Shown here in pieces: positions 1 through 64,000 of a stretch of DNA of 64,000 nucleotides. The notes beneath the pieces are model-generated. The model had not been told where the DNA came from, did not search any database, and saw only the letters and a list, made by a program, of their open reading frames with translations. Position 1 is the first letter of the stretch; every line of letters starts with the position of its first letter. The stretch lies in the IMG/VR virus record IMGVR_UViG_3300032241_000649, positions 1-64,000 of that record; one strand, written 5' to 3'. This DNA is from a virus. The position numbers and the translations under genes are program-made.

Positions 1-905
1 TGAATACCTTGTATTCCTTGAATACCTTGTATTCCTTGAATACCTTGTAATCCAGTAATTCCTTGCACACCTTGTGTGCCTTGAATACCTTGGGTTCCCT
101 GCATTCCATCAAAGCCTTGTAAACCATCGGTACCTTGTACTCCTTGCGTACCTTGTACACCTTGAGGTCCTTGAATAACTCCAGCATTAATCCATGCGCT
201 TCCATCCCACACCCAAAGGTCTGGATCAATAATGTAGCCATCACCATTGTTTGCAGTTGGATGATCAGCAACTAATGATGCGTAATCTGGATATGATCCA
301 ATAATTACTACGGATGTTCCAGCAACACCTTGAACAGAAATGCCCTGTGTTCCTTGAATACCGTCGGTTCCCTGTACACCTTGAATACCTTGAGTGCCGT
401 CAGTTCCTTGCAAACCATCGGTTCCTTGTGCACCCTGAATTCCATCAGTGCCTTGAACACCTTGTGTACCATCAAAACCTTGTACACCATTACTTCCTTG
501 TGTACCTGTGGTTCCTTGTGCACCAATAAGGCCGCTTGCAGATGCCTCAATCCATTGGTAACTATTCCCATCATAGATCCAGGTATACTCAATACCGTCG
601 TTAGAGTTTACCCAACGATCACCAATTAATGGATTAGTAGGTGGTGTAGGAGAAAATGTAATAGCAGCATTGGGGCCCTGTAATCCTTGAGTTCCCTGCG
701 TACCCTGACGGCCTTGTATACCTTGTGAACCAGAAGTGCCTTGAGCACCAACAGGTCCCTCAACACCAATATTAGTTATATCTGGTGAAGTTGGGCTAGG
801 AATGACTGCAGAAGTAATCTCTACAACACCAGGTGCCTGTTCAGAGAGAAAAAGAATTTCACTGCACTGATTACAGCCACAATTATATGGATGGCCGTAT
901 GTCAT
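1..905 (-). CDS. Collagen-like tail fibre protein (partial, 3' end off the left edge)
   Basis: About 300 residues are visible and the frame is still open at the window edge. It starts at ATG 905 in a TAATG overlap with the upstream gene's stop. After a Cys-bearing N-terminus (CGCNQC, residues 9-14) come three blocks of Gly-X-X triplets in which Gln is the favoured second residue, the pattern of a collagen-like triple-helical shaft. They are separated by two short globular stretches containing GDRW and LWVWDG, common in phage fibres. A host-contacting fibre is inferred; the receptor-binding tip would lie in the missing C-terminal part. The triplets make the DNA highly repetitive, so this stretch is prone to slippage and assembly error. 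Confidence 0.85.
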
Positions 906-1993
906 TAGAAGGGTCCTAGCGGTTCGCTAACTTGGGCATGTGTAAAGACCTTTCCATAAGTGTAGGTCTTGGTAGATCCATTAGGAGCCGTAAGTTGCAA
1001 ATCATAGTATGCAACATTTGGGAAATCCTTTGTAACTGATCCTGGCAAATTCATGGTTAACGTATCAACCACTCCACCAGGTACTGAAGCACTTGTTGTA
1101 AATGTGAAGGCGCCAATAATTACTGGGCCTACAGCACTGCCTGGTACCGATGGATATAGGCGTACCTGTGATAAGAAGCTGTAGTTTGAGATATCCATTG
1201 AGAAGCGAATGATCTCGTTAAAGTCATCCCCAGCATAAAGTGAGAGGTCTTTAGACACCACAGGTACATTAGGCTGCACATCTCCGTATGATGGGAGAGG
1301 CAAGAACACGCGTTGTGGGATAGAGCCGTCGTCCACTTCCTGTGGGCGGTAGATAGGCACATATCGGTTTGTAAGTCTGCTGATACGGCGCAGGCTAAAT
1401 ACCTCAATGCGATGCAAACCAATATTAAGAAGCTTACAAAGCTCACGGTATTGTTCACGGCGTTGTTCTACAATAGCCATAAGTTGGCGATAACGTTCAG
1501 ATCTTGGGATATTTACACCATCTGGAGAAACAATATCAATATCAAAAGCTGCATCTGTAGCTAGAGTGTAAAGAGCTAAAGTTGATGCATAGATTACGAT
1601 TGGATACTCATCAATAGGGTCTAGAGTTGACATGGTTACTGGGCTACCATTAGAATCTGTAGCTCGTAGAGAATGTTCAGTAAAAGCAGTGTTTACATAA
1701 TAGGAAATATCACTATCTGTAAAGTAACGGTAGGCTAGCCCTGTAACTGTAATAGTAGCATTGTTTGCTGGAGGGGTAGAGAGTATAAGAACTCCCACGC
1801 CTTCTTCTACTGTGGTGGTATTAGACACATCTGTTGCGCCCACGTTGACTACTAATGTAGCGCCTTGAATAGGATTTTGAGTTAGCTGAAAACGAACCGT
1901 TGTACCGTCACCGGTAAAGGTCTGAGAGAATGACCTTCCGATATCTCCGATCTCGGAGCGTAATCTATCAGAAAGGGCGTTAAGTGTGGCCAC
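905..1993 (-). CDS. Virion structural protein, putative connector/tail-attached protein
   Basis: A 362-residue protein between the capsid operon and the fibre gene. The N-terminal ~110 residues are beta-rich and Thr/Val-rich. A central helical, Arg-rich segment (about residues 165-205, with [20 protein letters not shown]) follows. The C-terminal ~100 residues (from about [14 protein letters not shown]) resemble a small beta-sandwich tail domain. No catalytic motif is seen. Position next to the head genes and the fibre suggests a connector or baseplate-associated role; that is inference. A terminator hairpin lies upstream, so this gene probably has its own promoter in 1994-2060, where AT-rich -10-like sequence is present but no clear -35. 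Confidence 0.6.
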
Positions 1994-2063
1994 ATATCCT
2001 CCAGCTAATTAGGTAGTGCTATTGTGCACTATTATGAATAATAAATCTGCTTAAATAAAAAGG

Positions 2064-2097
2064 CCCGCTCTAGCAGGAGGGCGGTTGCTAGAGCGGG
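2064..2097 (-). terminator. Intrinsic terminator after the capsid operon
   Basis: A perfect 12-bp stem (CCCGCTCTAGCA with its complement at 2086-2097) and 10-nt loop. On the minus strand it is followed by CCTTTTTATTT. It lies just downstream of the small gene after the major capsid gene. Confidence 0.85.
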
Positions 2098-2135
2098 GAC
2101 TTATAGAGGTTACTAGTATCTAAGATACAGTCCTC

Positions 2136-2501
2136 TTACAGACGATCGTACAAGTACCCTTTTTCACGTAAATGATCTGCAACATGCTTTGATACCTTGT
2201 ACTTCTTACCAGTCTCAAAAGAATAGTTGTTGCCTGCTCCAATAGTCATTTGATCAATGTTCTCTGCTACACGAACCACAACGTGGTCATCTGCTAGAGA
2301 TACACCAACGCTCTCAATCTCGTCAATTACGGTTGGGGCGCTAGGAATTGTTAGATCTGTGACTTCTGTCTCATCTTTATACTGCTGAGAAGCAGTTGCC
2401 ATTGACATCTCATTAGCACGAGCGGCTAGAGCTTCTGCGTTGGCCTTGATTTGTTCTTCACGTTGACGTCCTGTGACATCTGTTACTTTTGCTTTTGACA
2501 C
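2136..2501 (-). CDS. Conserved head-region protein downstream of the capsid gene
   Basis: A 121-residue protein with a helical, charged N-terminal half (Ala/Glu/Lys-rich, residues 1-50) and a compact C-terminal half containing VGVSLADDHVVVRV and a basic end (YKVSKHVADHLREKGYLYDR). Its place directly after the major capsid gene, ahead of the operon terminator, suggests a head-decoration or head-completion role, which is inference from position. I recall similar proteins next to capsid genes in actinophages but cannot name a family. Confidence 0.6.
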   Translation of the reverse strand: MSKAKVTDVTGRQREEQIKANAEALAARANEMSMATASQQYKDETEVTDLTIPSAPTVIDEIESVGVSLADDHVVVRVAENIDQMTIGAGNNYSFETGKKYKVSKHVADHLREKGYLYDRL

Positions 2502-2560
2502 GATTATTATTCTCCTGTTAGGTTGTTGGGTGGGGGAGGGTTTCCCCTCCCCCGGTTAAA

Positions 2561-3637
2561 TTAGTTGGTTTCTGCGATAACTACAGACTGGTCAGTGATA
2601 AGACCAAGACCGTAAATAGCATACCAAGCAAGTGCGTGCTCACGACCGAAGTCAAGAATACCGCCATCGCGGAGTTCAACTGGAAGTGAGATAGCGTGAC
2701 CGAATGCGTTATCACCAATGATGATAGCTGAGTAGCGGTCCTTGTTTCCGTTACCTGTCTTTGTAACAGGGGTTGTGTATCCTCCACCAGTTGGGTAAAC
2801 GATATCTCCAGGAGCAACTGTTGAATCAGCTGAGTATCCTGAACCTGCACCATTTGTTACCTTCTGGATTTGAGTTGTTTCGATGAATACTGTGTCATAG
2901 AGACGACCGATTTCACCGAGCATGAAGTTACCAGGTGCTGCGTACTTGGTTACTTCGATGAACTCAGGATTGTCGCGGAGGCGACGTGATTGGTGTGGAT
3001 GCACGAATGCAACGTAGGTCTCGCCCAACCTTGGGATGTTCTTGGTTGAGAGTGTCTCAACTGCATCCTTGATTGTGTGAGGTGTTAGGTATGAAGCACC
3101 TGTCAAACCTGCACGGTTTGTAGCAGTTGTTCCATAGTCGTACCAGTTGTTTACACCCTGTAGGGCTGTACGATCTTCACCGTAGATGACTGAAGATGCA
3201 GCCATAAGTGTGTCACGAGCCTGGCCATCAAGGTATAGGGCCATGTTACGTCCAAGAAGACGTGAAGCTGATGCCATAACGTCATCGAATGATGCGTTAA
3301 GTAGGAGCTCTGATACTGCAATTGCAAAGCCATGCTCTGCAACTGTGATTGAGAACTGTTGAGCTGTCAATGCGCTTGTTGACATACGGACGCCTTCAAC
3401 GAGTGAAGATGCAAATCCGAGGTTGTTGTAACGCATGAAGTTGATCTGGAGTCCAGGAGCTACGCCAAGTTCTGTCTTCTTAACTGCGAATTGTTCGAAG
3501 CGAAGGATAGGCATTGATTGGAATAGGATTTCCTTAGACCAGATGGTCTGAATTGCTTGTGTAAGCTGGCTGTTAGCGCCAGAGTACGCTGTAGGTGCTG
3601 CGGCTAAATTGCCGGTACCTGTTACGGCTGATGCCAT
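2561..3637 (-). CDS. Major capsid protein (N4-gp56 type)
   Basis: Forms the icosahedral shell. The 358-residue length, the N-terminal WSKEILFQSMPILRFEQFA segment, the central AEHGFAIAVSELLLNAS segment and the FVHPHQSRRLRDNPEF region followed by IGRLYDTVFIETTQ (about residues 210-255) match the N4-gp56 family of HK97-fold coat proteins. It follows the scaffold gene and precedes a small head protein, the usual order. Start is ATG 3637 preceded by an AAGGAG-type ribosome site. Confidence 0.93.
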   Translation of the reverse strand: MASAVTGTGNLAAAPTAYSGANSQLTQAIQTIWSKEILFQSMPILRFEQFAVKKTELGVAPGLQINFMRYNNLGFASSLVEGVRMSTSALTAQQFSITVAEHGFAIAVSELLLNASFDDVMASASRLLGRNMALYLDGQARDTLMAASSVIYGEDRTALQGVNNWYDYGTTATNRAGLTGASYLTPHTIKDAVETLSTKNIPRLGETYVAFVHPHQSRRLRDNPEFIEVTKYAAPGNFMLGEIGRLYDTVFIETTQIQKVTNGAGSGYSADSTVAPGDIVYPTGGGYTTPVTKTGNGNKDRYSAIIIGDNAFGHAISLPVELRDGGILDFGREHALAWYAIYGLGLITDQSVVIAETN

Positions 3638-3683
3638 GTCGGTGTTACTCCTTAAGTAGTGTTGTTAAATTCTATTGGGCGTT

Positions 3684-4445
3684 TTACCCAAAGATTCCTT
3701 TGTCTTTAGAGGAAGAGTTCCCCATAAGCTTTCCGCGGTGCTTTGCGTATTCAGTAACCGACATAGCGGCAATTTGTTCCGCTGTAAACGAGTTAGAGTC
3801 CGAATTGTTTTCCATAGTTGGAGGCAATGTTGTGCGTGTGCCTGTCATATCACGACGCTGAGCTTGAATAGCCTGTTGCGCCGATTCCAGAATCTTAGCA
3901 GATCGCTCTCTAAGACCGGTAATACTTTGTTCTATCTCATCGTGAGTATTTCCTGAGATTAGATCTACAAGCTCAGGGATAATATTATCACGTTCTTCTT
4001 CTAAACGGCGGTTGCGATAAGATGTCAACTCTGCATACTGGCGCTCACGCTCTAGTAGTGCATCTTTACGAGCAGCTTCCTGACGGATTGACTCGATCTC
4101 ATCTTTCCACGCCTTCTCTTTTTGTTCAAGAAGTGTGCGAACGTCCATTTCAGACTCTGCTTTGCGTTGAGCTTCGGCCTCTGCCTCTGCCTTAATACGC
4201 TCAGCTTCTGCTGTACGCTCTTCGTCACGCTTCTTCAAGAGGTTAAGTTCCTCTTTAAGAGAATCAATCTGAGGGTAGAGCTTAGATTTTTCTTGCTCAC
4301 GCACTCGACGAAGATCATCTTCTGTATAACCCTTAGCCTCTACAAAGTTTGTGTTGGGAGGGGTTGTTGGGGTAGTTCCTTGTGCTTCTGATGCAAAGGC
4401 TTCTTGAGCCACTGCACTATCTACAACGGGTGAATCTGTTGCCAT
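3684..4445 (-). CDS. Capsid scaffolding protein
   Basis: A 253-residue, highly charged protein, almost entirely helical. Residues ~45-150 form a long Glu/Lys/Arg/Ala coiled coil, the N-terminus is acidic and Thr/Pro-rich, and the C-terminus (SSSKDKGIFG) is short and basic. This architecture and the position between portal and major capsid genes are typical of scaffolds that nucleate procapsid assembly and are removed before DNA packaging. No protease motif is visible, so scaffold exit rather than self-cleavage is more likely. One outlying copy of the 12-mer CCAACACAAAC lies inside this gene (4346-4357). Confidence 0.85.
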   Translation of the reverse strand: MATDSPVVDSAVAQEAFASEAQGTTPTTPPNTNFVEAKGYTEDDLRRVREQEKSKLYPQIDSLKEELNLLKKRDEERTAEAERIKAEAEAEAQRKAESEMDVRTLLEQKEKAWKDEIESIRQEAARKDALLERERQYAELTSYRNRRLEEERDNIIPELVDLISGNTHDEIEQSITGLRERSAKILESAQQAIQAQRRDMTGTRTTLPPTMENNSDSNSFTAEQIAAMSVTEYAKHRGKLMGNSSSKDKGIFG

Positions 4446-4525
4446 GATTATTCCTTTAGGTTAATAGGTCGTTGTCCGAATAAGTGCCACGATGACCTGC
4501 GGGTTTGTTTGGTATATAGTCTGTC

Positions 4526-4542
4526 AAATACCGGTGGTATTT
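4526..4542. promoter_or_regulatory. Palindrome AAATACC-N3-GGTATTT in the scaffold leader
   Basis: A 7-bp inverted repeat in the 108-bp gap between portal and scaffold genes, close to a TTGACA hexamer on the minus strand. It could be an operator or a weak hairpin; no convincing -10 is correctly spaced. Confidence 0.3.
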
Positions 4543-4553
4543 ACAGGCTAAAG

Positions 4554-6272
4554 TTACTTATTTTCCTCTGAGTTAGGGGAGTCGGTTTGAGAGCCGCCAA
4601 CCTCACGCTGAGGAAGTTTTGTACCGTATGCTTTGGTGACAAGGTCACTTTGCATCTGGGCCAAAGTCTGTTCTTCAAATGGAGTGATAACTCCAGGTTG
4701 TCCTGTAGGGCCAGGGCCTGTTCCATCTCCAGGAGCTGCTCCAGGAGGTAGAGTTCCATCAGGCATCATACCAGTTAATGAGGTAATTGCTGAATTGATC
4801 TGTTGCTTGATGAGGTTAAGAGCGCCGTCTGACTTAGCATCAGCGATAAGCTCTGCCCGAATTTCTTCTAGCTTCTCATCTGGGAATTCCTCACCAAGCT
4901 GGCGTAGGGCGCCTTCACGGCTCTCTAGCTGCATGTTCATCTTCTGCTGGATTTCATTGAGGACAATGAGCTTATCTAGAGGAAGTGGAGGTGGGAAATG
5001 AATAATAGATTCATAGGTCAGTGGATCAAGCAAGTTTAGCTGTGGAAGCTGTTGTGCCTTAATAGGGCCATTAACATCTGGGTTATAGGTAAAGATCTCT
5101 GGTTCTTTAAAGGCTAGTGTAAGAAGTACTAGCTCGTTAATTCTACGTAGTCCCTCTCCATACTGAACAATCTTCTGTTGGTAGCGATTCATCAGAGGCT
5201 GATACTGGATGGAGAGGGCTACACCTGATGTATTAGAAATAGGCTGTACCTGTCCAAGAGCTGTCTCTGGAACGCCCACCATTTCGTGCATAGCAGTCTT
5301 AATGATCTTAAGGTAATCCATAGCACCTACTAGACCTTGTCCGCCACCTTCTAGGTTAAATACTTGTGCATCTTTAGGAAGACCGCCCCATACTTTCTTA
5401 GGGCCCTTCTCAAGGCCTGCAGCCTTAGCACCGGTGATAACTGTAACTGGCGCAGCGTGGTAGTTAATAATGTCAGCTACATCTGTTGCTACTTCGTTAT
5501 AGTTACGATTTAGTACGATAATGTCGTGGCAATCAGATAGTCCCCAAGGAGAGCCTGAGATACGTACATTTGGAATATGAATAACTGGAACTACACCGAT
5601 TGGATTAGGGCGGCTATCAATAAGCTCATCATTAATGTACTCTTCAATGCGGTCATCAGTCAAGATTTCTGTATAGGTGTAAACCTGACGAGTACCTTCT
5701 ACAGATGTGCCCCAAAAACGATACTTAAGCTTAAAGCGAATCAAACGAGAGCGGTCATGTGGGTGGAACTCTGGAAAACAAAAAGATGAGTTGAGTGGGA
5801 GAATGCGTACGCGTCCTGGATGCGGACGGCCCGTAGAATCTTCATATCCCTCTTCGTAAGCTACTTTAACGAAGCAGTCGCCTGACACTCCGCCCTGCTG
5901 TCCCATTTCCCATAGGATGCCATGCTTATCGTTATCTACTTCCCATACACGCTTTAGTAGATCTGGAACAATAGCTTCTGTTGCAATAGGTGAGCGAAAC
6001 ATTGCTCCGCGTCCAAATGTAAAGTTAATAATATAATCTGTAAATGCTCGGTAGTAGTTGTATACCATTTGGGACTCACCGAATTCACGGCGGTACGACC
6101 AGTGGTGACCAAGATACATAGCCCAGTTAAGGCTATAACGGTTTAGTCGAGGACCGTGTACTTCAAATTCTTCATCCGCAAGTTCTACTAAACCAAGCGG
6201 GGAGATGGAGATAGTTAAGTCACTCGACGCCGCTCTATACGACGGAGGACTAAAATCAATACCACCACTCAT
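4554..6272 (-). CDS. Portal protein
   Basis: Forms the dodecameric ring through which DNA enters the head. The 572-residue size, position between terminase and scaffold, and typical portal segments support this: an N-terminal YRREFGESQMVYNYYRAF region, a central FWGTSVEGTRQVYTYTE strand region, and the C-terminal clip/stem-like region containing MHEMVGVPETALG followed by SGVALSIQYQP. The C-terminal ~60 residues are Gly/Pro/Gln-rich and likely disordered. Start ATG 6272 lies in a short gap after the upstream gene. Confidence 0.88.
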   Translation of the reverse strand: MSGGIDFSPPSYRAASSDLTISISPLGLVELADEEFEVHGPRLNRYSLNWAMYLGHHWSYRREFGESQMVYNYYRAFTDYIINFTFGRGAMFRSPIATEAIVPDLLKRVWEVDNDKHGILWEMGQQGGVSGDCFVKVAYEEGYEDSTGRPHPGRVRILPLNSSFCFPEFHPHDRSRLIRFKLKYRFWGTSVEGTRQVYTYTEILTDDRIEEYINDELIDSRPNPIGVVPVIHIPNVRISGSPWGLSDCHDIIVLNRNYNEVATDVADIINYHAAPVTVITGAKAAGLEKGPKKVWGGLPKDAQVFNLEGGGQGLVGAMDYLKIIKTAMHEMVGVPETALGQVQPISNTSGVALSIQYQPLMNRYQQKIVQYGEGLRRINELVLLTLAFKEPEIFTYNPDVNGPIKAQQLPQLNLLDPLTYESIIHFPPPLPLDKLIVLNEIQQKMNMQLESREGALRQLGEEFPDEKLEEIRAELIADAKSDGALNLIKQQINSAITSLTGMMPDGTLPPGAAPGDGTGPGPTGQPGVITPFEEQTLAQMQSDLVTKAYGTKLPQREVGGSQTDSPNSEENK

Positions 6273-6297
6273 TTATTAAGTCCGTTCATGTTTACCC

Positions 6298-6600
6298 TCA
6301 CACTACTAGATTGGCTTTTTTCATAGCACGCTTTTTAGCTTGCTTCTTGTTCTTCTCTTTGGTCTTCTCTTCTGCCTCAAAGTCACGGTTCTTAGGGTCA
6401 ACTTCATTAATGGAGTTAACGTAATTGCCGCCTTCTCTGATATACTCTTCTTTAATCCACTTAGCAGCTGCAAAGCTTAGTTTACCATCTGCTGCTTGAT
6501 GTGGGTACTTGGCTATTGCTTGTGCCTTAAGTCTATTCCATAATTTTGGATTACCAGGTTGCGCTGCCATATTTCCCCCTAAAGATAGCCCGGCCCTCAT
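6298..6600 (-). CDS. Small basic head-region protein
   Basis: A 100-residue protein. The N-terminal two thirds contain a KLWNRLKAQAIAKYP...SFAAAKWIKEEY region that looks like a small helical DNA- or protein-binding fold. The C-terminus is a Lys-rich tail (EKTKEKNKKQAKKRAMKKAN). The first in-frame start is ATG 6600, but ATG 6570 (MAAQPGNPK, preceded by AGGGGGA) is a better initiation site. It lies between terminase and portal; a virion or packaging role is inferred from position only. Confidence 0.6.
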   Translation of the reverse strand: MRAGLSLGGNMAAQPGNPKLWNRLKAQAIAKYPHQAADGKLSFAAAKWIKEEYIREGGNYVNSINEVDPKNRDFEAEEKTKEKNKKQAKKRAMKKANLVV

Positions 6601-6629
6601 GGGGCCGGACTGTCTTAGTATATCGTATT

Positions 6630-7037
6630 TTAGTCTGCGACCGATGCAGGGTTAACACGCTCGTAGCGTGAACCGTTGCGTACTACTTCTTCGATAACAA
6701 TCTGAGAGTGATCTCCGAAGTTTCCTTGTGAGAATTCACCAAGGTATGTTGGTGCTTCTACCCAAGCTGCAGAACCAACGTGAGCACGCTCACGCATTGT
6801 CTCGTCGGGATACTTCTCAAATACGTTGGAGTTGTGGTTAGGACGACCAGCTGGGGTGTCATAGCCTTGGTCCAATCCAAGTTGGAAGTCATTTGGAACG
6901 TCTGTGTCTGTTGCAATACCTTCTTCAAAACGAAGTGGGCCACGAAGGCCTGGTGTTGCAGGAGACATCTTGCGCTCATAGGTGTTGCCAGGGCGCTCTG
7001 CGAATGCAGGTGTTGGCGCGATGTTTTCTGTTGCCAT
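6630..7037 (-). CDS. Conserved hypothetical head-region protein
   Basis: A 135-residue protein rich in Pro, Asn, Glu and Arg, with little predicted secondary structure before a short C-terminal strand pair (SQIVIEEVVRNGSRYERV). It lies between the terminase and portal genes with a good AGGAG-type site before ATG 7037. No enzymatic motif is seen. A minor virion component is a reasonable guess from context. Confidence 0.55.
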   Translation of the reverse strand: MATENIAPTPAFAERPGNTYERKMSPATPGLRGPLRFEEGIATDTDVPNDFQLGLDQGYDTPAGRPNHNSNVFEKYPDETMRERAHVGSAAWVEAPTYLGEFSQGNFGDHSQIVIEEVVRNGSRYERVNPASVAD

Positions 7038-7115
7038 TTTTATTTCTCCTATAGGTTTGGGATTGAGGTCCTCAGGCTTAATTCTGCCTTCTTTTTACCT
7101 GTATGTACTGCTAAA

Positions 7116-8693
7116 TTAAAAGAAGGGTGAATTAGATACTTCTACTGAAGGCATAACCATATCTACTGTCATAGAGCAGGCAAGTGCCAAAGAGTCCACA
7201 AAGTCGTCGTGGGCGTGTGCTTCATCCGGTGCAGCCACCAGAAAGTTAGGTCCTTTGTAGGTAATTTCCGCATCTGTCATTTGCTGGTAGAACTTCTTCC
7301 AGATACGAAGACGACGGGTTTTAGCGTGGGCAGGCCACGATACCATCTGGCGTTGGATAAGCGCTTGTAGGTGCTTCCAGCGTTTAGATTGCTCTGTAGG
7401 GCTAGATGTAACAGGGATTACCTCAGCACGTGGCATAAGGATCTTAAGACGTCCAGCTACTGCATCACCAACACCATTGGCGTCAATACCAATAGCTAGG
7501 ACATCGTAGTTAGATAAGAACTGTTGTATCTGGAAGTACTGCTCTTCCCAGTCATCCCCCTGCATTTCAAGCCAGTTAAGAACTCTATGATCATAGTAAC
7601 CGTATTCATCAGGGCGATCCCAATCTACCCACACTACTGTCACAACAGTTGAGTCCATCTTACGTGCTGGGTCAATGCCTACAACTACAGGTGAACGATG
7701 GTAAGACTTAACAATCTCTTGTGAGGTATCCCCGAGATCATCCATAGTAGATGAGGTAATGAACATACCACGATCAAGTAGCCACTTACAGTTATAGGAA
7801 AGCTGGAACTCATCTGAGTCCTCACCAATACGTAGCATTTCCTTCTTAATAAACTTACCGTAGTTAGCGTTGAACTTAACCACATCTTTCCAGTCCCACT
7901 GGAAGTGGTTCTGCTTAGCGTTACGGCCTTGAGTCTGTCTACGCTTATTGAGAGTGATAGCCCGATAAAAGTTATTCTTGTGGGTTGTAGGTGTTCCGGT
8001 CTTAACCATAGTGGCGTTATAGTACGCACCCATAGGAGCAATAGACTTAGATACTACAAAGTCATCAGCTTCTTGACACTCGTCAATGATAATAAGGTGG
8101 AAGGACTTAGATTCAATCTTAGCTCTTGGGTTAGCTGTCATCATCATAAGAGTACTGCCTGAGTTCTTAAGCTTGATGTTTCGTACAACCCCAGGGTTTT
8201 TACCCACCATGTCATCAATCTCGGGGTCACCAAGAACATCAATTGCATGTTCGCTAGTTAGGCGTGATACTGTACGAGAATAAAGGGTTTCTACCTGTGA
8301 CTGAATAGGAGCAAACATTCCTACCCAAATACCATCACCAAACTTACCCAATAGGTCTGGGTACATCTTAGCTAGTTTTGGAAGGATAACCATCAGTGTA
8401 GCTACTGTATTAGCAATAGTCTCTGATTTACCTGACTGACGTGAAGCAAGAGCTGTTACTTCTTCACCATCATTAATGATTACTGATTCTATTACACGGC
8501 GTGCCAAAGGAGCTTGGTAGGGGTGGAGTTCATGGCCTACTAGAAGCACCATAAATTGCATAACCTTGTCTACAAGAAGTTTTACAAACTCCTTAGAGAG
8601 CTCATCTAGCTGATCTTCTTCTTCCTCCAGTAGAGGCTCTGAATCACCTTCTAGCTCTTCTAGCTCAACCTCATCGAAATTGTCTTCGTTCAT
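7116..8693 (-). CDS. terL: Terminase large subunit
   Basis: The ATP-driven packaging motor and nuclease. Residues 84-90 give the Walker-A-like SRQSGKS, residues 200-206 the Walker B strand LIIIDEC, and residues 231-236 the TGTPTT coupling motif. The C-terminal RNase-H-like nuclease has acidic residues in VVGIDPA, AIGIDANG and HDDFVDSLA. Length (525 aa) is normal. The first 35 residues are unusually acidic (Glu/Asp runs). The gene overlaps the preceding small gene by 4 nt and precedes the head genes. Confidence 0.95.
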   Translation of the reverse strand: MNEDNFDEVELEELEGDSEPLLEEEEDQLDELSKEFVKLLVDKVMQFMVLLVGHELHPYQAPLARRVIESVIINDGEEVTALASRQSGKSETIANTVATLMVILPKLAKMYPDLLGKFGDGIWVGMFAPIQSQVETLYSRTVSRLTSEHAIDVLGDPEIDDMVGKNPGVVRNIKLKNSGSTLMMMTANPRAKIESKSFHLIIIDECQEADDFVVSKSIAPMGAYYNATMVKTGTPTTHKNNFYRAITLNKRRQTQGRNAKQNHFQWDWKDVVKFNANYGKFIKKEMLRIGEDSDEFQLSYNCKWLLDRGMFITSSTMDDLGDTSQEIVKSYHRSPVVVGIDPARKMDSTVVTVVWVDWDRPDEYGYYDHRVLNWLEMQGDDWEEQYFQIQQFLSNYDVLAIGIDANGVGDAVAGRLKILMPRAEVIPVTSSPTEQSKRWKHLQALIQRQMVSWPAHAKTRRLRIWKKFYQQMTDAEITYKGPNFLVAAPDEAHAHDDFVDSLALACSMTVDMVMPSVEVSNSPFF

Positions 8694-8920
8694 TTTACTA
8701 CTCTAGTGTATAAACTTTCTACAATGGCGTGGATAGCCTCGGCATTTACTCTTGCTTCCTCTAAATAGGCTATAGACTCTGTCTTCTGCCAGCTAGATAG
8801 GTTTTTACCAATAGAGTAAAGAACTGAATCACTCCATGGGACTAATTCAGATGCAGGAAGCATTGCTGCTCTCTTCTGCATTTTGGATACCTTGCGGTCA
8901 TGCTTCTTCTTAAAAATCAT
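8690..8920 (-). CDS. Small protein upstream of terminase
   Basis: A 76-residue protein with a basic N-terminus (FKKKHDRKVSKMQKR) and a helical C-terminal half. It overlaps the terminase start by 4 nt and is itself overlapped by the preceding gene. By position it could be a terminase small subunit, but it is short and has no clear helix-turn-helix, so that is only a possibility. Confidence 0.55.
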   Translation of the reverse strand: MIFKKKHDRKVSKMQKRAAMLPASELVPWSDSVLYSIGKNLSSWQKTESIAYLEEARVNAEAIHAIVESLYTRVVK

Positions 8921-9200
8921 AATCTGCCCCGTATCTTATCTTGTCCCAGTCAACTTCTTCTTGGGACATGGATCTTCCATTAATAGCATTAGTAAGAGCC
9001 TGACGTTCATCATAGCTCTTAATCCATTTACCAATAACTAATGATACTCTAGTAAAAGGAACTCTTAGTGATACCCCAGCTCCAAAGCGAAACTCACCGT
9101 CAATTTCTTGTGTTTCAGCTCGCTCCCATAGAACAGGAGGCTTAACTGGGTATATAAGTGGATGCCAGTAATACTTACCTATACTCCGCGGTTGCGCCAT
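8910..9200 (-). CDS. Hypothetical protein upstream of terminase
   Basis: A 96-residue protein beginning MAQPRSIGKYYWHP. I chose ATG 9200 over an upstream in-frame ATG at 9326 because the longer form would overlap the preceding gene by 150 nt. It is rich in aromatic and charged residues, with a likely beta-hairpin (FGAGVSLRVPFTRVSLVIGKW). No family recognised. Confidence 0.55.
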   Translation of the reverse strand: MAQPRSIGKYYWHPLIYPVKPPVLWERAETQEIDGEFRFGAGVSLRVPFTRVSLVIGKWIKSYDERQALTNAINGRSMSQEEVDWDKIRYGADYDF

Positions 9201-9456
9201 CTTCTGCCTCACATATATGATCTGGGATTTCGTGCTCAAGCACCAATTCATCGCAATCCTTACACTTAAATACCTTTGGTGGTCTAAAGTTATTTTGAGC
9301 TGTGCCACCAACAGGTACTTCTTCAATTTCAGAAGGATATTCAGTTAGAACTTGCGGTTGTGCATAGAGCTCTGGCGGGAATGGTCCCTTAGCAGGTCCT
9401 GCAGATTTTGGTACCGGATGTCCTTGTTTAGTTTCTATCCTCTGGATAATTCTCAT
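9175..9456 (-). CDS. Small zinc-finger-like protein
   Basis: A 93-residue protein. A C2H2-like cluster near the C-terminus (CKDCDELVLEHEIPDHIC, about residues 65-82) could bind zinc. The N-terminal 55 residues are Pro-rich and probably disordered. It overlaps its neighbours at both ends (1 nt upstream, 26 nt downstream), so the four genes 9719 to 8690 are likely co-translated. Confidence 0.6.
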   Translation of the reverse strand: MRIIQRIETKQGHPVPKSAGPAKGPFPPELYAQPQVLTEYPSEIEEVPVGGTAQNNFRPPKVFKCKDCDELVLEHEIPDHICEAEDGATAEYR

Positions 9457-9719
9457 TACTCAGCTGCTGGTTCTGACTCCACAGGAGTTTCGACCACAGG
9501 CTCAGCTTCTACTACAGGAGCAGGCTCTTCTACCTTCTTCTTAGAAGCTTTAGGAGTAACAACTTTTTCAACTTCAGATACAAGTGCCTTTACGTATGCT
9601 GGAAGATTCAATGGGTTCAAAATCTTAGGTAGGTGTTCCTTACAGAACTTCTGGTGTTGTGCTCCAGGATTTTCGATAGAGTATGTAGCGTCATCCGCAC
9701 AATTCTCGCATTTAGCCAT
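9456..9719 (-). CDS. Zinc-ribbon protein with acidic tail, first gene of the late operon
   Basis: An 87-residue protein. The N-terminus carries CENC and a FCKEHLP motif (residues 4-33), a small zinc-ribbon pattern. The C-terminal 35 residues are a Lys-rich patch followed by a Glu/Val/Pro-rich acidic tail. A GAAAGGA ribosome site precedes ATG 9719. As the first gene after the divergent gap it probably leads the terminase-capsid operon. Function unknown. Confidence 0.6.
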   Translation of the reverse strand: MAKCENCADDATYSIENPGAQHQKFCKEHLPKILNPLNLPAYVKALVSEVEKVVTPKASKKKVEEPAPVVEAEPVVETPVESEPAAE

Positions 9720-9789
9720 ATTGGGGTCCTTTCGGGGGGTGATTTATTTCACATACTGAACTATACACCATAGTATACCTGTTTCCGAG

Positions 9790-9819
9790 TTGCTAGGGGG
9801 GTGTATCTACTGCTATAGT
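9790..9819 (+). promoter_or_regulatory. Plus-strand promoter upstream of the lysozyme-like gene
   Basis: TTGCTA (9790-9795), 18-bp spacer ending in TGC, then TATAGT (9814-9819): a -35 with an extended -10. The predicted start near 9826 precedes a stable hairpin. Confidence 0.6.
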
Positions 9820-9825
9820 AGTACA

Positions 9826-9905
9826 TGGAAGGGAGACCTTCCAACACTAACTACGTAACAAAAGAGTTGCAACTAGCCCAGCAGACAGACGCAGGGCTAT
9901 TTTTA
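9826..9905 (+). ncRNA. Short leader RNA or sRNA ending in an attenuator-like terminator
   Basis: The predicted transcript of about 80 nt starts with a 6-bp hairpin capped by a GAGA tetraloop (GGAAGG/CCTTCC, 9827-9842). It includes the palindrome AGTTGCAACT (9865-9874) and ends at a U-tailed terminator. It has no convincing ORF. It may be an attenuator for the downstream lysozyme gene or a free-standing small RNA. Confidence 0.5.
9874..9899 (+). terminator. Intrinsic terminator (attenuator position)
   Basis: Stem TAGCCC/GGGCTA with an additional GC/GC pair above an A-A mismatch, followed directly by TTTTTAT. It lies between the promoter and the start codon of the next gene. Confidence 0.65.
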
Positions 9906-9959
9906 TCCAAGTGACAGTTGGGTAAAGATCCGGGTTGGCTCTCTAGCCTAGGAGATAGT

Positions 9960-10481
9960 GTGTCTATAAATGTTAAGAATCATAAACTAAGGCTTTTCGT
10001 AATAGCCTTTCTAATAATTACAAATTTACTTACCTTCTCAGCCCAAGCCGCTATGGCCCCTATACGGGTCTGCTTAACTCCGCTTGGCAATTATATGAAC
10101 GCTAAGAAGCTAACCCCACATCAGCTCTATGAAGTGCTTCAGTATGTAGGGTTTAAAGGTCATGACCTAAAGGTGGCATGGGCTGTGGCTATGAAGGAAA
10201 CTCACGGCAATCCTCTTGCCCACAACTTTAGCAACAAAACCGGGGATGATTCCTATGGCATGTTCCAGATTAACCTTTACGGGGCTTTAAAGGGCCGTCT
10301 AAGCGACTTTCATCTAAAGTCTGCTAAGGAGTTAATCAACCCGGTTACAAACGCTCAGATAGCCTACAAAATGAGTTCTGGGGGTAAGAACTGGTCCCCT
10401 TGGCATGCTGACCCAGGTGAGCGAGATCACAGGCTTGTTTTAATGTGGATTAATCTATGCCCTTATATGGTTAAGGTTTAG
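9960..10481 (+). CDS. Secreted lysozyme/transglycosylase-like muralytic enzyme
   Basis: I place the start at GTG 9960 because AGGAG (9950-9954) lies 5 nt upstream and the product then begins with a textbook Sec signal peptide: basic KNHKLR, a hydrophobic stretch to about residue 25, and an SAQA cleavage site. The mature ~140 residues have a lysozyme-like fold signature: AMKETHGNPLAHN with a Glu in the catalytic position, then DDSYGMFQINLYG and NAQIAYKMSSGGKNWSPW. It likely cuts peptidoglycan outside the membrane. It is the only plus-strand gene between two long minus blocks, and its leader carries an attenuator-like hairpin. Role at entry or lysis is undetermined. Confidence 0.8.
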   Translation: MSINVKNHKLRLFVIAFLIITNLLTFSAQAAMAPIRVCLTPLGNYMNAKKLTPHQLYEVLQYVGFKGHDLKVAWAVAMKETHGNPLAHNFSNKTGDDSYGMFQINLYGALKGRLSDFHLKSAKELINPVTNAQIAYKMSSGGKNWSPWHADPGERDHRLVLMWINLCPYMVKV

Positions 10482-10765
10482 GACTTCTTTTTAGCCCTAC
10501 GCTTATTTTCCTTGGCAGTATTGGCACCTTTATCTAAGATCTGAAGGTTACCTTTAGAGTCGTTGTTATGATTGTTGTCTTTATGGTCAACAGTCTTCTT
10601 CTTGCTCTTAATCTTGCCGTGCTCGTCTTCATAGTCAGCGCGAGCTTTGTTCTTGGATGTAGTGTGCCATTTGCCATCTTTGCCTTTTGTTTTATAGACA
10701 TAGATGGGGCGACCACCGTTTTCCTTAGAGCCCTTGTAAGGACCAAACTTCTTTGTCTCAGCCAC
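10478..10765 (-). CDS. HNH-type endonuclease-like protein
   Basis: A 95-residue, very basic protein. The C-terminal third has the HNH pattern VDHKDNNHNNDSKGNLQIL followed by NTAKEN (about residues 58-86), as in small phage HNH nucleases. The N-terminal half (FGPYKGSKENGGRPIYVY) could be a DNA-contacting strand region. It starts at GTG 10765, overlapping the preceding TAG by 1 nt, and its stop overlaps the convergent lysozyme stop by 4 nt. It may be a homing-type or packaging-associated HNH protein. Confidence 0.7.
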   Translation of the reverse strand: MAETKKFGPYKGSKENGGRPIYVYKTKGKDGKWHTTSKNKARADYEDEHGKIKSKKKTVDHKDNNHNNDSKGNLQILDKGANTAKENKRRAKKKS

Positions 10766-10929
10766 TATTTGCTCTTCTTTGTCTTTGCTGCAGCCATATT
10801 GTCAATTAGATTAGGATAAGGACGCCCAGCAGCTTTAGCGCGTGCTTTAGCTGAAGCTTTCTTCTTAGAAGATAGCTTCTTATGCTTACCGCCATCTGGA
10901 TCCTTTTTATCCCATACTTCTTTAGCCAT
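10765..10929 (-). CDS. Small Lys-rich protein
   Basis: A 54-residue ORF (MAKEVWDKKDPDGGKHKKL...) in a chain of TAATG/TAGTG overlaps with both neighbours. It is strongly basic, possibly nucleic-acid binding. No family recognised. Confidence 0.6.
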   Translation of the reverse strand: MAKEVWDKKDPDGGKHKKLSSKKKASAKARAKAAGRPYPNLIDNMAAAKTKKSK

Positions 10930-11219
10930 TAGCAGTCCCATGCCCTTCTTGCCTTATTTAAACGACTATTTGGATCTTTAGCGGCTTTAGGAAATTGCTT
11001 AGCCTGCCCTGCAGATCTAGCACAATATGATTTACGGCGTGCAGCAGATTTTTTAGACTTAGCTGCCTCTTCCTTTTTTACAGGAGGTTTTAAGTTATGT
11101 CCCTCTGCTTTAGCAGAAGCACGACCCTTAGCATTTAAACCACCATTAGGGTTTTGACCCTCTTTACGTGTCCACGCAGGAGATTTAGCCACTACTGTAG
11201 ATCCTTTCGGTTGTTCCAT
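10929..11219 (-). CDS. Small basic protein, DUF6321-like
   Basis: A 96-residue basic protein containing SPAWTRKEGQNPNGGLNAKG near the N-terminus and KSYCARSAGQAKQFP...DPNSRLNKARRAWDC at the C-terminus. I recall this pattern from a small conserved family of aquatic phages (DUF6321) of unknown function; that assignment is from memory. Two Cys sit at the C-terminal end. It is translationally coupled to the gene below it. Confidence 0.6.
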   Translation of the reverse strand: MEQPKGSTVVAKSPAWTRKEGQNPNGGLNAKGRASAKAEGHNLKPPVKKEEAAKSKKSAARRKSYCARSAGQAKQFPKAAKDPNSRLNKARRAWDC

Positions 11220-11392
11220 GAATCATTTGATGTATCCACATGGTCATGATTATACGCTTCTTTTTTACCAGCCCGGATCGCACTGGCCCCACCAACTCTA
11301 GTTATATGCTTACCGCAGTCTAGGCAAGTCCAAGAATGATGAGTAAGCCCGTTAATCTTACCCCCACTATTATACTCAATCCGCTTAGCCAT
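11192..11392 (-). CDS. Small zinc-ribbon-like protein
   Basis: A 66-residue protein with WTCLDCGKHITR (about residues 21-32) and later paired His (NHDHVD), giving a possible CxxC...HxH zinc site. It overlaps the next gene by 28 nt and shares a TAATG junction with the gene above. Unknown function. Confidence 0.6.
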   Translation of the reverse strand: MAKRIEYNSGGKINGLTHHSWTCLDCGKHITRVGGASAIRAGKKEAYNHDHVDTSNDSWNNRKDLQ

Positions 11393-11568
11393 TAGTTATT
11401 AGTTCCTGATGACCGACCAAACTTCTGATTAGTAATAGCATTGTCCCCAGGACCTTCATAAGGCCGGTTACTAAGCAAATCACTAAGCTCATGAGCATGG
11501 GTGCGAATAGTACGAAGAGGTACTTTCTTTGCTTTAGGCTGATCGTTAAAGTTAGCCTTCCTAGACAT
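11392..11568 (-). CDS. Small hypothetical protein
   Basis: A 58-residue ORF (MSRKANFNDQPKAKKVPLRT...) fitted exactly between two genes by TAATG overlaps at both ends. It has a basic N-terminus and a Gly/Asn-rich C-terminus. The overlaps are the main evidence that it is real. Confidence 0.55.
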   Translation of the reverse strand: MSRKANFNDQPKAKKVPLRTIRTHAHELSDLLSNRPYEGPGDNAITNQKFGRSSGTNN

Positions 11569-13496
11569 TAGTCAGCTTCTTTAGCTTTAAATACGTCTGA
11601 CTTTGCAGGAGGTACTTCAATAAACTTACCCTCTGTACGGGTAGCCTCAACCTTTGAAGCAAGAGTCTTTTCTGACTCATTAAGTGGTGTAATTTCAGTA
11701 GTAGCGGAACCAATCTGTCTACGCTCAACACGACCAGAACCAGTTTCAGGAATAGTGCCGCGTCCCTTAGTAACACCAGCAGTTACTCTAGATGCAGTCT
11801 GTTGATCAATAACATCGCGTGCATATCTGCCGTGTCCTTCACGAGATTTAGCAGATGGGCCCTTACTAGCGTCACGTTGCATACGCTGTTGCTTCTCATA
11901 TGCGTACATGCTTTTACCTGATTTAGCAGCTTCAGCAGCTACATCACCAACATGGATTGCTCCAGCTGGTACATCAGTATGGCGGAAGACACGAACACGT
12001 TCTCCAGTTACTGGATGTGTTTCTTCAGTTGGGTGATAACCTTGATGGACATTTACCTCATGATAAGGTGTCTCATCTTTGTCTGCTCCAGTATTTGGCT
12101 TGTAGCCTTCAAATGGTACTGTGCTTCCTTCAAGGGTCTTGTTACCAAGCTTTGAAGCGTGTACAAGTGAGTTAGTTCCTTTAGGAACATAATAATCTTT
12201 AGAAGTAGGTGCTACATCTACGTTGCCGCGTGCCGCGCTATATTGAGTTCCCTTACCAGGCTTGCTAGTTTCATTAAAACGAGCACGATTTGTAAGATGG
12301 TTGTAAATAGTATTTAGGTTGTTCTTATGTTCTGCACCAGAACCTAAGTGTTTATTTAAGGTAGCTTCGCTTTCTTCAGATGTACCCATACCAGCAAGTG
12401 CCATAACTGTAGCTTTAGTATGATGATAACCCTTTGTAAAGGAATCACTAGACATTTCTCCAAGAGATGCACCATCACGTACAGCCATTTGTAGGGCATG
12501 CTTGTGAACAGACTCTGGGTCATAACCCACAGTACGGCTAGGTGTGCTTTTACGAGTTCCAGCACGTGAAGCATCTGCACGCATTTGTGCCTCTGTTTGA
12601 CCAGGAACCTTTACCTCAGGAGCTTTACTTAGATCAAGTTCTTTAGTTCCACGTTGTGGTCCACGAGTAACCTTAGTATTTGCCCAATCAGTATTTAGAG
12701 ATGAGATTGGGAACTGTTTTCCAGCTTTAGGATCTTTAAAGTCTGGCTTGTTATATTTAGGTGCGTCTGAAACTCTTTCTCTTACAGGAGTCTTAATCTG
12801 TTGTACTGGACCCGCAAGTGGTACCTCAACATCTGGATTACTAGAAGGTCCAGGACCATTCTTTTCAGCCATGCGAGCACGCTTTTCCCACTCTGCATCT
12901 GAGATATCAGATTCTGTACTAGAAGCAGTTTCATAATGCTTAATACCTGTTCCAAGTGGAACTTCACTAATTTGGTGCTTAACAACTCGAGTTGTTCCAG
13001 CACCAGTCTTATCATTAGCAGTTGTAGGAATAATCTGCTGTTCACGGCTTGCAACATTTTCAGCCTTCATAGCTCCTTTATCATCAAGGAACTGTTGCCC
13101 ACCTAAACGAATCTTAGTGTTGCCCTTAATCTTTGTCATATCTTTAGGAAGATCATATGTCTTACCTTCAGTCTTTGGCTTAGCGGAAGATGCTGCCTCT
13201 GCTTTAGGTTCCCATTTTTCTTTACCACTCTTTGTATTACGTGGCTCTGGCTCAGAAGGTTTTGCTAATCCTACTTTACGAGGAGTACGAAGACGGCCTT
13301 CAAGTGTACGGAACTTTTCTCCTGCATTAACACCAATACTAGTAGCGCCGCCACCACCATTAACATCTGCGGCTTTTTTAACTTCATTGCCTTCTTTGTC
13401 AACAACAACAGGTTTCTTAGGTGCACGAACAGAGGCAGTAGTTACTGTCTTGCCTGAGGTAACCTTTACAGGAATTACATTGTCAAATTGTCCCAT
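11568..13496 (-). CDS. Large disordered Lys/Thr/Gly-rich protein
   Basis: A 642-residue protein dominated by Lys, Thr, Gly, Pro and Ser, so largely disordered. A more ordered central part (about residues 320-430) has SVHKHALQMAVRDGASLGEM and a helical YHHTKATVMALAGMG...NLNTIYNHLTNRARFNE segment. A second His-rich stretch follows (YHEVNVHQGYHPTEETHPVTGERVRVFRHTD). Similar low-complexity proteins recur at 13496-14164, 37901-38875, 40052-41256 and 45786-46145. A minor virion or internal head role is plausible but unproven. Confidence 0.6.
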   Translation of the reverse strand: MGQFDNVIPVKVTSGKTVTTASVRAPKKPVVVDKEGNEVKKAADVNGGGGATSIGVNAGEKFRTLEGRLRTPRKVGLAKPSEPEPRNTKSGKEKWEPKAEAASSAKPKTEGKTYDLPKDMTKIKGNTKIRLGGQQFLDDKGAMKAENVASREQQIIPTTANDKTGAGTTRVVKHQISEVPLGTGIKHYETASSTESDISDAEWEKRARMAEKNGPGPSSNPDVEVPLAGPVQQIKTPVRERVSDAPKYNKPDFKDPKAGKQFPISSLNTDWANTKVTRGPQRGTKELDLSKAPEVKVPGQTEAQMRADASRAGTRKSTPSRTVGYDPESVHKHALQMAVRDGASLGEMSSDSFTKGYHHTKATVMALAGMGTSEESEATLNKHLGSGAEHKNNLNTIYNHLTNRARFNETSKPGKGTQYSAARGNVDVAPTSKDYYVPKGTNSLVHASKLGNKTLEGSTVPFEGYKPNTGADKDETPYHEVNVHQGYHPTEETHPVTGERVRVFRHTDVPAGAIHVGDVAAEAAKSGKSMYAYEKQQRMQRDASKGPSAKSREGHGRYARDVIDQQTASRVTAGVTKGRGTIPETGSGRVERRQIGSATTEITPLNESEKTLASKVEATRTEGKFIEVPPAKSDVFKAKEAD

Positions 13497-14164
13497 TATG
13501 AATTACTCCCTAAGTTATCTACGTTGCTATTCACCATAGAAATGTGTTCTTCTGATGAACCTTTATATGTTGGATTTTTAGCTCTATAAGCCTTATCTTG
13601 TGTATTGTAACCTTTACTCAAGTCTGCACCCTGTTCAGGTGTAATAAAACCTTTATTGATTGCTTCTTGTGTATCAGAAAGGTTAGCAGGTTTTCCAACA
13701 CGATTATCTGTTGGATTTGGTTTAGGTTCTCTTGTTTTAACTGGTCGTGCGCTTACATCCTTACTGCGAATAACAGCAGAAATTTTACCTGGATTTACCT
13801 GTCCTTTAGAATCAGCGTACAATCCGCCAATTTGAGTATGTTCTGCCAATGTAGGGCGCATATAAGGAAGTTCACCGGTTACTGGATCCGCTTTAATTTT
13901 TCCAGATTTTACATCTTCATGCTCTGGTGTGTACCGTTGCATAGCAAAATCATAACGATTTCCCAAAGATTGAATTCCGTAATCAGATAGCTCTTTCTGG
14001 CCGCGTACTTTTTCATTTTGACCATGAGTAATAATATCTTTACGCATAGCATGCATGGTAGATAGGTTGTTATTGCGTGAAAGTATATTGGCTAGTCTTC
14101 CTAGCATTCCCCCAGTATTGTTGTTGGAGGGTTGTGGCATGATCTGCCCGTTGCCAAGATTCAT
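13496..14164 (-). CDS. Disordered Asn/Lys-rich protein
   Basis: A 222-residue protein of the same style as the gene below it. The N-terminus is Asn-rich (MNLGNGQIMPQPSNNN), with a central DPVTGELPYMRPTLAEH motif and a basic C-terminal half. It is coupled by TAATG to the 642-residue gene. No recognised domain. Confidence 0.55.
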   Translation of the reverse strand: MNLGNGQIMPQPSNNNTGGMLGRLANILSRNNNLSTMHAMRKDIITHGQNEKVRGQKELSDYGIQSLGNRYDFAMQRYTPEHEDVKSGKIKADPVTGELPYMRPTLAEHTQIGGLYADSKGQVNPGKISAVIRSKDVSARPVKTREPKPNPTDNRVGKPANLSDTQEAINKGFITPEQGADLSKGYNTQDKAYRAKNPTYKGSSEEHISMVNSNVDNLGSNS

Positions 14165-14175
14165 AGTACTCCAGC

Positions 14176-14412
14176 CTATTCCTTAGATATGGTTAGAAGT
14201 TTAGCAATTCCGCCTTGCTTTGTAAGCACATCAGCGCTTTTATTGTAATGATGCATGCAAAAGGCTAATTCCCCATATGGAAGGACTACTGCTACAGCTG
14301 CTCTAGCTGAGCAACCATCACATTGCACCCGGGGTTGAGGCCCCAAGGCTAACTCCAACTGAGTTTGATTCTCCGCCTTCTCCACCTGCTGTGACGGGTG
14401 CACTGTCATCAT
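14176..14412 (-). CDS. DUF7455-like zinc protein
   Basis: A 78-residue protein with CDGCSARAAVAVVLPYGELA then FCMHHY (about residues 31-55), the Cys/His arrangement of the small DUF7455 proteins common in actinobacteria and their phages (assignment from memory). ATGATG 14412 has a strong ACAGGAGACA site. That puts 95 nt of overlap with the 3' end of the preceding gene in another frame, an unusually long overlap for this genome. Confidence 0.7.
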   Translation of the reverse strand: MMTVHPSQQVEKAENQTQLELALGPQPRVQCDGCSARAAVAVVLPYGELAFCMHHYNKSADVLTKQGGIAKLLTISKE

Positions 14413-14614
14413 TGTCTCCTGTGATCTGTCCGGAGCCTTGAACTTCTTGTTCTAGGCCTTCTCTATCAGTACCGTAGTATCCGTAGCTATTACCGAAGCT
14501 TACACCATTCCGCATTTCCCAATAGGGCACCCCTGTTACATGATGCTTTCCACGCCCTACGTGGGCATAGTGTTTATCCTTGGGGGTATGAAATTCCTGA
14601 GCGTCACCAAACAT
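14318..14614 (-). CDS. Hypothetical protein
   Basis: A 98-residue protein. The N-terminal half has His/Tyr-rich KDKHYAHVGRGKHHVTGVPY and SFGNSYGYYGTDREG; the C-terminal half is Gly/Ser/Glu-rich and disordered. Its disordered tail is the part overlapped by the DUF7455-like gene, which makes dual coding easier. It lies just after a terminator hairpin. Unknown function. Confidence 0.55.
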   Translation of the reverse strand: MFGDAQEFHTPKDKHYAHVGRGKHHVTGVPYWEMRNGVSFGNSYGYYGTDREGLEQEVQGSGQITGDNDDSAPVTAGGEGGESNSVGVSLGASTPGAM

Positions 14615-14652
14615 GTGCTAATCATCTCACTTCTAGTAGGGGGAGAAATGCC

Positions 14653-14678
14653 AAAGGCCGGGCAATATCCCGGCCTTT
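14653..14678 (-). terminator. Terminator hairpin after the first PASTA-like gene
   Basis: Perfect 10-bp stem AAAGGCCGGG/CCCGGCCTTT with a 6-nt loop. The U-tract is short on either strand. It lies just downstream of the stop at 14694. Confidence 0.65.
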
Positions 14679-14693
14679 TGCTATTTAATTATA

Positions 14694-15230
14694 TTAACCA
14701 GCAACGTAGCCGTTGACCCATGGGCCAATAGCTGTGTTATAGGTAACTCCTGGAGTTGTAGCATCCTGGTACTTGTAGACAACTAGGTTAGTAGTTGTTC
14801 CTTTAGTAGAGGATCCTGTTACAGAAGTTGAATAAATTGTTCCTGTATTAGCAGGAGTTGCTCCAGCTGTATTGTAGGTAACAGTACCTACGTTAGCTCC
14901 AGCAAGTACAAGAGCATCAACTGCACGGATAAAACCATATCCTGTGACATCTGGGATTGTAATTGCATCTGAGGTTACAGATACACCTGTGTTAGCTGCA
15001 TAACCTGGGAATGCATCCCAAGCTTCTGAAGCAATAACTTCGCTGTCCTGTGAAGCAGTGATCTTAGCGCTAGTCTTAGTGCTTACATAAGTCCAGCTGT
15101 GGTTTTGATCTGCACCAACTGTTGTTGTTTGTGTTGGGGAGGTAACTCGATTGTCATCTGGTTGTAGAGGCAGGTTACCCCATACAAAGTCAACGGCAAC
15201 GTTACCAGAGGTATCTACTGGGTTTGACAT
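14694..15230 (-). CDS. PASTA-like surface/virion protein, paralog 1
   Basis: A 178-residue protein. It opens with a conserved tag shared by two neighbours: P-x-D-x-x-G-N-V-A-V-D-F-V-W-G-N-L-P-L-Q-P-D-D-x-R (residues 4-28). The central part contains a PASTA-like repeat (ITIPDVTGYGFIRAVDALVL then GATPANTGTIYS, about residues 90-155). PASTA modules bind peptidoglycan or act as beta-rich surface modules. The common N-terminal tag probably anchors these proteins to a common site, most simply the virion; this is inference. Confidence 0.65.
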   Translation of the reverse strand: MSNPVDTSGNVAVDFVWGNLPLQPDDNRVTSPTQTTTVGADQNHSWTYVSTKTSAKITASQDSEVIASEAWDAFPGYAANTGVSVTSDAITIPDVTGYGFIRAVDALVLAGANVGTVTYNTAGATPANTGTIYSTSVTGSSTKGTTTNLVVYKYQDATTPGVTYNTAIGPWVNGYVAG

Positions 15231-15279
15231 TGTGTTTCCTATCTATAGATTGGTTAAATCCCTTACGTCTAAGGGAAGT

Positions 15280-16104
15280 TTAGTTCTGGGTCCAGGTTCC
15301 GCCTGAGCTTGTTGACTCAGTGACAGGTGTTGTTGGAGTTACCCAAACAGCGGTTCCACCTGTGTTATAAGAGTCGTTATTAGCTTCATCATTTACAGTC
15401 CAAACTTGGTTGTAATCAGAGTTAGAGCTTCCTGACACTGTAATTGTGTTCGGAGCAACAGGGTAATTGCTGCGTCCAGTCAAGTACATGATTGCGTCGT
15501 TAGGTCCTAGAGTCCAACCTTCGTCAGTTACAGTTTGGTTAAATCCTGAGATAGAACCTGTTGGAGCAGTATAGCTATATACGTCAAAGTGAACTATATC
15601 ACCTTGGTTATAAAGAGTTCCTGCGTCTGGACGTTGTGCGTACACTTTACCGTTATTAGCAGATGTAGCGCCCTCTGTGTAGCTGTTTCCAGCTCCTCCG
15701 AGTCCTGCTGCACCTAGAGCGGCCGCAGCATCAGACTCTGATAGTCCAATGATATTAGGTACTACTACGTTAGCAATAATGTCGTCATATGGATAACCTT
15801 GAGTAAATGATGGGTAGTTCTCATAGTTGTCTACAGCAATCTCATGGTTATCCCATGTGAAGGTCTGTGTACGAGTACTGCCGCCATCACCCGTTGGAAA
15901 GGACAATTCTGTCCAACCAGAGTTAAGAGTTGAACTACCAACTGCTGGCCAGTTAGACCATTGGTTATTTTGGTTCTGATTTACAACAGGATCGGCTCCA
16001 CCCATTCCGCCTGTCCATGTACGTTGATCATCTGGTTGTATAGGCATATGGCCCCATACGAAATCTACGCGTGGATTTCCTTTATCATCTACTGGATAGG
16101 TCAT
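15280..16104 (-). CDS. PASTA-domain surface/virion protein, paralog 2
   Basis: A 274-residue protein with the same N-terminal tag (VDFVWGHMPIQPDDQR, residues 13-28). A clearer PASTA domain follows (VVVPNIIGLSESDAAAALGA, then GKVYAQRPDAGTLYNQGD, about residues 112-175). The C-terminal part is beta-rich and Thr/Ser-rich with a possible Ig-like fold ending in TWTQN. It sits between two paralogs in one operon. The PASTA call is the firmest of the three. Confidence 0.7.
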   Translation of the reverse strand: MTYPVDDKGNPRVDFVWGHMPIQPDDQRTWTGGMGGADPVVNQNQNNQWSNWPAVGSSTLNSGWTELSFPTGDGGSTRTQTFTWDNHEIAVDNYENYPSFTQGYPYDDIIANVVVPNIIGLSESDAAAALGAAGLGGAGNSYTEGATSANNGKVYAQRPDAGTLYNQGDIVHFDVYSYTAPTGSISGFNQTVTDEGWTLGPNDAIMYLTGRSNYPVAPNTITVSGSSNSDYNQVWTVNDEANNDSYNTGGTAVWVTPTTPVTESTSSGGTWTQN

Positions 16105-16106
16105 GG

Positions 16107-16271
16107 TTATTCCTTTGCTCCGTGAGTCTTGTCAGTAGTGGCTTTAGCAATAAGCTTGTCTCCACACTTTGGGCATGTGTTATTTTTAAGTAGGTCTAGA
16201 AGTTCTGCGTCAGTTGTTGCGACTTTAGTTGTGCACTTGTCTCGGCAAGATGCTGTTAATGTAGTAGCCAT
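16107..16271 (-). CDS. Small zinc-ribbon protein
   Basis: A 54-residue protein beginning MATTLTASCRDK. ATG 16271 fits better than the upstream ATG 16289 because it starts 2 nt after the previous stop. C9, C13, C33 and C36 (SCRDKC, TCPKCGDK) could bind zinc. It is inserted between two PASTA-like paralogs. Confidence 0.6.
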   Translation of the reverse strand: MATTLTASCRDKCTTKVATTDAELLDLLKNNTCPKCGDKLIAKATTDKTHGAKE

Positions 16272-16273
16272 GA

Positions 16274-16876
16274 TTAGTACCAGTTCCATGTATTTTTAAG
16301 AGGGTCAGTTGAAAAGACTACAAATGCGTGGTAATACCAAGAACCAATAACATCCTCTGTCCAGTAAGAATCTGGAGACCAAGCAACTTTTCCTTCAAGG
16401 TCTGCACCTGTAATCATCTGTGCTGTTGTAGGGTCGTAATATACAATCGCATCCTTTGGAACATACGAGTACAGAACAACTCCATCAAAGTTAGGGGTAG
16501 CACCCTCACTTGTGTAATCCCAAGGATTGTTTCCACCTGAGAAGGTAAAGTCTTTAAGAATAGCTGGGTCAACACCTACTGTGCGTAGGAACTCAATTCT
16601 TGATTTAAACGTAGCGCAGTTAGCCCAGTTACTATTAGAGTCATAGAGTCCATTAGCTGGATAGTTGTAAATAGGGTCACCATCAAAATAAGTTGTACGG
16701 ACATTTGGTTGGTACCCAGGAAAATCGTTATACTGTGTTGCGGCAATGTTTTGGCTATCACCATCTCCAAGCCACTCTCCGTAATAACTAGAGCGCTTGT
16801 CATTTGGTTGAAGCGGTAAATTACCCCATACGTAGTCAACTGCCACGTTACCAGAGGTATCTGTTGAATATGTCAT
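16274..16876 (-). CDS. Surface/virion protein, paralog 3 of the tagged family
   Basis: A 200-residue protein with the shared N-terminal tag (GNVAVDYVWGNLPLQPNDKR, residues 8-27). Its remainder differs from the two neighbours: Tyr/Trp/Asn-rich, a weaker PASTA-like section (EFLRTVGVDPAILKDFTFSG then EGATPNFDGVVLYSYVP) and a short C-terminal strand region. Same tag, different body suggests a modular family formed by tandem duplication and divergence. Confidence 0.6.
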   Translation of the reverse strand: MTYSTDTSGNVAVDYVWGNLPLQPNDKRSSYYGEWLGDGDSQNIAATQYNDFPGYQPNVRTTYFDGDPIYNYPANGLYDSNSNWANCATFKSRIEFLRTVGVDPAILKDFTFSGGNNPWDYTSEGATPNFDGVVLYSYVPKDAIVYYDPTTAQMITGADLEGKVAWSPDSYWTEDVIGSWYYHAFVVFSTDPLKNTWNWY

Positions 16877-16915
16877 CTCTTACCTTTCGCGTCGGTAGAC
16901 ATATAATGTCAGAGA

Positions 16916-17482
16916 TTAGGCTTCTTGTACGTATGTATGAATATCTCCGCCAGAATAAATGTCATGTTTTATGGCAACCTCAATGGCTTTGTACAAAATC
17001 TTCTCTCCAGAACGGGGGGAGGTTATCTTTGAGTAGTTTAGAGCCTCTAAAGCTCCCAAAGCTATGTCGCCGCCACTACCTGAGTAGTAAACGTTGCGGG
17101 CTTCTCTGTCCCAGCTATAGTCTTCAAAGATAGGGTAGATGACACCACGTACAGCTACAATAAGGCTAGAGTCGTGTTCAGCAGCCGCTCCATCGTCTTT
17201 ACCTTCATATCCGGCATCTTGAAATGCTTTACGAAGTGCGGGGATAAACTTATTAGTCATAAAAAGATCTAAGTTCTCATTGGCACGAGGTTTAGGAGGT
17301 TTCCACCCAAACTGTGCAATATTGCCACCACGTGATGCGCCAGAGACTGCGATTAAGATTCCATTGTTTTCTACAATTTTGTGTGTAGCAAGATCCATAT
17401 AACGCCCACCCTCATCAGATGCACGTGAATCACAGCCAAGAACAGCCCAGCCGTCGCCTTGAATGGCAGCAAGTGTTGTCAT
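16916..17482 (-). CDS. Proteasome beta-subunit-like Ntn hydrolase
   Basis: A 188-residue protein matching the proteasome/HslV (T1) core. After Met removal the chain starts TTLAA, giving the N-terminal Thr nucleophile. Asp lies at mature position 17 (GCDSRAS) and Lys at 34 (THKI), against Thr1/Asp17/Lys33 in the family. The SGSGGDIALGALEA segment matches the GSG loop that completes the active site. A ~190-residue length fits a processed beta subunit without propeptide. No ATPase partner of the Mpa/HslU kind is adjacent. It could process virion proteins or modify host proteolysis; substrate unknown. Confidence 0.75.
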   Translation of the reverse strand: MTTLAAIQGDGWAVLGCDSRASDEGGRYMDLATHKIVENNGILIAVSGASRGGNIAQFGWKPPKPRANENLDLFMTNKFIPALRKAFQDAGYEGKDDGAAAEHDSSLIVAVRGVIYPIFEDYSWDREARNVYYSGSGGDIALGALEALNYSKITSPRSGEKILYKAIEVAIKHDIYSGGDIHTYVQEA

Positions 17483-17511
17483 GGTTCCCTCTCCGCTAGG
17501 GTTCTAGGATA

Positions 17512-17910
17512 TCAGATATAGTCGTCAAAACCTAGTTCAAAGTGCTGACCCCGGGTTCTTGGTAGAGCTCCGTAGTTGATTACCATCCACGGCCATCCAG
17601 CTAACACTGTATTTACATAGTCATTGGTAGATGGAGCGGATTTGAGTTCATCCCACATTTCGGGGGTAACTTGATCGTATTGAACCCAAGTGTACTTATC
17701 TCTCATGATAATCACAAGAGTCTGCATATTGTAGTTGTACCCAGCTTTCATAGCTCTGGGACGATCCCCACCACTAGTCGGGGAGTAGATCTCTTCATAC
17801 CCTGGACCAAATACTCTACTACGAGTAGCCTCAGTATCAATAGCAGCAATAGTTGCAGCATACTCATCGTAGCTAGCTGGCCTATAACGTCTGCTGCGGT
17901 ATCTGTCCAT
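17512..17910 (-). CDS. KTSC-domain-like protein, copy 1
   Basis: A 132-residue protein. Residues ~60-115 (AGYNYNMQTLVIIMR, then YTWVQYDQVTPEMWDELKSA, then STNDYVNTVLAGWPW) follow the KTSC pattern of a strand-rich module ending in a Ser-containing helix. The upstream FGPGYEEIYSP segment is echoed in the second copy at 19357-19815. KTSC domains are often found near RNA or tRNA synthetase-like proteins, but the function is unclear. Confidence 0.65.
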   Translation of the reverse strand: MDRYRSRRYRPASYDEYAATIAAIDTEATRSRVFGPGYEEIYSPTSGGDRPRAMKAGYNYNMQTLVIIMRDKYTWVQYDQVTPEMWDELKSAPSTNDYVNTVLAGWPWMVINYGALPRTRGQHFELGFDDYI

Positions 17911-17924
17911 AAAAGTAGTTTACC

Positions 17925-18134
17925 CTAGTGGGTACGCTTCCATTCTCTGTAGTTCTTAATATAAACAGCCATATAGGCAGCGGAACCAAAGTAGAAGCCA
18001 TACTGCTTAGTATCGGTTGCGTATACTACCCAGAGTGACTCATTAACAAATAATAAGACCCATGCCCAAGGATTCTTTCGTCCTACAAAGAACATACCTA
18101 CTGTTCCTAGTATTGCAAGTGCCCATGACCACAT
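17925..18134 (-). CDS. Small membrane protein
   Basis: A 69-residue protein with two to three hydrophobic helices (MWSWALAILGTVGMFFVG; WAWVLLFVNESLWVVYA; YGFYFGSAAYMAVYI) and a basic C-terminus. The NPWAW...FVNESLWVVYA pattern recalls small phage inner-membrane proteins and a fragment of PnuC-like transporters. It could be holin-like, but it is distant from the endolysin. Confidence 0.6.
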   Translation of the reverse strand: MWSWALAILGTVGMFFVGRKNPWAWVLLFVNESLWVVYATDTKQYGFYFGSAAYMAVYIKNYREWKRTH

Positions 18135-18301
18135 TATGAGCCTCCCCAGCCTCCACCTCTAAAGATGGCAGGAGTCGCTTGCCAAACGCGGGACATGGTT
18201 GAGTTACACCCTGTGCATATAGGCTCTGCGTCTTGATCAAATGATCGGGAAATTTCTATTTGGGTATTACAGCTACTACACTTATAGTCGTACGTAGGCA
18301 T
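18134..18301 (-). CDS. FmdB-family zinc-ribbon protein
   Basis: A 55-residue protein starting MPTYDYKCSSC, the signature of FmdB zinc ribbons. Two CxxC pairs (CSSC, CTGC) separated by about 20 residues are followed by a Gly-rich C-terminus (FRGGGWGGS). ATG 18301 overlaps the preceding TAA (TAATG). The family is annotated as putative regulatory; its role here is unknown. Confidence 0.75.
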   Translation of the reverse strand: MPTYDYKCSSCNTQIEISRSFDQDAEPICTGCNSTMSRVWQATPAIFRGGGWGGS

Positions 18302-18498
18302 TATCGGCACCTCATACATTTAGTATCAACATGTACATCGCCGTGGCTTACCCAGCTCATCCGACCACAGTGTACACATCTTACCTGTACCACACCAATT
18401 TTAATATTCTCTTTGAGGACTTTTTGTGCATGTGGAGAGGCAAGAGTAAGCCATGCCCAAGCAATAACAATTCCACTCAAAACTCCAAGTGCAAACAT
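18301..18498 (-). CDS. Membrane-anchored zinc-ribbon protein
   Basis: A 65-residue protein with an N-terminal transmembrane helix (residues ~2-20) and a C-terminal zinc-ribbon pattern (RCVHCGRM and KCMRC). The ribbon would be cytoplasmic if the helix is a signal anchor. It is coupled to the FmdB-like gene. Unknown function. Confidence 0.6.
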   Translation of the reverse strand: MFALGVLSGIVIAWAWLTLASPHAQKVLKENIKIGVVQVRCVHCGRMSWVSHGDVHVDTKCMRCR

Positions 18499-18534
18499 CT
18501 ATAGCCTCTTTCGCGCCGGACCCGGTGTAATTAC

Positions 18535-18663
18535 CTAGTCGTGTATCTGATCTTCCCAATAAGCTACGCCATCAGCGTTGTAGTCATTAAGACGTTCTAG
18601 TAGCTCTTTGTTCTCTTCCATCGTCTTCTTCACTGCTTCTTTAACTTTAATATCTTTGTCCAT
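18535..18663 (-). CDS. Small acidic helical protein
   Basis: A 42-residue ORF (MDKDIKVKEAVKKTMEENKEL...), probably a single amphipathic helix. A GGAAG site lies 5 nt before ATG 18663 and a terminator-like hairpin is in its leader. Confidence 0.5.
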   Translation of the reverse strand: MDKDIKVKEAVKKTMEENKELLERLNDYNADGVAYWEDQIHD

Positions 18664-18686
18664 CGTCTTCCTTATAAGATTAAAAG

Positions 18687-18717
18687 GCCCCAGTAGGTGG
18701 TTTAGGTCTACTGGGGC
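18687..18717 (-). terminator. Terminator hairpin between Hsp20 and the next small gene
   Basis: Perfect 10-bp stem GCCCCAGTAG/CTACTGGGGC. On the minus strand it is followed by CTTTTAATC. It lies downstream of a -10 element at 18760-18765, so it could act on read-through or on a leader transcript. Confidence 0.7.
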
Positions 18718-18759
18718 GGGAAAGCTGAGAGTTTCTTAAGTTCTCTGCCTCTATATACT

Positions 18760-18768
18760 ATTATAGCA
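18760..18768 (-). promoter_or_regulatory. Extended -10 promoter element
   Basis: Minus-strand TGC-TATAAT, directly after the Hsp20 stop and upstream of the 18663 gene. No good -35 is visible at 16-18 bp. Confidence 0.5.
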
Positions 18769-18773
18769 TACTT

Positions 18774-19286
18774 TTACTTGATTTTGATAATCTTCGGCTG
18801 CAACTCCTCGGGGAGCTCCTGCTCTAGGGTAATTCGTAGCAATCCGTCCTTCAGCTCTGCGCCCTTTACCACTACATACTCTGCTAGGACGAAGTCCTGA
18901 GTAAAGTCTCTGGTAGCGATTCCCTTATGGATAGGCTGCCTCTCAGATGCCTCTAATCGGCCTTCTACGGTCAGCTGGAGCTCTTTAACTGTAATGGTGA
19001 TATCTTCCTTACCAAAACCGGCTACAGCCAGTTCTAGGACATATGTGTCCTCATCCTTGTAGATGTTATAAGGGGGATAGCCAGCAGCCTTTGAGTTAGC
19101 AGCGACTTGTTTAAATGTATCTAGTAATGGATCAAATCCAATAGCCCAGCGGTTGAACTGTGGAAATAAAGATGTGATTGTGATCTCCGGAATAGCTGAA
19201 GACTTCTGCTTATAATCCCATGGATCTGTGAAGCGAGTGTTATGTGGATCGTGGCCTTTAGGGTAGCCAGACATAGGTGTAGCCAT
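18774..19286 (-). CDS. Hsp20 small heat-shock protein
   Basis: A 170-residue protein with an alpha-crystallin domain in residues ~75-160: YVLELAVAGFGKEDITITVK, then LTVEGR, then the GLLRITLEQELPEE region where the usual GVL/GLL motif is present, and a C-terminal PKIIKIK that provides the I-x-I-type tail. It is an ATP-independent holdase that keeps unfolded proteins soluble. Such genes are common in aquatic T4-like phages and probably stabilise proteins during virion assembly. It is transcribed alone, with a -10 element upstream and a hairpin downstream. Confidence 0.9.
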   Translation of the reverse strand: MATPMSGYPKGHDPHNTRFTDPWDYKQKSSAIPEITITSLFPQFNRWAIGFDPLLDTFKQVAANSKAAGYPPYNIYKDEDTYVLELAVAGFGKEDITITVKELQLTVEGRLEASERQPIHKGIATRDFTQDFVLAEYVVVKGAELKDGLLRITLEQELPEELQPKIIKIK

Positions 19287-19344
19287 AATATATCTCCTTA
19301 GACGATATAAGTTAGTTTGAGGACCATTTGGCTCCTCATTAACT

Positions 19345-19353
19345 ATTATAGCA
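19345..19353 (-). promoter_or_regulatory. Extended -10 promoter for hsp20
   Basis: Minus-strand TGC-TATAAT between the KTSC gene stop and hsp20. A 6-bp hairpin TGAGGA/TCCTCA (19318-19338) follows in the leader. No clear -35. Confidence 0.5.
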
Positions 19354-19356
19354 GAT

Positions 19357-19815
19357 CTAAGCCTGTAGTATAGAGTTTACTACTGTTTTTAAGCCTGACT
19401 TGGTATTGCCTGGTACGCCTGACCATGGATAGCCATCTAGCTCGTCTCTTAGCCAATCACCTGTTGACCTGGCATTCTTCAGACTCTCCCATGTATCTTG
19501 ATCTATTCCATCATAGAAGATCCATGGTTGTGGCTTTCCCGTATCTTCAATCCATTTACCTTTGACTGTCTTACCTGGTCCTCTGAAGATTATGACTAGC
19601 AGCTGAGCTTTAGCATGGTATCCGCAGTAGTGAGCTCTAGGAGGCTTACCTGCCTCTGTCTTACTAGGAGCGACTATGTCTTCGAAGCCTTCCCCGAATA
19701 TTGCTGAGATTGATTGATACTCTTCAGCTGTACCGAACATAGCGATACCAAGAGCTTGCTTCTTCTCCATTTCATCAGGATTGACCTGTTTACCTACTGG
19801 TTTCCTTCTGGCCAT
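19357..19815 (-). CDS. KTSC-domain-like protein, copy 2
   Basis: A 152-residue protein. Like the copy at 17512-17910 it has an IFGEGFEDIVAP segment, a YCGYHAKAQLLVIIFRG strand, and WESLKNARSTGDWLRDEL followed by YPWSG. An insertion (KTVKGKWIEDTGKPQ) lengthens the middle. The N-terminus is basic (MARRKPVGKQVN). It is the last minus gene before the divergent control region, so it may be the first gene of its operon. Confidence 0.65.
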   Translation of the reverse strand: MARRKPVGKQVNPDEMEKKQALGIAMFGTAEEYQSISAIFGEGFEDIVAPSKTEAGKPPRAHYCGYHAKAQLLVIIFRGPGKTVKGKWIEDTGKPQPWIFYDGIDQDTWESLKNARSTGDWLRDELDGYPWSGVPGNTKSGLKTVVNSILQA

Positions 19816-19955
19816 GTCTACCCTCGCAATCTCTAGCTAGTGATGGAACTACGTATACTTTACCACAGTACTGACATTGATACCTGTCCATGTTCGTATT
19901 CTACTGGCCACTGCCTTAGATGTCTGAGAGTCCCCCGAAATTTTTGCCTCACCAT

Positions 19956-19971
19956 CTCTATGATCATAGAG
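19956..19971. promoter_or_regulatory. Perfect 16-bp palindrome, operator candidate
   Basis: CTCTATGATCATAGAG, self-complementary without a spacer, in the divergent control region. Confidence 0.5.
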
Positions 19972-20041
19972 AGAGCTTTCCCGCCTCCCAATTAGCAAAC
20001 TTGTTGCCTAAGTCACATTTTACTGTTACACGCATATCAAG

Positions 20042-20056
20042 TGTAGAACTTCTACA
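20042..20056. promoter_or_regulatory. 15-bp palindrome, operator candidate
   Basis: TGTAGAA-C-TTCTACA, a 7-bp inverted repeat around one base, 70 bp from the first palindrome. Confidence 0.5.
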
Positions 20057-20211
20057 TTTAGGCCACTGCTTAACCCAAAAATAGCCCACCAGTTTGTAAT
20101 GTCTGCCGATCTCGTGGGTAGCGAGGGGTTTAAGGGTAGGGGGGGTAAAATCATTTGTTACTTAGGTGTAAGCCACGAGGCGCAATCTAGATGAGAGAGT
20201 ATCTCTCCTGC

Positions 20212-20255
20212 TCCCCTACATGGTGCTAGGTGTGGTTCGATTCCACACTAGGGGG
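20212..20255 (+). ncRNA. tRNA T-arm/acceptor-like hairpin in the leader of the plus block
   Basis: A canonical T-arm (TGTGG-TTCGATT-CCACA, 20231-20247) sits inside a 7-bp acceptor-like stem (TCCCCTA at 20212-20218 with TAGGGGG at 20249-20255). Only 12 nt take the place of the D and anticodon arms. It is not a normal tRNA; it could be a tRNA relic or a tRNA-mimicking leader element. Confidence 0.4.
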
Positions 20256-20299
20256 CGGGAACTAGGGAAGTGTAGTACCTAGTCCTAGAGAGGGACATC

Positions 20300-20827
20300 A
20301 TGTCCACATTAACAACACTCACCCCTGCTTCTGCCAACCTAGTTGGCGAGATAGTCGGAAAACTCAATAACCGCAAGGCTTGGGTTATTAACGACATCAT
20401 TGCTGTCTACAAGGCAGATAGCAACATTACCCCCGAACATCTTATGGTTGGGGTTAAGGGTACGCTCAACACCGGTGCTGTCTACTCTGCTTGGTATCAT
20501 CACAAGACAGGGATTGACCTCGGTATGCTCAACCTCGCTTGGGTAGGTAAGCGTTATCACCTACTCACAGCAGACTCAACTCTTGGCGCACAGATTACCG
20601 CGCTTAAAGAGGGAGAGGCTGCTGCTGTTCGCGCAGATAATGACGCGAAGATAAACAACGGAACTGCTACTGTCGAGGCTTTCGATAGTGTCGTATCCGC
20701 TTTCGCTTCTGCTGCTAAGGCTCCTGTATCAGGTAACCCAGCAGTAGGCGCAAAGATAGCAGAGATGGAACTCGCTCTTGCTTCACTCAAGGCTAAGTAC
20801 CTTGATGCTGTAGCAGTAGGCGCGTAG
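20300..20827 (+). CDS. First gene of the plus block, hypothetical
   Basis: A 175-residue protein. Residues 1-100 are mixed alpha/beta with KAWVINDIIAVYKADSN and SAWYHHKTGIDLGMLNLAWV; residues ~100-175 are Ala/Glu-rich helical, likely a coiled coil. A GAGAGGGA site precedes ATG 20300. It is followed by two stable RNA hairpins. As the first gene after the control region it may be abundant and early. No family recognised. Confidence 0.7.
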   Translation: MSTLTTLTPASANLVGEIVGKLNNRKAWVINDIIAVYKADSNITPEHLMVGVKGTLNTGAVYSAWYHHKTGIDLGMLNLAWVGKRYHLLTADSTLGAQITALKEGEAAAVRADNDAKINNGTATVEAFDSVVSAFASAAKAPVSGNPAVGAKIAEMELALASLKAKYLDAVAVGA

Positions 20828-20846
20828 TCTCCTGCTGGCGTAGTGG

Positions 20847-20895
20847 AATAGTCGGGGTAACCCCCCGACTATTTCGCTATGTCCGCAAGGGCATA
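20847..20895 (+). ncRNA. Tandem RNA hairpins after the first plus gene
   Basis: An 11-bp stem (AATAGTCGGGG/CCCCGACTATT, loop 5 nt) is followed 4 nt later by a 7-bp stem capped by a GCAA tetraloop (TATGTCC/GGGCATA). There is no U-tract, so this is not a standard terminator; it may be an mRNA-stabilising or processing element. Confidence 0.5.
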
Positions 20896-20990
20896 AGGTA
20901 GGAGAGTCTGGCTCAACCCAGCACGCAGGGCTATGGAAGGTGAGTACACCAATCGTTAGCCCGTCCAGCAGGAGAGTACTCTGCTCATCA

Positions 20991-21002
20991 CCAACACAAA
21001 CA
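20991..21002 (+). repeat. Dispersed 12-mer CCAACACAAACA, copy 1
   Basis: Exact copy in the gene-poor stretch 20896-21102, which otherwise holds no convincing gene. A GTG-initiated frame from 20940 runs through but lacks a good ribosome site for its length. Confidence 0.8.
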
Positions 21003-21102
21003 ATCAGGCCACTGGCTATGTGGCTATACGTCTGTCCAGCCGTAAGACCAAGTCTAGACGGCTATGGTTTGGCTATTATCAGGTATCAACAGGAGGTTAA
21101 TT

Positions 21103-21204
21103 ATGTCTATTCTAGACCCTATGCAATCAGGTCTGCCTATCACCATTCTATGGCTAGGTGGTTCTCTTCTATTCGCCTATGCCATATTTGGAGGCAAGAA
21201 ATGA
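21103..21204 (+). CDS. Small membrane protein
   Basis: A 33-residue protein (MSILDPMQSGLPITILWLGG...) with one hydrophobic helix and a GGKK end. A very strong AGGAGG site lies 6 nt before ATG 21103, and the stop overlaps the next start (ATGA). Size and coupling suggest a real microprotein. Confidence 0.65.
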   Translation: MSILDPMQSGLPITILWLGGSLLFAYAIFGGKK

Positions 21205-21341
21205 TTATTACCAAGACTACTAAGACCATCAGGCTTACCAAGCCTTGTGGGTGTTCTATCTCTCTATCTATTCATCAGTTGTTTATAGATGGAATACTTC
21301 AGAGTTCCCCCGAAAATGTGAAGGAATTGTCCTATGCATGA
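21201..21341 (+). CDS. Small Cys-containing protein
   Basis: A 46-residue protein beginning MIITKTTKTIRLTKPCGC. A GGAGG site precedes ATG 21201, and it is coupled to its neighbours by ATGA and an 8-nt overlap. Basic N-terminus and a CGC pair; unknown function. Confidence 0.6.
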   Translation: MIITKTTKTIRLTKPCGCSISLSIHQLFIDGILQSSPENVKELSYA

Positions 21342-21558
21342 GATTGAGGACATTGAGGACTTTATTGACCTGAGCAAGGCAACCTATAAATTGCAGTGGT
21401 ATGAGAAAGAGGTCATAGAGTTACGCTTTAGCACAGAGGGCAAAAGACCCATGTCCTTTGAGCAGATAGGTAAGAAAATGGGTATAAGTACAGGCATGGC
21501 TAAGCGTATCTATACAGAGGCTATAGCAGCGCTGGCAGAGTCAATGAAGGAGAAATAA
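21334..21558 (+). CDS. Sigma-70 region-4-like DNA-binding protein
   Basis: A 74-residue protein. Residues ~25-70 follow the region-4 helix-turn-helix pattern: KEVIELRFSTEGKRPMSFEQ, IGKKMGIS, then a recognition helix (GMAKRIYTEAIAALAES). The N-terminal 25 residues are acidic. There is no region 2, so it cannot be a full sigma factor; an anti-sigma-like or co-activator protein contacting RNA polymerase or -35 DNA is likely. Its position at the head of the plus block supports a regulatory role. Confidence 0.7.
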   Translation: MHEIEDIEDFIDLSKATYKLQWYEKEVIELRFSTEGKRPMSFEQIGKKMGISTGMAKRIYTEAIAALAESMKEK

Positions 21559-21560
21559 TA

Positions 21561-21767
21561 ATGGCTAATTGTATCTACTGTGGCAATGAGTTTGCCCAAG
21601 CAAGGCTAGATGCTGGCTATCCATACTGTATGGACAAGACATGTGTCACTAAGGGCATTTCTGGCCGTATGGCTGAGTTCAGGCTTATTCTCATGCCCAA
21701 GCAAGGCTTTACCTATGTCTATAGTGATAGTCCTGATCTATTGAATGGTAAGAGTTCAGGTAGGTAA
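21561..21767 (+). CDS. Small zinc-finger-like protein
   Basis: A 68-residue protein with CIYCGNEFAQARLDAGYPYC then MDKTC (residues 4-28), four Cys in a zinc-binding pattern. The C-terminal half contains FTYVYSDSPDLLNGKSSGR. It starts 2 nt after the region-4-like gene with a GGAGAAATA site. Confidence 0.6.
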   Translation: MANCIYCGNEFAQARLDAGYPYCMDKTCVTKGISGRMAEFRLILMPKQGFTYVYSDSPDLLNGKSSGR

Positions 21768-21781
21768 GTCCCCCGCGAAAT

Positions 21782-21876
21782 GTGGGCGGTGAAAGATACA
21801 CAGTTGGGCACCCTTCGACCTCTTAGGAGGCAATCAAGTGACTTGTGCATTCCGCTGTGTATCTCTCACTTCCCAC
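21782..21876 (+). ncRNA. Structured RNA with a long closing stem
   Basis: Residues 21789-21803 pair with 21855-21869 in 14 of 15 positions (GTGAAAGATACACAG with CTGTGTATCTCTCAC). An outer 5-bp helix GTGGG/CCCAC (21782-21786 with 21872-21876) extends it. Inside lie two small hairpins, CCTC-TTAG-GAGG (21819-21830) and CAAG-TGA-CTTG (21835-21845). No ORF with a ribosome site lies inside. This looks like a folded multi-branch RNA, 33 nt upstream of the next gene. Confidence 0.6.
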
Positions 21877-21908
21877 AAGGAAGTAAACCCTCTATGAAAG
21901 GAGAAACA

Positions 21909-22016
21909 ATGCTGTTCGTATTCATTATGGCAGTAGTCATGCTGGTCTTTGCTTATGCCATCATTGACAAGCAGTACAAAATTGAACGCGAGTACATGGA
22001 GTCGGGCAATGAGTAA
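21909..22016 (+). CDS. Small membrane protein
   Basis: A 35-residue protein (MLFVFIMAVVMLVFAYAIID...) with one transmembrane helix and a charged C-terminus. A GAAAGGAGAAACA site precedes ATG 21909. It overlaps the WhiB-like gene by 8 nt. Comparable single-helix microproteins lie at 21103 and 31478. Confidence 0.65.
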   Translation: MLFVFIMAVVMLVFAYAIIDKQYKIEREYMESGNE

Positions 22017-22350
22017 GGGCCCAACACAAACATTCCTGCAGGTCATAGTTGATTGGCAAGACGCGTCTCTATGCACGCAGACTGACCCCGATTTATTCTT
22101 TGCTGCTGACAATGAGCGTGGACGAGCCAAGAATGAGCGTATAGCTCAGGCTAAGGCTATTTGTAATCAGTGCCCAGTAATACTAAACTGTTTACAACGT
22201 GCTGTATATACCAATGATGCCTATGCAATCATGGGCGGTACAACACCTGAAGAGCGCGGTCATTTAAATGACGGCTCAGGCAAGATGACAACCAGTTGGT
22301 CATTGGAGACCATATTGGCTAACAAGGCGAAGGAGGCAGTAAATGCTTGA
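22009..22350 (+). CDS. WhiB-family Fe-S transcription factor, copy 1
   Basis: A 113-residue protein with the four Wbl cysteines C22, C52, C55 and C61 (LCTQTDPDLFF; ICNQCPVILNC) that hold a 4Fe-4S cluster, and the GGTTPEER turn (residues 76-83) that contacts the primary sigma factor. The C-terminal basic tail usual in DNA-binding Wbl proteins is weak (only a few Lys). It starts at ATG 22009 with GGAG upstream. Wbl proteins are confined to actinobacteria and their phages, so this is key host evidence. A 12-mer repeat lies in codons 5-8. Confidence 0.9.
   Translation: MSKGPTQTFLQVIVDWQDASLCTQTDPDLFFAADNERGRAKNERIAQAKAICNQCPVILNCLQRAVYTNDAYAIMGGTTPEERGHLNDGSGKMTTSWSLETILANKAKEAVNA
22021..22032 (+). 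repeat. Dispersed 12-mer CCAACACAAACA, copy 2
   Basis: Exact copy inside the N-terminal coding part of the WhiB-like gene. Confidence 0.8.
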
Positions 22351-22489
22351 TGAAAATAGACTACAAGAACTAATGGCTATCTCTGAGCAGATCAATTCAG
22401 TACAGGCTAAGTTGGCTGAGATCTATGCTGAGATACATGTGTATAAGTTAATCGGTGAAATCCTAGAGAAGATTGGAGAGTCCAAGTGA
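22343..22489 (+). CDS. Small coiled-coil protein
   Basis: A 48-residue protein (MLDENRLQELMAISEQINSV...) with heptad-like Leu/Ile spacing through most of its length. A strong AAGGAGG site precedes ATG 22343 and the stop overlaps the next start. Unknown function. Confidence 0.6.
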   Translation: MLDENRLQELMAISEQINSVQAKLAEIYAEIHVYKLIGEILEKIGESK

Positions 22490-22623
22490 GCAAAGCAACA
22501 GAGTTTACAGTTGGCAGTAAATGGGTATCTATTGGTGTAAGCAAGCGATTTGGCATTGGCTTCTACATAGATAGGTATTCTATGGGCATAGACTTTCTAT
22601 GCTTCTGGTTCTGTATTGAATAG
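22486..22623 (+). CDS. Small aromatic-rich protein
   Basis: A 45-residue protein starting at GTG 22486 (VSKATEFTVGSKWVSIGV...), rich in Phe, Tyr, Trp and Gly, ending FLCFWFCIE. A GGAGAG site lies 5 nt upstream. It is coupled to the coiled-coil gene by a 4-nt overlap and followed by a terminator. Confidence 0.55.
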   Translation: MSKATEFTVGSKWVSIGVSKRFGIGFYIDRYSMGIDFLCFWFCIE

Positions 22624-22637
22624 TGTTTAGTGAGCAC

Positions 22638-22689
22638 GCTCAGTGCCGTTTCCACTGAGCAGGCGGGGAAGTTGAGGGGCTTCCCCGCC
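22638..22689 (+). terminator. Tandem hairpins with terminator-like second stem
   Basis: Stem 1 GCTCAGTG/CACTGAGC (22638-22660); stem 2 GGCGGGGAAG/CTTCCCCGCC (22662-22689) followed by ATTTCTAT. The second stem is strong but its U-tract is imperfect. Confidence 0.6.
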
Positions 22690-23050
22690 ATTTCTATGCC
22701 ATGCGATAGGTACATGCTATGTATCTATCGGATTGCATAGCCAATCTAGCGGTAAGACATGGACAACATGTAAGCAGTAAGGAATGACGGTTGCTAAGGC
22801 TTGTAAGGAAATTAACCCGAGAAAAGCTGAACCCCTGATTCGGACCCTTTATTCTCGACAGACTTCGTGGGCTGTCACAATACTGGCTCGCTATTGAGTC
22901 TTAAACAAATGTCTCTATCCGTAACTCACATAGTATGGGGAGTATAAACCATGCAAGCAAGTTGGTTTCTACAGTTCTTCCTTAGGTAAAAGAACTCCTC
23001 ACCTGAGCAGGTGAAGGCTAAACTGCTCACTCTTAATAGAAAGGATAGAA
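22690..23050 (+). ncRNA. Gene-free, hairpin-rich 360-nt region
   Basis: No credible ORF. It holds a 12-bp hairpin CGATAGGTACAT/ATGTATCTATCG (22704-22730, loop 3 nt) and a stem CGAGAA/TTCTCG (22818-22857), directly followed by GACAG/CTGTC (22857-22876). The pentamer GTAAG recurs between 22752 and 22810. It is probably a structured RNA or a long leader for the gene at 23051. Confidence 0.5.
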
Positions 23051-23221
23051 ATGTCACCAACACAAACAACAACAACCACCCTCAACCGAATGATCTTCAT
23101 TGTGGAAGCCCAACTGTTTCATGGGCTAACACGCAAGGAAGCATTAGCCTTAGCGGCTGATGAGATGGACACTCTATACGATCGTGTAGAGACAATAACA
23201 ACCTCCGAAAGGGGCCTATAA
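23051..23221 (+). CDS. Small hypothetical protein
   Basis: A 56-residue protein (MSPTQTTTTTLNRMIFIVEA...) with a Thr-rich N-terminus encoded by the 12-mer repeat, then a helical region (GLTRKEALALAADEMDTLYD). An AAAGGAT site precedes ATG 23051. Unknown function. Confidence 0.6.
   Translation: MSPTQTTTTTLNRMIFIVEAQLFHGLTRKEALALAADEMDTLYDRVETITTSERGL
23057..23068 (+). repeat. Dispersed 12-mer CCAACACAAACA, copy 3
   Basis: Exact copy at codons 3-6 of the gene starting at 23051. Confidence 0.8.
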
Positions 23222-23222
23222 A

Positions 23223-23489
23223 ATGGCAAAAGGTAAAGCAACAACACCACAGGTAAATACTGCTGGTGACCGCAAGAATGGCAAGGCACGTAAGAAAAAC
23301 CCCGGCCCTGCTACAACAGAGAAGACCAACTTCACACACGTGAATGGTCGCACAGCTGAAAGCAATGCCAAGCGTGAGGCTTGGAAGGCTGCTGGTGGTC
23401 GTTGGGATCACAAGTCTATCCCTCATTGGAAGACAGGCAAGGTCTACAATCCACAGGCTGTATCACTAGTGGGTAAGTCACTAGTATGA
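23223..23489 (+). CDS. Small basic protein
   Basis: An 88-residue protein. The N-terminal 40 residues are Lys/Asn/Gly-rich; the C-terminal part (SNAKREAWKAAGGRWDHKSI then PHWKTGKVYNP) looks like a short helix plus turn. Probably nucleic-acid binding from its charge. Overlaps the next gene by 4 nt. Confidence 0.6.
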   Translation: MAKGKATTPQVNTAGDRKNGKARKKNPGPATTEKTNFTHVNGRTAESNAKREAWKAAGGRWDHKSIPHWKTGKVYNPQAVSLVGKSLV

Positions 23490-23758
23490 GCAAGAAGATT
23501 AAGCGTAAGCAACTGATCAAGATGTTGGAGGCTAAGTTAGCTGAGGCTGAGTTAGACCTGCAATACGAAGATCATCAGCACAGTCGTGCATATCACACTG
23601 GATTAATTGACGGACTAGGTGAAGCCCTAGTACTGTTGCGCCCAGAATCACGCCGTCTACCTATCACCATTGCATGGTATCAGGAAGACGAGCCAACACA
23701 AACAATGGCGCTAGAGCGTCAGCGTGAGTATATATTCGAAACTATGGAGGCATCGTGA
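23486..23758 (+). CDS. Hypothetical helical protein
   Basis: A 90-residue protein starting with a basic helix (MSKKIKRKQLIKMLEAKLAE), followed by an acidic helical stretch and EALVLLRPESRRLPITIAWY. Coupled at both ends by ATGA/GTGA overlaps. It contains a copy of the 12-mer. Unknown function. Confidence 0.6.
   Translation: MSKKIKRKQLIKMLEAKLAEAELDLQYEDHQHSRAYHTGLIDGLGEALVLLRPESRRLPITIAWYQEDEPTQTMALERQREYIFETMEAS
23693..23704 (+). repeat. Dispersed 12-mer CCAACACAAACA, copy 4
   Basis: Exact copy inside the coding region of the gene at 23486. Confidence 0.8.
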
Positions 23759-24489
23759 CTTGGAAACTTCATACATACGATTACTGGTCTACCTACTTAG
23801 ATGGTGGTCGTAAAAAATACATGCGCCCACTTTATGAGTATGGAATGGTAATTGAAAAAGCCAACCATTGGCAACCTGCTGGTAGTGACCTACAAATCAA
23901 AGCAAGATGGGCAGCTAACCTACCATTTATTACAGTACACAATGATGATTCATTTACTCTACAAGGTGGCACTGTTAATAGTTTCTGGGGTGGCAACTAC
24001 GACATCATAAAATCACAGGGTATACGCTATCGCATGTGGAAGTACACAGGCATACGCGTATTTCAAAAGAACTATCAAATTAGAGTTCTTGAGTTAGACC
24101 CTGCACGTACACCATCTAAGATACAAGGCTGTCGGCGTTGTGCTCAGACAGGCTTAGTAGATGGTTGGTGTAGTCCACCAACTTGTTATGATGGTAGTAG
24201 AGATGATCAAGGCGTGTTCTCATGTCCTACACATCCAGATGCTACCCAGACTAATGGCTACAGACAATGGCATCAACTTCCATGTTCACACGGAGGTATA
24301 GATGGTCATTCAGTAAAACGCGGTAATACATGCTATTCGTGCAGTGGCACAGGCAAGCGCGAATATGGCAACAATCCGATTTCTTTACCATGGGATGGTT
24401 CCCCTCTTAGGGTAAAGGATAGAAAGATAGTCCCGATAACAACGTCAGGACTAATTAACTTAGAAAGGTTGGTCGCACAATATGCTTGA
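23755..24489 (+). CDS. Cys-rich zinc-binding protein with DnaJ-type knuckles
   Basis: A 244-residue protein starting at GTG 23755. The first ~120 residues are Tyr/Trp-rich and mixed alpha/beta. From residue ~122 there are repeated zinc-knuckle patterns, CRRCAQTG and CYSCSGTGKR, close to the CxxCxGxG repeats of DnaJ, with further Cys/His between (SPPTC, FSCPTHP, PCSH). A structural zinc domain is likely. No J domain is present, so chaperone activity cannot be claimed. Confidence 0.6.
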   Translation: MTWKLHTYDYWSTYLDGGRKKYMRPLYEYGMVIEKANHWQPAGSDLQIKARWAANLPFITVHNDDSFTLQGGTVNSFWGGNYDIIKSQGIRYRMWKYTGIRVFQKNYQIRVLELDPARTPSKIQGCRRCAQTGLVDGWCSPPTCYDGSRDDQGVFSCPTHPDATQTNGYRQWHQLPCSHGGIDGHSVKRGNTCYSCSGTGKREYGNNPISLPWDGSPLRVKDRKIVPITTSGLINLERLVAQYA

Positions 24490-24991
24490 GGGCTACTCAG
24501 TAAAGTACAACCCAAGTACACTCATCACTGATAAAACAATCATGGGCAGTACTGATCACATTCAGGCTTCCAATGTATTGACTCGTTCTTTAATGCCACA
24601 TACTTTATTGGATGTGACATCTAAGAGCGTTCATTATAGAGATGCTATCATCGCACATATCTCTAACAATGCAGACAATGAGCATAAAGCAAACGCTCTT
24701 AATATCCTAGTTGAAGCAATCCAATCTACACCAGATGGAGACCCAATGCTTCAGGGATACAGCGAGTATGCAGCAGCCATTGCATTGTTACTAGATAGTA
24801 CTGATGTTGCGTCTAAGATAATTGCACGCAATGAACGAAGTAGTGCTAGTAGTTTCTTAACTACTCTTGCTACAGTTATTGCTAGGAAGATTGAGACAGC
24901 CCAATTCAAGGGCATGGTTGAAGCTTCTGGTGCAGCTGCTACACAGCAATGGGTAATGGTTGACCGCCCAACGCTATTCCCAAATGACTAA
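24482..24991 (+). CDS. Hypothetical helical protein
   Basis: A 169-residue, mostly helical protein: ANALNILVEAIQS, YAAAIALLLDSTDVASKII, then SSFLTTLATVIARKIE. No catalytic motif. It overlaps the preceding gene by 8 nt, and a 12-mer copy begins 1 nt after its stop. Confidence 0.6.
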   Translation: MLEGYSVKYNPSTLITDKTIMGSTDHIQASNVLTRSLMPHTLLDVTSKSVHYRDAIIAHISNNADNEHKANALNILVEAIQSTPDGDPMLQGYSEYAAAIALLLDSTDVASKIIARNERSSASSFLTTLATVIARKIETAQFKGMVEASGAAATQQWVMVDRPTLFPND

Positions 24992-25003
24992 CCAACACAA
25001 ACA
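24992..25003 (+). repeat. Dispersed 12-mer CCAACACAAACA, copy 5
   Basis: Exact copy in the intergenic gap immediately after the stop at 24991. Confidence 0.8.
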
Positions 25004-25015
25004 AACGGGGGGCAT

Positions 25016-25312
25016 ATGTCAGAAGAAATAAAGAAAAGACCAAAGGATACCGCAAACGATATTATCTCTTGTGGTAACTGTGGTCGTCGTATCCAACCTC
25101 ATCAAGCCAGTACCGAGGTGTTTAACACTCGTCACAAAGGCTATGAACATTACCATGAGTCATATCTTGGTTGCTACGAATCAACACGTGAGTCTGGTAA
25201 AAAAGTGGTTCTTAACCGCTACAAGCCATGGCTTCACAACATCTACAACGATCCATCCGAACCTGTTGATGATGGTGCTAAATACACCAACATCATTGAC
25301 AAAATCAAATAG
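25016..25312 (+). CDS. Small zinc-ribbon-like protein
   Basis: A 98-residue protein. SCGNCGRRI (residues 18-26) with a later HYHESYLGC gives a CxxC...HxHxxxxxxC zinc pattern. The C-terminal half is charged. A GGGGGG-type site precedes ATG 25016. It is the last gene before the structured RNA at 25316. Confidence 0.6.
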   Translation: MSEEIKKRPKDTANDIISCGNCGRRIQPHQASTEVFNTRHKGYEHYHESYLGCYESTRESGKKVVLNRYKPWLHNIYNDPSEPVDDGAKYTNIIDKIK

Positions 25313-25315
25313 ATA

Positions 25316-25481
25316 ATGTTAGGCTGGCTAAGCCAACCGCGAGCATACTTCATGTACACCTAGACCCTAGTACCCAATTAAACCAGCCACAGAGGAACAG
25401 TTCTGTGCGACGTAGGTTGAGGCAACAGTGATGGTAAGCCCTGCAGTCCCTGTAAGCACTGGAGGTAAGCCAGCCTAATAT
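25316..25481 (+). ncRNA. Structured ~165-nt RNA closed by a long stem
   Basis: TTAGGCTGGCT (25319-25329) pairs perfectly with AGCCAGCCTAA (25468-25478), and three further pairs extend the helix outward. Inside are a CACAG/CTGTG hairpin (25388-25407), a CAGTG/CACTG hairpin (25426-25461) and a GTAC/GTAC stem near 25355. There is no ORF with a ribosome site. The multi-branched layout enclosed by one long helix is typical of riboswitch-sized or free-standing structured RNAs. It ends 6 nt before the AAAGGAGAGCAAC ribosome site of the next gene. Confidence 0.65.
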
Positions 25482-25499
25482 CTAATAAAGGAGAGCAAC

Positions 25500-25736
25500 A
25501 TGTGTCATGAATGTTATGACGAAGAACAACCCGAGTTTTCATTAGAGATGATCCCTGAGGAAGACCGCGAGGATTTTTTAGACTTCACCTGTGAACAGTT
25601 TGGCGTAGTAATTAACGCTGCTGTTACTAATGATATCTTGTTTGAACTAATCACTGAATGGCCTGCTGAGAAGCAAGCAATGTTCACGTTAGCTAGCGTT
25701 CTTCAAGGAAGAGTCTTTGGAGATAACAACGAATAA
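25500..25736 (+). CDS. Small acidic protein preceding the AAA+ ATPase
   Basis: A 78-residue protein beginning MCHECYDEEQ (CxxC), strongly acidic, mostly helical. Preceded by the recurring AAAGGAGAGCAAC site and by the structured RNA. It sits at the head of the AAA+/VWA pair, so it may belong to that system. Unknown function. Confidence 0.6.
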   Translation: MCHECYDEEQPEFSLEMIPEEDREDFLDFTCEQFGVVINAAVTNDILFELITEWPAEKQAMFTLASVLQGRVFGDNNE

Positions 25737-25746
25737 AGGAGAGCAA

Positions 25747-27132
25747 ATGGAGATAGCAATCTTCACCGAATCATATGAGCCCTCTATGGGAGCACATCGC
25801 CGTCAGGTATTGATGGCTCCTCATGATGGTGGAGTACGTGTCTATTCACGCAAAACTGATGGCACTAAAGGTCATGGTAGCGCGTGGGTTGAGACTGATC
25901 TTGAAGAGTTGGTCACTGAGATCAACCCTAACGAACAGTTGACACGCACACCAAGTGGTGTGTACGTTACACCCTTAGATGAAAAAGCAATAACAACCAA
26001 AGGATATTCCCCAGTGTTGTGCACTAAAGCGTGCTCAGCACATGCTAAGGCTGGTCCTAATACAGAAACAAAAACACTCGTGGAAACTATCTACGATGTG
26101 TACACACGCATACTAGGAGGAGATGACACCTTGGATACATATGTCAAAGACAATCGCTCAGCAACTAGCAGTACTGTCCCGTTGATAGTACAGCCAGTGC
26201 ATGAGCTTCCAACACAAACAACCGCCCAGCCAGCATTCAACGTATCGTTGGCCACAGTGCCTCCAATGAAGTTGGCTGAACGTTATGTACATCGTAAGGT
26301 CTACGGAGTTGAAGACTTCAAAACATTCGATACAGCACGTGCTAAAGGCATCAACGTTCTTATCTACGGTCCAACAGGTCCCGGTAAGACTACAGCAGTC
26401 GAAGCATGGGCTGCTGAACGCAATCTACGCATGGCTACAGTATCTGGTAACGCGTCTATGGAATCCCGCCAGTTATTCGGTGGCTTCATTCCTGATGGCA
26501 ATGGTGGCTATGGATGGATTGACGGTCCTGTCACAGACGTAGTTCGTAATGGTGGTGTTTTACTCCTAGACGAGTTCAACTTCATCAGTCCTAAGATCTA
26601 CACAACACTCTATCCATTGACTGACGGTCGTCGTACGATCACATTGCTAGATCACATGGGCGAGACAATCGTTGCTCACCCTGACCTAACAATCTTCGCT
26701 ACTATGAATCCTGATTACATTGGTACTACACCGCTTAACTTTGCTATGCGTAACCGCTTTGACATTCAACTGTCATGGGATTACGATGACGCAGTGGAAT
26801 CAAAGCTAATCTCATCCAAGTCTTTGCTACTAATCGCTAAGCAATTGCGTGCGGAAGCAGCCAAGGGTCAGTATGAGACTCCAATCTCAACTAACATGCT
26901 CATTGAAATTGCTGACTTCATCAATGATGATGATCTTGGCTATGAGTTTGCTATTGAGAACTTCATCGCTCACTTCAGTGCAGACGAGCAGCCATCTGTT
27001 CGTTTGGTATTCCAAACACACGAACACAATATCAAGCAGGACTTCGGTATGGAAGTTGAAATTGAGCTTGAGAAAGACGCTGACGTGTCACCTGAAGATC
27101 TAATGAACAAATGGTTAACCAACACAAACTAA
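25747..27132 (+). CDS. MoxR/CobS-type AAA+ ATPase
   Basis: A 461-residue protein; ATG 25747 is chosen because AAAGGAGAGCAA directly precedes it. The AAA+ core is at residues ~200-340: Walker A GPTGPGKT (208-215), Walker B VLLLDEFN (271-278), sensor-1 FATMNPD (318-323) and the AMRNRF arginine-finger region (about 331-336). The ~180-residue N-terminal part is Thr-rich without a known domain. Such ATPases act with a VWA partner to remodel proteins or insert metal (CobS in cobaltochelatase). The partner is the next gene, 9 nt downstream. Two 12-mers lie within the gene. Confidence 0.85.
   Translation: MEIAIFTESYEPSMGAHRRQVLMAPHDGGVRVYSRKTDGTKGHGSAWVETDLEELVTEINPNEQLTRTPSGVYVTPLDEKAITTKGYSPVLCTKACSAHAKAGPNTETKTLVETIYDVYTRILGGDDTLDTYVKDNRSATSSTVPLIVQPVHELPTQTTAQPAFNVSLATVPPMKLAERYVHRKVYGVEDFKTFDTARAKGINVLIYGPTGPGKTTAVEAWAAERNLRMATVSGNASMESRQLFGGFIPDGNGGYGWIDGPVTDVVRNGGVLLLDEFNFISPKIYTTLYPLTDGRRTITLLDHMGETIVAHPDLTIFATMNPDYIGTTPLNFAMRNRFDIQLSWDYDDAVESKLISSKSLLLIAKQLRAEAAKGQYETPISTNMLIEIADFINDDDLGYEFAIENFIAHFSADEQPSVRLVFQTHEHNIKQDFGMEVEIELEKDADVSPEDLMNKWLTNTN
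26209..26220 (+). repeat. Dispersed 12-mer CCAACACAAACA, copy 6
   Basis: Exact copy in the linker-coding part of the AAA+ gene, just before the ATPase core. Confidence 0.8.
27119..27130 (+). repeat. Dispersed 12-mer CCAACACAAACT, copy 7
   Basis: 11 of 12 bases match; it encodes the last residues of the AAA+ protein up to the stop codon. Confidence 0.75.
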
Positions 27133-27141
27133 GGGGGTAAC

Positions 27142-29001
27142 ATGTTTCAAGATGAGTTAGATGAATCGTACTACGCACAAGAACGAACTGAGGAGATACA
27201 GGTTAGATCTGTTCGACTCAATGCGCTCTGTCGTGTATATGAACAAGCAGACCGTGTTCTCACTGGTGATCCAGTGGTAGTAAATGTAGCAAATGACGGC
27301 CCCGCACCAGCGTGGTCCGACGGTGCAAGCATTACTATCAATGCCAGTCAGATAGGTGACATGGACTTAGAGTCATTGACTCAGGTCAATGGCCTGAACT
27401 ATCATGAGCTTGCCCATCACTTATATACTCCAAGACGAGGCACAGACCTTGTCAAATGGGTTATAGAAAATAACTACATGCAGACGTTCAATATGCTGGA
27501 GGATCAGCGTATCGAGACTTTGCTTGTAGCACGCTATCCATCTATTGCTCCATATCTAACAGCTACGTGTGCTCGTTGGCTTGCTGCATCTCCTGATGAA
27601 ATGCAAAGCAACTATGTACTCATGCGTGGTCGTAGGTATCTGCCTGTGGAATTGCGTCAAGCATTCCGTGATATGTTCAACAATAAAGAACTTATCCCAG
27701 CAATCATTGACATCGTAGATCAGTATCGTCTCTTAGCATTCCCCAAAGATTATGCTAAGGCTCGTGAACTAATCAAACGGTTCAATGATGAAGTGCTACC
27801 AAACATGCCAAAAATTCCACAAGGTGGCAATGGATGTACTAATCGTGATCCAGTAACCAAAGGTCGTCCTGAGCCAGGCAAGGCACAGGAACGTGACGCA
27901 CAGCGTGCTAATGGTATGGGCAAAGCAGAATCTGAATGGACTCCACGTAAATCTATTGAGGAGCAAACAGAAGATGCGCCCAACACAAACCCAACTGAAA
28001 ACATAACTCAAGTTATGTCAACAGAGGAGCAACTAGAGGCTCGTCAGCAATCACAACAATCTAACACAGCTGGATTAGCTGCTGGTGATGGTCACATTGC
28101 TAGTGCTGGTGGATTGCCAAACAACATCAATGACATGCTTGATAACGTCATACAGTCTGTACTAGAACGTAAAGATGTACAGCAGGACGTTAAAATCAAG
28201 CAGAAAGTAATCATTGGTGGTGATGGCAAGCATGAGGATACATTGCGTACGGGTAAGTTTGACAAAACCCCTGTACCATCTGAAGCCATGGCTAACTTTC
28301 GTAAGTTTGCTAAGGAACTAGAACGCTTGCGTGATGAGTGTGAGCCAATGTGGCATCGTGAGGAAGCGTCTGGCCGTCTCAATGTACAACGTGCATTGCG
28401 TGGCTGTGAAATTGACGAAGCCTTTGACCGCTGGGATGAAGGTAACGATGGTGCTGATATCGAAGCGGTAATCATGGTTGATCGGTCAGGCTCTATGAAT
28501 TCTGGTAAAAATGACATGCACGCTTCTATCGCTAGCTGGACTATCAAACGTGCACTAGAAAGCATCGGCGCCCCGGTGACTGTGTATGCGTTTGATGACC
28601 AAGCTGAACTAGCCTATGCTCGTACTGAACTGGCTAGCAAGACTCAATACAAATTCATCTATGGTAATGGTGGTACAAATCCGTACTCTACATTGCTAGC
28701 AGCTGAGCAGTTATTGATGTCCTCTCGTAAGAAAAATAAGATGCTGTTCATGATTACTGACGGCGCGTTTGATGCCCGCAGGAATGATGAAATTATCGCC
28801 CGCATTCAAAAGCGTGGCGTGCTAACTGCAATGACTCTTATCATGCAGGAAAGTGATCTAGAGTACTACACAGAACGTGGTACAAAACTAGAAGAGTTCC
28901 GTCATGGTATGGAAATCTTTGCTCGTATCAATTCAGCACGTGACTTGGTTCCATTTGCCAAGTCTGTAGTAGCCGGCGCTATCAAGAAGCGTGGGCGTTA
29001 A
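27142..29001 (+). CDS. CobT-type VWA protein with HExxH motif
   Basis: A 619-residue protein. The N-terminal region carries HELAH (residues 88-92) and NMLEDQRIE (117-125), the paired motifs seen in CobT-like and related putative metallopeptidase proteins. The middle (about 215-330) is a disordered linker rich in Gln, Asn and Pro. The C-terminal VWA domain has the MIDAS motif DRSGSMNS (about 445-452), and a later MLFMITDGAFD strand supplies the second acidic site. It is the expected partner of the AAA+ ATPase directly upstream. As in CobS/CobT or RavA/ViaA, it probably forms a chaperone or chelatase-like complex. Confidence 0.85.
   Translation: MFQDELDESYYAQERTEEIQVRSVRLNALCRVYEQADRVLTGDPVVVNVANDGPAPAWSDGASITINASQIGDMDLESLTQVNGLNYHELAHHLYTPRRGTDLVKWVIENNYMQTFNMLEDQRIETLLVARYPSIAPYLTATCARWLAASPDEMQSNYVLMRGRRYLPVELRQAFRDMFNNKELIPAIIDIVDQYRLLAFPKDYAKARELIKRFNDEVLPNMPKIPQGGNGCTNRDPVTKGRPEPGKAQERDAQRANGMGKAESEWTPRKSIEEQTEDAPNTNPTENITQVMSTEEQLEARQQSQQSNTAGLAAGDGHIASAGGLPNNINDMLDNVIQSVLERKDVQQDVKIKQKVIIGGDGKHEDTLRTGKFDKTPVPSEAMANFRKFAKELERLRDECEPMWHREEASGRLNVQRALRGCEIDEAFDRWDEGNDGADIEAVIMVDRSGSMNSGKNDMHASIASWTIKRALESIGAPVTVYAFDDQAELAYARTELASKTQYKFIYGNGGTNPYSTLLAAEQLLMSSRKKNKMLFMITDGAFDARRNDEIIARIQKRGVLTAMTLIMQESDLEYYTERGTKLEEFRHGMEIFARINSARDLVPFAKSVVAGAIKKRGR
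27980..27991 (+). repeat. Dispersed 12-mer CCAACACAAACC, copy 8
   Basis: 11 of 12 bases match, inside the linker-coding region of the VWA gene and in a different reading frame (Pro-Asn-Thr-Asn) from copies 2-4. Confidence 0.75.
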
Positions 29002-29002
29002 T

Positions 29003-29014
29003 CCAACACAAACA
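29003..29014 (+). repeat. Dispersed 12-mer CCAACACAAACA, copy 9
   Basis: Exact copy in the intergenic gap, its last base shared with an AAAGGAGAGCAA ribosome site. Confidence 0.8.
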
Positions 29015-29026
29015 AAGGAGAGCAAA

Positions 29027-29218
29027 ATGTACAACATATTCGATAACCTTACAGAAACATTGATAGGCCCATTCAATGACTATGAATCAGCCCAAATGTT
29101 CATGCTATATGCCTCAGAAGACATGATAGATGGTGGCGCATGCCTATCCATTGAAGCTGTAACTGATCCACTTGAGTGGGTACAGGAGAATAATCTATCT
29201 ATGGCAGCATACGTATGA
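29027..29218 (+). CDS. Small acidic protein
   Basis: A 63-residue protein (MYNIFDNLTETLIGPFNDYE...), acidic, alpha/beta. Its start is set by AAAGGAGAGCAAA before ATG 29027 rather than an upstream in-frame start at 28991. Its TGA overlaps the next ATG. Unknown function. Confidence 0.6.
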   Translation: MYNIFDNLTETLIGPFNDYESAQMFMLYASEDMIDGGACLSIEAVTDPLEWVQENNLSMAAYV

Positions 29219-29376
29219 GTATCCAATATCTAGACCATCATCCAGTTATTACACCAATCATAGAAGGATTAAAACAACGAGAGGAGGAACGCCATCAAGC
29301 TAATAAAGATATAGTTAGAGAGCTGTTAATTAAACACGATGCAGAGGATTTAATTCCAATGCTATTGGAGGACTAA
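29215..29376 (+). CDS. Small helical protein
   Basis: A 53-residue protein (MSIQYLDHHPVITPIIEGLK...), coupled by ATGA upstream and TAATG downstream. Mostly one charged helix. Unknown function. Confidence 0.55.
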   Translation: MSIQYLDHHPVITPIIEGLKQREEERHQANKDIVRELLIKHDAEDLIPMLLED

Positions 29377-29558
29377 TGGCCAAAAAAAGTAAGAGTACAA
29401 CCATTGGTTATGGGAAGCACACGTTCAAAAAGAGAAAGACTAGAGCGGGTGGTTCTTGCATGAGGGTTGGTGGTAGAAATAGGATACGTAAACCCAGACT
29501 TACAGCGGGTACGTTTCCTGTAGTAACTACTTATATAAACAAACTAGAGGAAGAATAA
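29376..29558 (+). CDS. Small very basic protein
   Basis: A 60-residue protein dense in Lys/Arg (KHTFKKRKTRAGGSCMRVGG...), with a GGAGG site before ATG 29376 and TAATG coupling to the next gene. Probably binds nucleic acid. Confidence 0.6.
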   Translation: MAKKSKSTTIGYGKHTFKKRKTRAGGSCMRVGGRNRIRKPRLTAGTFPVVTTYINKLEEE

Positions 29559-30013
29559 TGGTAAATACATTCCTGCCTTGGCCGGATATAACAAAGACAG
29601 CTAAATCCCTAGACGATAAGAGACTTGGCAAGCAACGCGTAGAAGCATTGCAGATTCTAAGGGCTAACTTGGGTCTAACTGTGGGATGGCGCAACCACCC
29701 AGCTGCAGTAATGTGGCGGGGACACGAAGGCTACCTATATATGTACACGAACGCTATGTGCATAGAGTGGAGGCAACGTGGGTTTGAAGATAACGTACAA
29801 GCAAGGCTGCAAGAAATATATGCAGAGCACGACTTACAGGGCTGGGATAAACCCTGGTGGTGGGGCATTGATGAGTTCCATAAATCGCATCGCTCTAACC
29901 TCAAGCGTAAAGATCCGGTTTGGTACCGGTTTCGTGTACGCAAAGACCTGTTATACAAATGGCCTATGCCTGATAGGTCATTCCGTGTAGTAACTAAAAA
30001 GGAGAAAAAATGA
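29558..30013 (+). CDS. Pyrimidine-dimer DNA glycosylase family protein (MSMEG_6728-like)
   Basis: A 151-residue protein with the family N-terminus NTFLPWPDITKTAKSLDDKR followed by LGKQRVEALQILRA and GWRNHPAAVMWRGHEGYLY (residues 3-65). This is the pattern of the PF03013 family related to T4 endonuclease V, which cleaves the glycosylic bond of UV-induced thymine dimers. The conserved Arg/Glu/His-containing N-terminal half is intact. It would protect phage DNA in sunlit water. Located in a run of small coupled genes. Confidence 0.75.
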   Translation: MVNTFLPWPDITKTAKSLDDKRLGKQRVEALQILRANLGLTVGWRNHPAAVMWRGHEGYLYMYTNAMCIEWRQRGFEDNVQARLQEIYAEHDLQGWDKPWWWGIDEFHKSHRSNLKRKDPVWYRFRVRKDLLYKWPMPDRSFRVVTKKEKK

Positions 30014-30147
30014 ATGAAGTAGTATGGCAGTCTACAATCACAGCAGATATGGTTGCAGACTTCAGTCCAGATGAACTAGACCTCATGATTGCTGACCTAA
30101 ACGATGCAGTCATGCAAACCTGTCAAGACTATGGAATGGCGGACTAA
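30010..30147 (+). CDS. Small acidic protein
   Basis: A 45-residue protein (MNEVVWQSTITADMVADFSP...) starting in the stop codon of the preceding gene (ATGA) behind a GGAGAAAAA site. Acidic and helical; unknown function. Confidence 0.55.
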   Translation: MNEVVWQSTITADMVADFSPDELDLMIADLNDAVMQTCQDYGMAD

Positions 30148-30148
30148 C

Positions 30149-30340
30149 ATGGCTAAGTATCAAGTAACCATCCACGAACATGTTATCTATGATCATTGGG
30201 TGGAAGCAAGCAGCAAAGAAGAAGCAAAAGAACTAGCTGAAGACGCCATAAGTGATGGCAACAATGCAGGTTGGAAGCTAGATGAAATGGCTGGGTGGAC
30301 TGAAGTAGGAGACATCTACCTAGATGATCAGCTGATTTGA
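30149..30340 (+). CDS. Small acidic protein
   Basis: A 63-residue protein beginning MAKYQVTIHEHVIYDHWVEA. ATG 30149 lies 1 nt after the previous stop. The strand-then-helix layout (SSKEEAKELAEDAI) resembles several small phage proteins with a beta-alpha repeat, as in the protein at 31254. Unknown function. Confidence 0.6.
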   Translation: MAKYQVTIHEHVIYDHWVEASSKEEAKELAEDAISDGNNAGWKLDEMAGWTEVGDIYLDDQLI

Positions 30341-30366
30341 CTCAAAACAAACAAATCGGCTATACT
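30337..30366 (+). promoter_or_regulatory. Sigma-70-type promoter
   Basis: TTGACT (30337-30342), 18-bp spacer, TATACT (30361-30366); the predicted start is about 30373, just before the 30386 gene. A diverged copy of the dispersed 12-mer (TCAAAACAAACA, 30342-30353) overlaps the spacer. Confidence 0.65.
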
Positions 30367-30385
30367 GTAAATGGAAAGGAAAAAG

Positions 30386-30592
30386 ATGCCTAATGAAGAC
30401 CTATACAACCTAGAAATCAAGTTCGATGTCAACATAGCCAAATGGCGTATTGATGATCAAACTGTAGAAGACAACAGAGAGTGGGCACTATGGGTATATG
30501 ACAGGTTACAAGGCAAATGGATTGATACTTCAGAAATGAGTAGACCAGGTGAAGAAGTATCTATCGTAGAGCTTACCCAAAGGGGGGTATGA
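30386..30592 (+). CDS. Small hypothetical protein
   Basis: A 68-residue protein (MPNEDLYNLEIKFDVNIAKW...). ATG 30386 follows AAAGGAAAAAG; an upstream in-frame ATG at 30371 lies too close to the predicted transcription start. First gene behind the 30337 promoter. Unknown function. Confidence 0.6.
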   Translation: MPNEDLYNLEIKFDVNIAKWRIDDQTVEDNREWALWVYDRLQGKWIDTSEMSRPGEEVSIVELTQRGV

Positions 30593-30596
30593 TGAA

Positions 30597-30824
30597 ATGC
30601 AACTCAATATAAAGACCAAGGAGATAAAGAAGCTGGTTAGCGCGTTAGAGCAAGCCGGCTTACAAGTTTCCATAACTAATGGGAAACACCATGTTAAAGT
30701 GGTTAACCCAAGAACTAGGAATACTGTGTTCTTCGGGGCTCAGTCTCTAGGAGATCGCAGAACTGGTAAGAATATCCTACGAGATCTAAAGCACGTAGGA
30801 TTCAACAAGAATATAAAGCTCTAG
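30597..30824 (+). CDS. HicA-like small RNA-binding-fold protein
   Basis: A 75-residue protein. SALEQAGLQVSITNGKHHVK with the NGKHHVKV strand, then GDRRTGKNILRDLKHVGF, matches the compact fold of HicA-type mRNA interferases, including the central His. No HicB-like antitoxin gene is adjacent (the next gene lacks that pattern). An orphan nuclease or an RNA-binding protein is possible. Confidence 0.55.
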   Translation: MQLNIKTKEIKKLVSALEQAGLQVSITNGKHHVKVVNPRTRNTVFFGAQSLGDRRTGKNILRDLKHVGFNKNIKL

Positions 30825-30833
30825 GAGGGCAAT

Positions 30834-31127
30834 ATGGCTACAACAGTAAAACAAACACTGACCGCAAAATTAACCAAGAACACATCTGTAGAAAAGGGTG
30901 GGGCTTGGTTACTTCACATCTGTATCCAAACTGAGGGAGCAAGTGAATGTGTAATGGATACGCACTCAGCTTGGTCTAACCCATCTGCAGCTAAGCGCTT
31001 CTTGAAGCAAGTAGTGCTTGAGAACACTCCACGTAAGTCCATCAAGATGGAGACTAAAGCTACCAATGACTTGGGTAAGCCAACTCATCTAGCAGGTGAG
31101 CTCAACTATAAGTGGGGTATTGCATAA
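30834..31127 (+). CDS. Hypothetical protein
   Basis: A 97-residue basic protein with a strand-rich first half (GGAWLLHICIQTEGASECVM) and a Lys-rich second half. Preceded by AGGAGGG. Its stop overlaps the next start (TAATG). Unknown function. Confidence 0.6.
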   Translation: MATTVKQTLTAKLTKNTSVEKGGAWLLHICIQTEGASECVMDTHSAWSNPSAAKRFLKQVVLENTPRKSIKMETKATNDLGKPTHLAGELNYKWGIA

Positions 31128-31261
31128 TGGATATGGAAACCGTACTACCTCGTACCTGTACTATATGTATGGGTACGGGGGTTGCCACATGGTATATAGA
31201 TGAAGAAACATTTGAAATCAAAGAATGTGACTGCCAATACAAGGAGGAAACAAATGGCTAG
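31127..31261 (+). CDS. Small zinc-ribbon-like protein
   Basis: A 44-residue protein with CTICMGTG (residues 11-18) and ECDC (33-36), a mini zinc ribbon resembling one DnaJ knuckle. It overlaps the next gene by 8 nt. Confidence 0.6.
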   Translation: MDMETVLPRTCTICMGTGVATWYIDEETFEIKECDCQYKEETNG

Positions 31262-31466
31262 ATACTCAGTAATGTACAGTGTAGAAAAGACAGGCACATT
31301 GACGTTTACAGCGGATGATGATAGCCACGCACAAGAGCTATACGATGCTTTACTAAATGGAGACATTTATGAGGCAGATCTTGAAGACCTACAAGACAGC
31401 ACAGAAGATAATAACCAAAGCTTCTATGAACTACGTAACTCACACGGCAAGCAAATAGCAGACTAA
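31254..31466 (+). CDS. Small acidic protein
   Basis: A 70-residue protein beginning MARYSVMYSVEKTGTLTFTA; ATG 31254 has a strong AAGGAGG site. The strand-helix start followed by an Asp/Glu-rich C-terminus resembles the protein at 30149. Unknown function. Confidence 0.6.
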   Translation: MARYSVMYSVEKTGTLTFTADDDSHAQELYDALLNGDIYEADLEDLQDSTEDNNQSFYELRNSHGKQIAD

Positions 31467-31477
31467 AGGAGAGCAAC

Positions 31478-31633
31478 ATGACACTAGCAACACTTATACT
31501 GGTAGCAACATATATAGTAGTAGACGCCATTAGAGACATACGATTAGAGCGTCGTTTGAGCGATATAGAAGACTGTGTATTCTATATCTATGAAAACCAT
31601 CCTGAGCTACTTGACCACATACGAGTAGATTAA
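31478..31633 (+). CDS. Small membrane-anchored protein
   Basis: A 51-residue protein with an N-terminal hydrophobic helix (TLATLILVATYIVV) and a charged cytoplasmic tail. Preceded by the recurring AAAGGAGAGCAAC site. Last gene of the plus block, directly before the terminator. Confidence 0.6.
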   Translation: MTLATLILVATYIVVDAIRDIRLERRLSDIEDCVFYIYENHPELLDHIRVD

Positions 31634-31647
31634 ATAGGCAAAGCAAA

Positions 31648-31677
31648 GGCCCCCGGCTCTTAATTGAGTCGGGGGCC
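31648..31677. terminator. Strong bidirectional terminator between the plus and minus blocks
   Basis: A 12-bp stem with one G-U pair (GGCCCCCGGCTC/GAGTCGGGGGCC), 6-nt loop, A-rich on the left and T-rich on the right. It separates convergent transcription units. Confidence 0.85.
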
Positions 31678-31680
31678 ATT

Positions 31681-31692
31681 TGTTTGTGTTGG
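31681..31692 (-). repeat. Dispersed 12-mer, inverted copy closing the array
   Basis: TGTTTGTGTTGG, the exact reverse complement of CCAACACAAACA, 3 nt after the bidirectional terminator. Confidence 0.8.
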
Positions 31693-31699
31693 CCGTTTT

Positions 31700-31837
31700 T
31701 TAGGCCTTGTCTTCGTCCTCTTCTAGGATCAAATCATCAATGTCCTCAAGGTCTTCGTCATCGAAGTCATACTCCTCAAAGTCATCCTCAAAGTCCTCGT
31801 CGAATAGGTCTGGATCTAGGTCTGTAAAGTCGTCCAT
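31700..31837 (-). CDS. Extremely acidic 45-residue protein
   Basis: MDDFTDLDPDLFDEDFEDD and onward: over half of its residues are Asp or Glu, with Phe/Tyr/Leu spaced between them and almost no basic residues. An AGGAGA site lies before ATG 31837 and the gene follows the reductase gene by 9 nt. The composition suggests a DNA-mimic or an electrostatic partner of a basic protein; that is inference. The alternative of a non-functional ORF is unlikely given the site and the spacing. Confidence 0.6.
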   Translation of the reverse strand: MDDFTDLDPDLFDEDFEDDFEEYDFDDEDLEDIDDLILEEDEDKA

Positions 31838-31846
31838 ATCTTCTCC

Positions 31847-33877
31847 TTAGATATTGTCCTTAATTAATTTAACCTCGCATGCATCGGTCGTGCAGTAGGC
31901 TTCACCAATGGCTTCCGAACCGAGTCCTTCATAGATACCACTGAAGTCAATTGGAAACAGTGTCATCCGTCCGTTCTCGTACTCATCTTCTGTACTTTGG
32001 GTGTATGGCATTTGTTGATAGCTATTCGGATCCATCGGTAGGAATGATACAGTCTTAAGTTGTCCATCGTACATGTGAAGTGCTGTGCCGATTGCTTTCG
32101 CTTCAGTTTCAGGATCAAAGCTGATCGTTACACTTACAGAGTTGTCAGACCAATAACGCTGTGCAGTTGCAGCAATTGCCATCTTCTCATAGATAGATAC
32201 TTCTCTTTCAGAACGTAAAGCATCACTCATAATTGGGAAATACACCACTGAAGTTGTATCAGGAGATTCAAGCGCAGGTTCAATACGATAGTTAGCCATC
32301 TTAAACAATGGAAGCATCGCATCATTATTAGAGAAGCGGATTGTACGCAAGAAGAACTTACCGCCTGGAGTCCAGTGAACTCCTGGTGACTCTCCTGCAA
32401 GAATAGAAACTGTGCCGGATGGCTTTACAGTTGTGGTCTTGATAGACTCACGAATACCTAACCATTCAGAGTAAGACTTGTCGTAAGCCTGAATAGTCTT
32501 GTAGCCCTCATCCATCCACTCACGCAGAGTTGGAAGCCCCTTACTGTCTGCAAAGTTTGCAACACCTGACATTGATGTACCGATACGGCGATTACGCTGC
32601 ATGATTGCATTTGTCTCTTCCCAGTGAGTTGGGAGAAGGGTTACAGTCTTAGCATAGAGATAAGCGAATTTGAGCGTACGCTTGTAGTCATCTAGGTCTG
32701 TATGACGATTGAGATAAGTCTCTACGAGAGTACAGCACTCCATTGATTCTAGAGACTGCTCAGCACATGGGTTGTAGCCAGCTGCACGCCAGTCTTTGTT
32801 GTTGATTGGGTCAGCTAGACGACCGTACTTACGGGTTACATCCATCCAGACCACGCCTGGCTCCCCATTACGAGAGATACCATCAATGATCTTAGAGAGA
32901 TCTGTACCTACATAAGCCTCGACTGAGTTGTTGGACATCCAACCCCAGCCAGGAGCAGCAGGGTCGTAGGAGTTACGCTCAGGAAATACCGCCGGATTCT
33001 TAAGGTTCAAAAACTCATCATCATCTAGGCGACCAATAAGCAACTCGGCAGAACGACGAACATTGCCTGACACCACGCACACCCCAATTAGGTTGCCGAT
33101 GTCTGCGATGTCCTTGCGAGTAATCTTTTCTCCTGCGCGACCGTTAAAGATCTTAGAGATGTAGTCGTGTAGCTTGATTAGGGGTTCTGCTCCGGCAGCT
33201 GTTCCTCCAAAGGTTTTGATTGGGGTTCCTGCTGGGCGGATTTCATCGTAACGAAATGCTGGAGCCTTTGTATCTGCTCGTAGGTAAGCATTGATGAGAG
33301 CCGAGGTTGATTCGACCCACCCTTCTCTGGTGTCTGGGATGACATATTCATCGCCCTTCTGTGGTTCGTAGATTGTGAAGTCTTTGTCTGCGCCCTTATC
33401 GTCAAAGCCAACTCCTACTCCCAGCATAGAGGCTTCCATAAGGAAAGCAAACGGCTTAGCCGGATCTAGCTTGGTCATAGAGCTTGTAGATACGAAAGAA
33501 CAATTTTGTAGGGCGGCTGAGTTACGCTGGGTATTAACGATGTCTGTTCCCATTACCCATAGGCCTCGACCCGGTGGTGTCCACTTCAATTCAAATAGAC
33601 GTTGGAATGCTTCCTTAGCCGAGGATTGAGCCTTGGCGTCATTCCAGGGAAGACGGTTCTGCTTGGCGTGGTCTTTTTGTAGGGAGTACATGCCGTTGAT
33701 AACACGCTCACATACCTCAACCCAAGTCTCCTTGGTTCCATCCTCTTTAAGACGAGAGTAGGTTCTTAAGAAGATAATCTCACCTACAGAGTTACCCGCT
33801 GCATCTTTATATCCCCATGGAACGGTCTTCTCTTTGTACGAGCTTACAAAATCTTCGGTGAGTTTAAAGGAAAACAA
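31847..33877 (-). CDS. nrdJ: Adenosylcobalamin-dependent (class II) ribonucleotide reductase
   Basis: A 676-residue monomeric class II enzyme that reduces ribonucleotides to deoxyribonucleotides using B12. C371 in NPCAE is the thiyl site; C382, 11 residues later, and C126 (LQNCSF) form the redox pair, matching the spacing of Cys408, Cys419 and Cys119 in the Lactobacillus leichmannii enzyme. CTTDAC near the C-terminus is the shuttle dithiol (CX4C). PSGTVSILAGESPGVHW is present. No small subunit is needed. It supplies dNTPs for phage replication and ties the phage to host cobalamin. Confidence 0.92.
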   Translation of the reverse strand: MFSFKLTEDFVSSYKEKTVPWGYKDAAGNSVGEIIFLRTYSRLKEDGTKETWVEVCERVINGMYSLQKDHAKQNRLPWNDAKAQSSAKEAFQRLFELKWTPPGRGLWVMGTDIVNTQRNSAALQNCSFVSTSSMTKLDPAKPFAFLMEASMLGVGVGFDDKGADKDFTIYEPQKGDEYVIPDTREGWVESTSALINAYLRADTKAPAFRYDEIRPAGTPIKTFGGTAAGAEPLIKLHDYISKIFNGRAGEKITRKDIADIGNLIGVCVVSGNVRRSAELLIGRLDDDEFLNLKNPAVFPERNSYDPAAPGWGWMSNNSVEAYVGTDLSKIIDGISRNGEPGVVWMDVTRKYGRLADPINNKDWRAAGYNPCAEQSLESMECCTLVETYLNRHTDLDDYKRTLKFAYLYAKTVTLLPTHWEETNAIMQRNRRIGTSMSGVANFADSKGLPTLREWMDEGYKTIQAYDKSYSEWLGIRESIKTTTVKPSGTVSILAGESPGVHWTPGGKFFLRTIRFSNNDAMLPLFKMANYRIEPALESPDTTSVVYFPIMSDALRSEREVSIYEKMAIAATAQRYWSDNSVSVTISFDPETEAKAIGTALHMYDGQLKTVSFLPMDPNSYQQMPYTQSTEDEYENGRMTLFPIDFSGIYEGLGSEAIGEAYCTTDACEVKLIKDNI

Positions 33878-33941
33878 AATACACTCTCATTTCTAATATG
33901 AAGTCACTGTTATCAGGTAAAGCCAGGATAGCGGGGAAGAG

Positions 33942-35438
33942 CTATCCTTCTAAGTTGTCATTGATTATTCTAGCAGATTCACCCTCGCTGAGTCCAGTTG
34001 GGAGCTCACGTAAAGTGTTTGCTTTATCACCAAAGAGGGCTGACATTACACCGCCAGAGGTTTGACGCTCTACGGTCATGCGAACAAACTCCTTGTTCTC
34101 TTCCATCTTCTTGACTTCTCCTATGATCTTAAAGAGACGGTCAATCTCTTGCCCGGTATTTGGATCCGGGTATCCACCGTTCAATTCTTCAGCAAAACGT
34201 GCAAAAGCGACCCTAGCGCCCTGCATTTCTATAATTGCGTTGAGCAAACTCTTCAGCTGGTCTTTAGTCTTAATCTCTACTGGTAGGTTAAATGAGCAGG
34301 CGCTGTTAGGAGTAAAGGCCGGGCAATTTGATGCTACGAAGCAGGTGTTGCATTGACGGAAGGAAGTCTGGGTGCTTGTAATGATTGGAACATCTGAAAT
34401 AACATCCCGTCCAAGCTCATCTTTTTCCATTACAGTCTTAGAAGTTACTCCGAAAACTGGGAGTGTGTAGGTCTCTTTAGGAGGCTTTAGCTTAAAATCT
34501 TTCCGCACCTCAACGTCCCTCTTATCAGGATCTGGACCCATCGTTTCCGCAGAACCTGGGTCATCTATATCCGCACTGTTATCAGATAACAGTGGCTCAG
34601 GAACCACTCTAAGATGAGAAGCCTTTGAATTTAGAGAATTCTCAAGCTGCAGGTATGACCAAATAGCTAGCTTAGTAACTTCATTACTATCATCATTGAG
34701 AATCTTGTCAAAGTCCAGACCAGCTTTCTGGATCACAGCTTTATACCGTGGACGAGCTTGATCCTTCATCTTCTTCTGGTAGCGAACCAGACGGGTGCCA
34801 TCCCAGACAATAGTCTCCCCTCTCATCATTGGGCTAAGCCATGAGAGAGTGCTGGCAGAAGTCAGAGGTACTGAGCGAAGGTTATCGGGCCGGGCACAGG
34901 CAATTCCATGAAATTGTACTTCAGGGAACTCCTGTAGGATAGCCCTAGAACGGGCTGCAAGGCTGGTGTCGTCCTCGATTGACTCTCCGAGGATAGCGAT
35001 GTTGGTGTAGCGCTGAGCAAGGCTGTGAAGGGCAATGTGACCCGTTTCCTGGTGCCATACTGCGGCAAATTTATCAAGCCCAAACTCTTCCCAAAAGGTG
35101 CGACGCTCATGATTGATCCAGTTCTGACCTAGAGCTTTTATATCTAGCTCTGTAGCCATGTGGATTCTATCCTCATTGAGAAGGAGCCAGTCCTGATAGT
35201 CAGCTGCGTACTCTTCCAGCTCGCGCTGTGTCAGGTTGAGGTCATTGAGCTGATGGCCGCCACCATCAACGTAGACCTTTACATCTTCAGGGAACCTCTC
35301 TGATAATAGATAGGGTTTAGATTTAGGTAGGCCACGCTTCACTAACCGGTAGTAATTTACCCCGACATGCTTTACCCCGGCGTTTACCAACAGGAGACGG
35401 TGTGATGGAACCTCTCCACCTAGGAATACTATGTTCAT
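33942..35438 (-). CDS. TGT-like (queuine tRNA-ribosyltransferase-like) protein
   Basis: A 498-residue protein. The first ~250 residues look like a TIM-barrel-type domain: MNIVFLGGEVPSHRLLLVNA, KPYLLSERFPEDVKVYVDGG and HMATELDIKALG. I recall this layout from actinophage proteins annotated as queuine tRNA-ribosyltransferase. The C-terminal third has a Cys cluster (CNTCFVASNCP...NSACSF) followed by VEIKTKDQLKSLLNAIIEMQ and RMTVERQTSGGVMSALFGDK. It may modify phage DNA or tRNA with a deazaguanine, but no deazaguanine-synthesis genes are visible nearby. The assignment is tentative. Confidence 0.5.
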   Translation of the reverse strand: MNIVFLGGEVPSHRLLLVNAGVKHVGVNYYRLVKRGLPKSKPYLLSERFPEDVKVYVDGGGHQLNDLNLTQRELEEYAADYQDWLLLNEDRIHMATELDIKALGQNWINHERRTFWEEFGLDKFAAVWHQETGHIALHSLAQRYTNIAILGESIEDDTSLAARSRAILQEFPEVQFHGIACARPDNLRSVPLTSASTLSWLSPMMRGETIVWDGTRLVRYQKKMKDQARPRYKAVIQKAGLDFDKILNDDSNEVTKLAIWSYLQLENSLNSKASHLRVVPEPLLSDNSADIDDPGSAETMGPDPDKRDVEVRKDFKLKPPKETYTLPVFGVTSKTVMEKDELGRDVISDVPIITSTQTSFRQCNTCFVASNCPAFTPNSACSFNLPVEIKTKDQLKSLLNAIIEMQGARVAFARFAEELNGGYPDPNTGQEIDRLFKIIGEVKKMEENKEFVRMTVERQTSGGVMSALFGDKANTLRELPTGLSEGESARIINDNLEG

Positions 35439-35899
35439 TCATATCTCTTAACTGAGCTACCAAGCTCTGCGTCTAGTAGGGCGAGCTTCTGGCGTTCTAC
35501 CTCGTTTACCACGTCTTCCCATGGCTTAACAACTCTCTTAGTTCTAACAAACTTAGGGGCTGCAAATAGTAGTGCTGTTACACCCATAGCTACAGCTTCA
35601 GCACAGCGATCAGCATCTGGGTCTACAAATAAATCTACCCGGCCGCCATTCATAGCTACAGAAAGCTGGCGGGAACGTAGATCTTGGCCCTCAAAGAAGT
35701 ATCTATTATCATAGACATCTCCATGTCCCATTATTAGGTGGGAGCGAAGCCAATGTTCTGTTTTAGCCTGTGATAGATCAGAGCAGATTACAACACGATA
35801 GCTGCCTGCGAGTATGCGAAATAAACGAATGCCCTCAGGGATTGGATCCCCGACCTCCGTCATAAGTACGCCTTCTAATGCAACGAGTGCTGTAGCCAT
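35435..35899 (-). CDS. HAD-like protein
   Basis: A 154-residue protein with a Rossmann-like HAD pattern: an initial strand LVALEGVLM in place of DxDxT, VVICSD as a motif-II-like strand, and DLFVDPDADRCAEAVAMGVT as the C-terminal acidic motif. The first catalytic Asp appears replaced by Glu or Ala, so catalysis is uncertain. It overlaps the TGT-like gene by 4 nt, suggesting a linked role. Confidence 0.55.
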   Translation of the reverse strand: MATALVALEGVLMTEVGDPIPEGIRLFRILAGSYRVVICSDLSQAKTEHWLRSHLIMGHGDVYDNRYFFEGQDLRSRQLSVAMNGGRVDLFVDPDADRCAEAVAMGVTALLFAAPKFVRTKRVVKPWEDVVNEVERQKLALLDAELGSSVKRYE

Positions 35900-35912
35900 T
35901 TTATCCTCTTAG

Positions 35913-36023
35913 TTATTGGTACTTCTTCTCTGCCTTCTCCTGCTTTGCTGCACGCTTCTCTTTAAGACTCATCTTGGGCTCTTTCTTAGTATTAGCATTG
36001 CCCTTTTGTTCTTTATTTGCCAC
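35913..36023 (-). CDS. Small Lys-rich protein
   Basis: A 36-residue protein from GTG 36023 (VANKEQKGNANTKKEPKMSL...) with AGGAG 8 nt upstream and an 11-nt overlap with the preceding gene. Single basic helix; unknown function. Confidence 0.5.
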   Translation of the reverse strand: MANKEQKGNANTKKEPKMSLKEKRAAKQEKAEKKYQ

Positions 36024-36951
36024 GAAGTGTTCTCCTAATCAGTGTGTTCGTATCGGGTAATTCTACTCCATAAGTCTGAAGTTGCTGATTGCGGTCAGCC
36101 TGTGTCTTCATATCTTTTAATGCTCTTAGAGCCTGTACGGCCCCAGATTTCTTTCCAGCCTGCCAACGGTAGTTGTTATAATCAGAGTAGCCACTACCTT
36201 GTTTGCTGAATGCTAGATGACGTGACTCATGTATATCATCATAGAAAGCAACTGCCTGCTCTATAGCAAGTCTTAGTTTACGCTCAGCATTAGAACGATA
36301 AGCAGGATTGTTTGTATTCCTAATCTCATTTATGGCAGAGTCATACTTGTTTAGCATATCTACTGCGGTGTCATGATCACGCTGTGTGTTTTGTTCCCAA
36401 GAACGGCTATAGGGTAGCTGCGGATTCATCTCTGGTTTTACTGTCCATGCATCGGCAGTAAGATCATAGGCAGCATACGGATTAATATCTCTTATATCTG
36501 ATTGAGGGTTAACATAGTATGTAAGCTCGTAGCCTTCCCAGTTACGGGTATTTGGCATTAGATCATGATTAAAACCCTCATTGAGTTCTTTAGAAATCTC
36601 AACATCAGAAAACCCTACATACTCTTGGTTGCTCTGACGAAAGAGAACATAATCAATACCTACTAGGCAATCAAGATCACCCGGTTCACGTGCAGCCTCC
36701 CATTGATAAGAGACGCCTGAACCTGCAAGCCATACATGGGCCCATTGATGAGGATTAGAAAATCTAGTAGCTAGGTGATCAAATAGAAGCGTGAGTACGC
36801 CTGAGCGTACCCACGGTTTAATATGATCTCCCTGAAATAGATTGGGATCTAGTTCGGAAGAAGGCGCACTGAAATACGAAGTAGACCCAGGTGTTATCCT
36901 AGGTGTGTTCCCAAATCCTGTGTAATCCATACCCGTATTCTTCCATCCCAA
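36013..36951 (-). CDS. Nucleotidyltransferase-fold protein
   Basis: A 312-residue protein. Residues ~72-100 (VWLAGSGVSYQWEAAREPGD, then LDCLVGIDY) carry the GS...DxD pattern of the nucleotidyltransferase superfamily, with GDLDCLVG holding the two metal-binding Asp. The C-terminal half is helical and Arg/Gln-rich, and RSNAERKLRLAIEQA and the IHESRHLAF region could bind nucleotide or nucleic acid. Substrate unknown. Confidence 0.65.
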   Translation of the reverse strand: MGWKNTGMDYTGFGNTPRITPGSTSYFSAPSSELDPNLFQGDHIKPWVRSGVLTLLFDHLATRFSNPHQWAHVWLAGSGVSYQWEAAREPGDLDCLVGIDYVLFRQSNQEYVGFSDVEISKELNEGFNHDLMPNTRNWEGYELTYYVNPQSDIRDINPYAAYDLTADAWTVKPEMNPQLPYSRSWEQNTQRDHDTAVDMLNKYDSAINEIRNTNNPAYRSNAERKLRLAIEQAVAFYDDIHESRHLAFSKQGSGYSDYNNYRWQAGKKSGAVQALRALKDMKTQADRNQQLQTYGVELPDTNTLIRRTLRGK

Positions 36952-36985
36952 TCGTCATTACGTCTCGGCTTGGTGAGTATGAATA

Positions 36986-37252
36986 TTAAGCGCTAGGTTG
37001 AGCCTCTGAAGCCTGTAGGCGCAAAACTGTATATTCAGCAGCTGCTTGTGCCTGAAGATCCATAAGAATCTCTGACATATAGCGGCGTACCTCTACCAAT
37101 GTAGATTCACGTTCTACTGGAATAATAAAGATTGATGGGTCCTTTTCAATGAACACATTACCATCTTCTGCAACAAGAATAGCAAAACCGTACTTAAGAG
37201 TAGGTAGAGCCGGTGCTGTAGGCGTGTCTGTGGTTGTTGTCTCGTCTGTCAT
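36986..37252 (-). CDS. Hypothetical protein
   Basis: An 88-residue protein with a Thr-rich N-terminus, a central strand pair (KYGFAILVAEDGNVFIEKDP) and a C-terminal helix. Unknown function; sits in a run of coupled minus genes. Confidence 0.55.
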   Translation of the reverse strand: MTDETTTTDTPTAPALPTLKYGFAILVAEDGNVFIEKDPSIFIIPVERESTLVEVRRYMSEILMDLQAQAAAEYTVLRLQASEAQPSA

Positions 37253-37260
37253 TATATATC

Positions 37261-37845
37261 CTATTCGTATAGTCCCATTTTTTTACGGTTTTGTTCTACT
37301 ACAAACGTCTTAGCAGGGCAGAAATCACATAGGTACACTTTAGTACTGTTAGCTTTTGCTGCACTTTCTAAGCCTAGTTCTTTACGCATAGCTGCAGTGC
37401 TCTTTGGCACTAAGCGTTTGCTTTCAATCTTCCAATCATAACAGCCCTCAACAGGACGTAGGTGGAGGTTAAAACACTTCATTGCATCGTCATAGAAAAC
37501 TGCTTTAGTGGTGTAATAATCTGGGTCAATGTCAGCAAGACCTCCACCTACCTTATTACGTAGGTTCTCAATGATTTGCTTACGCACCTCAGGACGGGAG
37601 TAGAGTTTTACTCCCACTTTAGATAGGAAGCCAGTATGTGGAATACCTGCAGATTCATGGCGATCAATCAATACCTGAAGTGTTACGTCATCATCTGGAT
37701 GACCTTCATAGTCTGGAAGCTCGTCAATGCTTTTACAGTTGTAGCAATAGAGCAGACGAATCTTAGGACCATCGTCCTTGATCTCTGTGTATGTTCCTTC
37801 ATCAGCGGGGCCAGCTTCGCCTTGTCCTAAAATTGGGACGCCCAT
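37261..37845 (-). CDS. Zinc-binding conserved hypothetical protein
   Basis: A 194-residue protein with two Cys pairs far apart: LLYCYNCKSI (about residues 31-40) and LCDFCPAKTF (about 172-181), which could form one zinc ribbon or two half sites. A central helical and aromatic region lies between. It is the first gene behind a TAGCAT-N17-TATAAT promoter. I recall similar actinophage proteins but no function. Confidence 0.6.
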   Translation of the reverse strand: MGVPILGQGEAGPADEGTYTEIKDDGPKIRLLYCYNCKSIDELPDYEGHPDDDVTLQVLIDRHESAGIPHTGFLSKVGVKLYSRPEVRKQIIENLRNKVGGGLADIDPDYYTTKAVFYDDAMKCFNLHLRPVEGCYDWKIESKRLVPKSTAAMRKELGLESAAKANSTKVYLCDFCPAKTFVVEQNRKKMGLYE

Positions 37846-37874
37846 AGTGCTCCTCCTAATATCCTTATACTCTT

Positions 37875-37903
37875 ATTATACTATATTTCAACAGGTAATG
37901 CTA
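37875..37903 (-). promoter_or_regulatory. Minus-strand promoter
   Basis: TAGCAT, 17-bp spacer, TATAAT; closely related to two other minus promoters in the window with TTGCAT-N17-TATAAT. Confidence 0.65.
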
Positions 37904-38875
37904 CTCCTGAGCCCCAATGTTACGAACTCTATGAGTGCTACTAGCGGATGGCGCTTCGGAACCCATTATGGATTCAGTTTCAGAGAATGTGTCAGTAATA
38001 GGCGCACCTTCTCCACGAATATCACCAATGCGTTGTTTCTTAGGCTTAGTAATTGGAGACTTTAAATCTCTGCGGTGTTTTGCAAATGCTAACGGCAGAT
38101 ATTTACCTGCAGTATGGGTGTCAAGACCTTGGCGTCCGGCTTCTTCATGATAAGCCTCCATGTGGATCTCGCCATTCCCTATTTTAAGAGAGTGCTTGAG
38201 AGCTGCGGTAGCTTTTGTCATATATTCTTCATGATTTGGCCCTGGATTGCGTCCCCCGATAATTTCAGCTCTACGAAGGGTAGTTCCAGCTGCTTCATGT
38301 GATTTTTGTGAGCGCTCTGCAGCTTCAAGCCATGCACTGGTTTCTTTATCAGCTTTTGTTAAACCAAGTCTTCCTTTGGTTTCTACAGCGGTATCAACTT
38401 TTTCATCTGAAGTTGGACGACGTCCTGGTCCTTGTACTACAATCTCTTGTCCAGTAGCTCTGTGGATAGCACCAGCATCACGAGCACGACCCTTAGTTTC
38501 AGCTTGGGCAATTTGTGTGCGGATCTTTGCATGCTGTGCTGGATCTGACCCTAAGATCTCTGGCATACGTTCCATCTTAGAAGAATCGTTCTTTATCTTG
38601 TTCCAGCATGTTGAGCACATTGGAGTAGGACGATCTCCGCCAGCTAATGTAGGTGCAGCAACCGCTCCTCTTTTAGAGTGTGCGCTTGAATTACGGCATG
38701 TCAATAGATCAGACTTCCCACCCATATTTTTATTAGTGGAATAGCTGCTTAAATCTTCTGGTGCTTGGTACTCTCCTGCAACATCAACAGTACTAATGCG
38801 GAGTGTGTTAGCACCCTTTTTTGTTATTGATGTGCCTGTAGGGTCCATGCCCTCGATGCCAGTGTTTTTGGCCAT
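37901..38875 (-). CDS. Disordered/modular virion-candidate protein
   Basis: A 324-residue protein rich in Lys, Thr, Ala and Gly. An early Cys/His patch (LTCRNSSAHSKRG...PMCSTCWNKIKND, about residues 58-94) may bind zinc. A helical region follows (about 155-260, with SAWLEAAERSQKSHEAAGTT). The tail has PITKPKKQRIGDIRGEGAPI. It belongs to the group of low-complexity proteins also at 11568-14164 and 40052-41256. Role unknown. Confidence 0.55.
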   Translation of the reverse strand: MAKNTGIEGMDPTGTSITKKGANTLRISTVDVAGEYQAPEDLSSYSTNKNMGGKSDLLTCRNSSAHSKRGAVAAPTLAGGDRPTPMCSTCWNKIKNDSSKMERMPEILGSDPAQHAKIRTQIAQAETKGRARDAGAIHRATGQEIVVQGPGRRPTSDEKVDTAVETKGRLGLTKADKETSAWLEAAERSQKSHEAAGTTLRRAEIIGGRNPGPNHEEYMTKATAALKHSLKIGNGEIHMEAYHEEAGRQGLDTHTAGKYLPLAFAKHRRDLKSPITKPKKQRIGDIRGEGAPITDTFSETESIMGSEAPSASSTHRVRNIGAQE

Positions 38876-38899
38876 GATACTGGCTCCCTATCTATTATC

Positions 38900-39181
38900 T
38901 TAGTAGGTGCCCAACATCTTGTTGTTAGAGATATCAGCTACAGGCATTGGTGAGCGCTTACGTGAAGACGCATCAGCTTTACCTGGCTCTACTTTGCTAG
39001 GAGCTTCTTGATCAATAAAATCATAGTTCCAGTATGGATGTAGTGCACGGCGGTTAGCAAGTGTAATATCCTCGCCCATACCTGGATCTACTGTACGGTT
39101 TGGAGCAACCTTACGGTACTTGCCATCTGTTGAACCTTCTGATAGGCTCTCGTTAAGAGAACGTGATTCGTTAACTGCCAT
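38900..39181 (-). CDS. Small hypothetical protein
   Basis: A 93-residue protein with an N-terminal SRSLNESLSEG segment, central NRTVDPGMGEDITLANRRAL and a C-terminal basic part. Coupled by TAATG to the gene above. Unknown function. Confidence 0.55.
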   Translation of the reverse strand: MAVNESRSLNESLSEGSTDGKYRKVAPNRTVDPGMGEDITLANRRALHPYWNYDFIDQEAPSKVEPGKADASSRKRSPMPVADISNNKMLGTY

Positions 39182-39333
39182 TAGTCCTTGTCCTTTTCTT
39201 GATCATATAGAGTACCAGCGTGTCCAGGCTTTACATGATCAACAACTTTAACATGGCCCTTACCTGCACTTGGTGACCATTCTTTAGCACGGAATGCTTC
39301 AACCTTCTTACGTGGACGTATTGAAAGTCTCAT
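39181..39333 (-). CDS. Small basic protein
   Basis: A 50-residue ORF (MRLSIRPRKKVEAFRAKEWS...) bounded by TAATG overlaps on both sides. It is basic at the N-terminus and acidic at the C-terminus. Confidence 0.55.
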   Translation of the reverse strand: MRLSIRPRKKVEAFRAKEWSPSAGKGHVKVVDHVKPGHAGTLYDQEKDKD

Positions 39334-39491
39334 TACTTTGCCTTCTTTCCTGGAGTCTTCTTGGCTGCAGGTTTAACTGCGGCCTTTGCTTTTAATTCTT
39401 CTCTAATCTTCTGTTCTGAGGTCTTTGCCTTAAGTGGCTTTACCACATACTTAGCCGGAGCTCCGTCTGGGGTCTTAATCTTGTTAGCCAT
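39333..39491 (-). CDS. Small histone-tail-like basic protein
   Basis: A 52-residue ORF ending in a Lys/Ala/Pro-rich tail (KAAVKPAAKKTPGKKAK) like histone H1 or HU tails. Coupled to the gene below by TAATG. DNA binding is inferred from composition. Confidence 0.55.
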   Translation of the reverse strand: MANKIKTPDGAPAKYVVKPLKAKTSEQKIREELKAKAAVKPAAKKTPGKKAK

Positions 39492-39528
39492 GGTGTAAGT
39501 ATCTCCCTAATTATCTGTACTGTCAAGC

Positions 39529-39696
39529 CTATCCGGCCATACGATTTTTTGTATGGTACTCATACTGCTTATTGCGGCAGTCTGGGCATAGTTTACCACC
39601 GGCATACATAACCTCCAAGGGGGTCATAATGCGGTCGCACTTAGTGCACTGGACACTACCATCATAGATAGTCTCAGTAGTGATCTGATCTTTCAT
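39529..39696 (-). CDS. Small zinc-ribbon protein
   Basis: A 55-residue ORF with two CxxC pairs (CTKC, CPDC) about 20 residues apart, the layout of a zinc ribbon. Coupled by ATGA to the preceding gene. Confidence 0.65.
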   Translation of the reverse strand: MKDQITTETIYDGSVQCTKCDRIMTPLEVMYAGGKLCPDCRNKQYEYHTKNRMAG

Positions 39697-40055
39697 GCGA
39701 AGCTAGATCCCTGAGCATTACGAGAGGTGCCTTCGTAGCTACCAGGAGTCTGAGTGAAGTCAACACGGGTTGGCTGGAACTCCTCATTGACATCCATGAC
39801 GTCTAGGATACCTAGTTCACGGGTGCGATATCCAAAACGAGGTGGGAACAGGACAATGTTTGGCATAGGTGGGCGAACTAAATCTGGGAGTAGCTGTGCT
39901 GGCATTGTTACAGATTTAAGTGCGCGGGCCATATTTGCCTCTTGCATATTAGCAAATGGTCCCATAAAGTCATAGCGAAGTAGATTTGGCTCTGGCTCTT
40001 CACCAACGATGCCACGTCCCTTACTATGATCATAGACGCCGTCTTGATTCATCAT
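39693..40055 (-). CDS. Conserved hypothetical protein
   Basis: A 120-residue protein with FMGPFANMQEANMARALKS, then a Pro-rich segment (PDLVRPPMPNIVLFPPRFGY) and a C-terminal Thr/Ser-rich end. Overlaps both neighbours by 4 nt. Possibly a minor virion protein. Confidence 0.55.
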   Translation of the reverse strand: MMNQDGVYDHSKGRGIVGEEPEPNLLRYDFMGPFANMQEANMARALKSVTMPAQLLPDLVRPPMPNIVLFPPRFGYRTRELGILDVMDVNEEFQPTRVDFTQTPGSYEGTSRNAQGSSFA

Positions 40056-40711
40056 AGTGAGCGCCTCTTAGTTCTACTCTTTGTCTGCTCAACAGGAACA
40101 CCTTGAACTACACGGCGATCAGAAGTAAACGATGTTGTACCAGTTTCCCCAACCTTTTCCTCACGTCCCTTAGGATAGTGAGTAAGACGCCCTGATGTAG
40201 CAAAGTTTTTATTACCAGGATGTGGTTGGTTTTCAAGATTAAATACAGGACCGCCAGCCTTACGACTTGCTGCTATGTCTTTCTTCTTAGCCTTATACTT
40301 TTCACTTTCAATAGCGTGTACACGAGCCCAACCGCGCTCTTCATGTGTGCGCTCTTCATCAGGCTTAGTTGCTCCACCAGCTAATGTTGCTAGATGGTTA
40401 ACAATCTCACCGTGACTATAATAAACAGATGCATTTTCTGGTCTAAAGTTTCCACGATCAAATGTGTAATGAGGAGCTGCAGTTTCCCAAGCTACTCTCT
40501 TAGCATTTTGTGCACTACGACCATAGATAGGCCCAATGTGTTCTTTAGTTAGGAATGTCATTCCCTCTTTATCAACTGGTGTTGGAGTAGAATCATGGGG
40601 TGCAGTAAACGTGCCAGCACCAAAACGAGGACTACTACCAGCATCTTCTGGAATAGGAAAGCTGTGCTCTTTTTTATTAGAGATACGGCGATTAGATACG
40701 TTATCTGACAT
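40052..40711 (-). CDS. Disordered basic protein
   Basis: A 219-residue protein starting MSDNVSNRRISNKKEH; ATG 40711 has AGGTGG upstream and a TAATG junction, better than the in-frame GTG 40720. Contains AQNAKRVAWETAAPHYTFDR and an ERTHEERGWARVHAIESEKY helical segment, with a very basic C-terminus (SRTKRRSL). Same style as the disordered proteins at 11568-14164. Confidence 0.55.
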   Translation of the reverse strand: MSDNVSNRRISNKKEHSFPIPEDAGSSPRFGAGTFTAPHDSTPTPVDKEGMTFLTKEHIGPIYGRSAQNAKRVAWETAAPHYTFDRGNFRPENASVYYSHGEIVNHLATLAGGATKPDEERTHEERGWARVHAIESEKYKAKKKDIAASRKAGGPVFNLENQPHPGNKNFATSGRLTHYPKGREEKVGETGTTSFTSDRRVVQGVPVEQTKSRTKRRSL

Positions 40712-41256
40712 TATTTCCACCTAGGTTTCAAGTGAGTAAAATACTGAGCCGTACGAGGGTTAAACTCTGCTGGTACGTTAGCAGAGATGTTTGCTTTGCC
40801 ATCATTGACAAGATGTGGGGCTGGAGCAAGGGCAGCTTGTGGCGCATACCTAGGAGTATCCATGGTAATCCCACCATCTGTATCAACAAACTTAAACTTC
40901 TTTGGATTAAGACGGCGATCTGGTTCTAATCCTTCAGGCCACATATAGGAACCCGGATCAATGCGCTCACCTTTGTGAACTCCGCGCTGATACGCACGTT
41001 GGTTCTGTCGGTTCTTAAGAGAATCTAATACTGTATCTGAAACTGCATAAGGCTTGCCTTTATCATCACGACGTGATCGAATAGATCCTAGATAGCCATC
41101 TGGATATTCTGCCTGAGGAGCACGACCGACGCCCATGCGTAGGAAGTCCATGCCAGAACGAGGAACAACGGGAGTACCGCCACCACCTGTAGTGGTGTAC
41201 GCTCCGATGTAACCGCTAGCACCGAGGTACTGCCAGTTTTGATGCGATTCAGCCAT
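40711..41256 (-). CDS. Gly/Arg-rich protein, virion candidate
   Basis: A 181-residue protein opening MAESHQNWQYLGASGYIGAY with a Gly/Thr-rich stretch, a basic mid part (KNRQNQRAYQRGVHKGERID) and a C-terminal PRTAQYFTHLKPRWK. Behind a terminator hairpin, with AGGAG before ATG 41256, so it may head this operon. Confidence 0.55.
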   Translation of the reverse strand: MAESHQNWQYLGASGYIGAYTTTGGGGTPVVPRSGMDFLRMGVGRAPQAEYPDGYLGSIRSRRDDKGKPYAVSDTVLDSLKNRQNQRAYQRGVHKGERIDPGSYMWPEGLEPDRRLNPKKFKFVDTDGGITMDTPRYAPQAALAPAPHLVNDGKANISANVPAEFNPRTAQYFTHLKPRWK

Positions 41257-41298
41257 TTAGTACTCCTTAGACCCCCACAGTATACCCTTAAAAGCAAA

Positions 41299-41323
41299 GA
41301 GCCGGGGTGTAATTCCCCGGCTC
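41299..41323 (-). terminator. Terminator after the holin candidate
   Basis: Perfect 9-bp stem GAGCCGGGG/CCCCGGCTC with 7-nt loop. On the minus strand it is followed by TTTGCTTTTAAG. Confidence 0.75.
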
Positions 41324-41339
41324 GTTACTTTAACAGGAC

Positions 41340-41627
41340 TTACTTTGCTGCGTTAGCGAGCGCCTTTTGGGCGTCTGATACTGCAGCGGTTGCTACTGAA
41401 CTCAAAGCAGCAGTTGTTGCTGCATCCAAGTGTTCCTTCTTAGCTAGGTCATTGACCGAAGCCTTAGGATTAAAGCGGGCAAGTACAGGACCAATTACAC
41501 CGACTACAGCAGCCCATAGGACGTGCTTTAGGTTGTGGTTACCTGTCTGGTAGATTGCAACAGCAGATGCTGCAGTTGCGTAAACATAGTGCTCTACGAG
41601 TAGCTTTTCTGATTGTGGTAGCTTCAT
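41340..41627 (-). CDS. Holin-candidate membrane protein
   Basis: A 95-residue protein with two hydrophobic segments: LVEHYVYATAASAVAIY (about residues 10-26) and HVLWAAVVGVIGPVLARF (about 35-52). An amphipathic Ala/Lys-rich C-terminal helix follows. It ends the operon containing the CHAP endolysin, so a holin function is plausible. Actinophages often place similar two-helix proteins beside lysins. Confidence 0.6.
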   Translation of the reverse strand: MKLPQSEKLLVEHYVYATAASAVAIYQTGNHNLKHVLWAAVVGVIGPVLARFNPKASVNDLAKKEHLDAATTAALSSVATAAVSDAQKALANAAK

Positions 41628-41630
41628 GAT

Positions 41631-41867
41631 TTATTTTCCTTCTGTTGTGGTTACATTGTTTACGTAAGGTGTAACAATATGGGACTCAGCCTGAACATTA
41701 GGCTGAGAAGAAGAAAAAGACGGACTAGCAGATCCAGCTAATGCAGCTGAGATTGCAAGACCTATATGCTTCACATCCGGTGTAAAGCCAGAGTTAGCCC
41801 AGGCTGTAAAGCCGGCCGTACTAGCGATTCCCATAGACACAGGACTTTTGAAGTTAAACTTGAGCAT
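41631..41867 (-). CDS. Small membrane or exported protein
   Basis: A 78-residue protein with two weakly hydrophobic stretches (SMGIASTAGFTAWANSGF; IGLAISAALAGSASPSF) and a Ser/Thr/Asn-rich tail. Directly precedes the holin candidate and follows a promoter. It could be a second lysis component. Confidence 0.5.
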   Translation of the reverse strand: MLKFNFKSPVSMGIASTAGFTAWANSGFTPDVKHIGLAISAALAGSASPSFSSSQPNVQAESHIVTPYVNNVTTTEGK

Positions 41868-41886
41868 ATCTTCCTCCTTACTAACT

Positions 41887-41915
41887 ATTATATACTAAAC
41901 AGATTGCCAATGCAA
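41887..41915 (-). promoter_or_regulatory. Minus-strand promoter
   Basis: TTGCAT, 17-bp spacer, TATAAT on the minus strand, just upstream of AGGAGGAAG and ATG 41867. Confidence 0.75.
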
Positions 41916-41916
41916 A

Positions 41917-42246
41917 TTATGGACTGGTGTCCTTTACCCCCATATGATCCATGATTAAGGTCACATGGCGACGTAGCTCTTCAATATGACCATGAGTGGC
42001 CTGATCAAGCTTGAGGTCCTTAGTAATTATACGCCTATCTTCATCCCCAGAACGATTTGTAGCGTTAAGAATAAGGCCAGAGAGCAAAATTGATTCTAAG
42101 GAAACTATCAGGGTTAAAAGACCATAGGGAAATGCCTCAATAGACAGTATTATCCAAGTACCCCACCATAGTAGATGGAATAAAAAGAACCAGGGTGAAC
42201 CAAAAGATACTGCAGCCCAGTCTGAGAGTTTTTGGAATAACTTCAT
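41917..42246 (-). CDS. DUF1003/iron-permease-like membrane protein
   Basis: A 109-residue protein with two transmembrane helices (SPWFFLFHLLWWGTWIIL; YGLLTLIVSLESILLSGLIL). The cytoplasmic stretch NATNRSGDEDRRIITKDLKL matches the DR-containing motif shared by DUF1003 and small iron-permease-like proteins. It overlaps the endolysin gene by 4 nt, so it could contribute to lysis, but the family is not a known holin. Confidence 0.6.
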   Translation of the reverse strand: MKLFQKLSDWAAVSFGSPWFFLFHLLWWGTWIILSIEAFPYGLLTLIVSLESILLSGLILNATNRSGDEDRRIITKDLKLDQATHGHIEELRRHVTLIMDHMGVKDTSP

Positions 42247-43112
42247 GAACCTGCCTTAGCTACCATAGAAGTGTAAGTAAATGGGCCTAGTATCTTTTGT
42301 TTCTTCTCTGAAGCTAATCCTGGATACTTAGATTGATATACGGGAATAAGGGCAATTTCAGCATCGTTAAGAACATTAGAGACAAGATTTGCTGGAAGTA
42401 ATCCTGCATTAGCTAGCGCTCTAGCTACAATAAGTTCAGCTGTTCCTTTAGCCCCAATCTTAAATGCAGAAGATCCTGGAAATGGTGGGGCAGCAATAAC
42501 TGTAGTTTTAGATGGTGGTGTTGTAGAGGTAGTGTTATGAATACCAGCAACGCCTGCACCACCCAAAGCTGTAACTCCAGCAACACCTGTAGCTAAGCCT
42601 CTATTATTTAAAGCTTTACTTGAAGCAGGCTTAACTGCACTAGGGTACTTGGGACGAACGATTGCCATAACTCCTAGGTATGGACGGTGACGCCTAAATA
42701 CTCCAATGCCGTTTGCTTGACTACCTGTAGCATGATCTGGGCTAGTATTAGCTTCAATCGTAGTGATGCCGTCAGAGCTTGCGCCCTCAATAATACCAAC
42801 ATGCTCTGCTTGCCCATTGCCAGAGAAGTTAAAGAATACTAGGTCTCCTGGTTGTCCAGAATACTTACCTACTACTTGACCATTCTTTTGAAAATGTGCA
42901 AGACCGGCAGGGCAATAACTGAATCCTTTTTCAGTTTCAGCAGCAACTAAAGCTGATAAACCTTTTTGTGCAAACACCCAGCTAACAAACATGGCGCAGT
43001 AAGGTTGGTTTGGAACACCGTACCAACTACCATAAGGATTCTCGTTATTAGGGCCTTCAATAAATCCTAACTGACCTTGTGCCTCTAATACAATATCTAA
43101 ACCGCTACTCAT
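42243..43112 (-). CDS. Endolysin with CHAP amidase/peptidase domain
   Basis: A 289-residue protein. The CHAP domain spans about residues 5-150, with catalytic Cys39 (QPYCAMFVSW) and His104 (QAEHVGII), and PGDLVFFNF in between. The C-terminal ~90 residues, after an Ala/Gly/Thr/Pro-rich linker with a hydrophobic stretch, include GTAELIVARALANAGLLPAN, a possible wall-binding region. It cleaves peptidoglycan peptides at lysis. Flanked by membrane proteins and a C92-like peptidase, forming the lysis cassette. Confidence 0.85.
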   Translation of the reverse strand: MSSGLDIVLEAQGQLGFIEGPNNENPYGSWYGVPNQPYCAMFVSWVFAQKGLSALVAAETEKGFSYCPAGLAHFQKNGQVVGKYSGQPGDLVFFNFSGNGQAEHVGIIEGASSDGITTIEANTSPDHATGSQANGIGVFRRHRPYLGVMAIVRPKYPSAVKPASSKALNNRGLATGVAGVTALGGAGVAGIHNTTSTTPPSKTTVIAAPPFPGSSAFKIGAKGTAELIVARALANAGLLPANLVSNVLNDAEIALIPVYQSKYPGLASEKKQKILGPFTYTSMVAKAGS

Positions 43113-43536
43113 ATGTCACCTCCGCTGCAGGATCTGTCCCTGTCTTGCGATATCTAAATGTTTCCCATAAAGGAGCTGGAATCTCATGTATACCGAAGCG
43201 TGTACGATGATGAGCTTCACAAAGAACCTCTAGGTTTCCTGGAGATTCAATCCACTTCTGGAAGTCCTCATCTTTTTCAAAATGTAATCCAAATGCTTTC
43301 TCAACTTTAACAGGATCTATATTGTTGATTTGACTAAATTCTATGTGGCTGTGATGAAGTTCAGGGCCACCGGAGCATAAATCATCATCAATTATGCACT
43401 TCCATAGACCTTGCTTTTTAATCCTAACCTTAGCTTGATTGAACAAATGATAGTGTGGGTCTGATTCACGAGGCTCATGGGCGGGAACGGATATAGCCAA
43501 GTGAAGGTTCATCTTCTGTGTGTGTGCGTCTGTCAC
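43105..43536 (-). CDS. HNH-fold endonuclease-like protein
   Basis: A 143-residue protein with an HNH pattern: ELHHSHIEFSQ in the middle and SPGNLEVLCEAHHR near residue 115. KCIIDDDLCSGGPE supplies a possible Cys pair. It overlaps both lysis-cassette neighbours (8 and 4 nt). A selfish or packaging-associated nuclease is possible. Confidence 0.65.
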   Translation of the reverse strand: MTDAHTQKMNLHLAISVPAHEPRESDPHYHLFNQAKVRIKKQGLWKCIIDDDLCSGGPELHHSHIEFSQINNIDPVKVEKAFGLHFEKDEDFQKWIESPGNLEVLCEAHHRTRFGIHEIPAPLWETFRYRKTGTDPAAEVTYE

Positions 43537-44012
43537 TGGTAGATCAACCTTTCTGCTAAATCTCCTGGAGTTACAAGGTTAACTGGTTTATTAATTAAAG
43601 TGAAGCCTGCCTTATCATAGGCCTCAGCCACTAATTCAGAACAGATATAGCCTTGACGCTTTGATAGCTTATTCCATAGCTTTACTGGTGGAATGCGTAG
43701 TCCAACAATACGAAGAAAAATTGTAAAAATATCTAAGAAACCATAAGGCTTGCCTATTTGAGCTATGGCATAGTCTACAATTGCTGCACGACGGTCTTCT
43801 GTAATCTTTTCGTGTTTATTCCATGCAATATGTGTATAGTTACTGGCTTTACCAAAGCTAACTCCTACAGGCCTAGCTTCTATAAGTACGTCACCTTCAA
43901 TGCAAATTACAGCATGATTCCATCGGCTTAGTGTTACTACCCGAATTAACTTACCTACTATGCCGTTGGTTTTAACCACGCCATAGTCACCAGGACGAGG
44001 CGTGTATGACAT
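43533..44012 (-). CDS. Papain-like (YiiX/C92-type) cysteine hydrolase
   Basis: A 159-residue protein with the permuted NlpC/P60-like layout: RPGDYGVVKTNG, then SRWNHAVICIEG with the His, and GYICSELVAEAYDKAG with the catalytic Cys. The family hydrolyses amide bonds, in cell wall or lipid-linked substrates. Its place next to the endolysin suggests a lysis role, but intracellular substrates are also possible. Confidence 0.7.
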   Translation of the reverse strand: MSYTPRPGDYGVVKTNGIVGKLIRVVTLSRWNHAVICIEGDVLIEARPVGVSFGKASNYTHIAWNKHEKITEDRRAAIVDYAIAQIGKPYGFLDIFTIFLRIVGLRIPPVKLWNKLSKRQGYICSELVAEAYDKAGFTLINKPVNLVTPGDLAERLIYQ

Positions 44013-44275
44013 TATTCTGCTCCGTCGTCTACGTGCTGTTCGAAACGACCTTCTAGCTTAGCTACCTTTAAAGCAATTTTTTCTTGGTTAGTTTTAAGGT
44101 CTCTAAGAATAGGAAGAACTTCTAAATTAATCTTATCATTGAGAGATGTGCCGTGGTTAGGCTTCAACTCTGATAGGTAGTGTTTAATGATCCAACGGAA
44201 TGCAAAACCAAAAGCACCTAGAATAGCAATGGCTGCAGAGATTCCTTGCAGAACGTTAATTGTATTAGTGCTCAC
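44012..44275 (-). CDS. Small membrane protein with coiled-coil tail
   Basis: An 87-residue protein with one transmembrane helix (LQGISAAIAILGAFGFAFRW) and a helical C-terminal half (NLEVLPILRDLKTNQEKIAL...), the layout of XhlA/haemolysin-like or holin-accessory proteins. First gene of the lysis cassette, coupled by TAATG to the C92-like gene. Confidence 0.6.
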   Translation of the reverse strand: MSTNTINVLQGISAAIAILGAFGFAFRWIIKHYLSELKPNHGTSLNDKINLEVLPILRDLKTNQEKIALKVAKLEGRFEQHVDDGAE

Positions 44276-44290
44276 TATGTATCTCCAATA

Positions 44291-44336
44291 AAATAAGCCG
44301 GCGTATGCACATAGTATGCATTACACCGACTTATTT
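44291..44336 (-). terminator. Terminator hairpin after the metallophosphoesterase gene
   Basis: An 11-bp stem with one mismatch (AAATAAGCCGG/CCGACTTATTT) around a loop that itself contains repeated GCATAC/ATGCA. On the minus strand it is followed by TATTGGAG. Confidence 0.6.
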
Positions 44337-44352
44337 GTACTGTTAAATGTGA

Positions 44353-45507
44353 TTACTTAAGTGTACTTACAATTTCCTGACCGCGGTACATAGTCTTACC
44401 TTTATGTATATGCACCTGATCAAAGTGAAAACTGTCATCATCACCATCTTTAAAGAAGATAACGCTTACGCCTTGCTGCCAGTTCTCAAAATACTGAAGC
44501 GCATTGCCCTTGACATCCACACCACCCTTAACGGAGGGAACTGCTCCATCCACGCGGCATAAGCATCCAGGTGAGAAAGAGACACTCTTGATAGCGTTAT
44601 CACGATCAAATACTGTCTTACTTTGCTGTTCCATACGATGCGTATGGCCGAATAGCGTAGAAATATTTGGATTTGAATTAGCGTACTGAGCTGCTGTAGA
44701 CCCAGAGCTATTAGCACGATCGCCATGCATAGCACGGAGGCGCTTATTAATCCAGTGAGCTGCTGCTGGATAACCATCAATGAACTCAACTCCTAACTCG
44801 TCGCAACGTAGTAGGTTCTGTAAACTGTTTACAGGCCATGAATCTGGCATGTTTGCAACCTTAAGACCATAGGCAGCTGCCGCATTAGTGTTGATGAAAC
44901 GGTTTAGTCGCTTATCGTGGTTACCCTCAAGAAGGATAATACGGGCATCTACCCCAGCTTCAGCACGCTGTTGGGCAAGGAACATATGTCCTCGGTCAAT
45001 TGCTTTCTGTGCAGTGTGTGCAAACACAGCCTCTTGCTCATAGGTACCATACATAGGGAGATCTAAGAAATCCCCGAGGTTAATTACCTGCGCAAGAGGG
45101 TGGCCATGGTCTAGTCCTACAACTTGTAGGGCTACGTCCATAGCATCCTCATCATGAAACGGATCTAGTGTACCGTCTTCTTGCATACGGTAACCAATTT
45201 GTGGATCAGGAAGAGCAACTGCAACCTTCCAGTCGCTACTGACTAGAGCAGGTGTGCGAACTTTTGGTTGTACTACGGTAGGAGCAGCCTGTTGCACTGG
45301 CTGCCACTTAGGACCTTCGCTCCATTTAGGAGAAAGAATAATTTTAGTATCATCGGGGTTGTTAGATAGGCTAACTTTACTGATCTTACCCACATCTTCT
45401 GGGGTGAGACCATTAGCCTTAAGAAGTTTTTCAATAGAGTTAATACCTGTAGATGCTACCGCATCTGTCTTCGCATCTCCGTAAGCATCACTTAGCGACA
45501 TCCGCAC
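44353..45507 (-). CDS. Calcineurin-like metallophosphoesterase
   Basis: A 384-residue protein. The N-terminal ~95 residues are a flexible region. From residue ~97 the metallophosphatase motifs appear in order: LPDPQIGY, NLGDFLDL, EGNHDKR, AMHGD and FGHTHR, so the two-metal site is intact. Substrates of phage members vary (nucleic acid, protein, nucleotides). MSLSDAY at 45501 is an alternative start. Ends in front of a terminator. Confidence 0.85.
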   Translation of the reverse strand: MRMSLSDAYGDAKTDAVASTGINSIEKLLKANGLTPEDVGKISKVSLSNNPDDTKIILSPKWSEGPKWQPVQQAAPTVVQPKVRTPALVSSDWKVAVALPDPQIGYRMQEDGTLDPFHDEDAMDVALQVVGLDHGHPLAQVINLGDFLDLPMYGTYEQEAVFAHTAQKAIDRGHMFLAQQRAEAGVDARIILLEGNHDKRLNRFINTNAAAAYGLKVANMPDSWPVNSLQNLLRCDELGVEFIDGYPAAAHWINKRLRAMHGDRANSSGSTAAQYANSNPNISTLFGHTHRMEQQSKTVFDRDNAIKSVSFSPGCLCRVDGAVPSVKGGVDVKGNALQYFENWQQGVSVIFFKDGDDDSFHFDQVHIHKGKTMYRGQEIVSTLK

Positions 45508-45722
45508 TCTCCTACTCTATGGGTACGGAGCGATGTAATACTAAAGGTGGCCCCGGCATCCTTGTATAAATTAAAAAGACTTTTGTTTGAGAAGTCATCA
45601 TCTGAGATAGAGGATATAAATGCTTCTTTATCATCACCAGTAAACTGGTTGCCCCATTCAGCTACAACACAGCGGTTAGCTGCTACATCTTGTTTTGCTT
45701 TTTCATACAGTTTATCTAACAT
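45492..45722 (-). CDS. Hypothetical protein
   Basis: A 76-residue acidic protein (MLDKLYEKAKQDVAANRCVV...), helical start, Asp/Ser-rich middle. Directly behind a promoter and a perfect palindrome, and overlapping the metallophosphoesterase start by 16 nt. Unknown function. Confidence 0.6.
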   Translation of the reverse strand: MLDKLYEKAKQDVAANRCVVAEWGNQFTGDDKEAFISSISDDDFSNKSLFNLYKDAGATFSITSLRTHRVGECGCR

Positions 45723-45738
45723 TGCGCCTCCTGTTAAG

Positions 45739-45768
45739 AATAGGACCTGAAGTTAATCAGGTCCTATT
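45739..45768. promoter_or_regulatory. Perfect 12-bp inverted repeat at a predicted transcription start
   Basis: AATAGGACCTGA/TCAGGTCCTATT with a 6-nt loop, 5 bp downstream of a minus-strand -10. It could be an operator or a 5'-hairpin; the lack of a U-tract argues against a terminator. Confidence 0.6.
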
Positions 45769-45772
45769 ATCT

Positions 45773-45802
45773 ATTATAACATATTTTAGTATGAAGTGCC
45801 AA
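45773..45802 (-). promoter_or_regulatory. Minus-strand promoter
   Basis: TTGGCA, 18-bp spacer with TGT immediately before TATAAT. Overlaps the stop of the upstream gene. Confidence 0.65.
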
Positions 45803-46145
45803 TTCCTTGATCAAAGCTTTGTGTGCTTCGGACCACTGATGGGGAGACAATACGACCATTAGCTTGAGTTGCTGCTGCTGATGGTTCTGTCTGCTTCATA
45901 TAACGACCCTTGATTGTGTGAGCTGCACCCATCTTCTCCATTGCTGGAGTCTGTTGTACATTCGCACGATTTGCTTTTGTGCCAGGAGCTGTTGGATCTC
46001 CAGCTGCTGTGTTCTTCTTACCCATAAGTGTTCCTGATGCTGGCTTTGAAGACGGTGAAGTAAACTTCAATGCTTCGCGGCCCATTGAGGAACGGCCTTG
46101 TGTATTTTCTGCAGCTACTGCTGCATCCAAGTCTGACTTTGCCAT
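45786..46145 (-). CDS. Disordered small protein
   Basis: A 119-residue protein rich in Ala, Thr, Gln, Lys and Gly, with GTLMGKKNTAAGDPTAPGTK and a C-terminal SVVRSTQSFDQGIGTSY. Resembles the low-complexity proteins near 11.5-14 kb and 38-41 kb. Function unknown. Confidence 0.5.
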   Translation of the reverse strand: MAKSDLDAAVAAENTQGRSSMGREALKFTSPSSKPASGTLMGKKNTAAGDPTAPGTKANRANVQQTPAMEKMGAAHTIKGRYMKQTEPSAAATQANGRIVSPSVVRSTQSFDQGIGTSY

Positions 46146-46187
46146 GTTGGTACCTAACTGTTAGAGAGCTCTTGTTCTAAGGGTATA

Positions 46188-46469
46188 TCAAATGGAGAAA
46201 ATTGTAAATACTATTGCAGAGATCTTTCCATCCCTTGAATCCACGGTGGTAAACCCTGGGATACAGGCGAGACGCATACCTCTAGGGGCTACATAGCCAC
46301 TAGCGATAGCAATTGACTTTACCGCCTGGTTTACTGCTGAAGCGCCTACGGCGCGTACTTTTACCTGGGGAGACTCATATAGAGCGTGTGCAATAGCTGA
46401 GCCTAACGATTGAGCGCTAGAACCGGCACCTGCACGCAGGATGTTTTCTTCTTCTTTTACTTCGTTCAC
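46188..46469 (-). CDS. spoVS: SpoVS-family protein
   Basis: A 93-residue protein close to the whole SpoVS family pattern: LRAGAGSSAQSLGSAIAHAL, VRAVGASAVNQAVKSIAIAS and GYVAPRGMRLACIPGFTTVD. In Bacillus SpoVS affects septation and sporulation and has an Alba-like nucleic-acid-binding fold. It lies alone between a disordered protein gene and the resolvase operon. In a phage it may bind RNA or DNA or interfere with division; its role here is inference. Confidence 0.85.
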   Translation of the reverse strand: MNEVKEEENILRAGAGSSAQSLGSAIAHALYESPQVKVRAVGASAVNQAVKSIAIASGYVAPRGMRLACIPGFTTVDSRDGKISAIVFTIFSI

Positions 46470-46518
46470 GAGTTGTAGTCCTTTAGGTTCGATTTGTATG
46501 CCCGCCTAATGGAATATA

Positions 46519-46866
46519 TTACGGTGTATCGCCGTATCCCGCATCCCTAAGTAGTTTTACAAAATCTTCTAGTCTAAGGATGGTCACCCATTCCCCTATA
46601 TTGACCTCTCCCTGCCCGTTTAAGCGGAGAACAGCAACGGGTAGGTCTTTACCATTAGACCGATCCTTAAGCTGCTTAATGACCGTGCTAGGGCTGAAAT
46701 CTTTGCGAGCTTTAACCTCCCAGTCAATGCCCACAGTGCCGGTAATATCTGTACCAGGGCGACCAGCTCCAGTAGACTCAGCAAAAGGAAACCCATGCTC
46801 AGCTAAATAATTCGCTACAACCTTTTGGGAACGATAGCCCCTATGCTTTCGTGATTGACTGGGCAC
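46519..46866 (-). CDS. Holliday-junction-resolvase-like PD-(D/E)XK nuclease
   Basis: A 115-residue protein with SRKHRGYRSQKVVANYLAEH, then D40 in RPGTDITG and E50-x-K52 in DWEVKARK, the order and spacing of Hjc-like resolvases. Resolves branched DNA before packaging or in recombination. Overlaps the next gene by 26 nt. A second PD-(D/E)XK protein of identical length is encoded at 48860-49207. Confidence 0.75.
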   Translation of the reverse strand: MPSQSRKHRGYRSQKVVANYLAEHGFPFAESTGAGRPGTDITGTVGIDWEVKARKDFSPSTVIKQLKDRSNGKDLPVAVLRLNGQGEVNIGEWVTILRLEDFVKLLRDAGYGDTP

Positions 46867-47092
46867 TCTTGGTCTCCTCTAAGTAATCATCTAGGATCTT
46901 TTGGTTCTCGTGCAGTTCTTTCTTTAGTACCTCTACATCTTCTGGACTCATCTGATCCATATTCTCTAAGAGAATAGTCTTTCCCATTTCTAATCCGGCA
47001 GCAAATCTAGCCATGTTCTGCTTTTTGCGCTCCGCAAGAAAGGAAGTCTGCTCGGCCTTGCGTTCCGCAATCTTATCTTGTCTCTTACTCAT
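46841..47092 (-). CDS. Small coiled-coil protein
   Basis: An 83-residue, highly charged helical protein (DKIAERKAEQTSFLAERKKQ...). It sits between two recombination genes and is coupled to its upstream neighbour by TAATG. Unknown function. Confidence 0.55.
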   Translation of the reverse strand: MSKRQDKIAERKAEQTSFLAERKKQNMARFAAGLEMGKTILLENMDQMSPEDVEVLKKELHENQKILDDYLEETKSAQSITKA

Positions 47093-47205
47093 TATAGTTC
47101 CTTCTCATACCCACATTTTGTGCATCTAACCTGCCACATAGACCATTTAGGATCAATGACTTCCCATAAGTAGTTAAAACAAAATAGATGTTTTAAACGT
47201 TTCAT
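47092..47205 (-). CDS. Small zinc-ribbon fragment-like protein
   Basis: A 37-residue ORF (MKRLKHLFCFNYLWEVIDPK...) ending VRCTKCGYEKEL. C9 and CxxC could coordinate metal. ATGA and TAATG overlaps tie it to both neighbours, the main evidence for it. Confidence 0.5.
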   Translation of the reverse strand: MKRLKHLFCFNYLWEVIDPKWSMWQVRCTKCGYEKEL

Positions 47206-47693
47206 GTTGTAAACCTTCGGGACCTTGAACGCATGCCGCCACCGTCTGATGTGCGGCGGGTAAGCTCACGAGATACAAGCTGTCCGTCTCTATCAATGTT
47301 CTCTGTACGAGTCTCTATGAGCTTACGGAATGCATACTTAACATCTAAGTCATGCTGTAGCGACTGAATGTTAGGGCTAGAACCAATGATAGCTTTTACA
47401 ACTGACACACGGTCTGCGCCCTTAGCACCAGTCCAGTTAGCCATCATAGCGGCATCGGTAGCCTGTTTAAGAGCAGTTTCAGCCTCCCGCTCGTTAATGT
47501 CAGCAATAGCTTTAGCACCAGCTAGATGGGCGCTCCACTGTGTGTATTGAACGAAAAGGTCCATAAGACCTTCATCATCTAGCTCTGTAATATCTCTAGG
47601 CAAGCTAGGGATATCAAACTTAGGTTTAGGTGTTAGTGGAAACCCTAATTTATTTAGAGTATCTACCGCCCTATCAGATATAGAAAGACTCAC
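47202..47693 (-). CDS. Conserved hypothetical protein in the recombination operon
   Basis: A 163-residue, mostly helical protein with DEGLMDLFVQYTQWSAHLAG and a basic C-terminus (RTSDGGGMRSRSRRFTT). It overlaps the Cas4-like nuclease gene by 20 nt. By context it may be a recombination accessory protein; no motif proves it. Confidence 0.6.
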   Translation of the reverse strand: MSLSISDRAVDTLNKLGFPLTPKPKFDIPSLPRDITELDDEGLMDLFVQYTQWSAHLAGAKAIADINEREAETALKQATDAAMMANWTGAKGADRVSVVKAIIGSSPNIQSLQHDLDVKYAFRKLIETRTENIDRDGQLVSRELTRRTSDGGGMRSRSRRFTT

Positions 47694-48534
47694 AGCGCTT
47701 ACATCCTTTCTCTGGATTATGACTGCATACAGGTGGTCGCTTGTTCTCTACAGCCCAAGCTACATCTCTGGCCTTTTCAAAGATTTCTGCAGTGTACTCA
47801 GGAGAGTACTGAATTACAAATTCTTTATAGTCTTGATTTGCTTTAAGTTCATAGATAAAGACAATCTCTTTGGGTGCTGATTCAAGCAAACCCTCTTCAA
47901 CCATCAAATGGCAAAGATGTAAGTAAACCTGTCCTTGAAGTTGGTGAGCACGAAACGGCATCTTGATGTTCTTCCAAGCCTTCTCAATATCACCTTCAGC
48001 TTGTGCGAGAATAGCTGGGGCCTCGTACCGAAGAGTTCCGGAACCAATAGACTTGATCTCAATTAGAAAGTCATCTCCAAGACCTTTAACCCAGCCATCT
48101 GTATGCCCAGCCATCATGTGCTTAGCACTTGTTAATGGGAACTCAGCATAGGCATGTGTTTTAGATACTTCAGAAGCTAGAAGTGGTCCTACCTTCTTGT
48201 TGCCCTTCTTCCAATAACCATAGAGCACACCCATTTCTTGCAACCAAGTCTGCCATTTAGCGTGGATGACATGACCCTCAGCAAAAATAGAAGACATGCG
48301 TAATGCCGGCTTATCTCTTACTTCTGCGTAGTCACCTAGTAGTGCGTGGTATTGTGCAAGTGCACACCACTCATCTTTAATAATATCTGAGGGGTGGATT
48401 ACTGCCATATTACGCTCATCAAACGGCTTAGATATAACATGGCGTTCAATAGCGCCCATTAATCTTGAAGGACGCTTGTTAGCCTCTAAGAATGCTTTTA
48501 AATCTTTACTGGCAATCGTCTTAGGTTTGCCCAT
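47674..48534 (-). CDS. Cas4/RecB-like PD-(D/E)XK exonuclease
   Basis: A 286-residue protein. Core residues are H91, D146 (GHTDGWV), E159-x-K161 (LIEIKS) and the QLQGQVYL helix. A single Cys57 (EWCAL) and three C-terminal Cys (CSHNPEKGCKRC) give the 1+3 arrangement of the Cas4/AddB-type 4Fe-4S cluster. A phage exonuclease that resects DNA ends for recombination with the nearby RecA is likely. No CRISPR array or other cas gene is present. Confidence 0.8.
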   Translation of the reverse strand: MGKPKTIASKDLKAFLEANKRPSRLMGAIERHVISKPFDERNMAVIHPSDIIKDEWCALAQYHALLGDYAEVRDKPALRMSSIFAEGHVIHAKWQTWLQEMGVLYGYWKKGNKKVGPLLASEVSKTHAYAEFPLTSAKHMMAGHTDGWVKGLGDDFLIEIKSIGSGTLRYEAPAILAQAEGDIEKAWKNIKMPFRAHQLQGQVYLHLCHLMVEEGLLESAPKEIVFIYELKANQDYKEFVIQYSPEYTAEIFEKARDVAWAVENKRPPVCSHNPEKGCKRCESFYI

Positions 48535-48859
48535 ACTTTCTGCCCTCTTTCTCTAACCACTGGTCTAAGGTAATACCTTGCTTAGTGATCTTACGTTGTA
48601 CAGCGTTACGTTCTCTGTGAGACATACCGCCAAATATTCCATGTTGCTCATCATTTATTATAGCTTCTTTAAGACACTCTTGTCTAACCGGGCAAGGAGA
48701 CTTGCCATCTTTACCCCAGCAAATTGCTTTAGCCCTATCAGCTATAGGTTTGTAAAGCGCTTTATCTCTTGGAGGAAAGAAAAGCTCTGTGTCTTCTCCT
48801 TGACACTTAGCCTCATATCGCCAAGTCCAGGAGGGATCGTCACTGTAACGGAGTACCAA
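48521..48859 (-). CDS. WhiB-family Fe-S protein, copy 2
   Basis: A 112-residue protein with C19, C47, C56 and C62 and the GGMSHRER turn (residues 77-84), the Wbl pattern. The second and third Cys are nine residues apart (CWGKDGKSPC) instead of CxxC, a real but unusual insertion. A basic C-terminus (RKITKQG...EKEGRKY) could touch DNA. It overlaps the Cas4-like gene by 14 nt, so a regulator sits inside the recombination operon. Confidence 0.85.
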   Translation of the reverse strand: MVLRYSDDPSWTWRYEAKCQGEDTELFFPPRDKALYKPIADRAKAICWGKDGKSPCPVRQECLKEAIINDEQHGIFGGMSHRERNAVQRKITKQGITLDQWLEKEGRKYGQT

Positions 48860-49207
48860 TTAATCACCTTGTTCATTGTGGCCCCCCACTCCCTTATTGT
48901 ACATCGCATCTGTTAATTCATGAAAATGGTGCTCCTGGATGATCACGTAGTCTTGCCCATCTAGGTGGAAAGCAAGCACTGGCTCACGACTATCTAGGAT
49001 GGCCTCGGTAGTGATCTTATCTAGGATAGTAGACTGGATACTGAAAGACTTCTTGCTAGTCCACTTATGCTCAAAGAGGTAGTGGTCATTTCTGACGTCA
49101 CCCTTGCGAGACCAAAACGCCCCAGAGCCAGCACTGCGTTGGCCACCCGTTAGGGCAGCCAATCGCTTTTCATGCTTTAGGGATTGTTTTTGTCCCTCAC
49201 TCTTCAC
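48860..49207 (-). CDS. PD-(D/E)XK nuclease, resolvase-like
   Basis: A 115-residue protein with E13, D37 (GDVRND), E46-x-K48 (FEHKW) and RSAGSGAFWSRKGD, the pattern of small phage Holliday-junction resolvase-like nucleases. It overlaps the 3' end of recA by 11 nt. Different in sequence from the one at 46519. Confidence 0.7.
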   Translation of the reverse strand: MKSEGQKQSLKHEKRLAALTGGQRSAGSGAFWSRKGDVRNDHYLFEHKWTSKKSFSIQSTILDKITTEAILDSREPVLAFHLDGQDYVIIQEHHFHELTDAMYNKGVGGHNEQGD

Positions 49208-50258
49208 TATCTGCCTCGTTTAACATCAGTATTGGATTAGCCCGTAAAGTATCCATAACTGCTTTACTAATCTCTGCAGCTAGATCAACCTCTTCACGAA
49301 GAGAGTCAATAAGAGCCTGAGCCCCTTGCCACTTGCGATCTTTATAGTACATCCAACCGCCACGGCGCTCCACAATATCATTGAGGATAGCCAAGGCTAC
49401 GATTTCTTTACCTGTGTCATAACTACCAGCATCAATGGGACCGCCATCGGCAAAGTAGAAATCCAAGTAAGCAGTTTGTTGTGGAGGGAAGGTCTTGTTC
49501 TTTATAGTACGGACACGGATCGTCTGCCCCACGCGACGCTTTTCCTGTCCGGTGCCTACCTCGAGCCAATCATCGCGCTTTACTTCGCAACGAATGCTGT
49601 AGGCATAGTCTTTGCCAAGACCTCCCGGGGTTGTACGAGGATCGCCGTGCATGACGCCAATCTTCATACGATACTGATTGATCATAATACCTAATACAGG
49701 ACGCTCTGCCTCTACTAGATCCCGCTTAGTAGCAGAAGCTACTTTACGGAAAAACTTATTTGTTATAAGGGCTCCTCGTCCCACTGTAAATTCTTCCATG
49801 TGCTTTTCGTCTTCCGCACTAGGTACAAGAGCGGGAAGAGAATCAACAACGACCATATCAACAGCTTTACTTTCCATGAACTGAATAACCGCATCGAATG
49901 CGTCCTCCATACTATTTGTTTCTACTAAGATAACGCGGTCTGTATCAACCCCGCATAGAGCTGCATACTGTGCGTCAAAAGCCTCTGCAGCGATCCAGAC
50001 AGCTGTGAAGTCTGGATTGATTTGTTGGTTTGCACCTATGGTGCGTAGAGCAATAGCAGTCTTACCGTGAGAAGCCTCACCAACTAACTCCACCCAATGA
50101 TTCATTGGCCATCCTCCACCAAGGACTACATCCATGGTTAGAGAGCCTGTTGTGATACGCTCTGGTAGACGGACTTGGCTAGCTAGTACCACAGTACCAG
50201 CTCCTACTTTTTTATTGATATTTGCTACAACTTTTAGAGCCTCTGCGTTAATAGCCAT
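49197..50258 (-). CDS. recA: RecA-like recombinase
   Basis: A 353-residue protein with Walker A GEASHGKT (60-67), Walker B AVDMVVVDSL (131-140), the FFRKVASATKRD segment and MINQYRMKIGVMHGDPRTTP containing loop-L1/L2-like positions. Shorter than bacterial RecA at the N-terminus and lacking the long acidic C-terminal tail except a short EADSEE. Drives strand exchange in phage recombination with the neighbouring nucleases. Confidence 0.9.
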   Translation of the reverse strand: MAINAEALKVVANINKKVGAGTVVLASQVRLPERITTGSLTMDVVLGGGWPMNHWVELVGEASHGKTAIALRTIGANQQINPDFTAVWIAAEAFDAQYAALCGVDTDRVILVETNSMEDAFDAVIQFMESKAVDMVVVDSLPALVPSAEDEKHMEEFTVGRGALITNKFFRKVASATKRDLVEAERPVLGIMINQYRMKIGVMHGDPRTTPGGLGKDYAYSIRCEVKRDDWLEVGTGQEKRRVGQTIRVRTIKNKTFPPQQTAYLDFYFADGGPIDAGSYDTGKEIVALAILNDIVERRGGWMYYKDRKWQGAQALIDSLREEVDLAAEISKAVMDTLRANPILMLNEADSEE

Positions 50259-50653
50259 TATCCGATCCTATCTACGATTGTTCCAGGGTTAAATCCTCCG
50301 CCTTGTCCTACTTGCTTTGCTGCTTGAGTAGGGCCGGAAGAACTTCCACCAGGCATACCAGCACCGGAACCTTGCTGGATTACTGGGTATCCGCAATCAT
50401 AACAACGCATGCGCTGTGTACCTTGCGGAGCAAAATAGTTACCACTATTACACTCAGGACAACGGTCGTTCATCCTGGCTGTTCTAGCTTTAGATACTAA
50501 TTGATCATTGTCAGGATCATAATTGACCTGAACGTTAGGTTGCTGTGCAGGAGGGGTATACGGCACACTTGGTGCAGGACCTACTGCAGGTGTAGGACTT
50601 GAAGAGCTAGGCTTTCCGCCTAACTTATTAGCCCACCAGTCATTACTTGCCAT
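50258..50653 (-). CDS. Zinc-ribbon protein with disordered flanks
   Basis: A 131-residue protein with a central four-Cys ribbon (RCPECNSGNYF...MRCYDCGYP, about residues 64-89), flanked by Pro/Gly/Gln-rich disordered segments. It is coupled by a TAATG-type overlap to recA and by 11 nt to the gene above. A replication or recombination accessory role is suggested by context. Confidence 0.65.
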   Translation of the reverse strand: MASNDWWANKLGGKPSSSSPTPAVGPAPSVPYTPPAQQPNVQVNYDPDNDQLVSKARTARMNDRCPECNSGNYFAPQGTQRMRCYDCGYPVIQQGSGAGMPGGSSSGPTQAAKQVGQGGGFNPGTIVDRIG

Positions 50654-51074
50654 GTTTTCCTCCAGTTACTTTTACTAACCCTAAGTTAGTTAGAGTTGAT
50701 ATACAAGATATTGTTGCTGATAAAGAGACTAATCTAAATAGCTTAGTCATCTCATCCATATCAATACCTTCTAACTTATCTAAATCTTCTTCATCTGTAA
50801 ACATATACGCGGCTGCAGCAATCTTAGAAGCGATGTCTGCATGAGAATCTATAAAGGGAAGTATATGAGAGAACACCTCAATACGATCTTGACTAGCACG
50901 CTCTTCCATCTCAGATACTTCTTCTGAAATGGGAGGGAGCCCTAGCGCCTCTGCAATAGACTCAGCGGGCTCTAATAGGGAGTCATAGATAACTTGCCTA
51001 ATTAGAACTGGCAAAGGTACCTGTACCATTTTCATGGCACGTTCCCTATCTCTACGCTTCTTCTTGTTAAACAT
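50643..51074 (-). CDS. Hypothetical protein between polA and recA
   Basis: A 143-residue protein starting MFNKKKRRDRERAMKMVQVP; ATG 51074 overlaps the polA stop (TAATG) with GGAG upstream, better than an earlier in-frame ATG at 51092. It is basic at the start and acidic and helical in the middle (DEEDLDKLEGIDMDEMTKLF). Unknown function. Confidence 0.6.
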   Translation of the reverse strand: MFNKKKRRDRERAMKMVQVPLPVLIRQVIYDSLLEPAESIAEALGLPPISEEVSEMEERASQDRIEVFSHILPFIDSHADIASKIAAAAYMFTDEEDLDKLEGIDMDEMTKLFRLVSLSATISCISTLTNLGLVKVTGGKHGK

Positions 51075-53062
51075 TACTTTGCATCTCCCCATCTATCTGC
51101 AACGCTTACTTCGGCTAGTAGTGGGATGCTTAGGGCGTTGATACCTTCCATCGCTTGACGAATTGCTGCCTCTGTTTCCTCAACTAAGTTTTCTGGAGTA
51201 ACAGTTACAAGCTCATCATGAATTGTAAGAATTAGGCTTGCCTTATCAGGAATCATCTTATGTGCCCGAATCATAGCAAGCTTAATAAGATCTGCTGAGG
51301 AGCCCTGAATTACCGTGTTAAACGCCTGACGTTCGGCTTGGGCGCGTTCCCACATAACACCTGACCTTAGGTTAGGTAAATAACGGCGACGTCCTAGATA
51401 GGTCTTAGCATAAGGAACAGGCCCTCTGCGACGAGCATCGGTAATGATCTGTTTCTTGTAGCGCATAACTGTAGGAAACTTAGCAGCAAATGCATCTAAC
51501 AAATCACGAGCTTCGGAGACACTACAGCCAATATCTGCAGCTACCTTGTCTGGACCAACACCATACATAACAGCAAGGAATAGTGTCTTACATTTAGGGC
51601 GGTCATCAATATTCATGAGCTTACCCATAGTTACGTAGACATCTTCCCCATTTAAATAACCCTCGCACATAAGGCGATCCCCGCTGAAGGAGGCGGTAAC
51701 ACGTGGCTCGATTTGCGAGTAGTCAGCCACGATCATCTTATAGCCCTCCGGAGCAACGAAGAGGTTACGGATCGCCTTACCGTTTTGAGTCTTTGAGTTA
51801 GGGATATTCTGAAGGTTAGGGTTGCGTGAAGCAAAACGACCCGTTTCAGCACCATACTGAATGAAGTCAGTATGGATCTTTCCCTTTACTAGCAGACTCT
51901 TCTTAGCAACAATCTTAGACTTGCCCGATGTTGTACGGGTAATATCCCCGCCAAGATATGGAATTACATACGTAGTAAGAAGCTTGTTTAAATCTGCATA
52001 ATTTAGTAGGGCGTCAACAAATACGTCTTTACCCTGAAATATTTTAAGAGCAGGCTCAGAAACAGAATAATCTGAGATGTCTAGCTCATCACCGCGCTCT
52101 TCTTTAGCCTTACCTTTAGGAGTAAGAGCATTGCGGCCTTTAGGTCGTAAGCCACGACCACCCTCTGCTTTTTTAAAAAACAGAAGTTTTTGCTTTTCTG
52201 GGATACTGTTAATATTAAATGCCTTACCAGCTAAACGGTAAATAGTAGCCTTAGTTGTCTCTAGCTGAACTTCAAGCTCTGCTTTTAACTTTGTTAGTTG
52301 GCTAACATCAATGTTTGCTCCATGAAGCTCCATATTACAGATAACCTCAAGTACGTCCATCTCAAGAAGAAACAAGCCCTCAAGATTATCACGATCAAGG
52401 TCCTTTTCATATTTCTGCCAAAGTTTCCAAGTCCACTCAGCATCTAAAGCAGCATAGGTAGCAACTTCGTCAAAGCTGTATACCTCAACCTCTTTACCAA
52501 CACCTTTGACCATCTTGTACCCAAATTCACGCTCTAGGCAGTCATCAAGACCAAGACCTAAACGGTTTTGGCTGTTAATAATAAACGCCGCATTTAAGGT
52601 ACAAGCGTACGGCTGCGCTGGCAGGCCACCAATATACTTGGCAACACTCTGCAAGTCGAACTTTAGATTATGTCCGATCTTTACCTTGTCACTAAAAAAT
52701 AAAGGCTTTAGAGCCTTGAACACTTCACCAGGTGTAAGTTGTTCAGGCCCAGGAGTAAAGATCTTTGTAGCTTTGCGCTCATCTTTACTGTAATCAGAAG
52801 GACGAATAGGAAGACCTTTAATAATGCGGTCTTGAGCAGATGGAAGCAATGGAAAATCAGTGCGGATGTACTCACCATTAGGGTGCCCCATAGGGATAAC
52901 ATCAACGCGGCCCTCAGTAGCAAAAGCAATCCACATAACAGAATTCTGTCGCGGATCTCCACGATGTGTACCAACTGTTTCTACATCGTAGACAAAAGCG
53001 CTTACCTTATTGTAGGCAGCGACAAACTCGTCTAGTTGCTCACTAGTTGTAATAATATTCAT
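51074..53062 (-). CDS. polA: DNA polymerase I family A with 3'-5' exonuclease
   Basis: A 662-residue replicative phage PolA. Exonuclease motifs: VYDVETVGT (I), GHNLKFDLQS (II) and YAALDAEW (III). Polymerase motifs: MIVADYSQIEPR (A), KTLFLAVMYGVGPDKVA (B) and LTIHDELV (C). No 5'-3' nuclease domain. Aligning motif B to the E. coli enzyme (K758, Y766) puts Leu at the Phe762 position, the variant often linked to slower, more accurate phage polymerases. It is coupled to the small gene downstream. Confidence 0.93.
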   Translation of the reverse strand: MNIITTSEQLDEFVAAYNKVSAFVYDVETVGTHRGDPRQNSVMWIAFATEGRVDVIPMGHPNGEYIRTDFPLLPSAQDRIIKGLPIRPSDYSKDERKATKIFTPGPEQLTPGEVFKALKPLFFSDKVKIGHNLKFDLQSVAKYIGGLPAQPYACTLNAAFIINSQNRLGLGLDDCLEREFGYKMVKGVGKEVEVYSFDEVATYAALDAEWTWKLWQKYEKDLDRDNLEGLFLLEMDVLEVICNMELHGANIDVSQLTKLKAELEVQLETTKATIYRLAGKAFNINSIPEKQKLLFFKKAEGGRGLRPKGRNALTPKGKAKEERGDELDISDYSVSEPALKIFQGKDVFVDALLNYADLNKLLTTYVIPYLGGDITRTTSGKSKIVAKKSLLVKGKIHTDFIQYGAETGRFASRNPNLQNIPNSKTQNGKAIRNLFVAPEGYKMIVADYSQIEPRVTASFSGDRLMCEGYLNGEDVYVTMGKLMNIDDRPKCKTLFLAVMYGVGPDKVAADIGCSVSEARDLLDAFAAKFPTVMRYKKQIITDARRRGPVPYAKTYLGRRRYLPNLRSGVMWERAQAERQAFNTVIQGSSADLIKLAMIRAHKMIPDKASLILTIHDELVTVTPENLVEETEAAIRQAMEGINALSIPLLAEVSVADRWGDAK

Positions 53063-53135
53063 TGCGCTCCTCAGGATTGATGCTGAGGGCCCGAAGAAAG
53101 GAGGTCAAAACCGGGCCCTCAACAACGATGGTTAC

Positions 53136-53831
53136 TTAGTTGCTAGCTGCAAACTCACGAGCAATCTCAGCCAACTCAGCTTGCGTGGAAGTCTGGAGAG
53201 CTTCAGTTCCAAGCGGCTTAGCGGACTTGACTAACTCAGCAACAGCAACGGGATCAAGTTCCCATTCCTCAGCGAGATCGCGTTCCTTTACAGGAACAAC
53301 GGAGTAAGAAGTCTTGGTGCCTTGACCAGACTTGCTTACTGCCCAATAAAGATCAGCACGATTAAGAGGACCTGTCTTCGGATTTGAAGCAAGCTTCTCA
53401 AGCTGACCGCATAGGCGTACCCCGACAGTCATTAGTTGTACCTCAGGATTTTCATCTGAGATGTTAAGTACGGTGAAAGCAAACTTAGGGGAAGGAACAC
53501 TTCCTGCCTTAATTAGTGGATCGTTCTCACCGGTGCTGATAAACGACTTTTTACCTGGACGGTTAACCCAGTGTTGCATAAAAGCAAGTGGTTCATCTGT
53601 AATAAACTTAATTAGTTGGACATCTTCATCAAACTTGAAGTCTGTTGCGAATGTCTTTGATTGAGAGCTTGCTACCTTCTTTGCTGCTGCCCAACCTTTT
53701 TGTACAGAGGACGAACGAACAGGTGTTTCATTCTCGTCTTCTGCTTCGAAGAGTTCTTCTTCTACTTCATCTGAGCCGTAAGAATCTACGTTAGGTACTT
53801 CTTTTTTGATCTTTAGTGATGAGGCGCTCAT
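53136..53831 (-). CDS. Putative single-stranded DNA-binding protein
   Basis: A 231-residue protein. A disordered, acidic N-terminus (to ~60) is followed by an OB-fold-like region: VQLIKFITDEPLAFMQHWVN, RPGKKSFISTG and SPKFAFTVLNI. An acidic-helical C-terminus follows. Position directly upstream of polA and length suggest the replication SSB. The assignment is from pattern and position, not a diagnostic motif. Confidence 0.6.
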   Translation of the reverse strand: MSASSLKIKKEVPNVDSYGSDEVEEELFEAEDENETPVRSSSVQKGWAAAKKVASSQSKTFATDFKFDEDVQLIKFITDEPLAFMQHWVNRPGKKSFISTGENDPLIKAGSVPSPKFAFTVLNISDENPEVQLMTVGVRLCGQLEKLASNPKTGPLNRADLYWAVSKSGQGTKTSYSVVPVKERDLAEEWELDPVAVAELVKSAKPLGTEALQTSTQAELAEIAREFAASN

Positions 53832-53891
53832 GGCGCTCCTTTCGGTTGTTAGTTGATAGCTAAGCTCGGGTGAGCTTTTACGCTAGGTTGA

Positions 53892-54365
53892 TTACGCAGT
53901 TTCCTGATCGTGAATTGTCTTCCAGTTCTCCATTAGTTCAAATGATAGTTCCGGATAACGATTCCAATCAATCCTGGGAGCATCTATGAGCTTCCTAGAC
54001 TCGAAACTTTTGATAGCTGACTCGATCATTGCTCTGGAGTACATACGCCAACCTGGCTTCTTTACTCCGTCTACAATCATTGACCTTAGGCGATAGGGTG
54101 CACGTGGTATATAACCTTTTCGTTCCCAAAGCCGTAGAGTTACTATCGGTCTGCCTAATGCTTGGCACAATGACCCTGCACTAAACAGTTCTACTGTCTT
54201 ACCATTAGGTAAGGCTTTTACCTGTGGATTTGCATCCCAGGAACCTTCTTCCGCCTTTTTCTTCTTCTTATCCGCAACTATAGGATCTATAGGACGGCGC
54301 TTCCTTTTAGACCCAGGATAATAATCATCTAAACTTCCAAAGAAGTCCTCGACCTTATCCTCCAT
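53892..54365 (-). CDS. MerR-type helix-turn-helix protein
   Basis: A 157-residue protein. Residues ~60-110 (LFSAGSLCQALGRPIVTLRL, WERKGYIP, RAPYRL) match the MerR-type winged HTH. The N-terminus is a Lys-rich stretch (SKRKRRPIDP...DKKKKKAEEG). It has no metal-binding tail. Located before the SSB/polA genes, it may regulate the replication operon or bind the origin. Confidence 0.75.
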   Translation of the reverse strand: MEDKVEDFFGSLDDYYPGSKRKRRPIDPIVADKKKKKAEEGSWDANPQVKALPNGKTVELFSAGSLCQALGRPIVTLRLWERKGYIPRAPYRLRSMIVDGVKKPGWRMYSRAMIESAIKSFESRKLIDAPRIDWNRYPELSFELMENWKTIHDQETA

Positions 54366-54366
54366 G

Positions 54367-54804
54367 TTACGCCTTTACAGGTATAAATGCAAAAGTAACC
54401 TTCTTAGGAAACATTATATCAATTTCCTCTTCGCTTAGCAACCCGTCGTAAAGACATGCCATAACTTCGTCTTCTTTAAGTACAGGCTCCATTACATAGC
54501 AACGGTCAAATAGACCTTTATCTTTAAGGAGTTTCTCAGCGGTTTCTGAATCAAGGTATTGTGAAACCTTGCGCTGGCGTTTTAGGGCTGTATACCCATC
54601 AATTTCTTCTGGGAGCTGAATGTACAAGCTTCCTTTTTCATCAGGCTCACCGTCTGTATCTACTATGTCTGATAGCTCTGCTTTAAGCAGATCACGTTGT
54701 GCAGTTAGATCGTCTACACGATTGCGTAGCCCAAGAAATTCCCGCACTTTGACAAGGAACGGATCTTCAGTCTTAGGTGCTTCTCTTGTAATTACTTTTG
54801 GCAT
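54367..54804 (-). CDS. Hypothetical protein
   Basis: A 145-residue protein with a coiled-coil start (LRNRVDDLTAQRDLLKAELS) and an acidic alpha/beta C-terminal half ending VTFAFIPVKA. Lies behind a TTGCAT-N17-TATAAT promoter. Unknown function. Confidence 0.6.
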   Translation of the reverse strand: MPKVITREAPKTEDPFLVKVREFLGLRNRVDDLTAQRDLLKAELSDIVDTDGEPDEKGSLYIQLPEEIDGYTALKRQRKVSQYLDSETAEKLLKDKGLFDRCYVMEPVLKEDEVMACLYDGLLSEEEIDIMFPKKVTFAFIPVKA

Positions 54805-54823
54805 CTCTTACCCCCTATAACCT

Positions 54824-54852
54824 ATTATAGACTATAACTCAGGAGAATGCAA
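54824..54852 (-). promoter_or_regulatory. Minus-strand promoter
   Basis: TTGCAT, 17-bp spacer, TATAAT; the same hexamers and spacing as the promoter at 41887-41915. The -35 lies inside the end of the upstream RHH gene. Confidence 0.75.
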
Positions 54853-54993
54853 ATCCTTAATATAGGCTTTTAAAGCCTCGATGATAACGTCAGTTACTGT
54901 ACGTTCTTCGATAGCTGCTTTGTCCTTAACGGCTGCCCATAGCTCATTAGACACACGGATAGTACGTGTTGGGGTTTTAGGTGCGTTTGGCAT
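54832..54993 (-). CDS. Ribbon-helix-helix DNA-binding protein
   Basis: A 53-residue protein: a basic TRTIRV strand then helices ELWAAVKDKAAIEERTVTDV and EALKAYIKD, the Arc/CopG ribbon-helix-helix pattern. Such proteins bind short operators as dimers. It is placed between the SNF2 helicase gene and a promoter that overlaps its own 3' end, so it could be a local autoregulator. Confidence 0.75.
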   Translation of the reverse strand: MPNAPKTPTRTIRVSNELWAAVKDKAAIEERTVTDVIIEALKAYIKDLHSPEL

Positions 54994-55005
54994 AGTGACA
55001 TAAGT

Positions 55006-56559
55006 CTAGACCGAAACGTTCTCTAAAAAAGCCCTAAGTGTGCCCACAGTTAGATTAACTCCACCTGCGTCGTTGATACCTTCACCATCAATGATGGCAT
55101 TGGCTACGGACATCTTTTGTACCAACATAGCATGCTGGCGCTCTTCAATGGAACCCTCCATTATAAAGTCCTGAATGACTATAGAAGGCCACGTCGAAGA
55201 TGCTCTACGAATTCTGCCATTACGTTGGAGAGCCAGTCCAGCATTCCACGGAAGATCGTAATTAATAAGTAGGTTAGCCTGAGGCAGATCCACGCCATAG
55301 CCACCGGCATCACTAGAAACAAGTATGCGACAATCTGGATCGGTTTGGAACCAAACCTTCGATTCTTCTTTTTGTTTTGCATCCATTTCTCCTGTGTACT
55401 TTGCTGACATATAGCCTAGATGTTCCATGATCAACCAAACCATATGTACATAGCTGGTAAAGATAACAACTTTGTTCTCATCGTTTTGATCTAAAAACTC
55501 ATCTACGTAAGTTTTAAGGGCAGATAATTTAGGGTGTTTAGAAAGCTTTTCCAATAGACCACGCTCTTCTAACTCACCAACATATCCGGAGCTAGTGGTG
55601 GAATGCATAAGCAATTCTGGATGGTCTGACAGCATACGTAAAGCAGTTAGCTTTGACATAACTTTACCTTTAAGGGCGTCCATACCATCGCCACTACTTT
55701 CTCCGGTGTAATGAGAGAACAGGTCAAAAGAAGAACCATAGGAGTCTACAGCCTCATCTAAATCACCCAAAAGCTCTCTAGCTACTTGGTTATAAAGCTT
55801 AGCGCCAGCACTATCAAACTCTATTAGAATAGGCTCAGCAAAGATAGTATCTGGTAGATAAGGGGCTACATCCGGATCTTGTTGGCGCTTACGTACTGAT
55901 GCAGTAGCCATTGTCTTAGTTAATGTAGATAGATTACGGTAACGCTCTACCCCGCCAAATTGATTACGAACGATAAAAGTTTTATCAAATAAGTCAAAGC
56001 GACCAAGGACCTTACCATCTACAAACTGCATAATGCTGTATAGCTCTTCGGGTTTACCATTCTCAATAGGAGTGCCAGTTAGAGCAAACTTTACGTCACT
56101 CTTTAAATCTTTAACATGCTTAGAACGTTTAGAACGAAAAGATTTTATAGCTGTGGCTTCGTCACAGATGACGAATCCACGGGAGAGTTTTGATACCCAT
56201 TCCCAGTCATTAACAGCTTGCTCATAGTTGATAATAACGTAGTCAACTTGGGAGTGTCCCCAATCGAGAGCCTCAATATATTGTTCTTCTCTTTGTTTCT
56301 TTGTTCCATCAATAACCATAGGGAATGCGGATCCATCAGTAAACCTCTTAATCTGTTCAGCCCACTGATATTTCAATGAGGATAGGCAGATTACGATACC
56401 AGGTTCTTTGATTTCTTCAAGGTCTTTTAACTGCTCAATAGCAGCAATAGTAAGAACAGTTTTACCCAGGCCAAGGTCGTAGGCCACAAGCATCTTCTTG
56501 CGGGCTACCATAGCCTCTACGGCCTCAACCTGATATGGTAAAAGTGTTCCTGTAAACAT
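55006..56559 (-). CDS. SNF2-family helicase
   Basis: A 517-residue SF2 ATPase: motif I DLGLGKT (28-34), motif II DEAT (133-136), LTGTPIENG (motif III), SSDAGGYGVDLPQAN (motif V) and QRNGRIRRASS (motif VI). Lacks the extra nuclease domains. Phage SNF2 proteins may remodel DNA or replication forks. Its start overlaps the stop of the dNMP kinase. Confidence 0.9.
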   Translation of the reverse strand: MFTGTLLPYQVEAVEAMVARKKMLVAYDLGLGKTVLTIAAIEQLKDLEEIKEPGIVICLSSLKYQWAEQIKRFTDGSAFPMVIDGTKKQREEQYIEALDWGHSQVDYVIINYEQAVNDWEWVSKLSRGFVICDEATAIKSFRSKRSKHVKDLKSDVKFALTGTPIENGKPEELYSIMQFVDGKVLGRFDLFDKTFIVRNQFGGVERYRNLSTLTKTMATASVRKRQQDPDVAPYLPDTIFAEPILIEFDSAGAKLYNQVARELLGDLDEAVDSYGSSFDLFSHYTGESSGDGMDALKGKVMSKLTALRMLSDHPELLMHSTTSSGYVGELEERGLLEKLSKHPKLSALKTYVDEFLDQNDENKVVIFTSYVHMVWLIMEHLGYMSAKYTGEMDAKQKEESKVWFQTDPDCRILVSSDAGGYGVDLPQANLLINYDLPWNAGLALQRNGRIRRASSTWPSIVIQDFIMEGSIEERQHAMLVQKMSVANAIIDGEGINDAGGVNLTVGTLRAFLENVSV

Positions 56560-57089
56560 TAAACACTAGCCATTAACGTAGTCTTTACTGCAAACTTTAA
56601 ATCTTCTATAGTGGAGTTATTATGGATATAGGAATCAAACTCCCAGTTATCTAGGTCATGTTCTGAGACATGCTCATTAACTGGGCCTATGCCTTGACGC
56701 TCAACACGCCAAATATGTCCCCCGGATTGTTTAATCATTACTGCTTCATTTTGGAAACGAACATCAGTGATAACATACTGCTTGCCTACCTCATTCATTT
56801 TACGAAGTGCAGCAATGACCCAAAGGTCTTCATCAATGTGCTTACGAGCAGCAACGCCTGTAGCCTGTAAAAGGCGACGAACTTCAGGTTTCTTTTTAGC
56901 TATTTCCCAGTTAAACTCATCTACAACAGAAGTTAAATGAATCCCATTTTCTAGGATAGGGTTTAATTCTAATAAGAATTCTCTAATAGGGTCAGCAAAA
57001 GCAACCCGTTCAAATCCACGCTCATTTACTAAGTACTCAGCAACGGTATCTTTACCGGACTGTGCGTATCCTGATAGACCAATAATCAT
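56559..57089 (-). CDS. Deoxynucleoside monophosphate kinase
   Basis: A 176-residue P-loop kinase: GYAQSGKDT (7-15), ADPIREFLL, and KQYVITDVRFQNEA before a basic-aromatic segment, the pattern of phage dNMP kinases that phosphorylate several dNMPs. It feeds dNTP synthesis downstream of the class II reductase. Overlaps the primase gene by 4 nt. Confidence 0.85.
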   Translation of the reverse strand: MIIGLSGYAQSGKDTVAEYLVNERGFERVAFADPIREFLLELNPILENGIHLTSVVDEFNWEIAKKKPEVRRLLQATGVAARKHIDEDLWVIAALRKMNEVGKQYVITDVRFQNEAVMIKQSGGHIWRVERQGIGPVNEHVSEHDLDNWEFDSYIHNNSTIEDLKFAVKTTLMASV

Positions 57090-58060
57090 TTAAATGCCCT
57101 CTCTCCAAACACTGAATGCTTAGCTTTTAAGACTCCTTCTCGAATCTCATGCTCTGGCATATCTCCGATATCTTTGTACTCGCTATCCCCATAGTTAAAG
57201 AAGTAACATTCTAAACCTTTGGCTCGACCGTACGCTAACATATCCTGTGAAGCTTTTAACCCCGCATTATCTATTCTAGCATTATCGAAAGCAATAATCA
57301 ACTTTTCAGCTGTTCTCATAAGGTTACGTTGGACATCGCTTACTGAAGCACCGAACGTTGACACGCCGCCTTCTACTCCCAATGATGATAGACGTACGAC
57401 GTCTAACGGAGACTCCACTATAATCATAGAGCCGCCCTTCCATACATCTAAGCCAAACAAAGTCTTTGACTTCTCTACACCAGCGGGACGGTTTCTAAAG
57501 TAACGATTAGTCTGACCCTTTTCTTGCCAACCAAGTAAAGAGTTATTCTCTGGATTTCTGATGGGAGTAATCCACGCCTTCTGACGAATATCCCACTTAA
57601 CTCCATGCATTACACAGCCCTCTACCGTAAGGTTACGAGCCTCCAGAGCCCACTGTGGGGGGATAGATTCAAATACTGCTAATCTAGCCTCACTCATTTC
57701 TAAAAGACGCTGTACGGGAACGTAGGACTCTTTTGCCTCATTAAGCTGCTTTGCTAATAACTCAAAGTTAATCTCAATATTGCTACGAAGCCATTCCTTT
57801 GCAGCGTCAAAATCAAGACGATCCCATTGAGTGTTGAAGTCCTTAACTTCAGCAACCAATGTAAGAAGCGTGCCTTTATATCCACATGAAAAACAGTGGT
57901 GCACGCCTGTCTCGGTATTGATAGACCAAGAAGGATTTGAGTCTGGTTTGCCGGTGCGCTCTAGGTGCATAGGACACAACCCAGTTAGCTCATCCCGTCT
58001 TTGGTCTACTTCAATACCAAGACGAAGCAATGCGCTCTCTACATCGCCCTCACGATACAT
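57086..58060 (-). CDS. dnaG: DNA primase (zinc finger plus TOPRIM)
   Basis: A 324-residue primase. CHC2-type zinc finger C29, H32, C56, C59 (CPMH...CFSC), then a primase core with a TOPRIM strand (SMIIVESPLDVVRLSSLGVE) and LIIAFDNARIDNAG carrying the acidic metal site. It lacks the C-terminal helicase-binding domain of DnaG, so it is a short phage form. It works with the DnaB-like helicase encoded upstream. Confidence 0.9.
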   Translation of the reverse strand: MYREGDVESALLRLGIEVDQRRDELTGLCPMHLERTGKPDSNPSWSINTETGVHHCFSCGYKGTLLTLVAEVKDFNTQWDRLDFDAAKEWLRSNIEINFELLAKQLNEAKESYVPVQRLLEMSEARLAVFESIPPQWALEARNLTVEGCVMHGVKWDIRQKAWITPIRNPENNSLLGWQEKGQTNRYFRNRPAGVEKSKTLFGLDVWKGGSMIIVESPLDVVRLSSLGVEGGVSTFGASVSDVQRNLMRTAEKLIIAFDNARIDNAGLKASQDMLAYGRAKGLECYFFNYGDSEYKDIGDMPEHEIREGVLKAKHSVFGERAFK

Positions 58061-58242
58061 TAGTCCTCCAGTGCTATGTTAACTCCTGGCATTGGCGCTG
58101 AAGCTATAGTTCCGCACTCAATGCATTCCATTGTTTCAAAATATGCAGCAATGCTGCCTTCTTCATCAAAACTTACCATAAGGCGCCAGACATAACATCC
58201 GCATGGACACACCAGTGTAGGAATGTCCCCGCGAATATCCAT
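58060..58242 (-). CDS. Small zinc-ribbon protein
   Basis: A 60-residue protein with CPCGC and ECIECG, a four-to-five-Cys ribbon. Coupled to the primase gene. Unknown function. Confidence 0.6.
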   Translation of the reverse strand: MDIRGDIPTLVCPCGCYVWRLMVSFDEEGSIAAYFETMECIECGTIASAPMPGVNIALED

Positions 58243-58262
58243 AGCCTGGGTGTAATCTGGCT

Positions 58263-58532
58263 TTACTTCGTGGATAGGCTTAATTTTCTTAACCGCTTTC
58301 TTTCTAGTGGTGTTGTGCCTCCCCAGATACCTTCTAGGTCAGGATCTTGCATAGAGTAATCTAAACAAGCCTTTTGCATCCAACAATCACCGCAGATACT
58401 TTTAGCCTCATCAATAACTTCTCTATTTTTGTATGTGTAGTCTTCAGGAAAGAAAATCTCTGGATCTGAATCTACACATAGCTGAGTACCATCAAAAGGC
58501 GAGAGTTGTACCAAAGGTTCCATATTCTTCAA
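58263..58532 (-). CDS. WhiB-family Fe-S protein, copy 3
   Basis: An 89-residue protein with C19, C47, C50 and C56 (QLCVDSDPEIFF; ICGDCWMQKAC) and GGTTPLER (71-78), a standard Wbl core with a basic end (ERKRLRKL). It starts at TTG 58532 with an AAGG site 5 nt upstream; an in-frame ATG at 58523 is an alternative. Overlaps the DnaB gene by 41 nt, an unusual place for a regulator, within the replication operon. Confidence 0.88.
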   Translation of the reverse strand: MKNMEPLVQLSPFDGTQLCVDSDPEIFFPEDYTYKNREVIDEAKSICGDCWMQKACLDYSMQDPDLEGIWGGTTPLERKRLRKLSLSTK

Positions 58533-59727
58533 AGCGGCCTTCCTCCCAATCCCATAGTAAATCTGTGCTTCCCTTGCCGGAGATACGGCTTTCTACGATA
58601 GATAATTGACGGGAACTATCATCCTCTTCATCTTGTCTCTGCAAGGCAAGGATCATGTCTGAGTCTTGAGCAAAAGAGGATGTGTAACCAATAGAATCAG
58701 AAGTTACTTTTCCCCCACGCATTTTAGAGCGTAGAGACTGAGTACTAACTACTACGGGTAAGTCATAACGCTGCGCGGTACGCTTTAAGCTACGAGTAAG
58801 GCTTCTTAATGCACGCTCTGTTTCTGTCTCACCGGTTGCCTCATCATGCATAAGATAGACACCATCTACAAATACAATATCCGGCTCAAACTTTTCAATC
58901 TTTGCTGACAACCCTGAAACTGTACGGGAAGAGATAGCGTCTGGCATAATAAAATCCGTGCGCTCAGTGTTAAGATGAGATAGTAAACGCTTCTCTTCAT
59001 CTAGATGCAAAGCACCACGAATATGACGAGCATGTGAAATGTGTGCACGCATAGCATCATAACGAGTCTTCATTTCACGTGCTGTCATTTCAAATGATTG
59101 AAACAATACTTTTAGATTTTCATCCTGTGCACGAATAGCCATCTGCATAGCAAGAACTGACTTACCAGTCTTAGGAGGGGCAATGATTGTCCAAAGCTGT
59201 TGCTTCATAACTCCAGCGGTGATATCATCAATGGTTTTAAAACCAGTTGAGATACCAAGCAAACCGTTAGGACGAGTCTTGATCGCAAGGTACTCATCGT
59301 AACGAGCTAACGCATCTTTGCTAAGGTTTTCATCCTCGGACTCTGTACGCGCCTCATCATGGATTGCGGACAAGCCGCGCCCCATCTCAGCAATAGCCTC
59401 ATCATGTTGACCCTCTGCAATATACTCAGCAGCTACTTGAACAACCTCAATAGCTTTTTGTCTACGACGGTACTCAGCTAGCTGGTCAATCAAATACTCA
59501 ATAGAATCTTCAACTGCAAGTAAACGATACATAGGAAAGTTATCCTTGACCGTAACCGCACTAGGTACTTCTTTATATTTAGTCCAATGTCCTAGTATAA
59601 ACTTCCACATTGCACGGTTCTCATCTACGTAGAACCAGTCCTCGTTAACGCCTGCTTCAAGGGCAGGAGTCAATTCTCGAGTTCTAATAGCACGAGATAT
59701 TAACCGTTCTTCGTTATCTGCTGCCAT
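58492..59727 (-). CDS. dnaB: DnaB-like replicative helicase
   Basis: A 411-residue hexameric helicase. The N-terminal DnaB-N-like region covers residues 1-~120; the RecA-type core has Walker A PPKTGKS (184-190) in APPKTGKSVLAMQ and FEPDIVFVDGVYLMHD as Walker B. QSFEMTAREMKTR and RSLTRSLKRTAQRYDLPVVV correspond to family motifs. Unwinds DNA at the fork with the neighbouring primase and DnaC-like loader. Confidence 0.9.
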   Translation of the reverse strand: MAADNEERLISRAIRTRELTPALEAGVNEDWFYVDENRAMWKFILGHWTKYKEVPSAVTVKDNFPMYRLLAVEDSIEYLIDQLAEYRRRQKAIEVVQVAAEYIAEGQHDEAIAEMGRGLSAIHDEARTESEDENLSKDALARYDEYLAIKTRPNGLLGISTGFKTIDDITAGVMKQQLWTIIAPPKTGKSVLAMQMAIRAQDENLKVLFQSFEMTAREMKTRYDAMRAHISHARHIRGALHLDEEKRLLSHLNTERTDFIMPDAISSRTVSGLSAKIEKFEPDIVFVDGVYLMHDEATGETETERALRSLTRSLKRTAQRYDLPVVVSTQSLRSKMRGGKVTSDSIGYTSSFAQDSDMILALQRQDEEDDSSRQLSIVESRISGKGSTDLLWDWEEGRFEEYGTFGTTLAF

Positions 59728-60133
59728 TGTTTAGCGCCTCCACATCTAAATACCAATGCCCATACCGTAATGCACGATCGGGTACATCAATTACATTTCT
59801 TACTTCTGGCCTGTAAGGTAATTCCGCTACAAGATCAGCCACCACATAATAAGAAGTGGCATAGCTAAAAGGGTTTGTACCAAGATTATGCAAGTCCTCA
59901 AGGATGTTATCCATTTCTGTCTGAGAAATACCAAAGCCGACTAGCTCTAACGTATACCCAAACTTTTCAGCAAATCTCCAAAACATAGCAAGGGATAACC
60001 GGCTATAGGTAGTTTGAGTTTTAGGGACCCCAATTCCCAAAACCTTAGTTACTACTGTCTCCCTCTTTAAAATGCAATCTAAAGCTACTAGAATGCGAGG
60101 AGGGACTTCATTTGAAATATCGCCCCCGCGCAT
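59714..60133 (-). CDS. Hypothetical protein between dnaB and its loader
   Basis: A 139-residue alpha/beta protein with ILVALDCILKRETVVTKVLG and a C-terminal RPEVRNVIDVPDRALRYGHW. Overlaps dnaB by 14 nt. No family recognised; conserved position suggests a replisome accessory. Confidence 0.55.
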   Translation of the reverse strand: MRGGDISNEVPPRILVALDCILKRETVVTKVLGIGVPKTQTTYSRLSLAMFWRFAEKFGYTLELVGFGISQTEMDNILEDLHNLGTNPFSYATSYYVVADLVAELPYRPEVRNVIDVPDRALRYGHWYLDVEALNNGSR

Positions 60134-60135
60134 AT

Positions 60136-60432
60136 TTACAAAGCTTCGATCTTGCCGTACTTGACCAAAAAGTTTCTAAAAGCTTTGGGATCTAGACTTA
60201 AGGCAGAAGCCATATCTAAGTCAGCAGATTTAGAAACCTCAACAGGATAAATTCCACCGTTAAGATCCATGCGCTTATTGACAAACGCAGTGTGCTTACA
60301 TGCTCCGCGCATGCTTGCGCCATCGCAGGTACAACGAAGCTTTTGAGTATCTAGATTGATCTCAACTTCGTGGACCCCATTTGCAGAAAGAAATAGCTGC
60401 GTTGTTTGCCAAGTCATTGTTTTCTCTTTCAT
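60136..60432 (-). CDS. SWIM-type zinc-finger protein
   Basis: A 98-residue protein with CTCDGASMRGACKH (about residues 34-47), the CxC...CxH pattern of SWIM zinc fingers, between a strand-rich start and a helical end. SWIM fingers often bind DNA or proteins in recombination and helicase complexes. Coupled by TAATG to the loader gene; MTWQTTQL is an alternative start. Confidence 0.7.
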   Translation of the reverse strand: MKEKTMTWQTTQLFLSANGVHEVEINLDTQKLRCTCDGASMRGACKHTAFVNKRMDLNGGIYPVEVSKSADLDMASALSLDPKAFRNFLVKYGKIEAL

Positions 60433-61109
60433 TATCCTCGACGGTCCCCTTCACTAGACGATACTACAACTGGAATAAAGGCTTCGTTCACGAAACTACC
60501 CATGGGTTCCCCGTAAACCTTGCCCCAATCTTGTTTTGGTACATTTGTTGTAACAATAGTTGGCAACCCCGCATTGAAACGAGATCGCAATAACGCATCA
60601 AACTGGTTCTCTGACCAGCCTGACGATGTTCTATACTCTTTGCCCAGATCATCTAGGATAAATACCTGTGTGTTATCTATAGTACCAAGGTCACCCCGTA
60701 TGCTGTCCAATCTAAAGCCGATATCGTGGACATCATCGTTTTCCTCATCCCATTTCTTCTGCTGAAGACGCAAATATTTGGGATAATCCATGAACCGTCC
60801 AAGATGCCGTGGCAGTACACCTGTGGCATCCGCTGGGATACCCCTAATCAGGCTCTGGAGGGCCGTAGAAGCCATTGTAGTCTTACCTTGACCTGGAGTA
60901 CCCACCAGCAGTAATCCAACCCCGCAGGAAGGCTTTCCAACCGCTTGGATAACATCGCCATCTATGACTTTCTTTACCCAACCCTTGACAATCTCCAAAG
61001 CTGGTGATGGGTCAAGATCTGAGAACTCCATTCCGACAGTTTTCATTGGAAGACCAGCGTTCATGATCTGCGCTCTACGGCTAGGCTGTAAGCTTTTGAT
61101 ATCGTACAT
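60432..61109 (-). CDS. DnaC-like helicase loader (AAA+)
   Basis: A 225-residue AAA+ ATPase: Walker A GTPGQGKT (70-77), Walker B VFILDDLG (about 149-156), sensor-like TIVTTNV and the FDALLRSRFNAGLP segment. The DnaC/IstB family layout. It would load DnaB at the origin or fork. Overlaps the following initiator candidate by 1 nt. Confidence 0.85.
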   Translation of the reverse strand: MYDIKSLQPSRRAQIMNAGLPMKTVGMEFSDLDPSPALEIVKGWVKKVIDGDVIQAVGKPSCGVGLLLVGTPGQGKTTMASTALQSLIRGIPADATGVLPRHLGRFMDYPKYLRLQQKKWDEENDDVHDIGFRLDSIRGDLGTIDNTQVFILDDLGKEYRTSSGWSENQFDALLRSRFNAGLPTIVTTNVPKQDWGKVYGEPMGSFVNEAFIPVVVSSSEGDRRG

Positions 61110-62053
61110 TACTCGCCTCTCAGTAGTTTTAACATCTTCTCTTGGTGTGCTAGGAAATCTTCATCTTCGTAAACAACTGGCTTCTTGGTAACAACCCCGT
61201 GAACTGTTAGGTAGTAACCGAAGAACCGCTGATAAAGCGGCTTACCGATTCCTAAATCGTTTAGCATGCGTGGATCTGCAAAGAACATGCGCATTGCTGC
61301 TAGGATAACTACGCGTTCTGTACCAAGACTGACCTGCTTGTTAATCCAACCAGCCATACGAACCTGGTTAACTTGGCCGGGCACCCCTGAAGCTTTATCG
61401 TCAACCATAGCGTAGAACTCTGCAATGAGATCTGTGGTAGTCCAGTTTTCTTCTGGAATCTCTTTGCGATTGCGTCCAGCATGCTCTGACTTAGTCTGGC
61501 GCTTGTACTTAGCGTTAAGCTTTTTCTGACGATCTTCAAGTTTGCCGACGGCGCCAGCATCTGCGTCCTCAGTAAACCCACGCTTCTTAGGAGCCTCTTC
61601 TTCTCCATCAAGATTCCATGCCATTGCTTCTCCTTCTTCCCGAGCTTGCTCGGGTATAGATACAGTTACGTTAGTAACTGTATCTATATGCTTGCTACTA
61701 ACTGTTAAGTCACTAGTACTAGTACTAGTATTGATAGAGGTATCTCTATAGACATACATATGCCCTGATTTCCAGGGCGCGGTATTTACCCCGGCTTCTG
61801 ATAGCATGTTGACTGCCTGCTCGGTAAATTTGAGCTGGTGGACCCAGCGACCATTGACATTTGTGCGGACAGCACGAACGTACTTGAAGGTTTTTAGCTC
61901 ATTCAAGGCGTTAACAAGGGCATCTCTGCCCTCGGGAAATTCTTTACTTGCCCACAGCTCATCTGCGGACATGAGTCTTCCCTTTTCAAGGAAATAATAG
62001 AACAGTGATCTTGCACGTAATGATAGACCTGGATTAACAATTGGTTTTAACAT
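61109..62053 (-). CDS. Winged-helix replication initiator/organizer candidate
   Basis: A 314-residue protein starting MLKPIVNPGLSLRARSLFYY at ATG 62053 behind a GAGGGGGG site. The N-terminal ~85 residues look like a winged helix (GRLMSADELWASKEFPEGRD, then LNELKTFKYVRAVRT). A long variable Thr/Ser/Lys/Glu-rich linker follows (about 95-205), then a helical C-terminal domain (TTDLIAEFYAMVDDKASGVP...). Such wHTH-plus-loader pairs are typical phage replication initiators. The linker's DNA (61640-61760) could hold an origin, but no clear iterons were found. Confidence 0.65.
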   Translation of the reverse strand: MLKPIVNPGLSLRARSLFYYFLEKGRLMSADELWASKEFPEGRDALVNALNELKTFKYVRAVRTNVNGRWVHQLKFTEQAVNMLSEAGVNTAPWKSGHMYVYRDTSINTSTSTSDLTVSSKHIDTVTNVTVSIPEQAREEGEAMAWNLDGEEEAPKKRGFTEDADAGAVGKLEDRQKKLNAKYKRQTKSEHAGRNRKEIPEENWTTTDLIAEFYAMVDDKASGVPGQVNQVRMAGWINKQVSLGTERVVILAAMRMFFADPRMLNDLGIGKPLYQRFFGYYLTVHGVVTKKPVVYEDEDFLAHQEKMLKLLRGE

Positions 62054-62075
62054 AAAACCCCCCTCTAGTTCTATA

Positions 62076-62360
62076 TTAGCGTATGTCAACCCTTCTTGGC
62101 AAATCCTGAATATCTCTACGCGTAGCACCCGCAAAAATTTGGTCTACAAGAAGAGAAACAGTAAGTCCTATAAAAGTTGAAGCACAGGCATAGACCAGCA
62201 AGTACAACCATTTGACTTCTAGATTTATAAGTGCTAAGGTTGCCAACACAAACGCAAGTAACCCCCGCCATTTTCCTAATGGAATGAGGAGGCTATCTAC
62301 GGCTGTTAGTATAAATGCAGTTGCTAGTGACGCTATAAGTATTATGCCCATACTTGCCAT
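62076..62360 (-). CDS. Small membrane protein
   Basis: A 94-residue protein starting MASMGIILIASLATAFIL at ATG 62360, 1 nt after the tail gene stop; an earlier in-frame ATG at 62429 would overlap that gene. Three hydrophobic helices and an Arg/Asp-rich C-terminus (GATRRDIQDLPRRVDIR). Carries an outlying copy of the 12-mer (62243-62254) on the plus strand. Confidence 0.6.
   Translation of the reverse strand: MASMGIILIASLATAFILTAVDSLLIPLGKWRGLLAFVLATLALINLEVKWLYLLVYACASTFIGLTVSLLVDQIFAGATRRDIQDLPRRVDIR
62243..62254 (+). repeat. Outlying 12-mer CCAACACAAACG
   Basis: 11 of 12 bases match the dispersed repeat of the plus block; isolated copy, here antisense within a coding region. Confidence 0.55.
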
Positions 62361-62361
62361 T

Positions 62362-64000
62362 CTACTCTCTAAAAACGGCTTTGTCAATTCCGAAGGATTG
62401 CGCAGAGTTATAGGTAGTACCTGGATCACAGGTAACAGTTAGAACCGCATATGCTGCACCGATTGTTGTAGATGCAGGGTTTACTACTCCAAGATATCCC
62501 CAACGATCTGTTCGAGTAATAACTGCTGATGTAGAACGAATAGCGTCTGTGTAGTCAGATAATACAGTTCCAGATACTGGTTCACTAGCTCTATCAGGTG
62601 TTGTAGCAACTGCGTATGTTATAACACCACCACTATTGCTAAGAATATTAAGACCAACACCATTGTAAGGAGAAGGTAGTCCCTCTACAGTAATAGCTGC
62701 ACCAATAGCTAGTTGATTTAATCCAATTTCTAATGAAGCAATATTAGAGGTTATAGATGCAGTGTTTGCCGCATATCTTTGTAAAGCAGGAATTGGAGTA
62801 GGAAGGCTTCCAGTTGCAGCAAGTACATCAGGTGCGTTTGAACCATAAAAATCTACACGTAAAGTATAGGTACCACTTGCAACTCCATTGATAGGTTTAA
62901 CTGCAACAGAGCTGTAATAACCATGGTTAGAAAGAACGGGAACTAGTCCAGTTTTAATTCCAAAGGTGTAAGAAGAATCTGAAATTATTCTGGATGTACT
63001 TACCTTACAATAAGCTGATCCATGAACAACAGTATCATTAAAAAGTGTACCCTGTGCGTATTTTCTAATAAGAGTAGAGTTAACACCTTGCCAAAGACCT
63101 AAATCACGTTCGAATGATGCAGAAGGAATTAATGAAGAAGTAAGCTCGCCAGCAAATTCTTCAAGTAGAATACCACGTTGTAGAGACCACGTACTATCGT
63201 AAGGAAGAACCAGAGATAATGTCTCTTTAATACGTGTACTCTTAGTAGACCAGTGGTACATATAGTTACTCTTGCCGCCCTGTTGACTTTGCGCCCTAGT
63301 TAGGTAAATATTTCCACTTGTATGCAAAGGATTTGGCATAGAGATAGCATCTACGTTAGGATCAATAAATGCAGAGGCTATACGACCATACTCTGCCTGC
63401 GCACCATCTACAATAAACCATCCAGACTGTGGAATCTTACCAGGAATCACATATGGATCAGAGCTTACATGTTGAAGTCTTACTTTGAAGGATGTTTCAC
63501 CTGGCAATAACTGACGAATAGTTTGAATACGAATCCATTGATATTGATCATGCTGTACTACAGCAATAGACTTAGAAAATATATCGTTTGTAGTTGAGTA
63601 GGTTCCGTTATACCCAGAAAGTGTGTATACTCCTTCAGAACCACGAACAAACATAGAAACAGTTACATCTTCTCCACCTAGCGCTGCTGCAGGCAAATAA
63701 ACTGTAGTTTCAATATAAGAAGTAATTCCTTCTGCACCAGGGTTTTCTAGCTCTGTTACCCCAAAATGAGTTATAGGGGTACCGGCAACAATAAAGTTAG
63801 GGGCATACTGAACTATAAGATTTTTAGTTCCATACTTTGGTGGAAAGTAAAATAAAGCAGGATTATGAGTTACTGGGTCACGAACAATATCTCCATATGT
63901 TCCATCATTATTAATAATGCGCTCACCAGCAAAGTTGTATGGAAAATTGCTTGGATCTGAAACTATAGACATAGTTGCAGAACTTGTCCACCCTGCTGTG
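62362..64000 (-). CDS. Tail-associated beta-rich protein (partial, 5' end off the right edge)
   Basis: At least 545 residues. The frame is open to the window edge, so the ATG at 63972 may be internal. The protein is Thr/Ser/Tyr/Asn-rich and beta-sandwich-like with segments such as YIETTVYLPAAALGGEDVTV, SWFIVDGAQAEYGRIASAF and ATYTLRVDF-type strands, as in phage tail/baseplate carbohydrate-binding or fibre-shaft modules. It is the first structural gene after the replication block. Complete identity needs the missing N-terminus. Confidence 0.65.
   Translation of the reverse strand, partial: TAGWTSSATMSIVSDPSNFPYNFAGERIINNDGTYGDIVRDPVTHNPALFYFPPKYGTKNLIVQYAPNFIVAGTPITHFGVTELENPGAEGITSYIETTVYLPAAALGGEDVTVSMFVRGSEGVYTLSGYNGTYSTTNDIFSKSIAVVQHDQYQWIRIQTIRQLLPGETSFKVRLQHVSSDPYVIPGKIPQSGWFIVDGAQAEYGRIASAFIDPNVDAISMPNPLHTSGNIYLTRAQSQQGGKSNYMYHWSTKSTRIKETLSLVLPYDSTWSLQRGILLEEFAGELTSSLIPSASFERDLGLWQGVNSTLIRKYAQGTLFNDTVVHGSAYCKVSTSRIISDSSYTFGIKTGLVPVLSNHGYYSSVAVKPINGVASGTYTLRVDFYGSNAPDVLAATGSLPTPIPALQRYAANTASITSNIASLEIGLNQLAIGAAITVEGLPSPYNGVGLNILSNSGGVITYAVATTPDRASEPVSGTVLSDYTDAIRSTSAVITRTDRWGYLGVVNPASTTIGAAYAVLTVTCDPGTTYNSAQSFGIDKAVFRE

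Follow-up and report, generated by a model that had tools for sequence, protein, structure and literature searches.

What does a short asymmetric sequence do when it recurs about once per kilobase, always in the same direction, along a single block of phage genes? The window analysed here, 64,000 nt of the 88,722-base record of an uncultured actinophage, raises this question with the 12-mer CCAACACAAACA. Outside the motif-bearing block, almost all genes of this record lie on the minus strand, with structural genes on the left and DNA-metabolism genes on the right. The block that carries the motif (20.3-31.6 kb) is on the plus strand; it diverges from its left neighbour and converges with its right neighbour. 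It codes for WhiB-like, sigma-region-4-like, AAA ATPase and VWA/CobT-like proteins, and its remaining products are small proteins, mostly without matches. Based on gene content and on the layout of Gordonia relatives, this block probably represents an early unit. The host might be a low-GC freshwater actinobacterium. Our scan of genome contigs for a host or prophage returned one 36% match, to a contig of an uncultured Propionibacterium MAG, which gives no host assignment.

An oriented array in one plus-strand block

Between positions 20991 and 29014, nine plus-strand copies of the motif follow one another in the same direction, seven of them exact and two with one mismatch (Table 1). A preliminary description had reported these copies, as well as a diverged one that overlaps a promoter spacer and, at the block boundary, an exact copy in inverted orientation, and all of them were found in place. 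Its statement that only two isolated copies lie elsewhere needs correction: in addition to those copies, at 4346 and 62243, which have one mismatch each, the window holds an exact minus-strand copy at 15126, which may be a chance occurrence, and a two-mismatch copy at 9841. One further exact copy is present beyond the window, at position 84337 of the 88.7-kb record.

The array is far denser and more regular than random sequence would make it. Exact copies number nine in the window, compared with 0.01 +/- 0.10 expected from dinucleotide shuffles, and none of 100 shuffles reached that number. The gaps between the plus-strand copies range from 636 to 1299 bases (mean 1002, CV 0.21), in agreement with the spacing of 0.6-1.3 kb first noted, and 0 of 5,000 random placements matched their evenness. 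Six of the nine plus-strand copies, i.e. about two thirds, are inside genes. When synonymous codons were shuffled 3,000 times with the proteins kept, the mean number of in-gene copies was 1.0 and the maximum 4; the coordinates of three tiny ORFs were off in this analysis, and no site falls within any of them. Both shuffles, which the preliminary description had proposed as checks, thus came out in favour of a genuine array. Three intergenic copies have a start codon 23-24 nt downstream, and over the whole array site-to-start distances extend from 23 to >1000 nt, several copies being mid-gene. The motif is asymmetric, without dyad symmetry.

Table 1. Motif copies, associated signals and candidate reader genes in the window
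Feature	Coordinates	Strand	Context
Isolated motif copy, exact	15126..15137	-	Outside the block; sense within minus-strand gene 14694-15230
Motif copy, exact	20991..21002	+	Intergenic
Motif copy, exact	22021..22032	+	Array WhiB gene, codons 5-8
Motif copy, exact	23057..23068	+	Small ORF, codons 3-6
Motif copy, exact	23693..23704	+	In gene 23486-23758, PTQT frame
Motif copy, exact	24992..25003	+	Adjoins preceding stop codon; next start 24 nt on
Motif copy, exact	26209..26220	+	Within AAA ATPase gene; place kept in relatives
Motif copy, 1 mismatch	27119..27130	+	Final codons of AAA gene
Motif copy, 1 mismatch	27980..27991	+	Variable linker of VWA/CobT-like gene; place kept in relatives, two reading frames
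Motif copy, exact	29003..29014	+	Adjoins VWA gene stop, 3' side
Predicted sigma-70-type promoter, TTGACT-18-TATACT	30337..30366	+	Spacer holds the diverged copy; called from sequence
Motif copy, diverged, two mismatches	30342..30353	+	In promoter spacer
Strong terminator-type hairpin	31648..31677		Between convergent blocks
Motif copy, exact, inverted	31681..31692	-	Adjoins terminator; kept in relatives
MerR/BldC-like winged-HTH protein gene	53892..54365	-	Candidate reader, putative role
Ribbon-helix-helix (RHH) protein gene	54832..54993	-	Second candidate reader, putative role

Conservation, drift and a second motif in Gordonia phages

We recovered related IMG/VR contigs with the VWA and AAA proteins and counted about 58 loci whose VWA protein is at least 49% identical (about 49-77%); near-identical contigs contributed some of the loci, which means that the counts are not all independent. 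The motif is present in the same block and in the same direction in these relatives, as the preliminary description had required of a genuine array. In 25 contigs taken whole, we count 205 copies oriented like the block and 32 oriented the other way (our own sums). The latter mostly represent the boundary copy, whose orientation is sense with respect to the convergent transcript. A reversed control pattern occurred once in the same 25 contigs. The site in the AAA gene is kept in 55 of 58 relatives, that in the VWA gene in 39 of 58 and the one just 3' of the VWA gene in 22 of 58, and the inverted block-end copy is found in 51 of 52. The array comprises 9-13 copies in one 11-kb block of 90-100 kb genomes; a few relatives have only 1-3 block copies. 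Sixteen relatives share its even spacing (CV 0.19-0.37, p <= 0.004), which makes 17 genomes with the window. Within this phage group the array is thus conserved.

The copy in the VWA gene is located ~790-900 bases from the start, in a variable linker, and encodes PTQT in nine and xNTN or a similar peptide in 23 of the relatives tested. With two reading frames in use for the site within one gene, protein coding does not explain it, as had been argued from the window. Some copies do encode PTQT in the same frame, and a chance or coding artefact made of repeated PTQT peptides would account for those. Nevertheless, the dinucleotide and synonymous-codon shuffles, the change of reading frame at a single place within the VWA gene, the intergenic copies and the conservation in distant relatives refute this explanation, to which we attach next to no probability.

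A position weight matrix was built from 137 distinct plus-strand sites that deviate by no more than one mismatch. Their core consensus is [CT]CAACA[CT]AAACA, followed by A[AT] and then by a GC-rich, T-poor stretch of ~8 bp. Variation is focused on positions 1 and 7, and C-to-T changes are tolerated only there, which argues for protein recognition. In some lineages most copies share one variant: CCAACATAAACA in L130, CCAACGTAAACA or CCAACATAAACA in L133, and CCGACACAAACA in part of L129. The inverted boundary copy has changed along with the others. Such lineage-wide drift would be expected from a single trans-acting reader. The matrix contains no conserved -10 element, and the sites were therefore discarded as promoters in their own right. 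Pairing with a complementary phage RNA was also discarded: the tail of the block-end terminator is complementary, but C-to-T changes occur only at positions 1 and 7. A search for known RNA families or tRNAs gave nothing above threshold, and the matches listed for the exact motif strings in a literature search included no phage paper.

Near the end of the block, about 13 distinct relatives have an exact or near-exact copy inside a conserved promoter, with TTGACC or TTGACT, 17-18 bases, and TAGAAT, TATACT, TACACT, TAGACT or TAAACT, then a start codon. Some relatives keep the site at this place without an obvious promoter. At the boundary, a strong hairpin follows the inverted copy within a few bases in ~80% of distinct minus-oriented cases, versus ~1% of random positions. 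After plus-strand sites the corresponding values are 3% and 1%, and a hairpin or boxB-type RNA structure at every site was thus rejected.

The 12-mer is absent from Gordonia phages whose VWA protein is ~29% identical. Seven of them, ChisanaKitsune, GMA6, ScarletRaider, Gray, Hanem, Kabocha and UBSmoodge, harbour instead CTCCGGGTG, with 62 forward and 0 reverse copies, located within the early portion of the homologous plus block or close to it. These cultured phages are mutually related, and the 62 copies are accordingly not 62 independent events. ChisanaKitsune and GMA6 both have a copy in the VWA gene, at offset 825-826 and in different frames. A further copy of GMA6 lies just 3' of the VWA stop. 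The spacing of the Gordonia motif is uneven (CV 0.68-0.83), and several of its intergenic copies overlap terminator-type hairpins. CTCCGGGTG was not found in DalanDe, Cantare or Sixama. We looked for a third lineage motif in DalanDe and found none, and Cantare and L149 have palindromes in place of a one-way motif. The two motifs are linked by position and layout, not by sequence.

Candidate readers and known systems

Regulators of three types, MerR-like, RHH and region-4-like, had been put forward as readers. The sigma-region-4-like protein of the array is present in one of 27 genomes, that of this phage alone, and was rejected as a general reader. The other two are conserved candidates: the MerR/BldC-like protein is found in 26 of the 27 group genomes, and the RHH protein at all 20 loci tested. 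Among the Gordonia phages, ChisanaKitsune encodes a MerR-like protein, gp84. WhiB proteins occur in all group genomes searched; the array WhiB is unlikely to be a necessary reader, as one of the three WhiB copies is missing from several array-bearing genomes. The MerR-like candidate was picked by conservation and fold only. Its model has a mean pLDDT of 80, and the nearest structures are those of MerR-family proteins and BldC, with weak matches (best Foldseek E value 0.014); PDB searches gave no match to a two-domain repressor of the L5 gp71 type. BldC binds direct repeats head-to-tail, which makes one-way sites plausible for a protein of the MerR/BldC fold. Changes in the recognition helices of the MerR-like and RHH proteins show no clear link with the motif variants, and phylogeny confounds this comparison. 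The MerR/BldC-like protein may be the reader.

The closest parallel is with the stoperators of cluster A (L5/Bxb1-type) mycobacteriophages, which are likewise short asymmetric sites in many copies, oriented with transcription, with one in a promoter and with lineage-specific sequences (PMC9283540, PMC6550527). The array shares with them an asymmetric site of 12-14 bp in many copies and, as judged from sequence, an operator at a promoter. However, cluster A genomes have 20-30 sites genome-wide, mainly in short intergenic gaps, whereas here 9-13 sites, mostly intragenic in the window, are confined to one block. The site sequence is also unrelated, the spacing is even and an inverted copy lies at a terminator. 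Cluster A phages are temperate, with an integrase or parABS and a two-domain immunity repressor of the L5 gp71 type, whose binding to the sites blocks transcription in an orientation-dependent way. We detected no PF00589 or PF00239 integrase match in 12 genomes, some of whose contigs are perhaps incomplete, with positive controls that worked. GMA6 is listed as without temperate features (PMC5559632). With no integrase found and with sites that lie in one block and, in the window, mostly inside genes, the array cannot be assigned with any support to the cluster A stoperator system. The initial idea of a stoperator-like, regulator-bound array is in contrast the best-supported reading, given the asymmetric, sense-oriented sites, the promoter-spacer copy and the concerted drift.

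Other dispersed repeats of actinophages resemble the array less. The start-associated sequences (SAS) of cluster K are asymmetric 13-bp repeats, mostly in one orientation and in the non-structural region, but they lie 3-7 bp from start codons (PMC3203893), whereas the present sites are mid-gene, at gene ends, at a promoter and at a terminator, at least 23 nt from the next start. The 17-bp repeats of cluster O are dispersed, partly in genes and denser in one region; their function is unknown, and no lysogens of these phages have been recovered (PMC4351075). They are palindromic, unlike the asymmetric and oriented sites described here.

Proposed control of transcription and competing explanations

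Our best reading is that of an asymmetric operator array, stoperator-like, that would gate initiation and elongation across one transcription unit. Put more specifically, the 12-mer would be a one-way double-stranded DNA site, recognized by a phage protein through which transcription of the plus unit is controlled, a proposal in which our confidence is evenly balanced. It is supported by the one-way array, its conservation in relatives, its independence of reading frame, its even spacing and its drift, as well as by the promoter overlap, the adjacency to a terminator, the one-way motif of the Gordonia phages and the MerR-like protein of the group. We infer that the reader binds double-stranded DNA, and that its effect is stopping rather than antiterminating, at the DNA rather than the RNA level. 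The sense copies would be distributed stop or insulation points for elongating RNA polymerase, the promoter-spacer copy would serve as an operator, and the inverted copy at the terminator would keep leftward transcripts out of the block. Such a system might gate or shut off the early genes in lytic growth. Several observations fit this reading less well. A roadblock ahead of the terminator hairpin cannot help the boundary terminator, the recognition helix of the MerR-like protein does not vary with the motif and its fold matches are weak, and the spacing is uneven in Gordonia phages and the copies few in some relatives. Furthermore, the shortness of the intergenic gap could account for part of the promoter overlap, which is not apparent in all relatives.

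The main rival to an array read on DNA is an element acting on the RNA or on the non-template strand, where an A/C-only motif would load a phage factor on RNA polymerase or the mRNA, as a nut-, put- or ops-like antitermination site or a site of translational repression. The strict sense orientation, the A/C-only and hence unstructured core, and the three intergenic copies ahead of start codons speak for it. So do the boundary motif and several intergenic Gordonia motifs, which precede or overlap terminator hairpins in the reading direction; from the viewpoint of a leftward polymerase, the boundary motif ahead of its hairpin is equally compatible with an RNA-level element and with an insulating roadblock. 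Nevertheless, the promoter-spacer copy is upstream of the transcript of that promoter, the mid-gene copies are far from starts, and the plus-strand sites share no hairpin. Lambda-type nut and HK022 put sites are also sense-oriented cis elements of early operons, but they come in one or two copies with a boxB-like hairpin, whereas the present element has many copies and no shared hairpin of this type at its sites. We consider this explanation rather unlikely.

Localized single-strand nicks represent another way to obtain polar sites. The virion DNA of T5, phiKMV and tf has ligase-sensitive nicks at short polar motifs that are conserved among relatives and mostly on one strand, and a nickase of the present phage might act on the 12-mer in the same way; tf has 14 one-strand 9-mers, most of them in one genome half, and the phiKMV consensus ends with CTCCGG, which is also part of the Gordonia motif, perhaps by chance (PMC3517423). 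The Gordonia motif is indeed on one strand of the whole genome. The 12-mer is not, since the inverted boundary copy breaks the one-strand rule in nearly all relatives. Unlike the sites described here, which belong to one transcription unit and share its direction, nick sites have no link with such a unit, a promoter or a terminator. Nicking would also leave unexplained why the motif is associated with a promoter and a terminator, and we consider it improbable. The suggestion of a role in replication, segregation, packaging or recombination, voiced in part at the outset, gained no support. A polar, repeated and regularly spaced sequence would suit such a signal, but the sites stay within a single 11-kb transcription unit in genomes of 90-100 kb, and their orientation is that of transcription in two lineages whose layouts differ, which renders such a role more improbable still.

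Dispersed oriented sites acting on elongating RNA polymerase are, to our knowledge, documented mainly for temperate cluster A phages. More tentatively than for the operator array itself, we propose that the array is a non-lysogenic counterpart of stoperators, or a form of distributed antitermination, i.e. a lineage-specific, evenly spaced, one-way code for elongation control in apparently lytic phages. A phage factor would then stop or license RNA polymerase about once per kb along the early operon, and the mirror-image site would insulate the operon from convergent transcription. The same architecture, built with two unrelated site sequences in many uncultured actinophages and in integrase-less cultured Gordonia phages, suggests a wider occurrence of distributed elongation control, independent of immunity. 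As the seven Gordonia phages that carry the second motif are culturable, the question is directly testable.

Palindromic repeats in other phages

Brevibacterium phage Cantare carries the palindromic repeat ATACATAGAATCTATGTAT at positions 5879, 10299, 11211, 12851 and 15732. The copy at 12851 is preceded by TTGACC, a predicted operator-like placement between -35 and -10 elements. In contig L149 (IMG/VR 3300045970_000027; GC content 0.63), which harbours a distantly related version of the AAA ATPase/VWA gene pair, a palindromic repeat of the TTCACACTGTGAA type is dispersed.

Regulatory and other genes of the window phage

Three WhiB-like proteins are encoded in the window phage genome, as in most of its relatives. 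Among 27 genomes of the group of related actinophages, the sigma-70 region-4-like protein was found in the window phage only. Five copies of a further short repeat, CCTTGAATACC / TGAATACCTTG, lie within the window and probably represent a short coding repeat. The queuine tRNA-ribosyltransferase-like gene possibly has a role in 7-deazaguanine DNA modification.

Coordinates of selected genes in the window
Feature	Position	Strand	Match
Sigma-70 region-4-like protein	21334-21558	+	
WhiB-like protein	22009-22350	+	
Queuine tRNA-ribosyltransferase-like gene	33942-35438	-	phrog_887
WhiB-like protein	48521-48859	-	
WhiB-like protein	about 58290-58484	-
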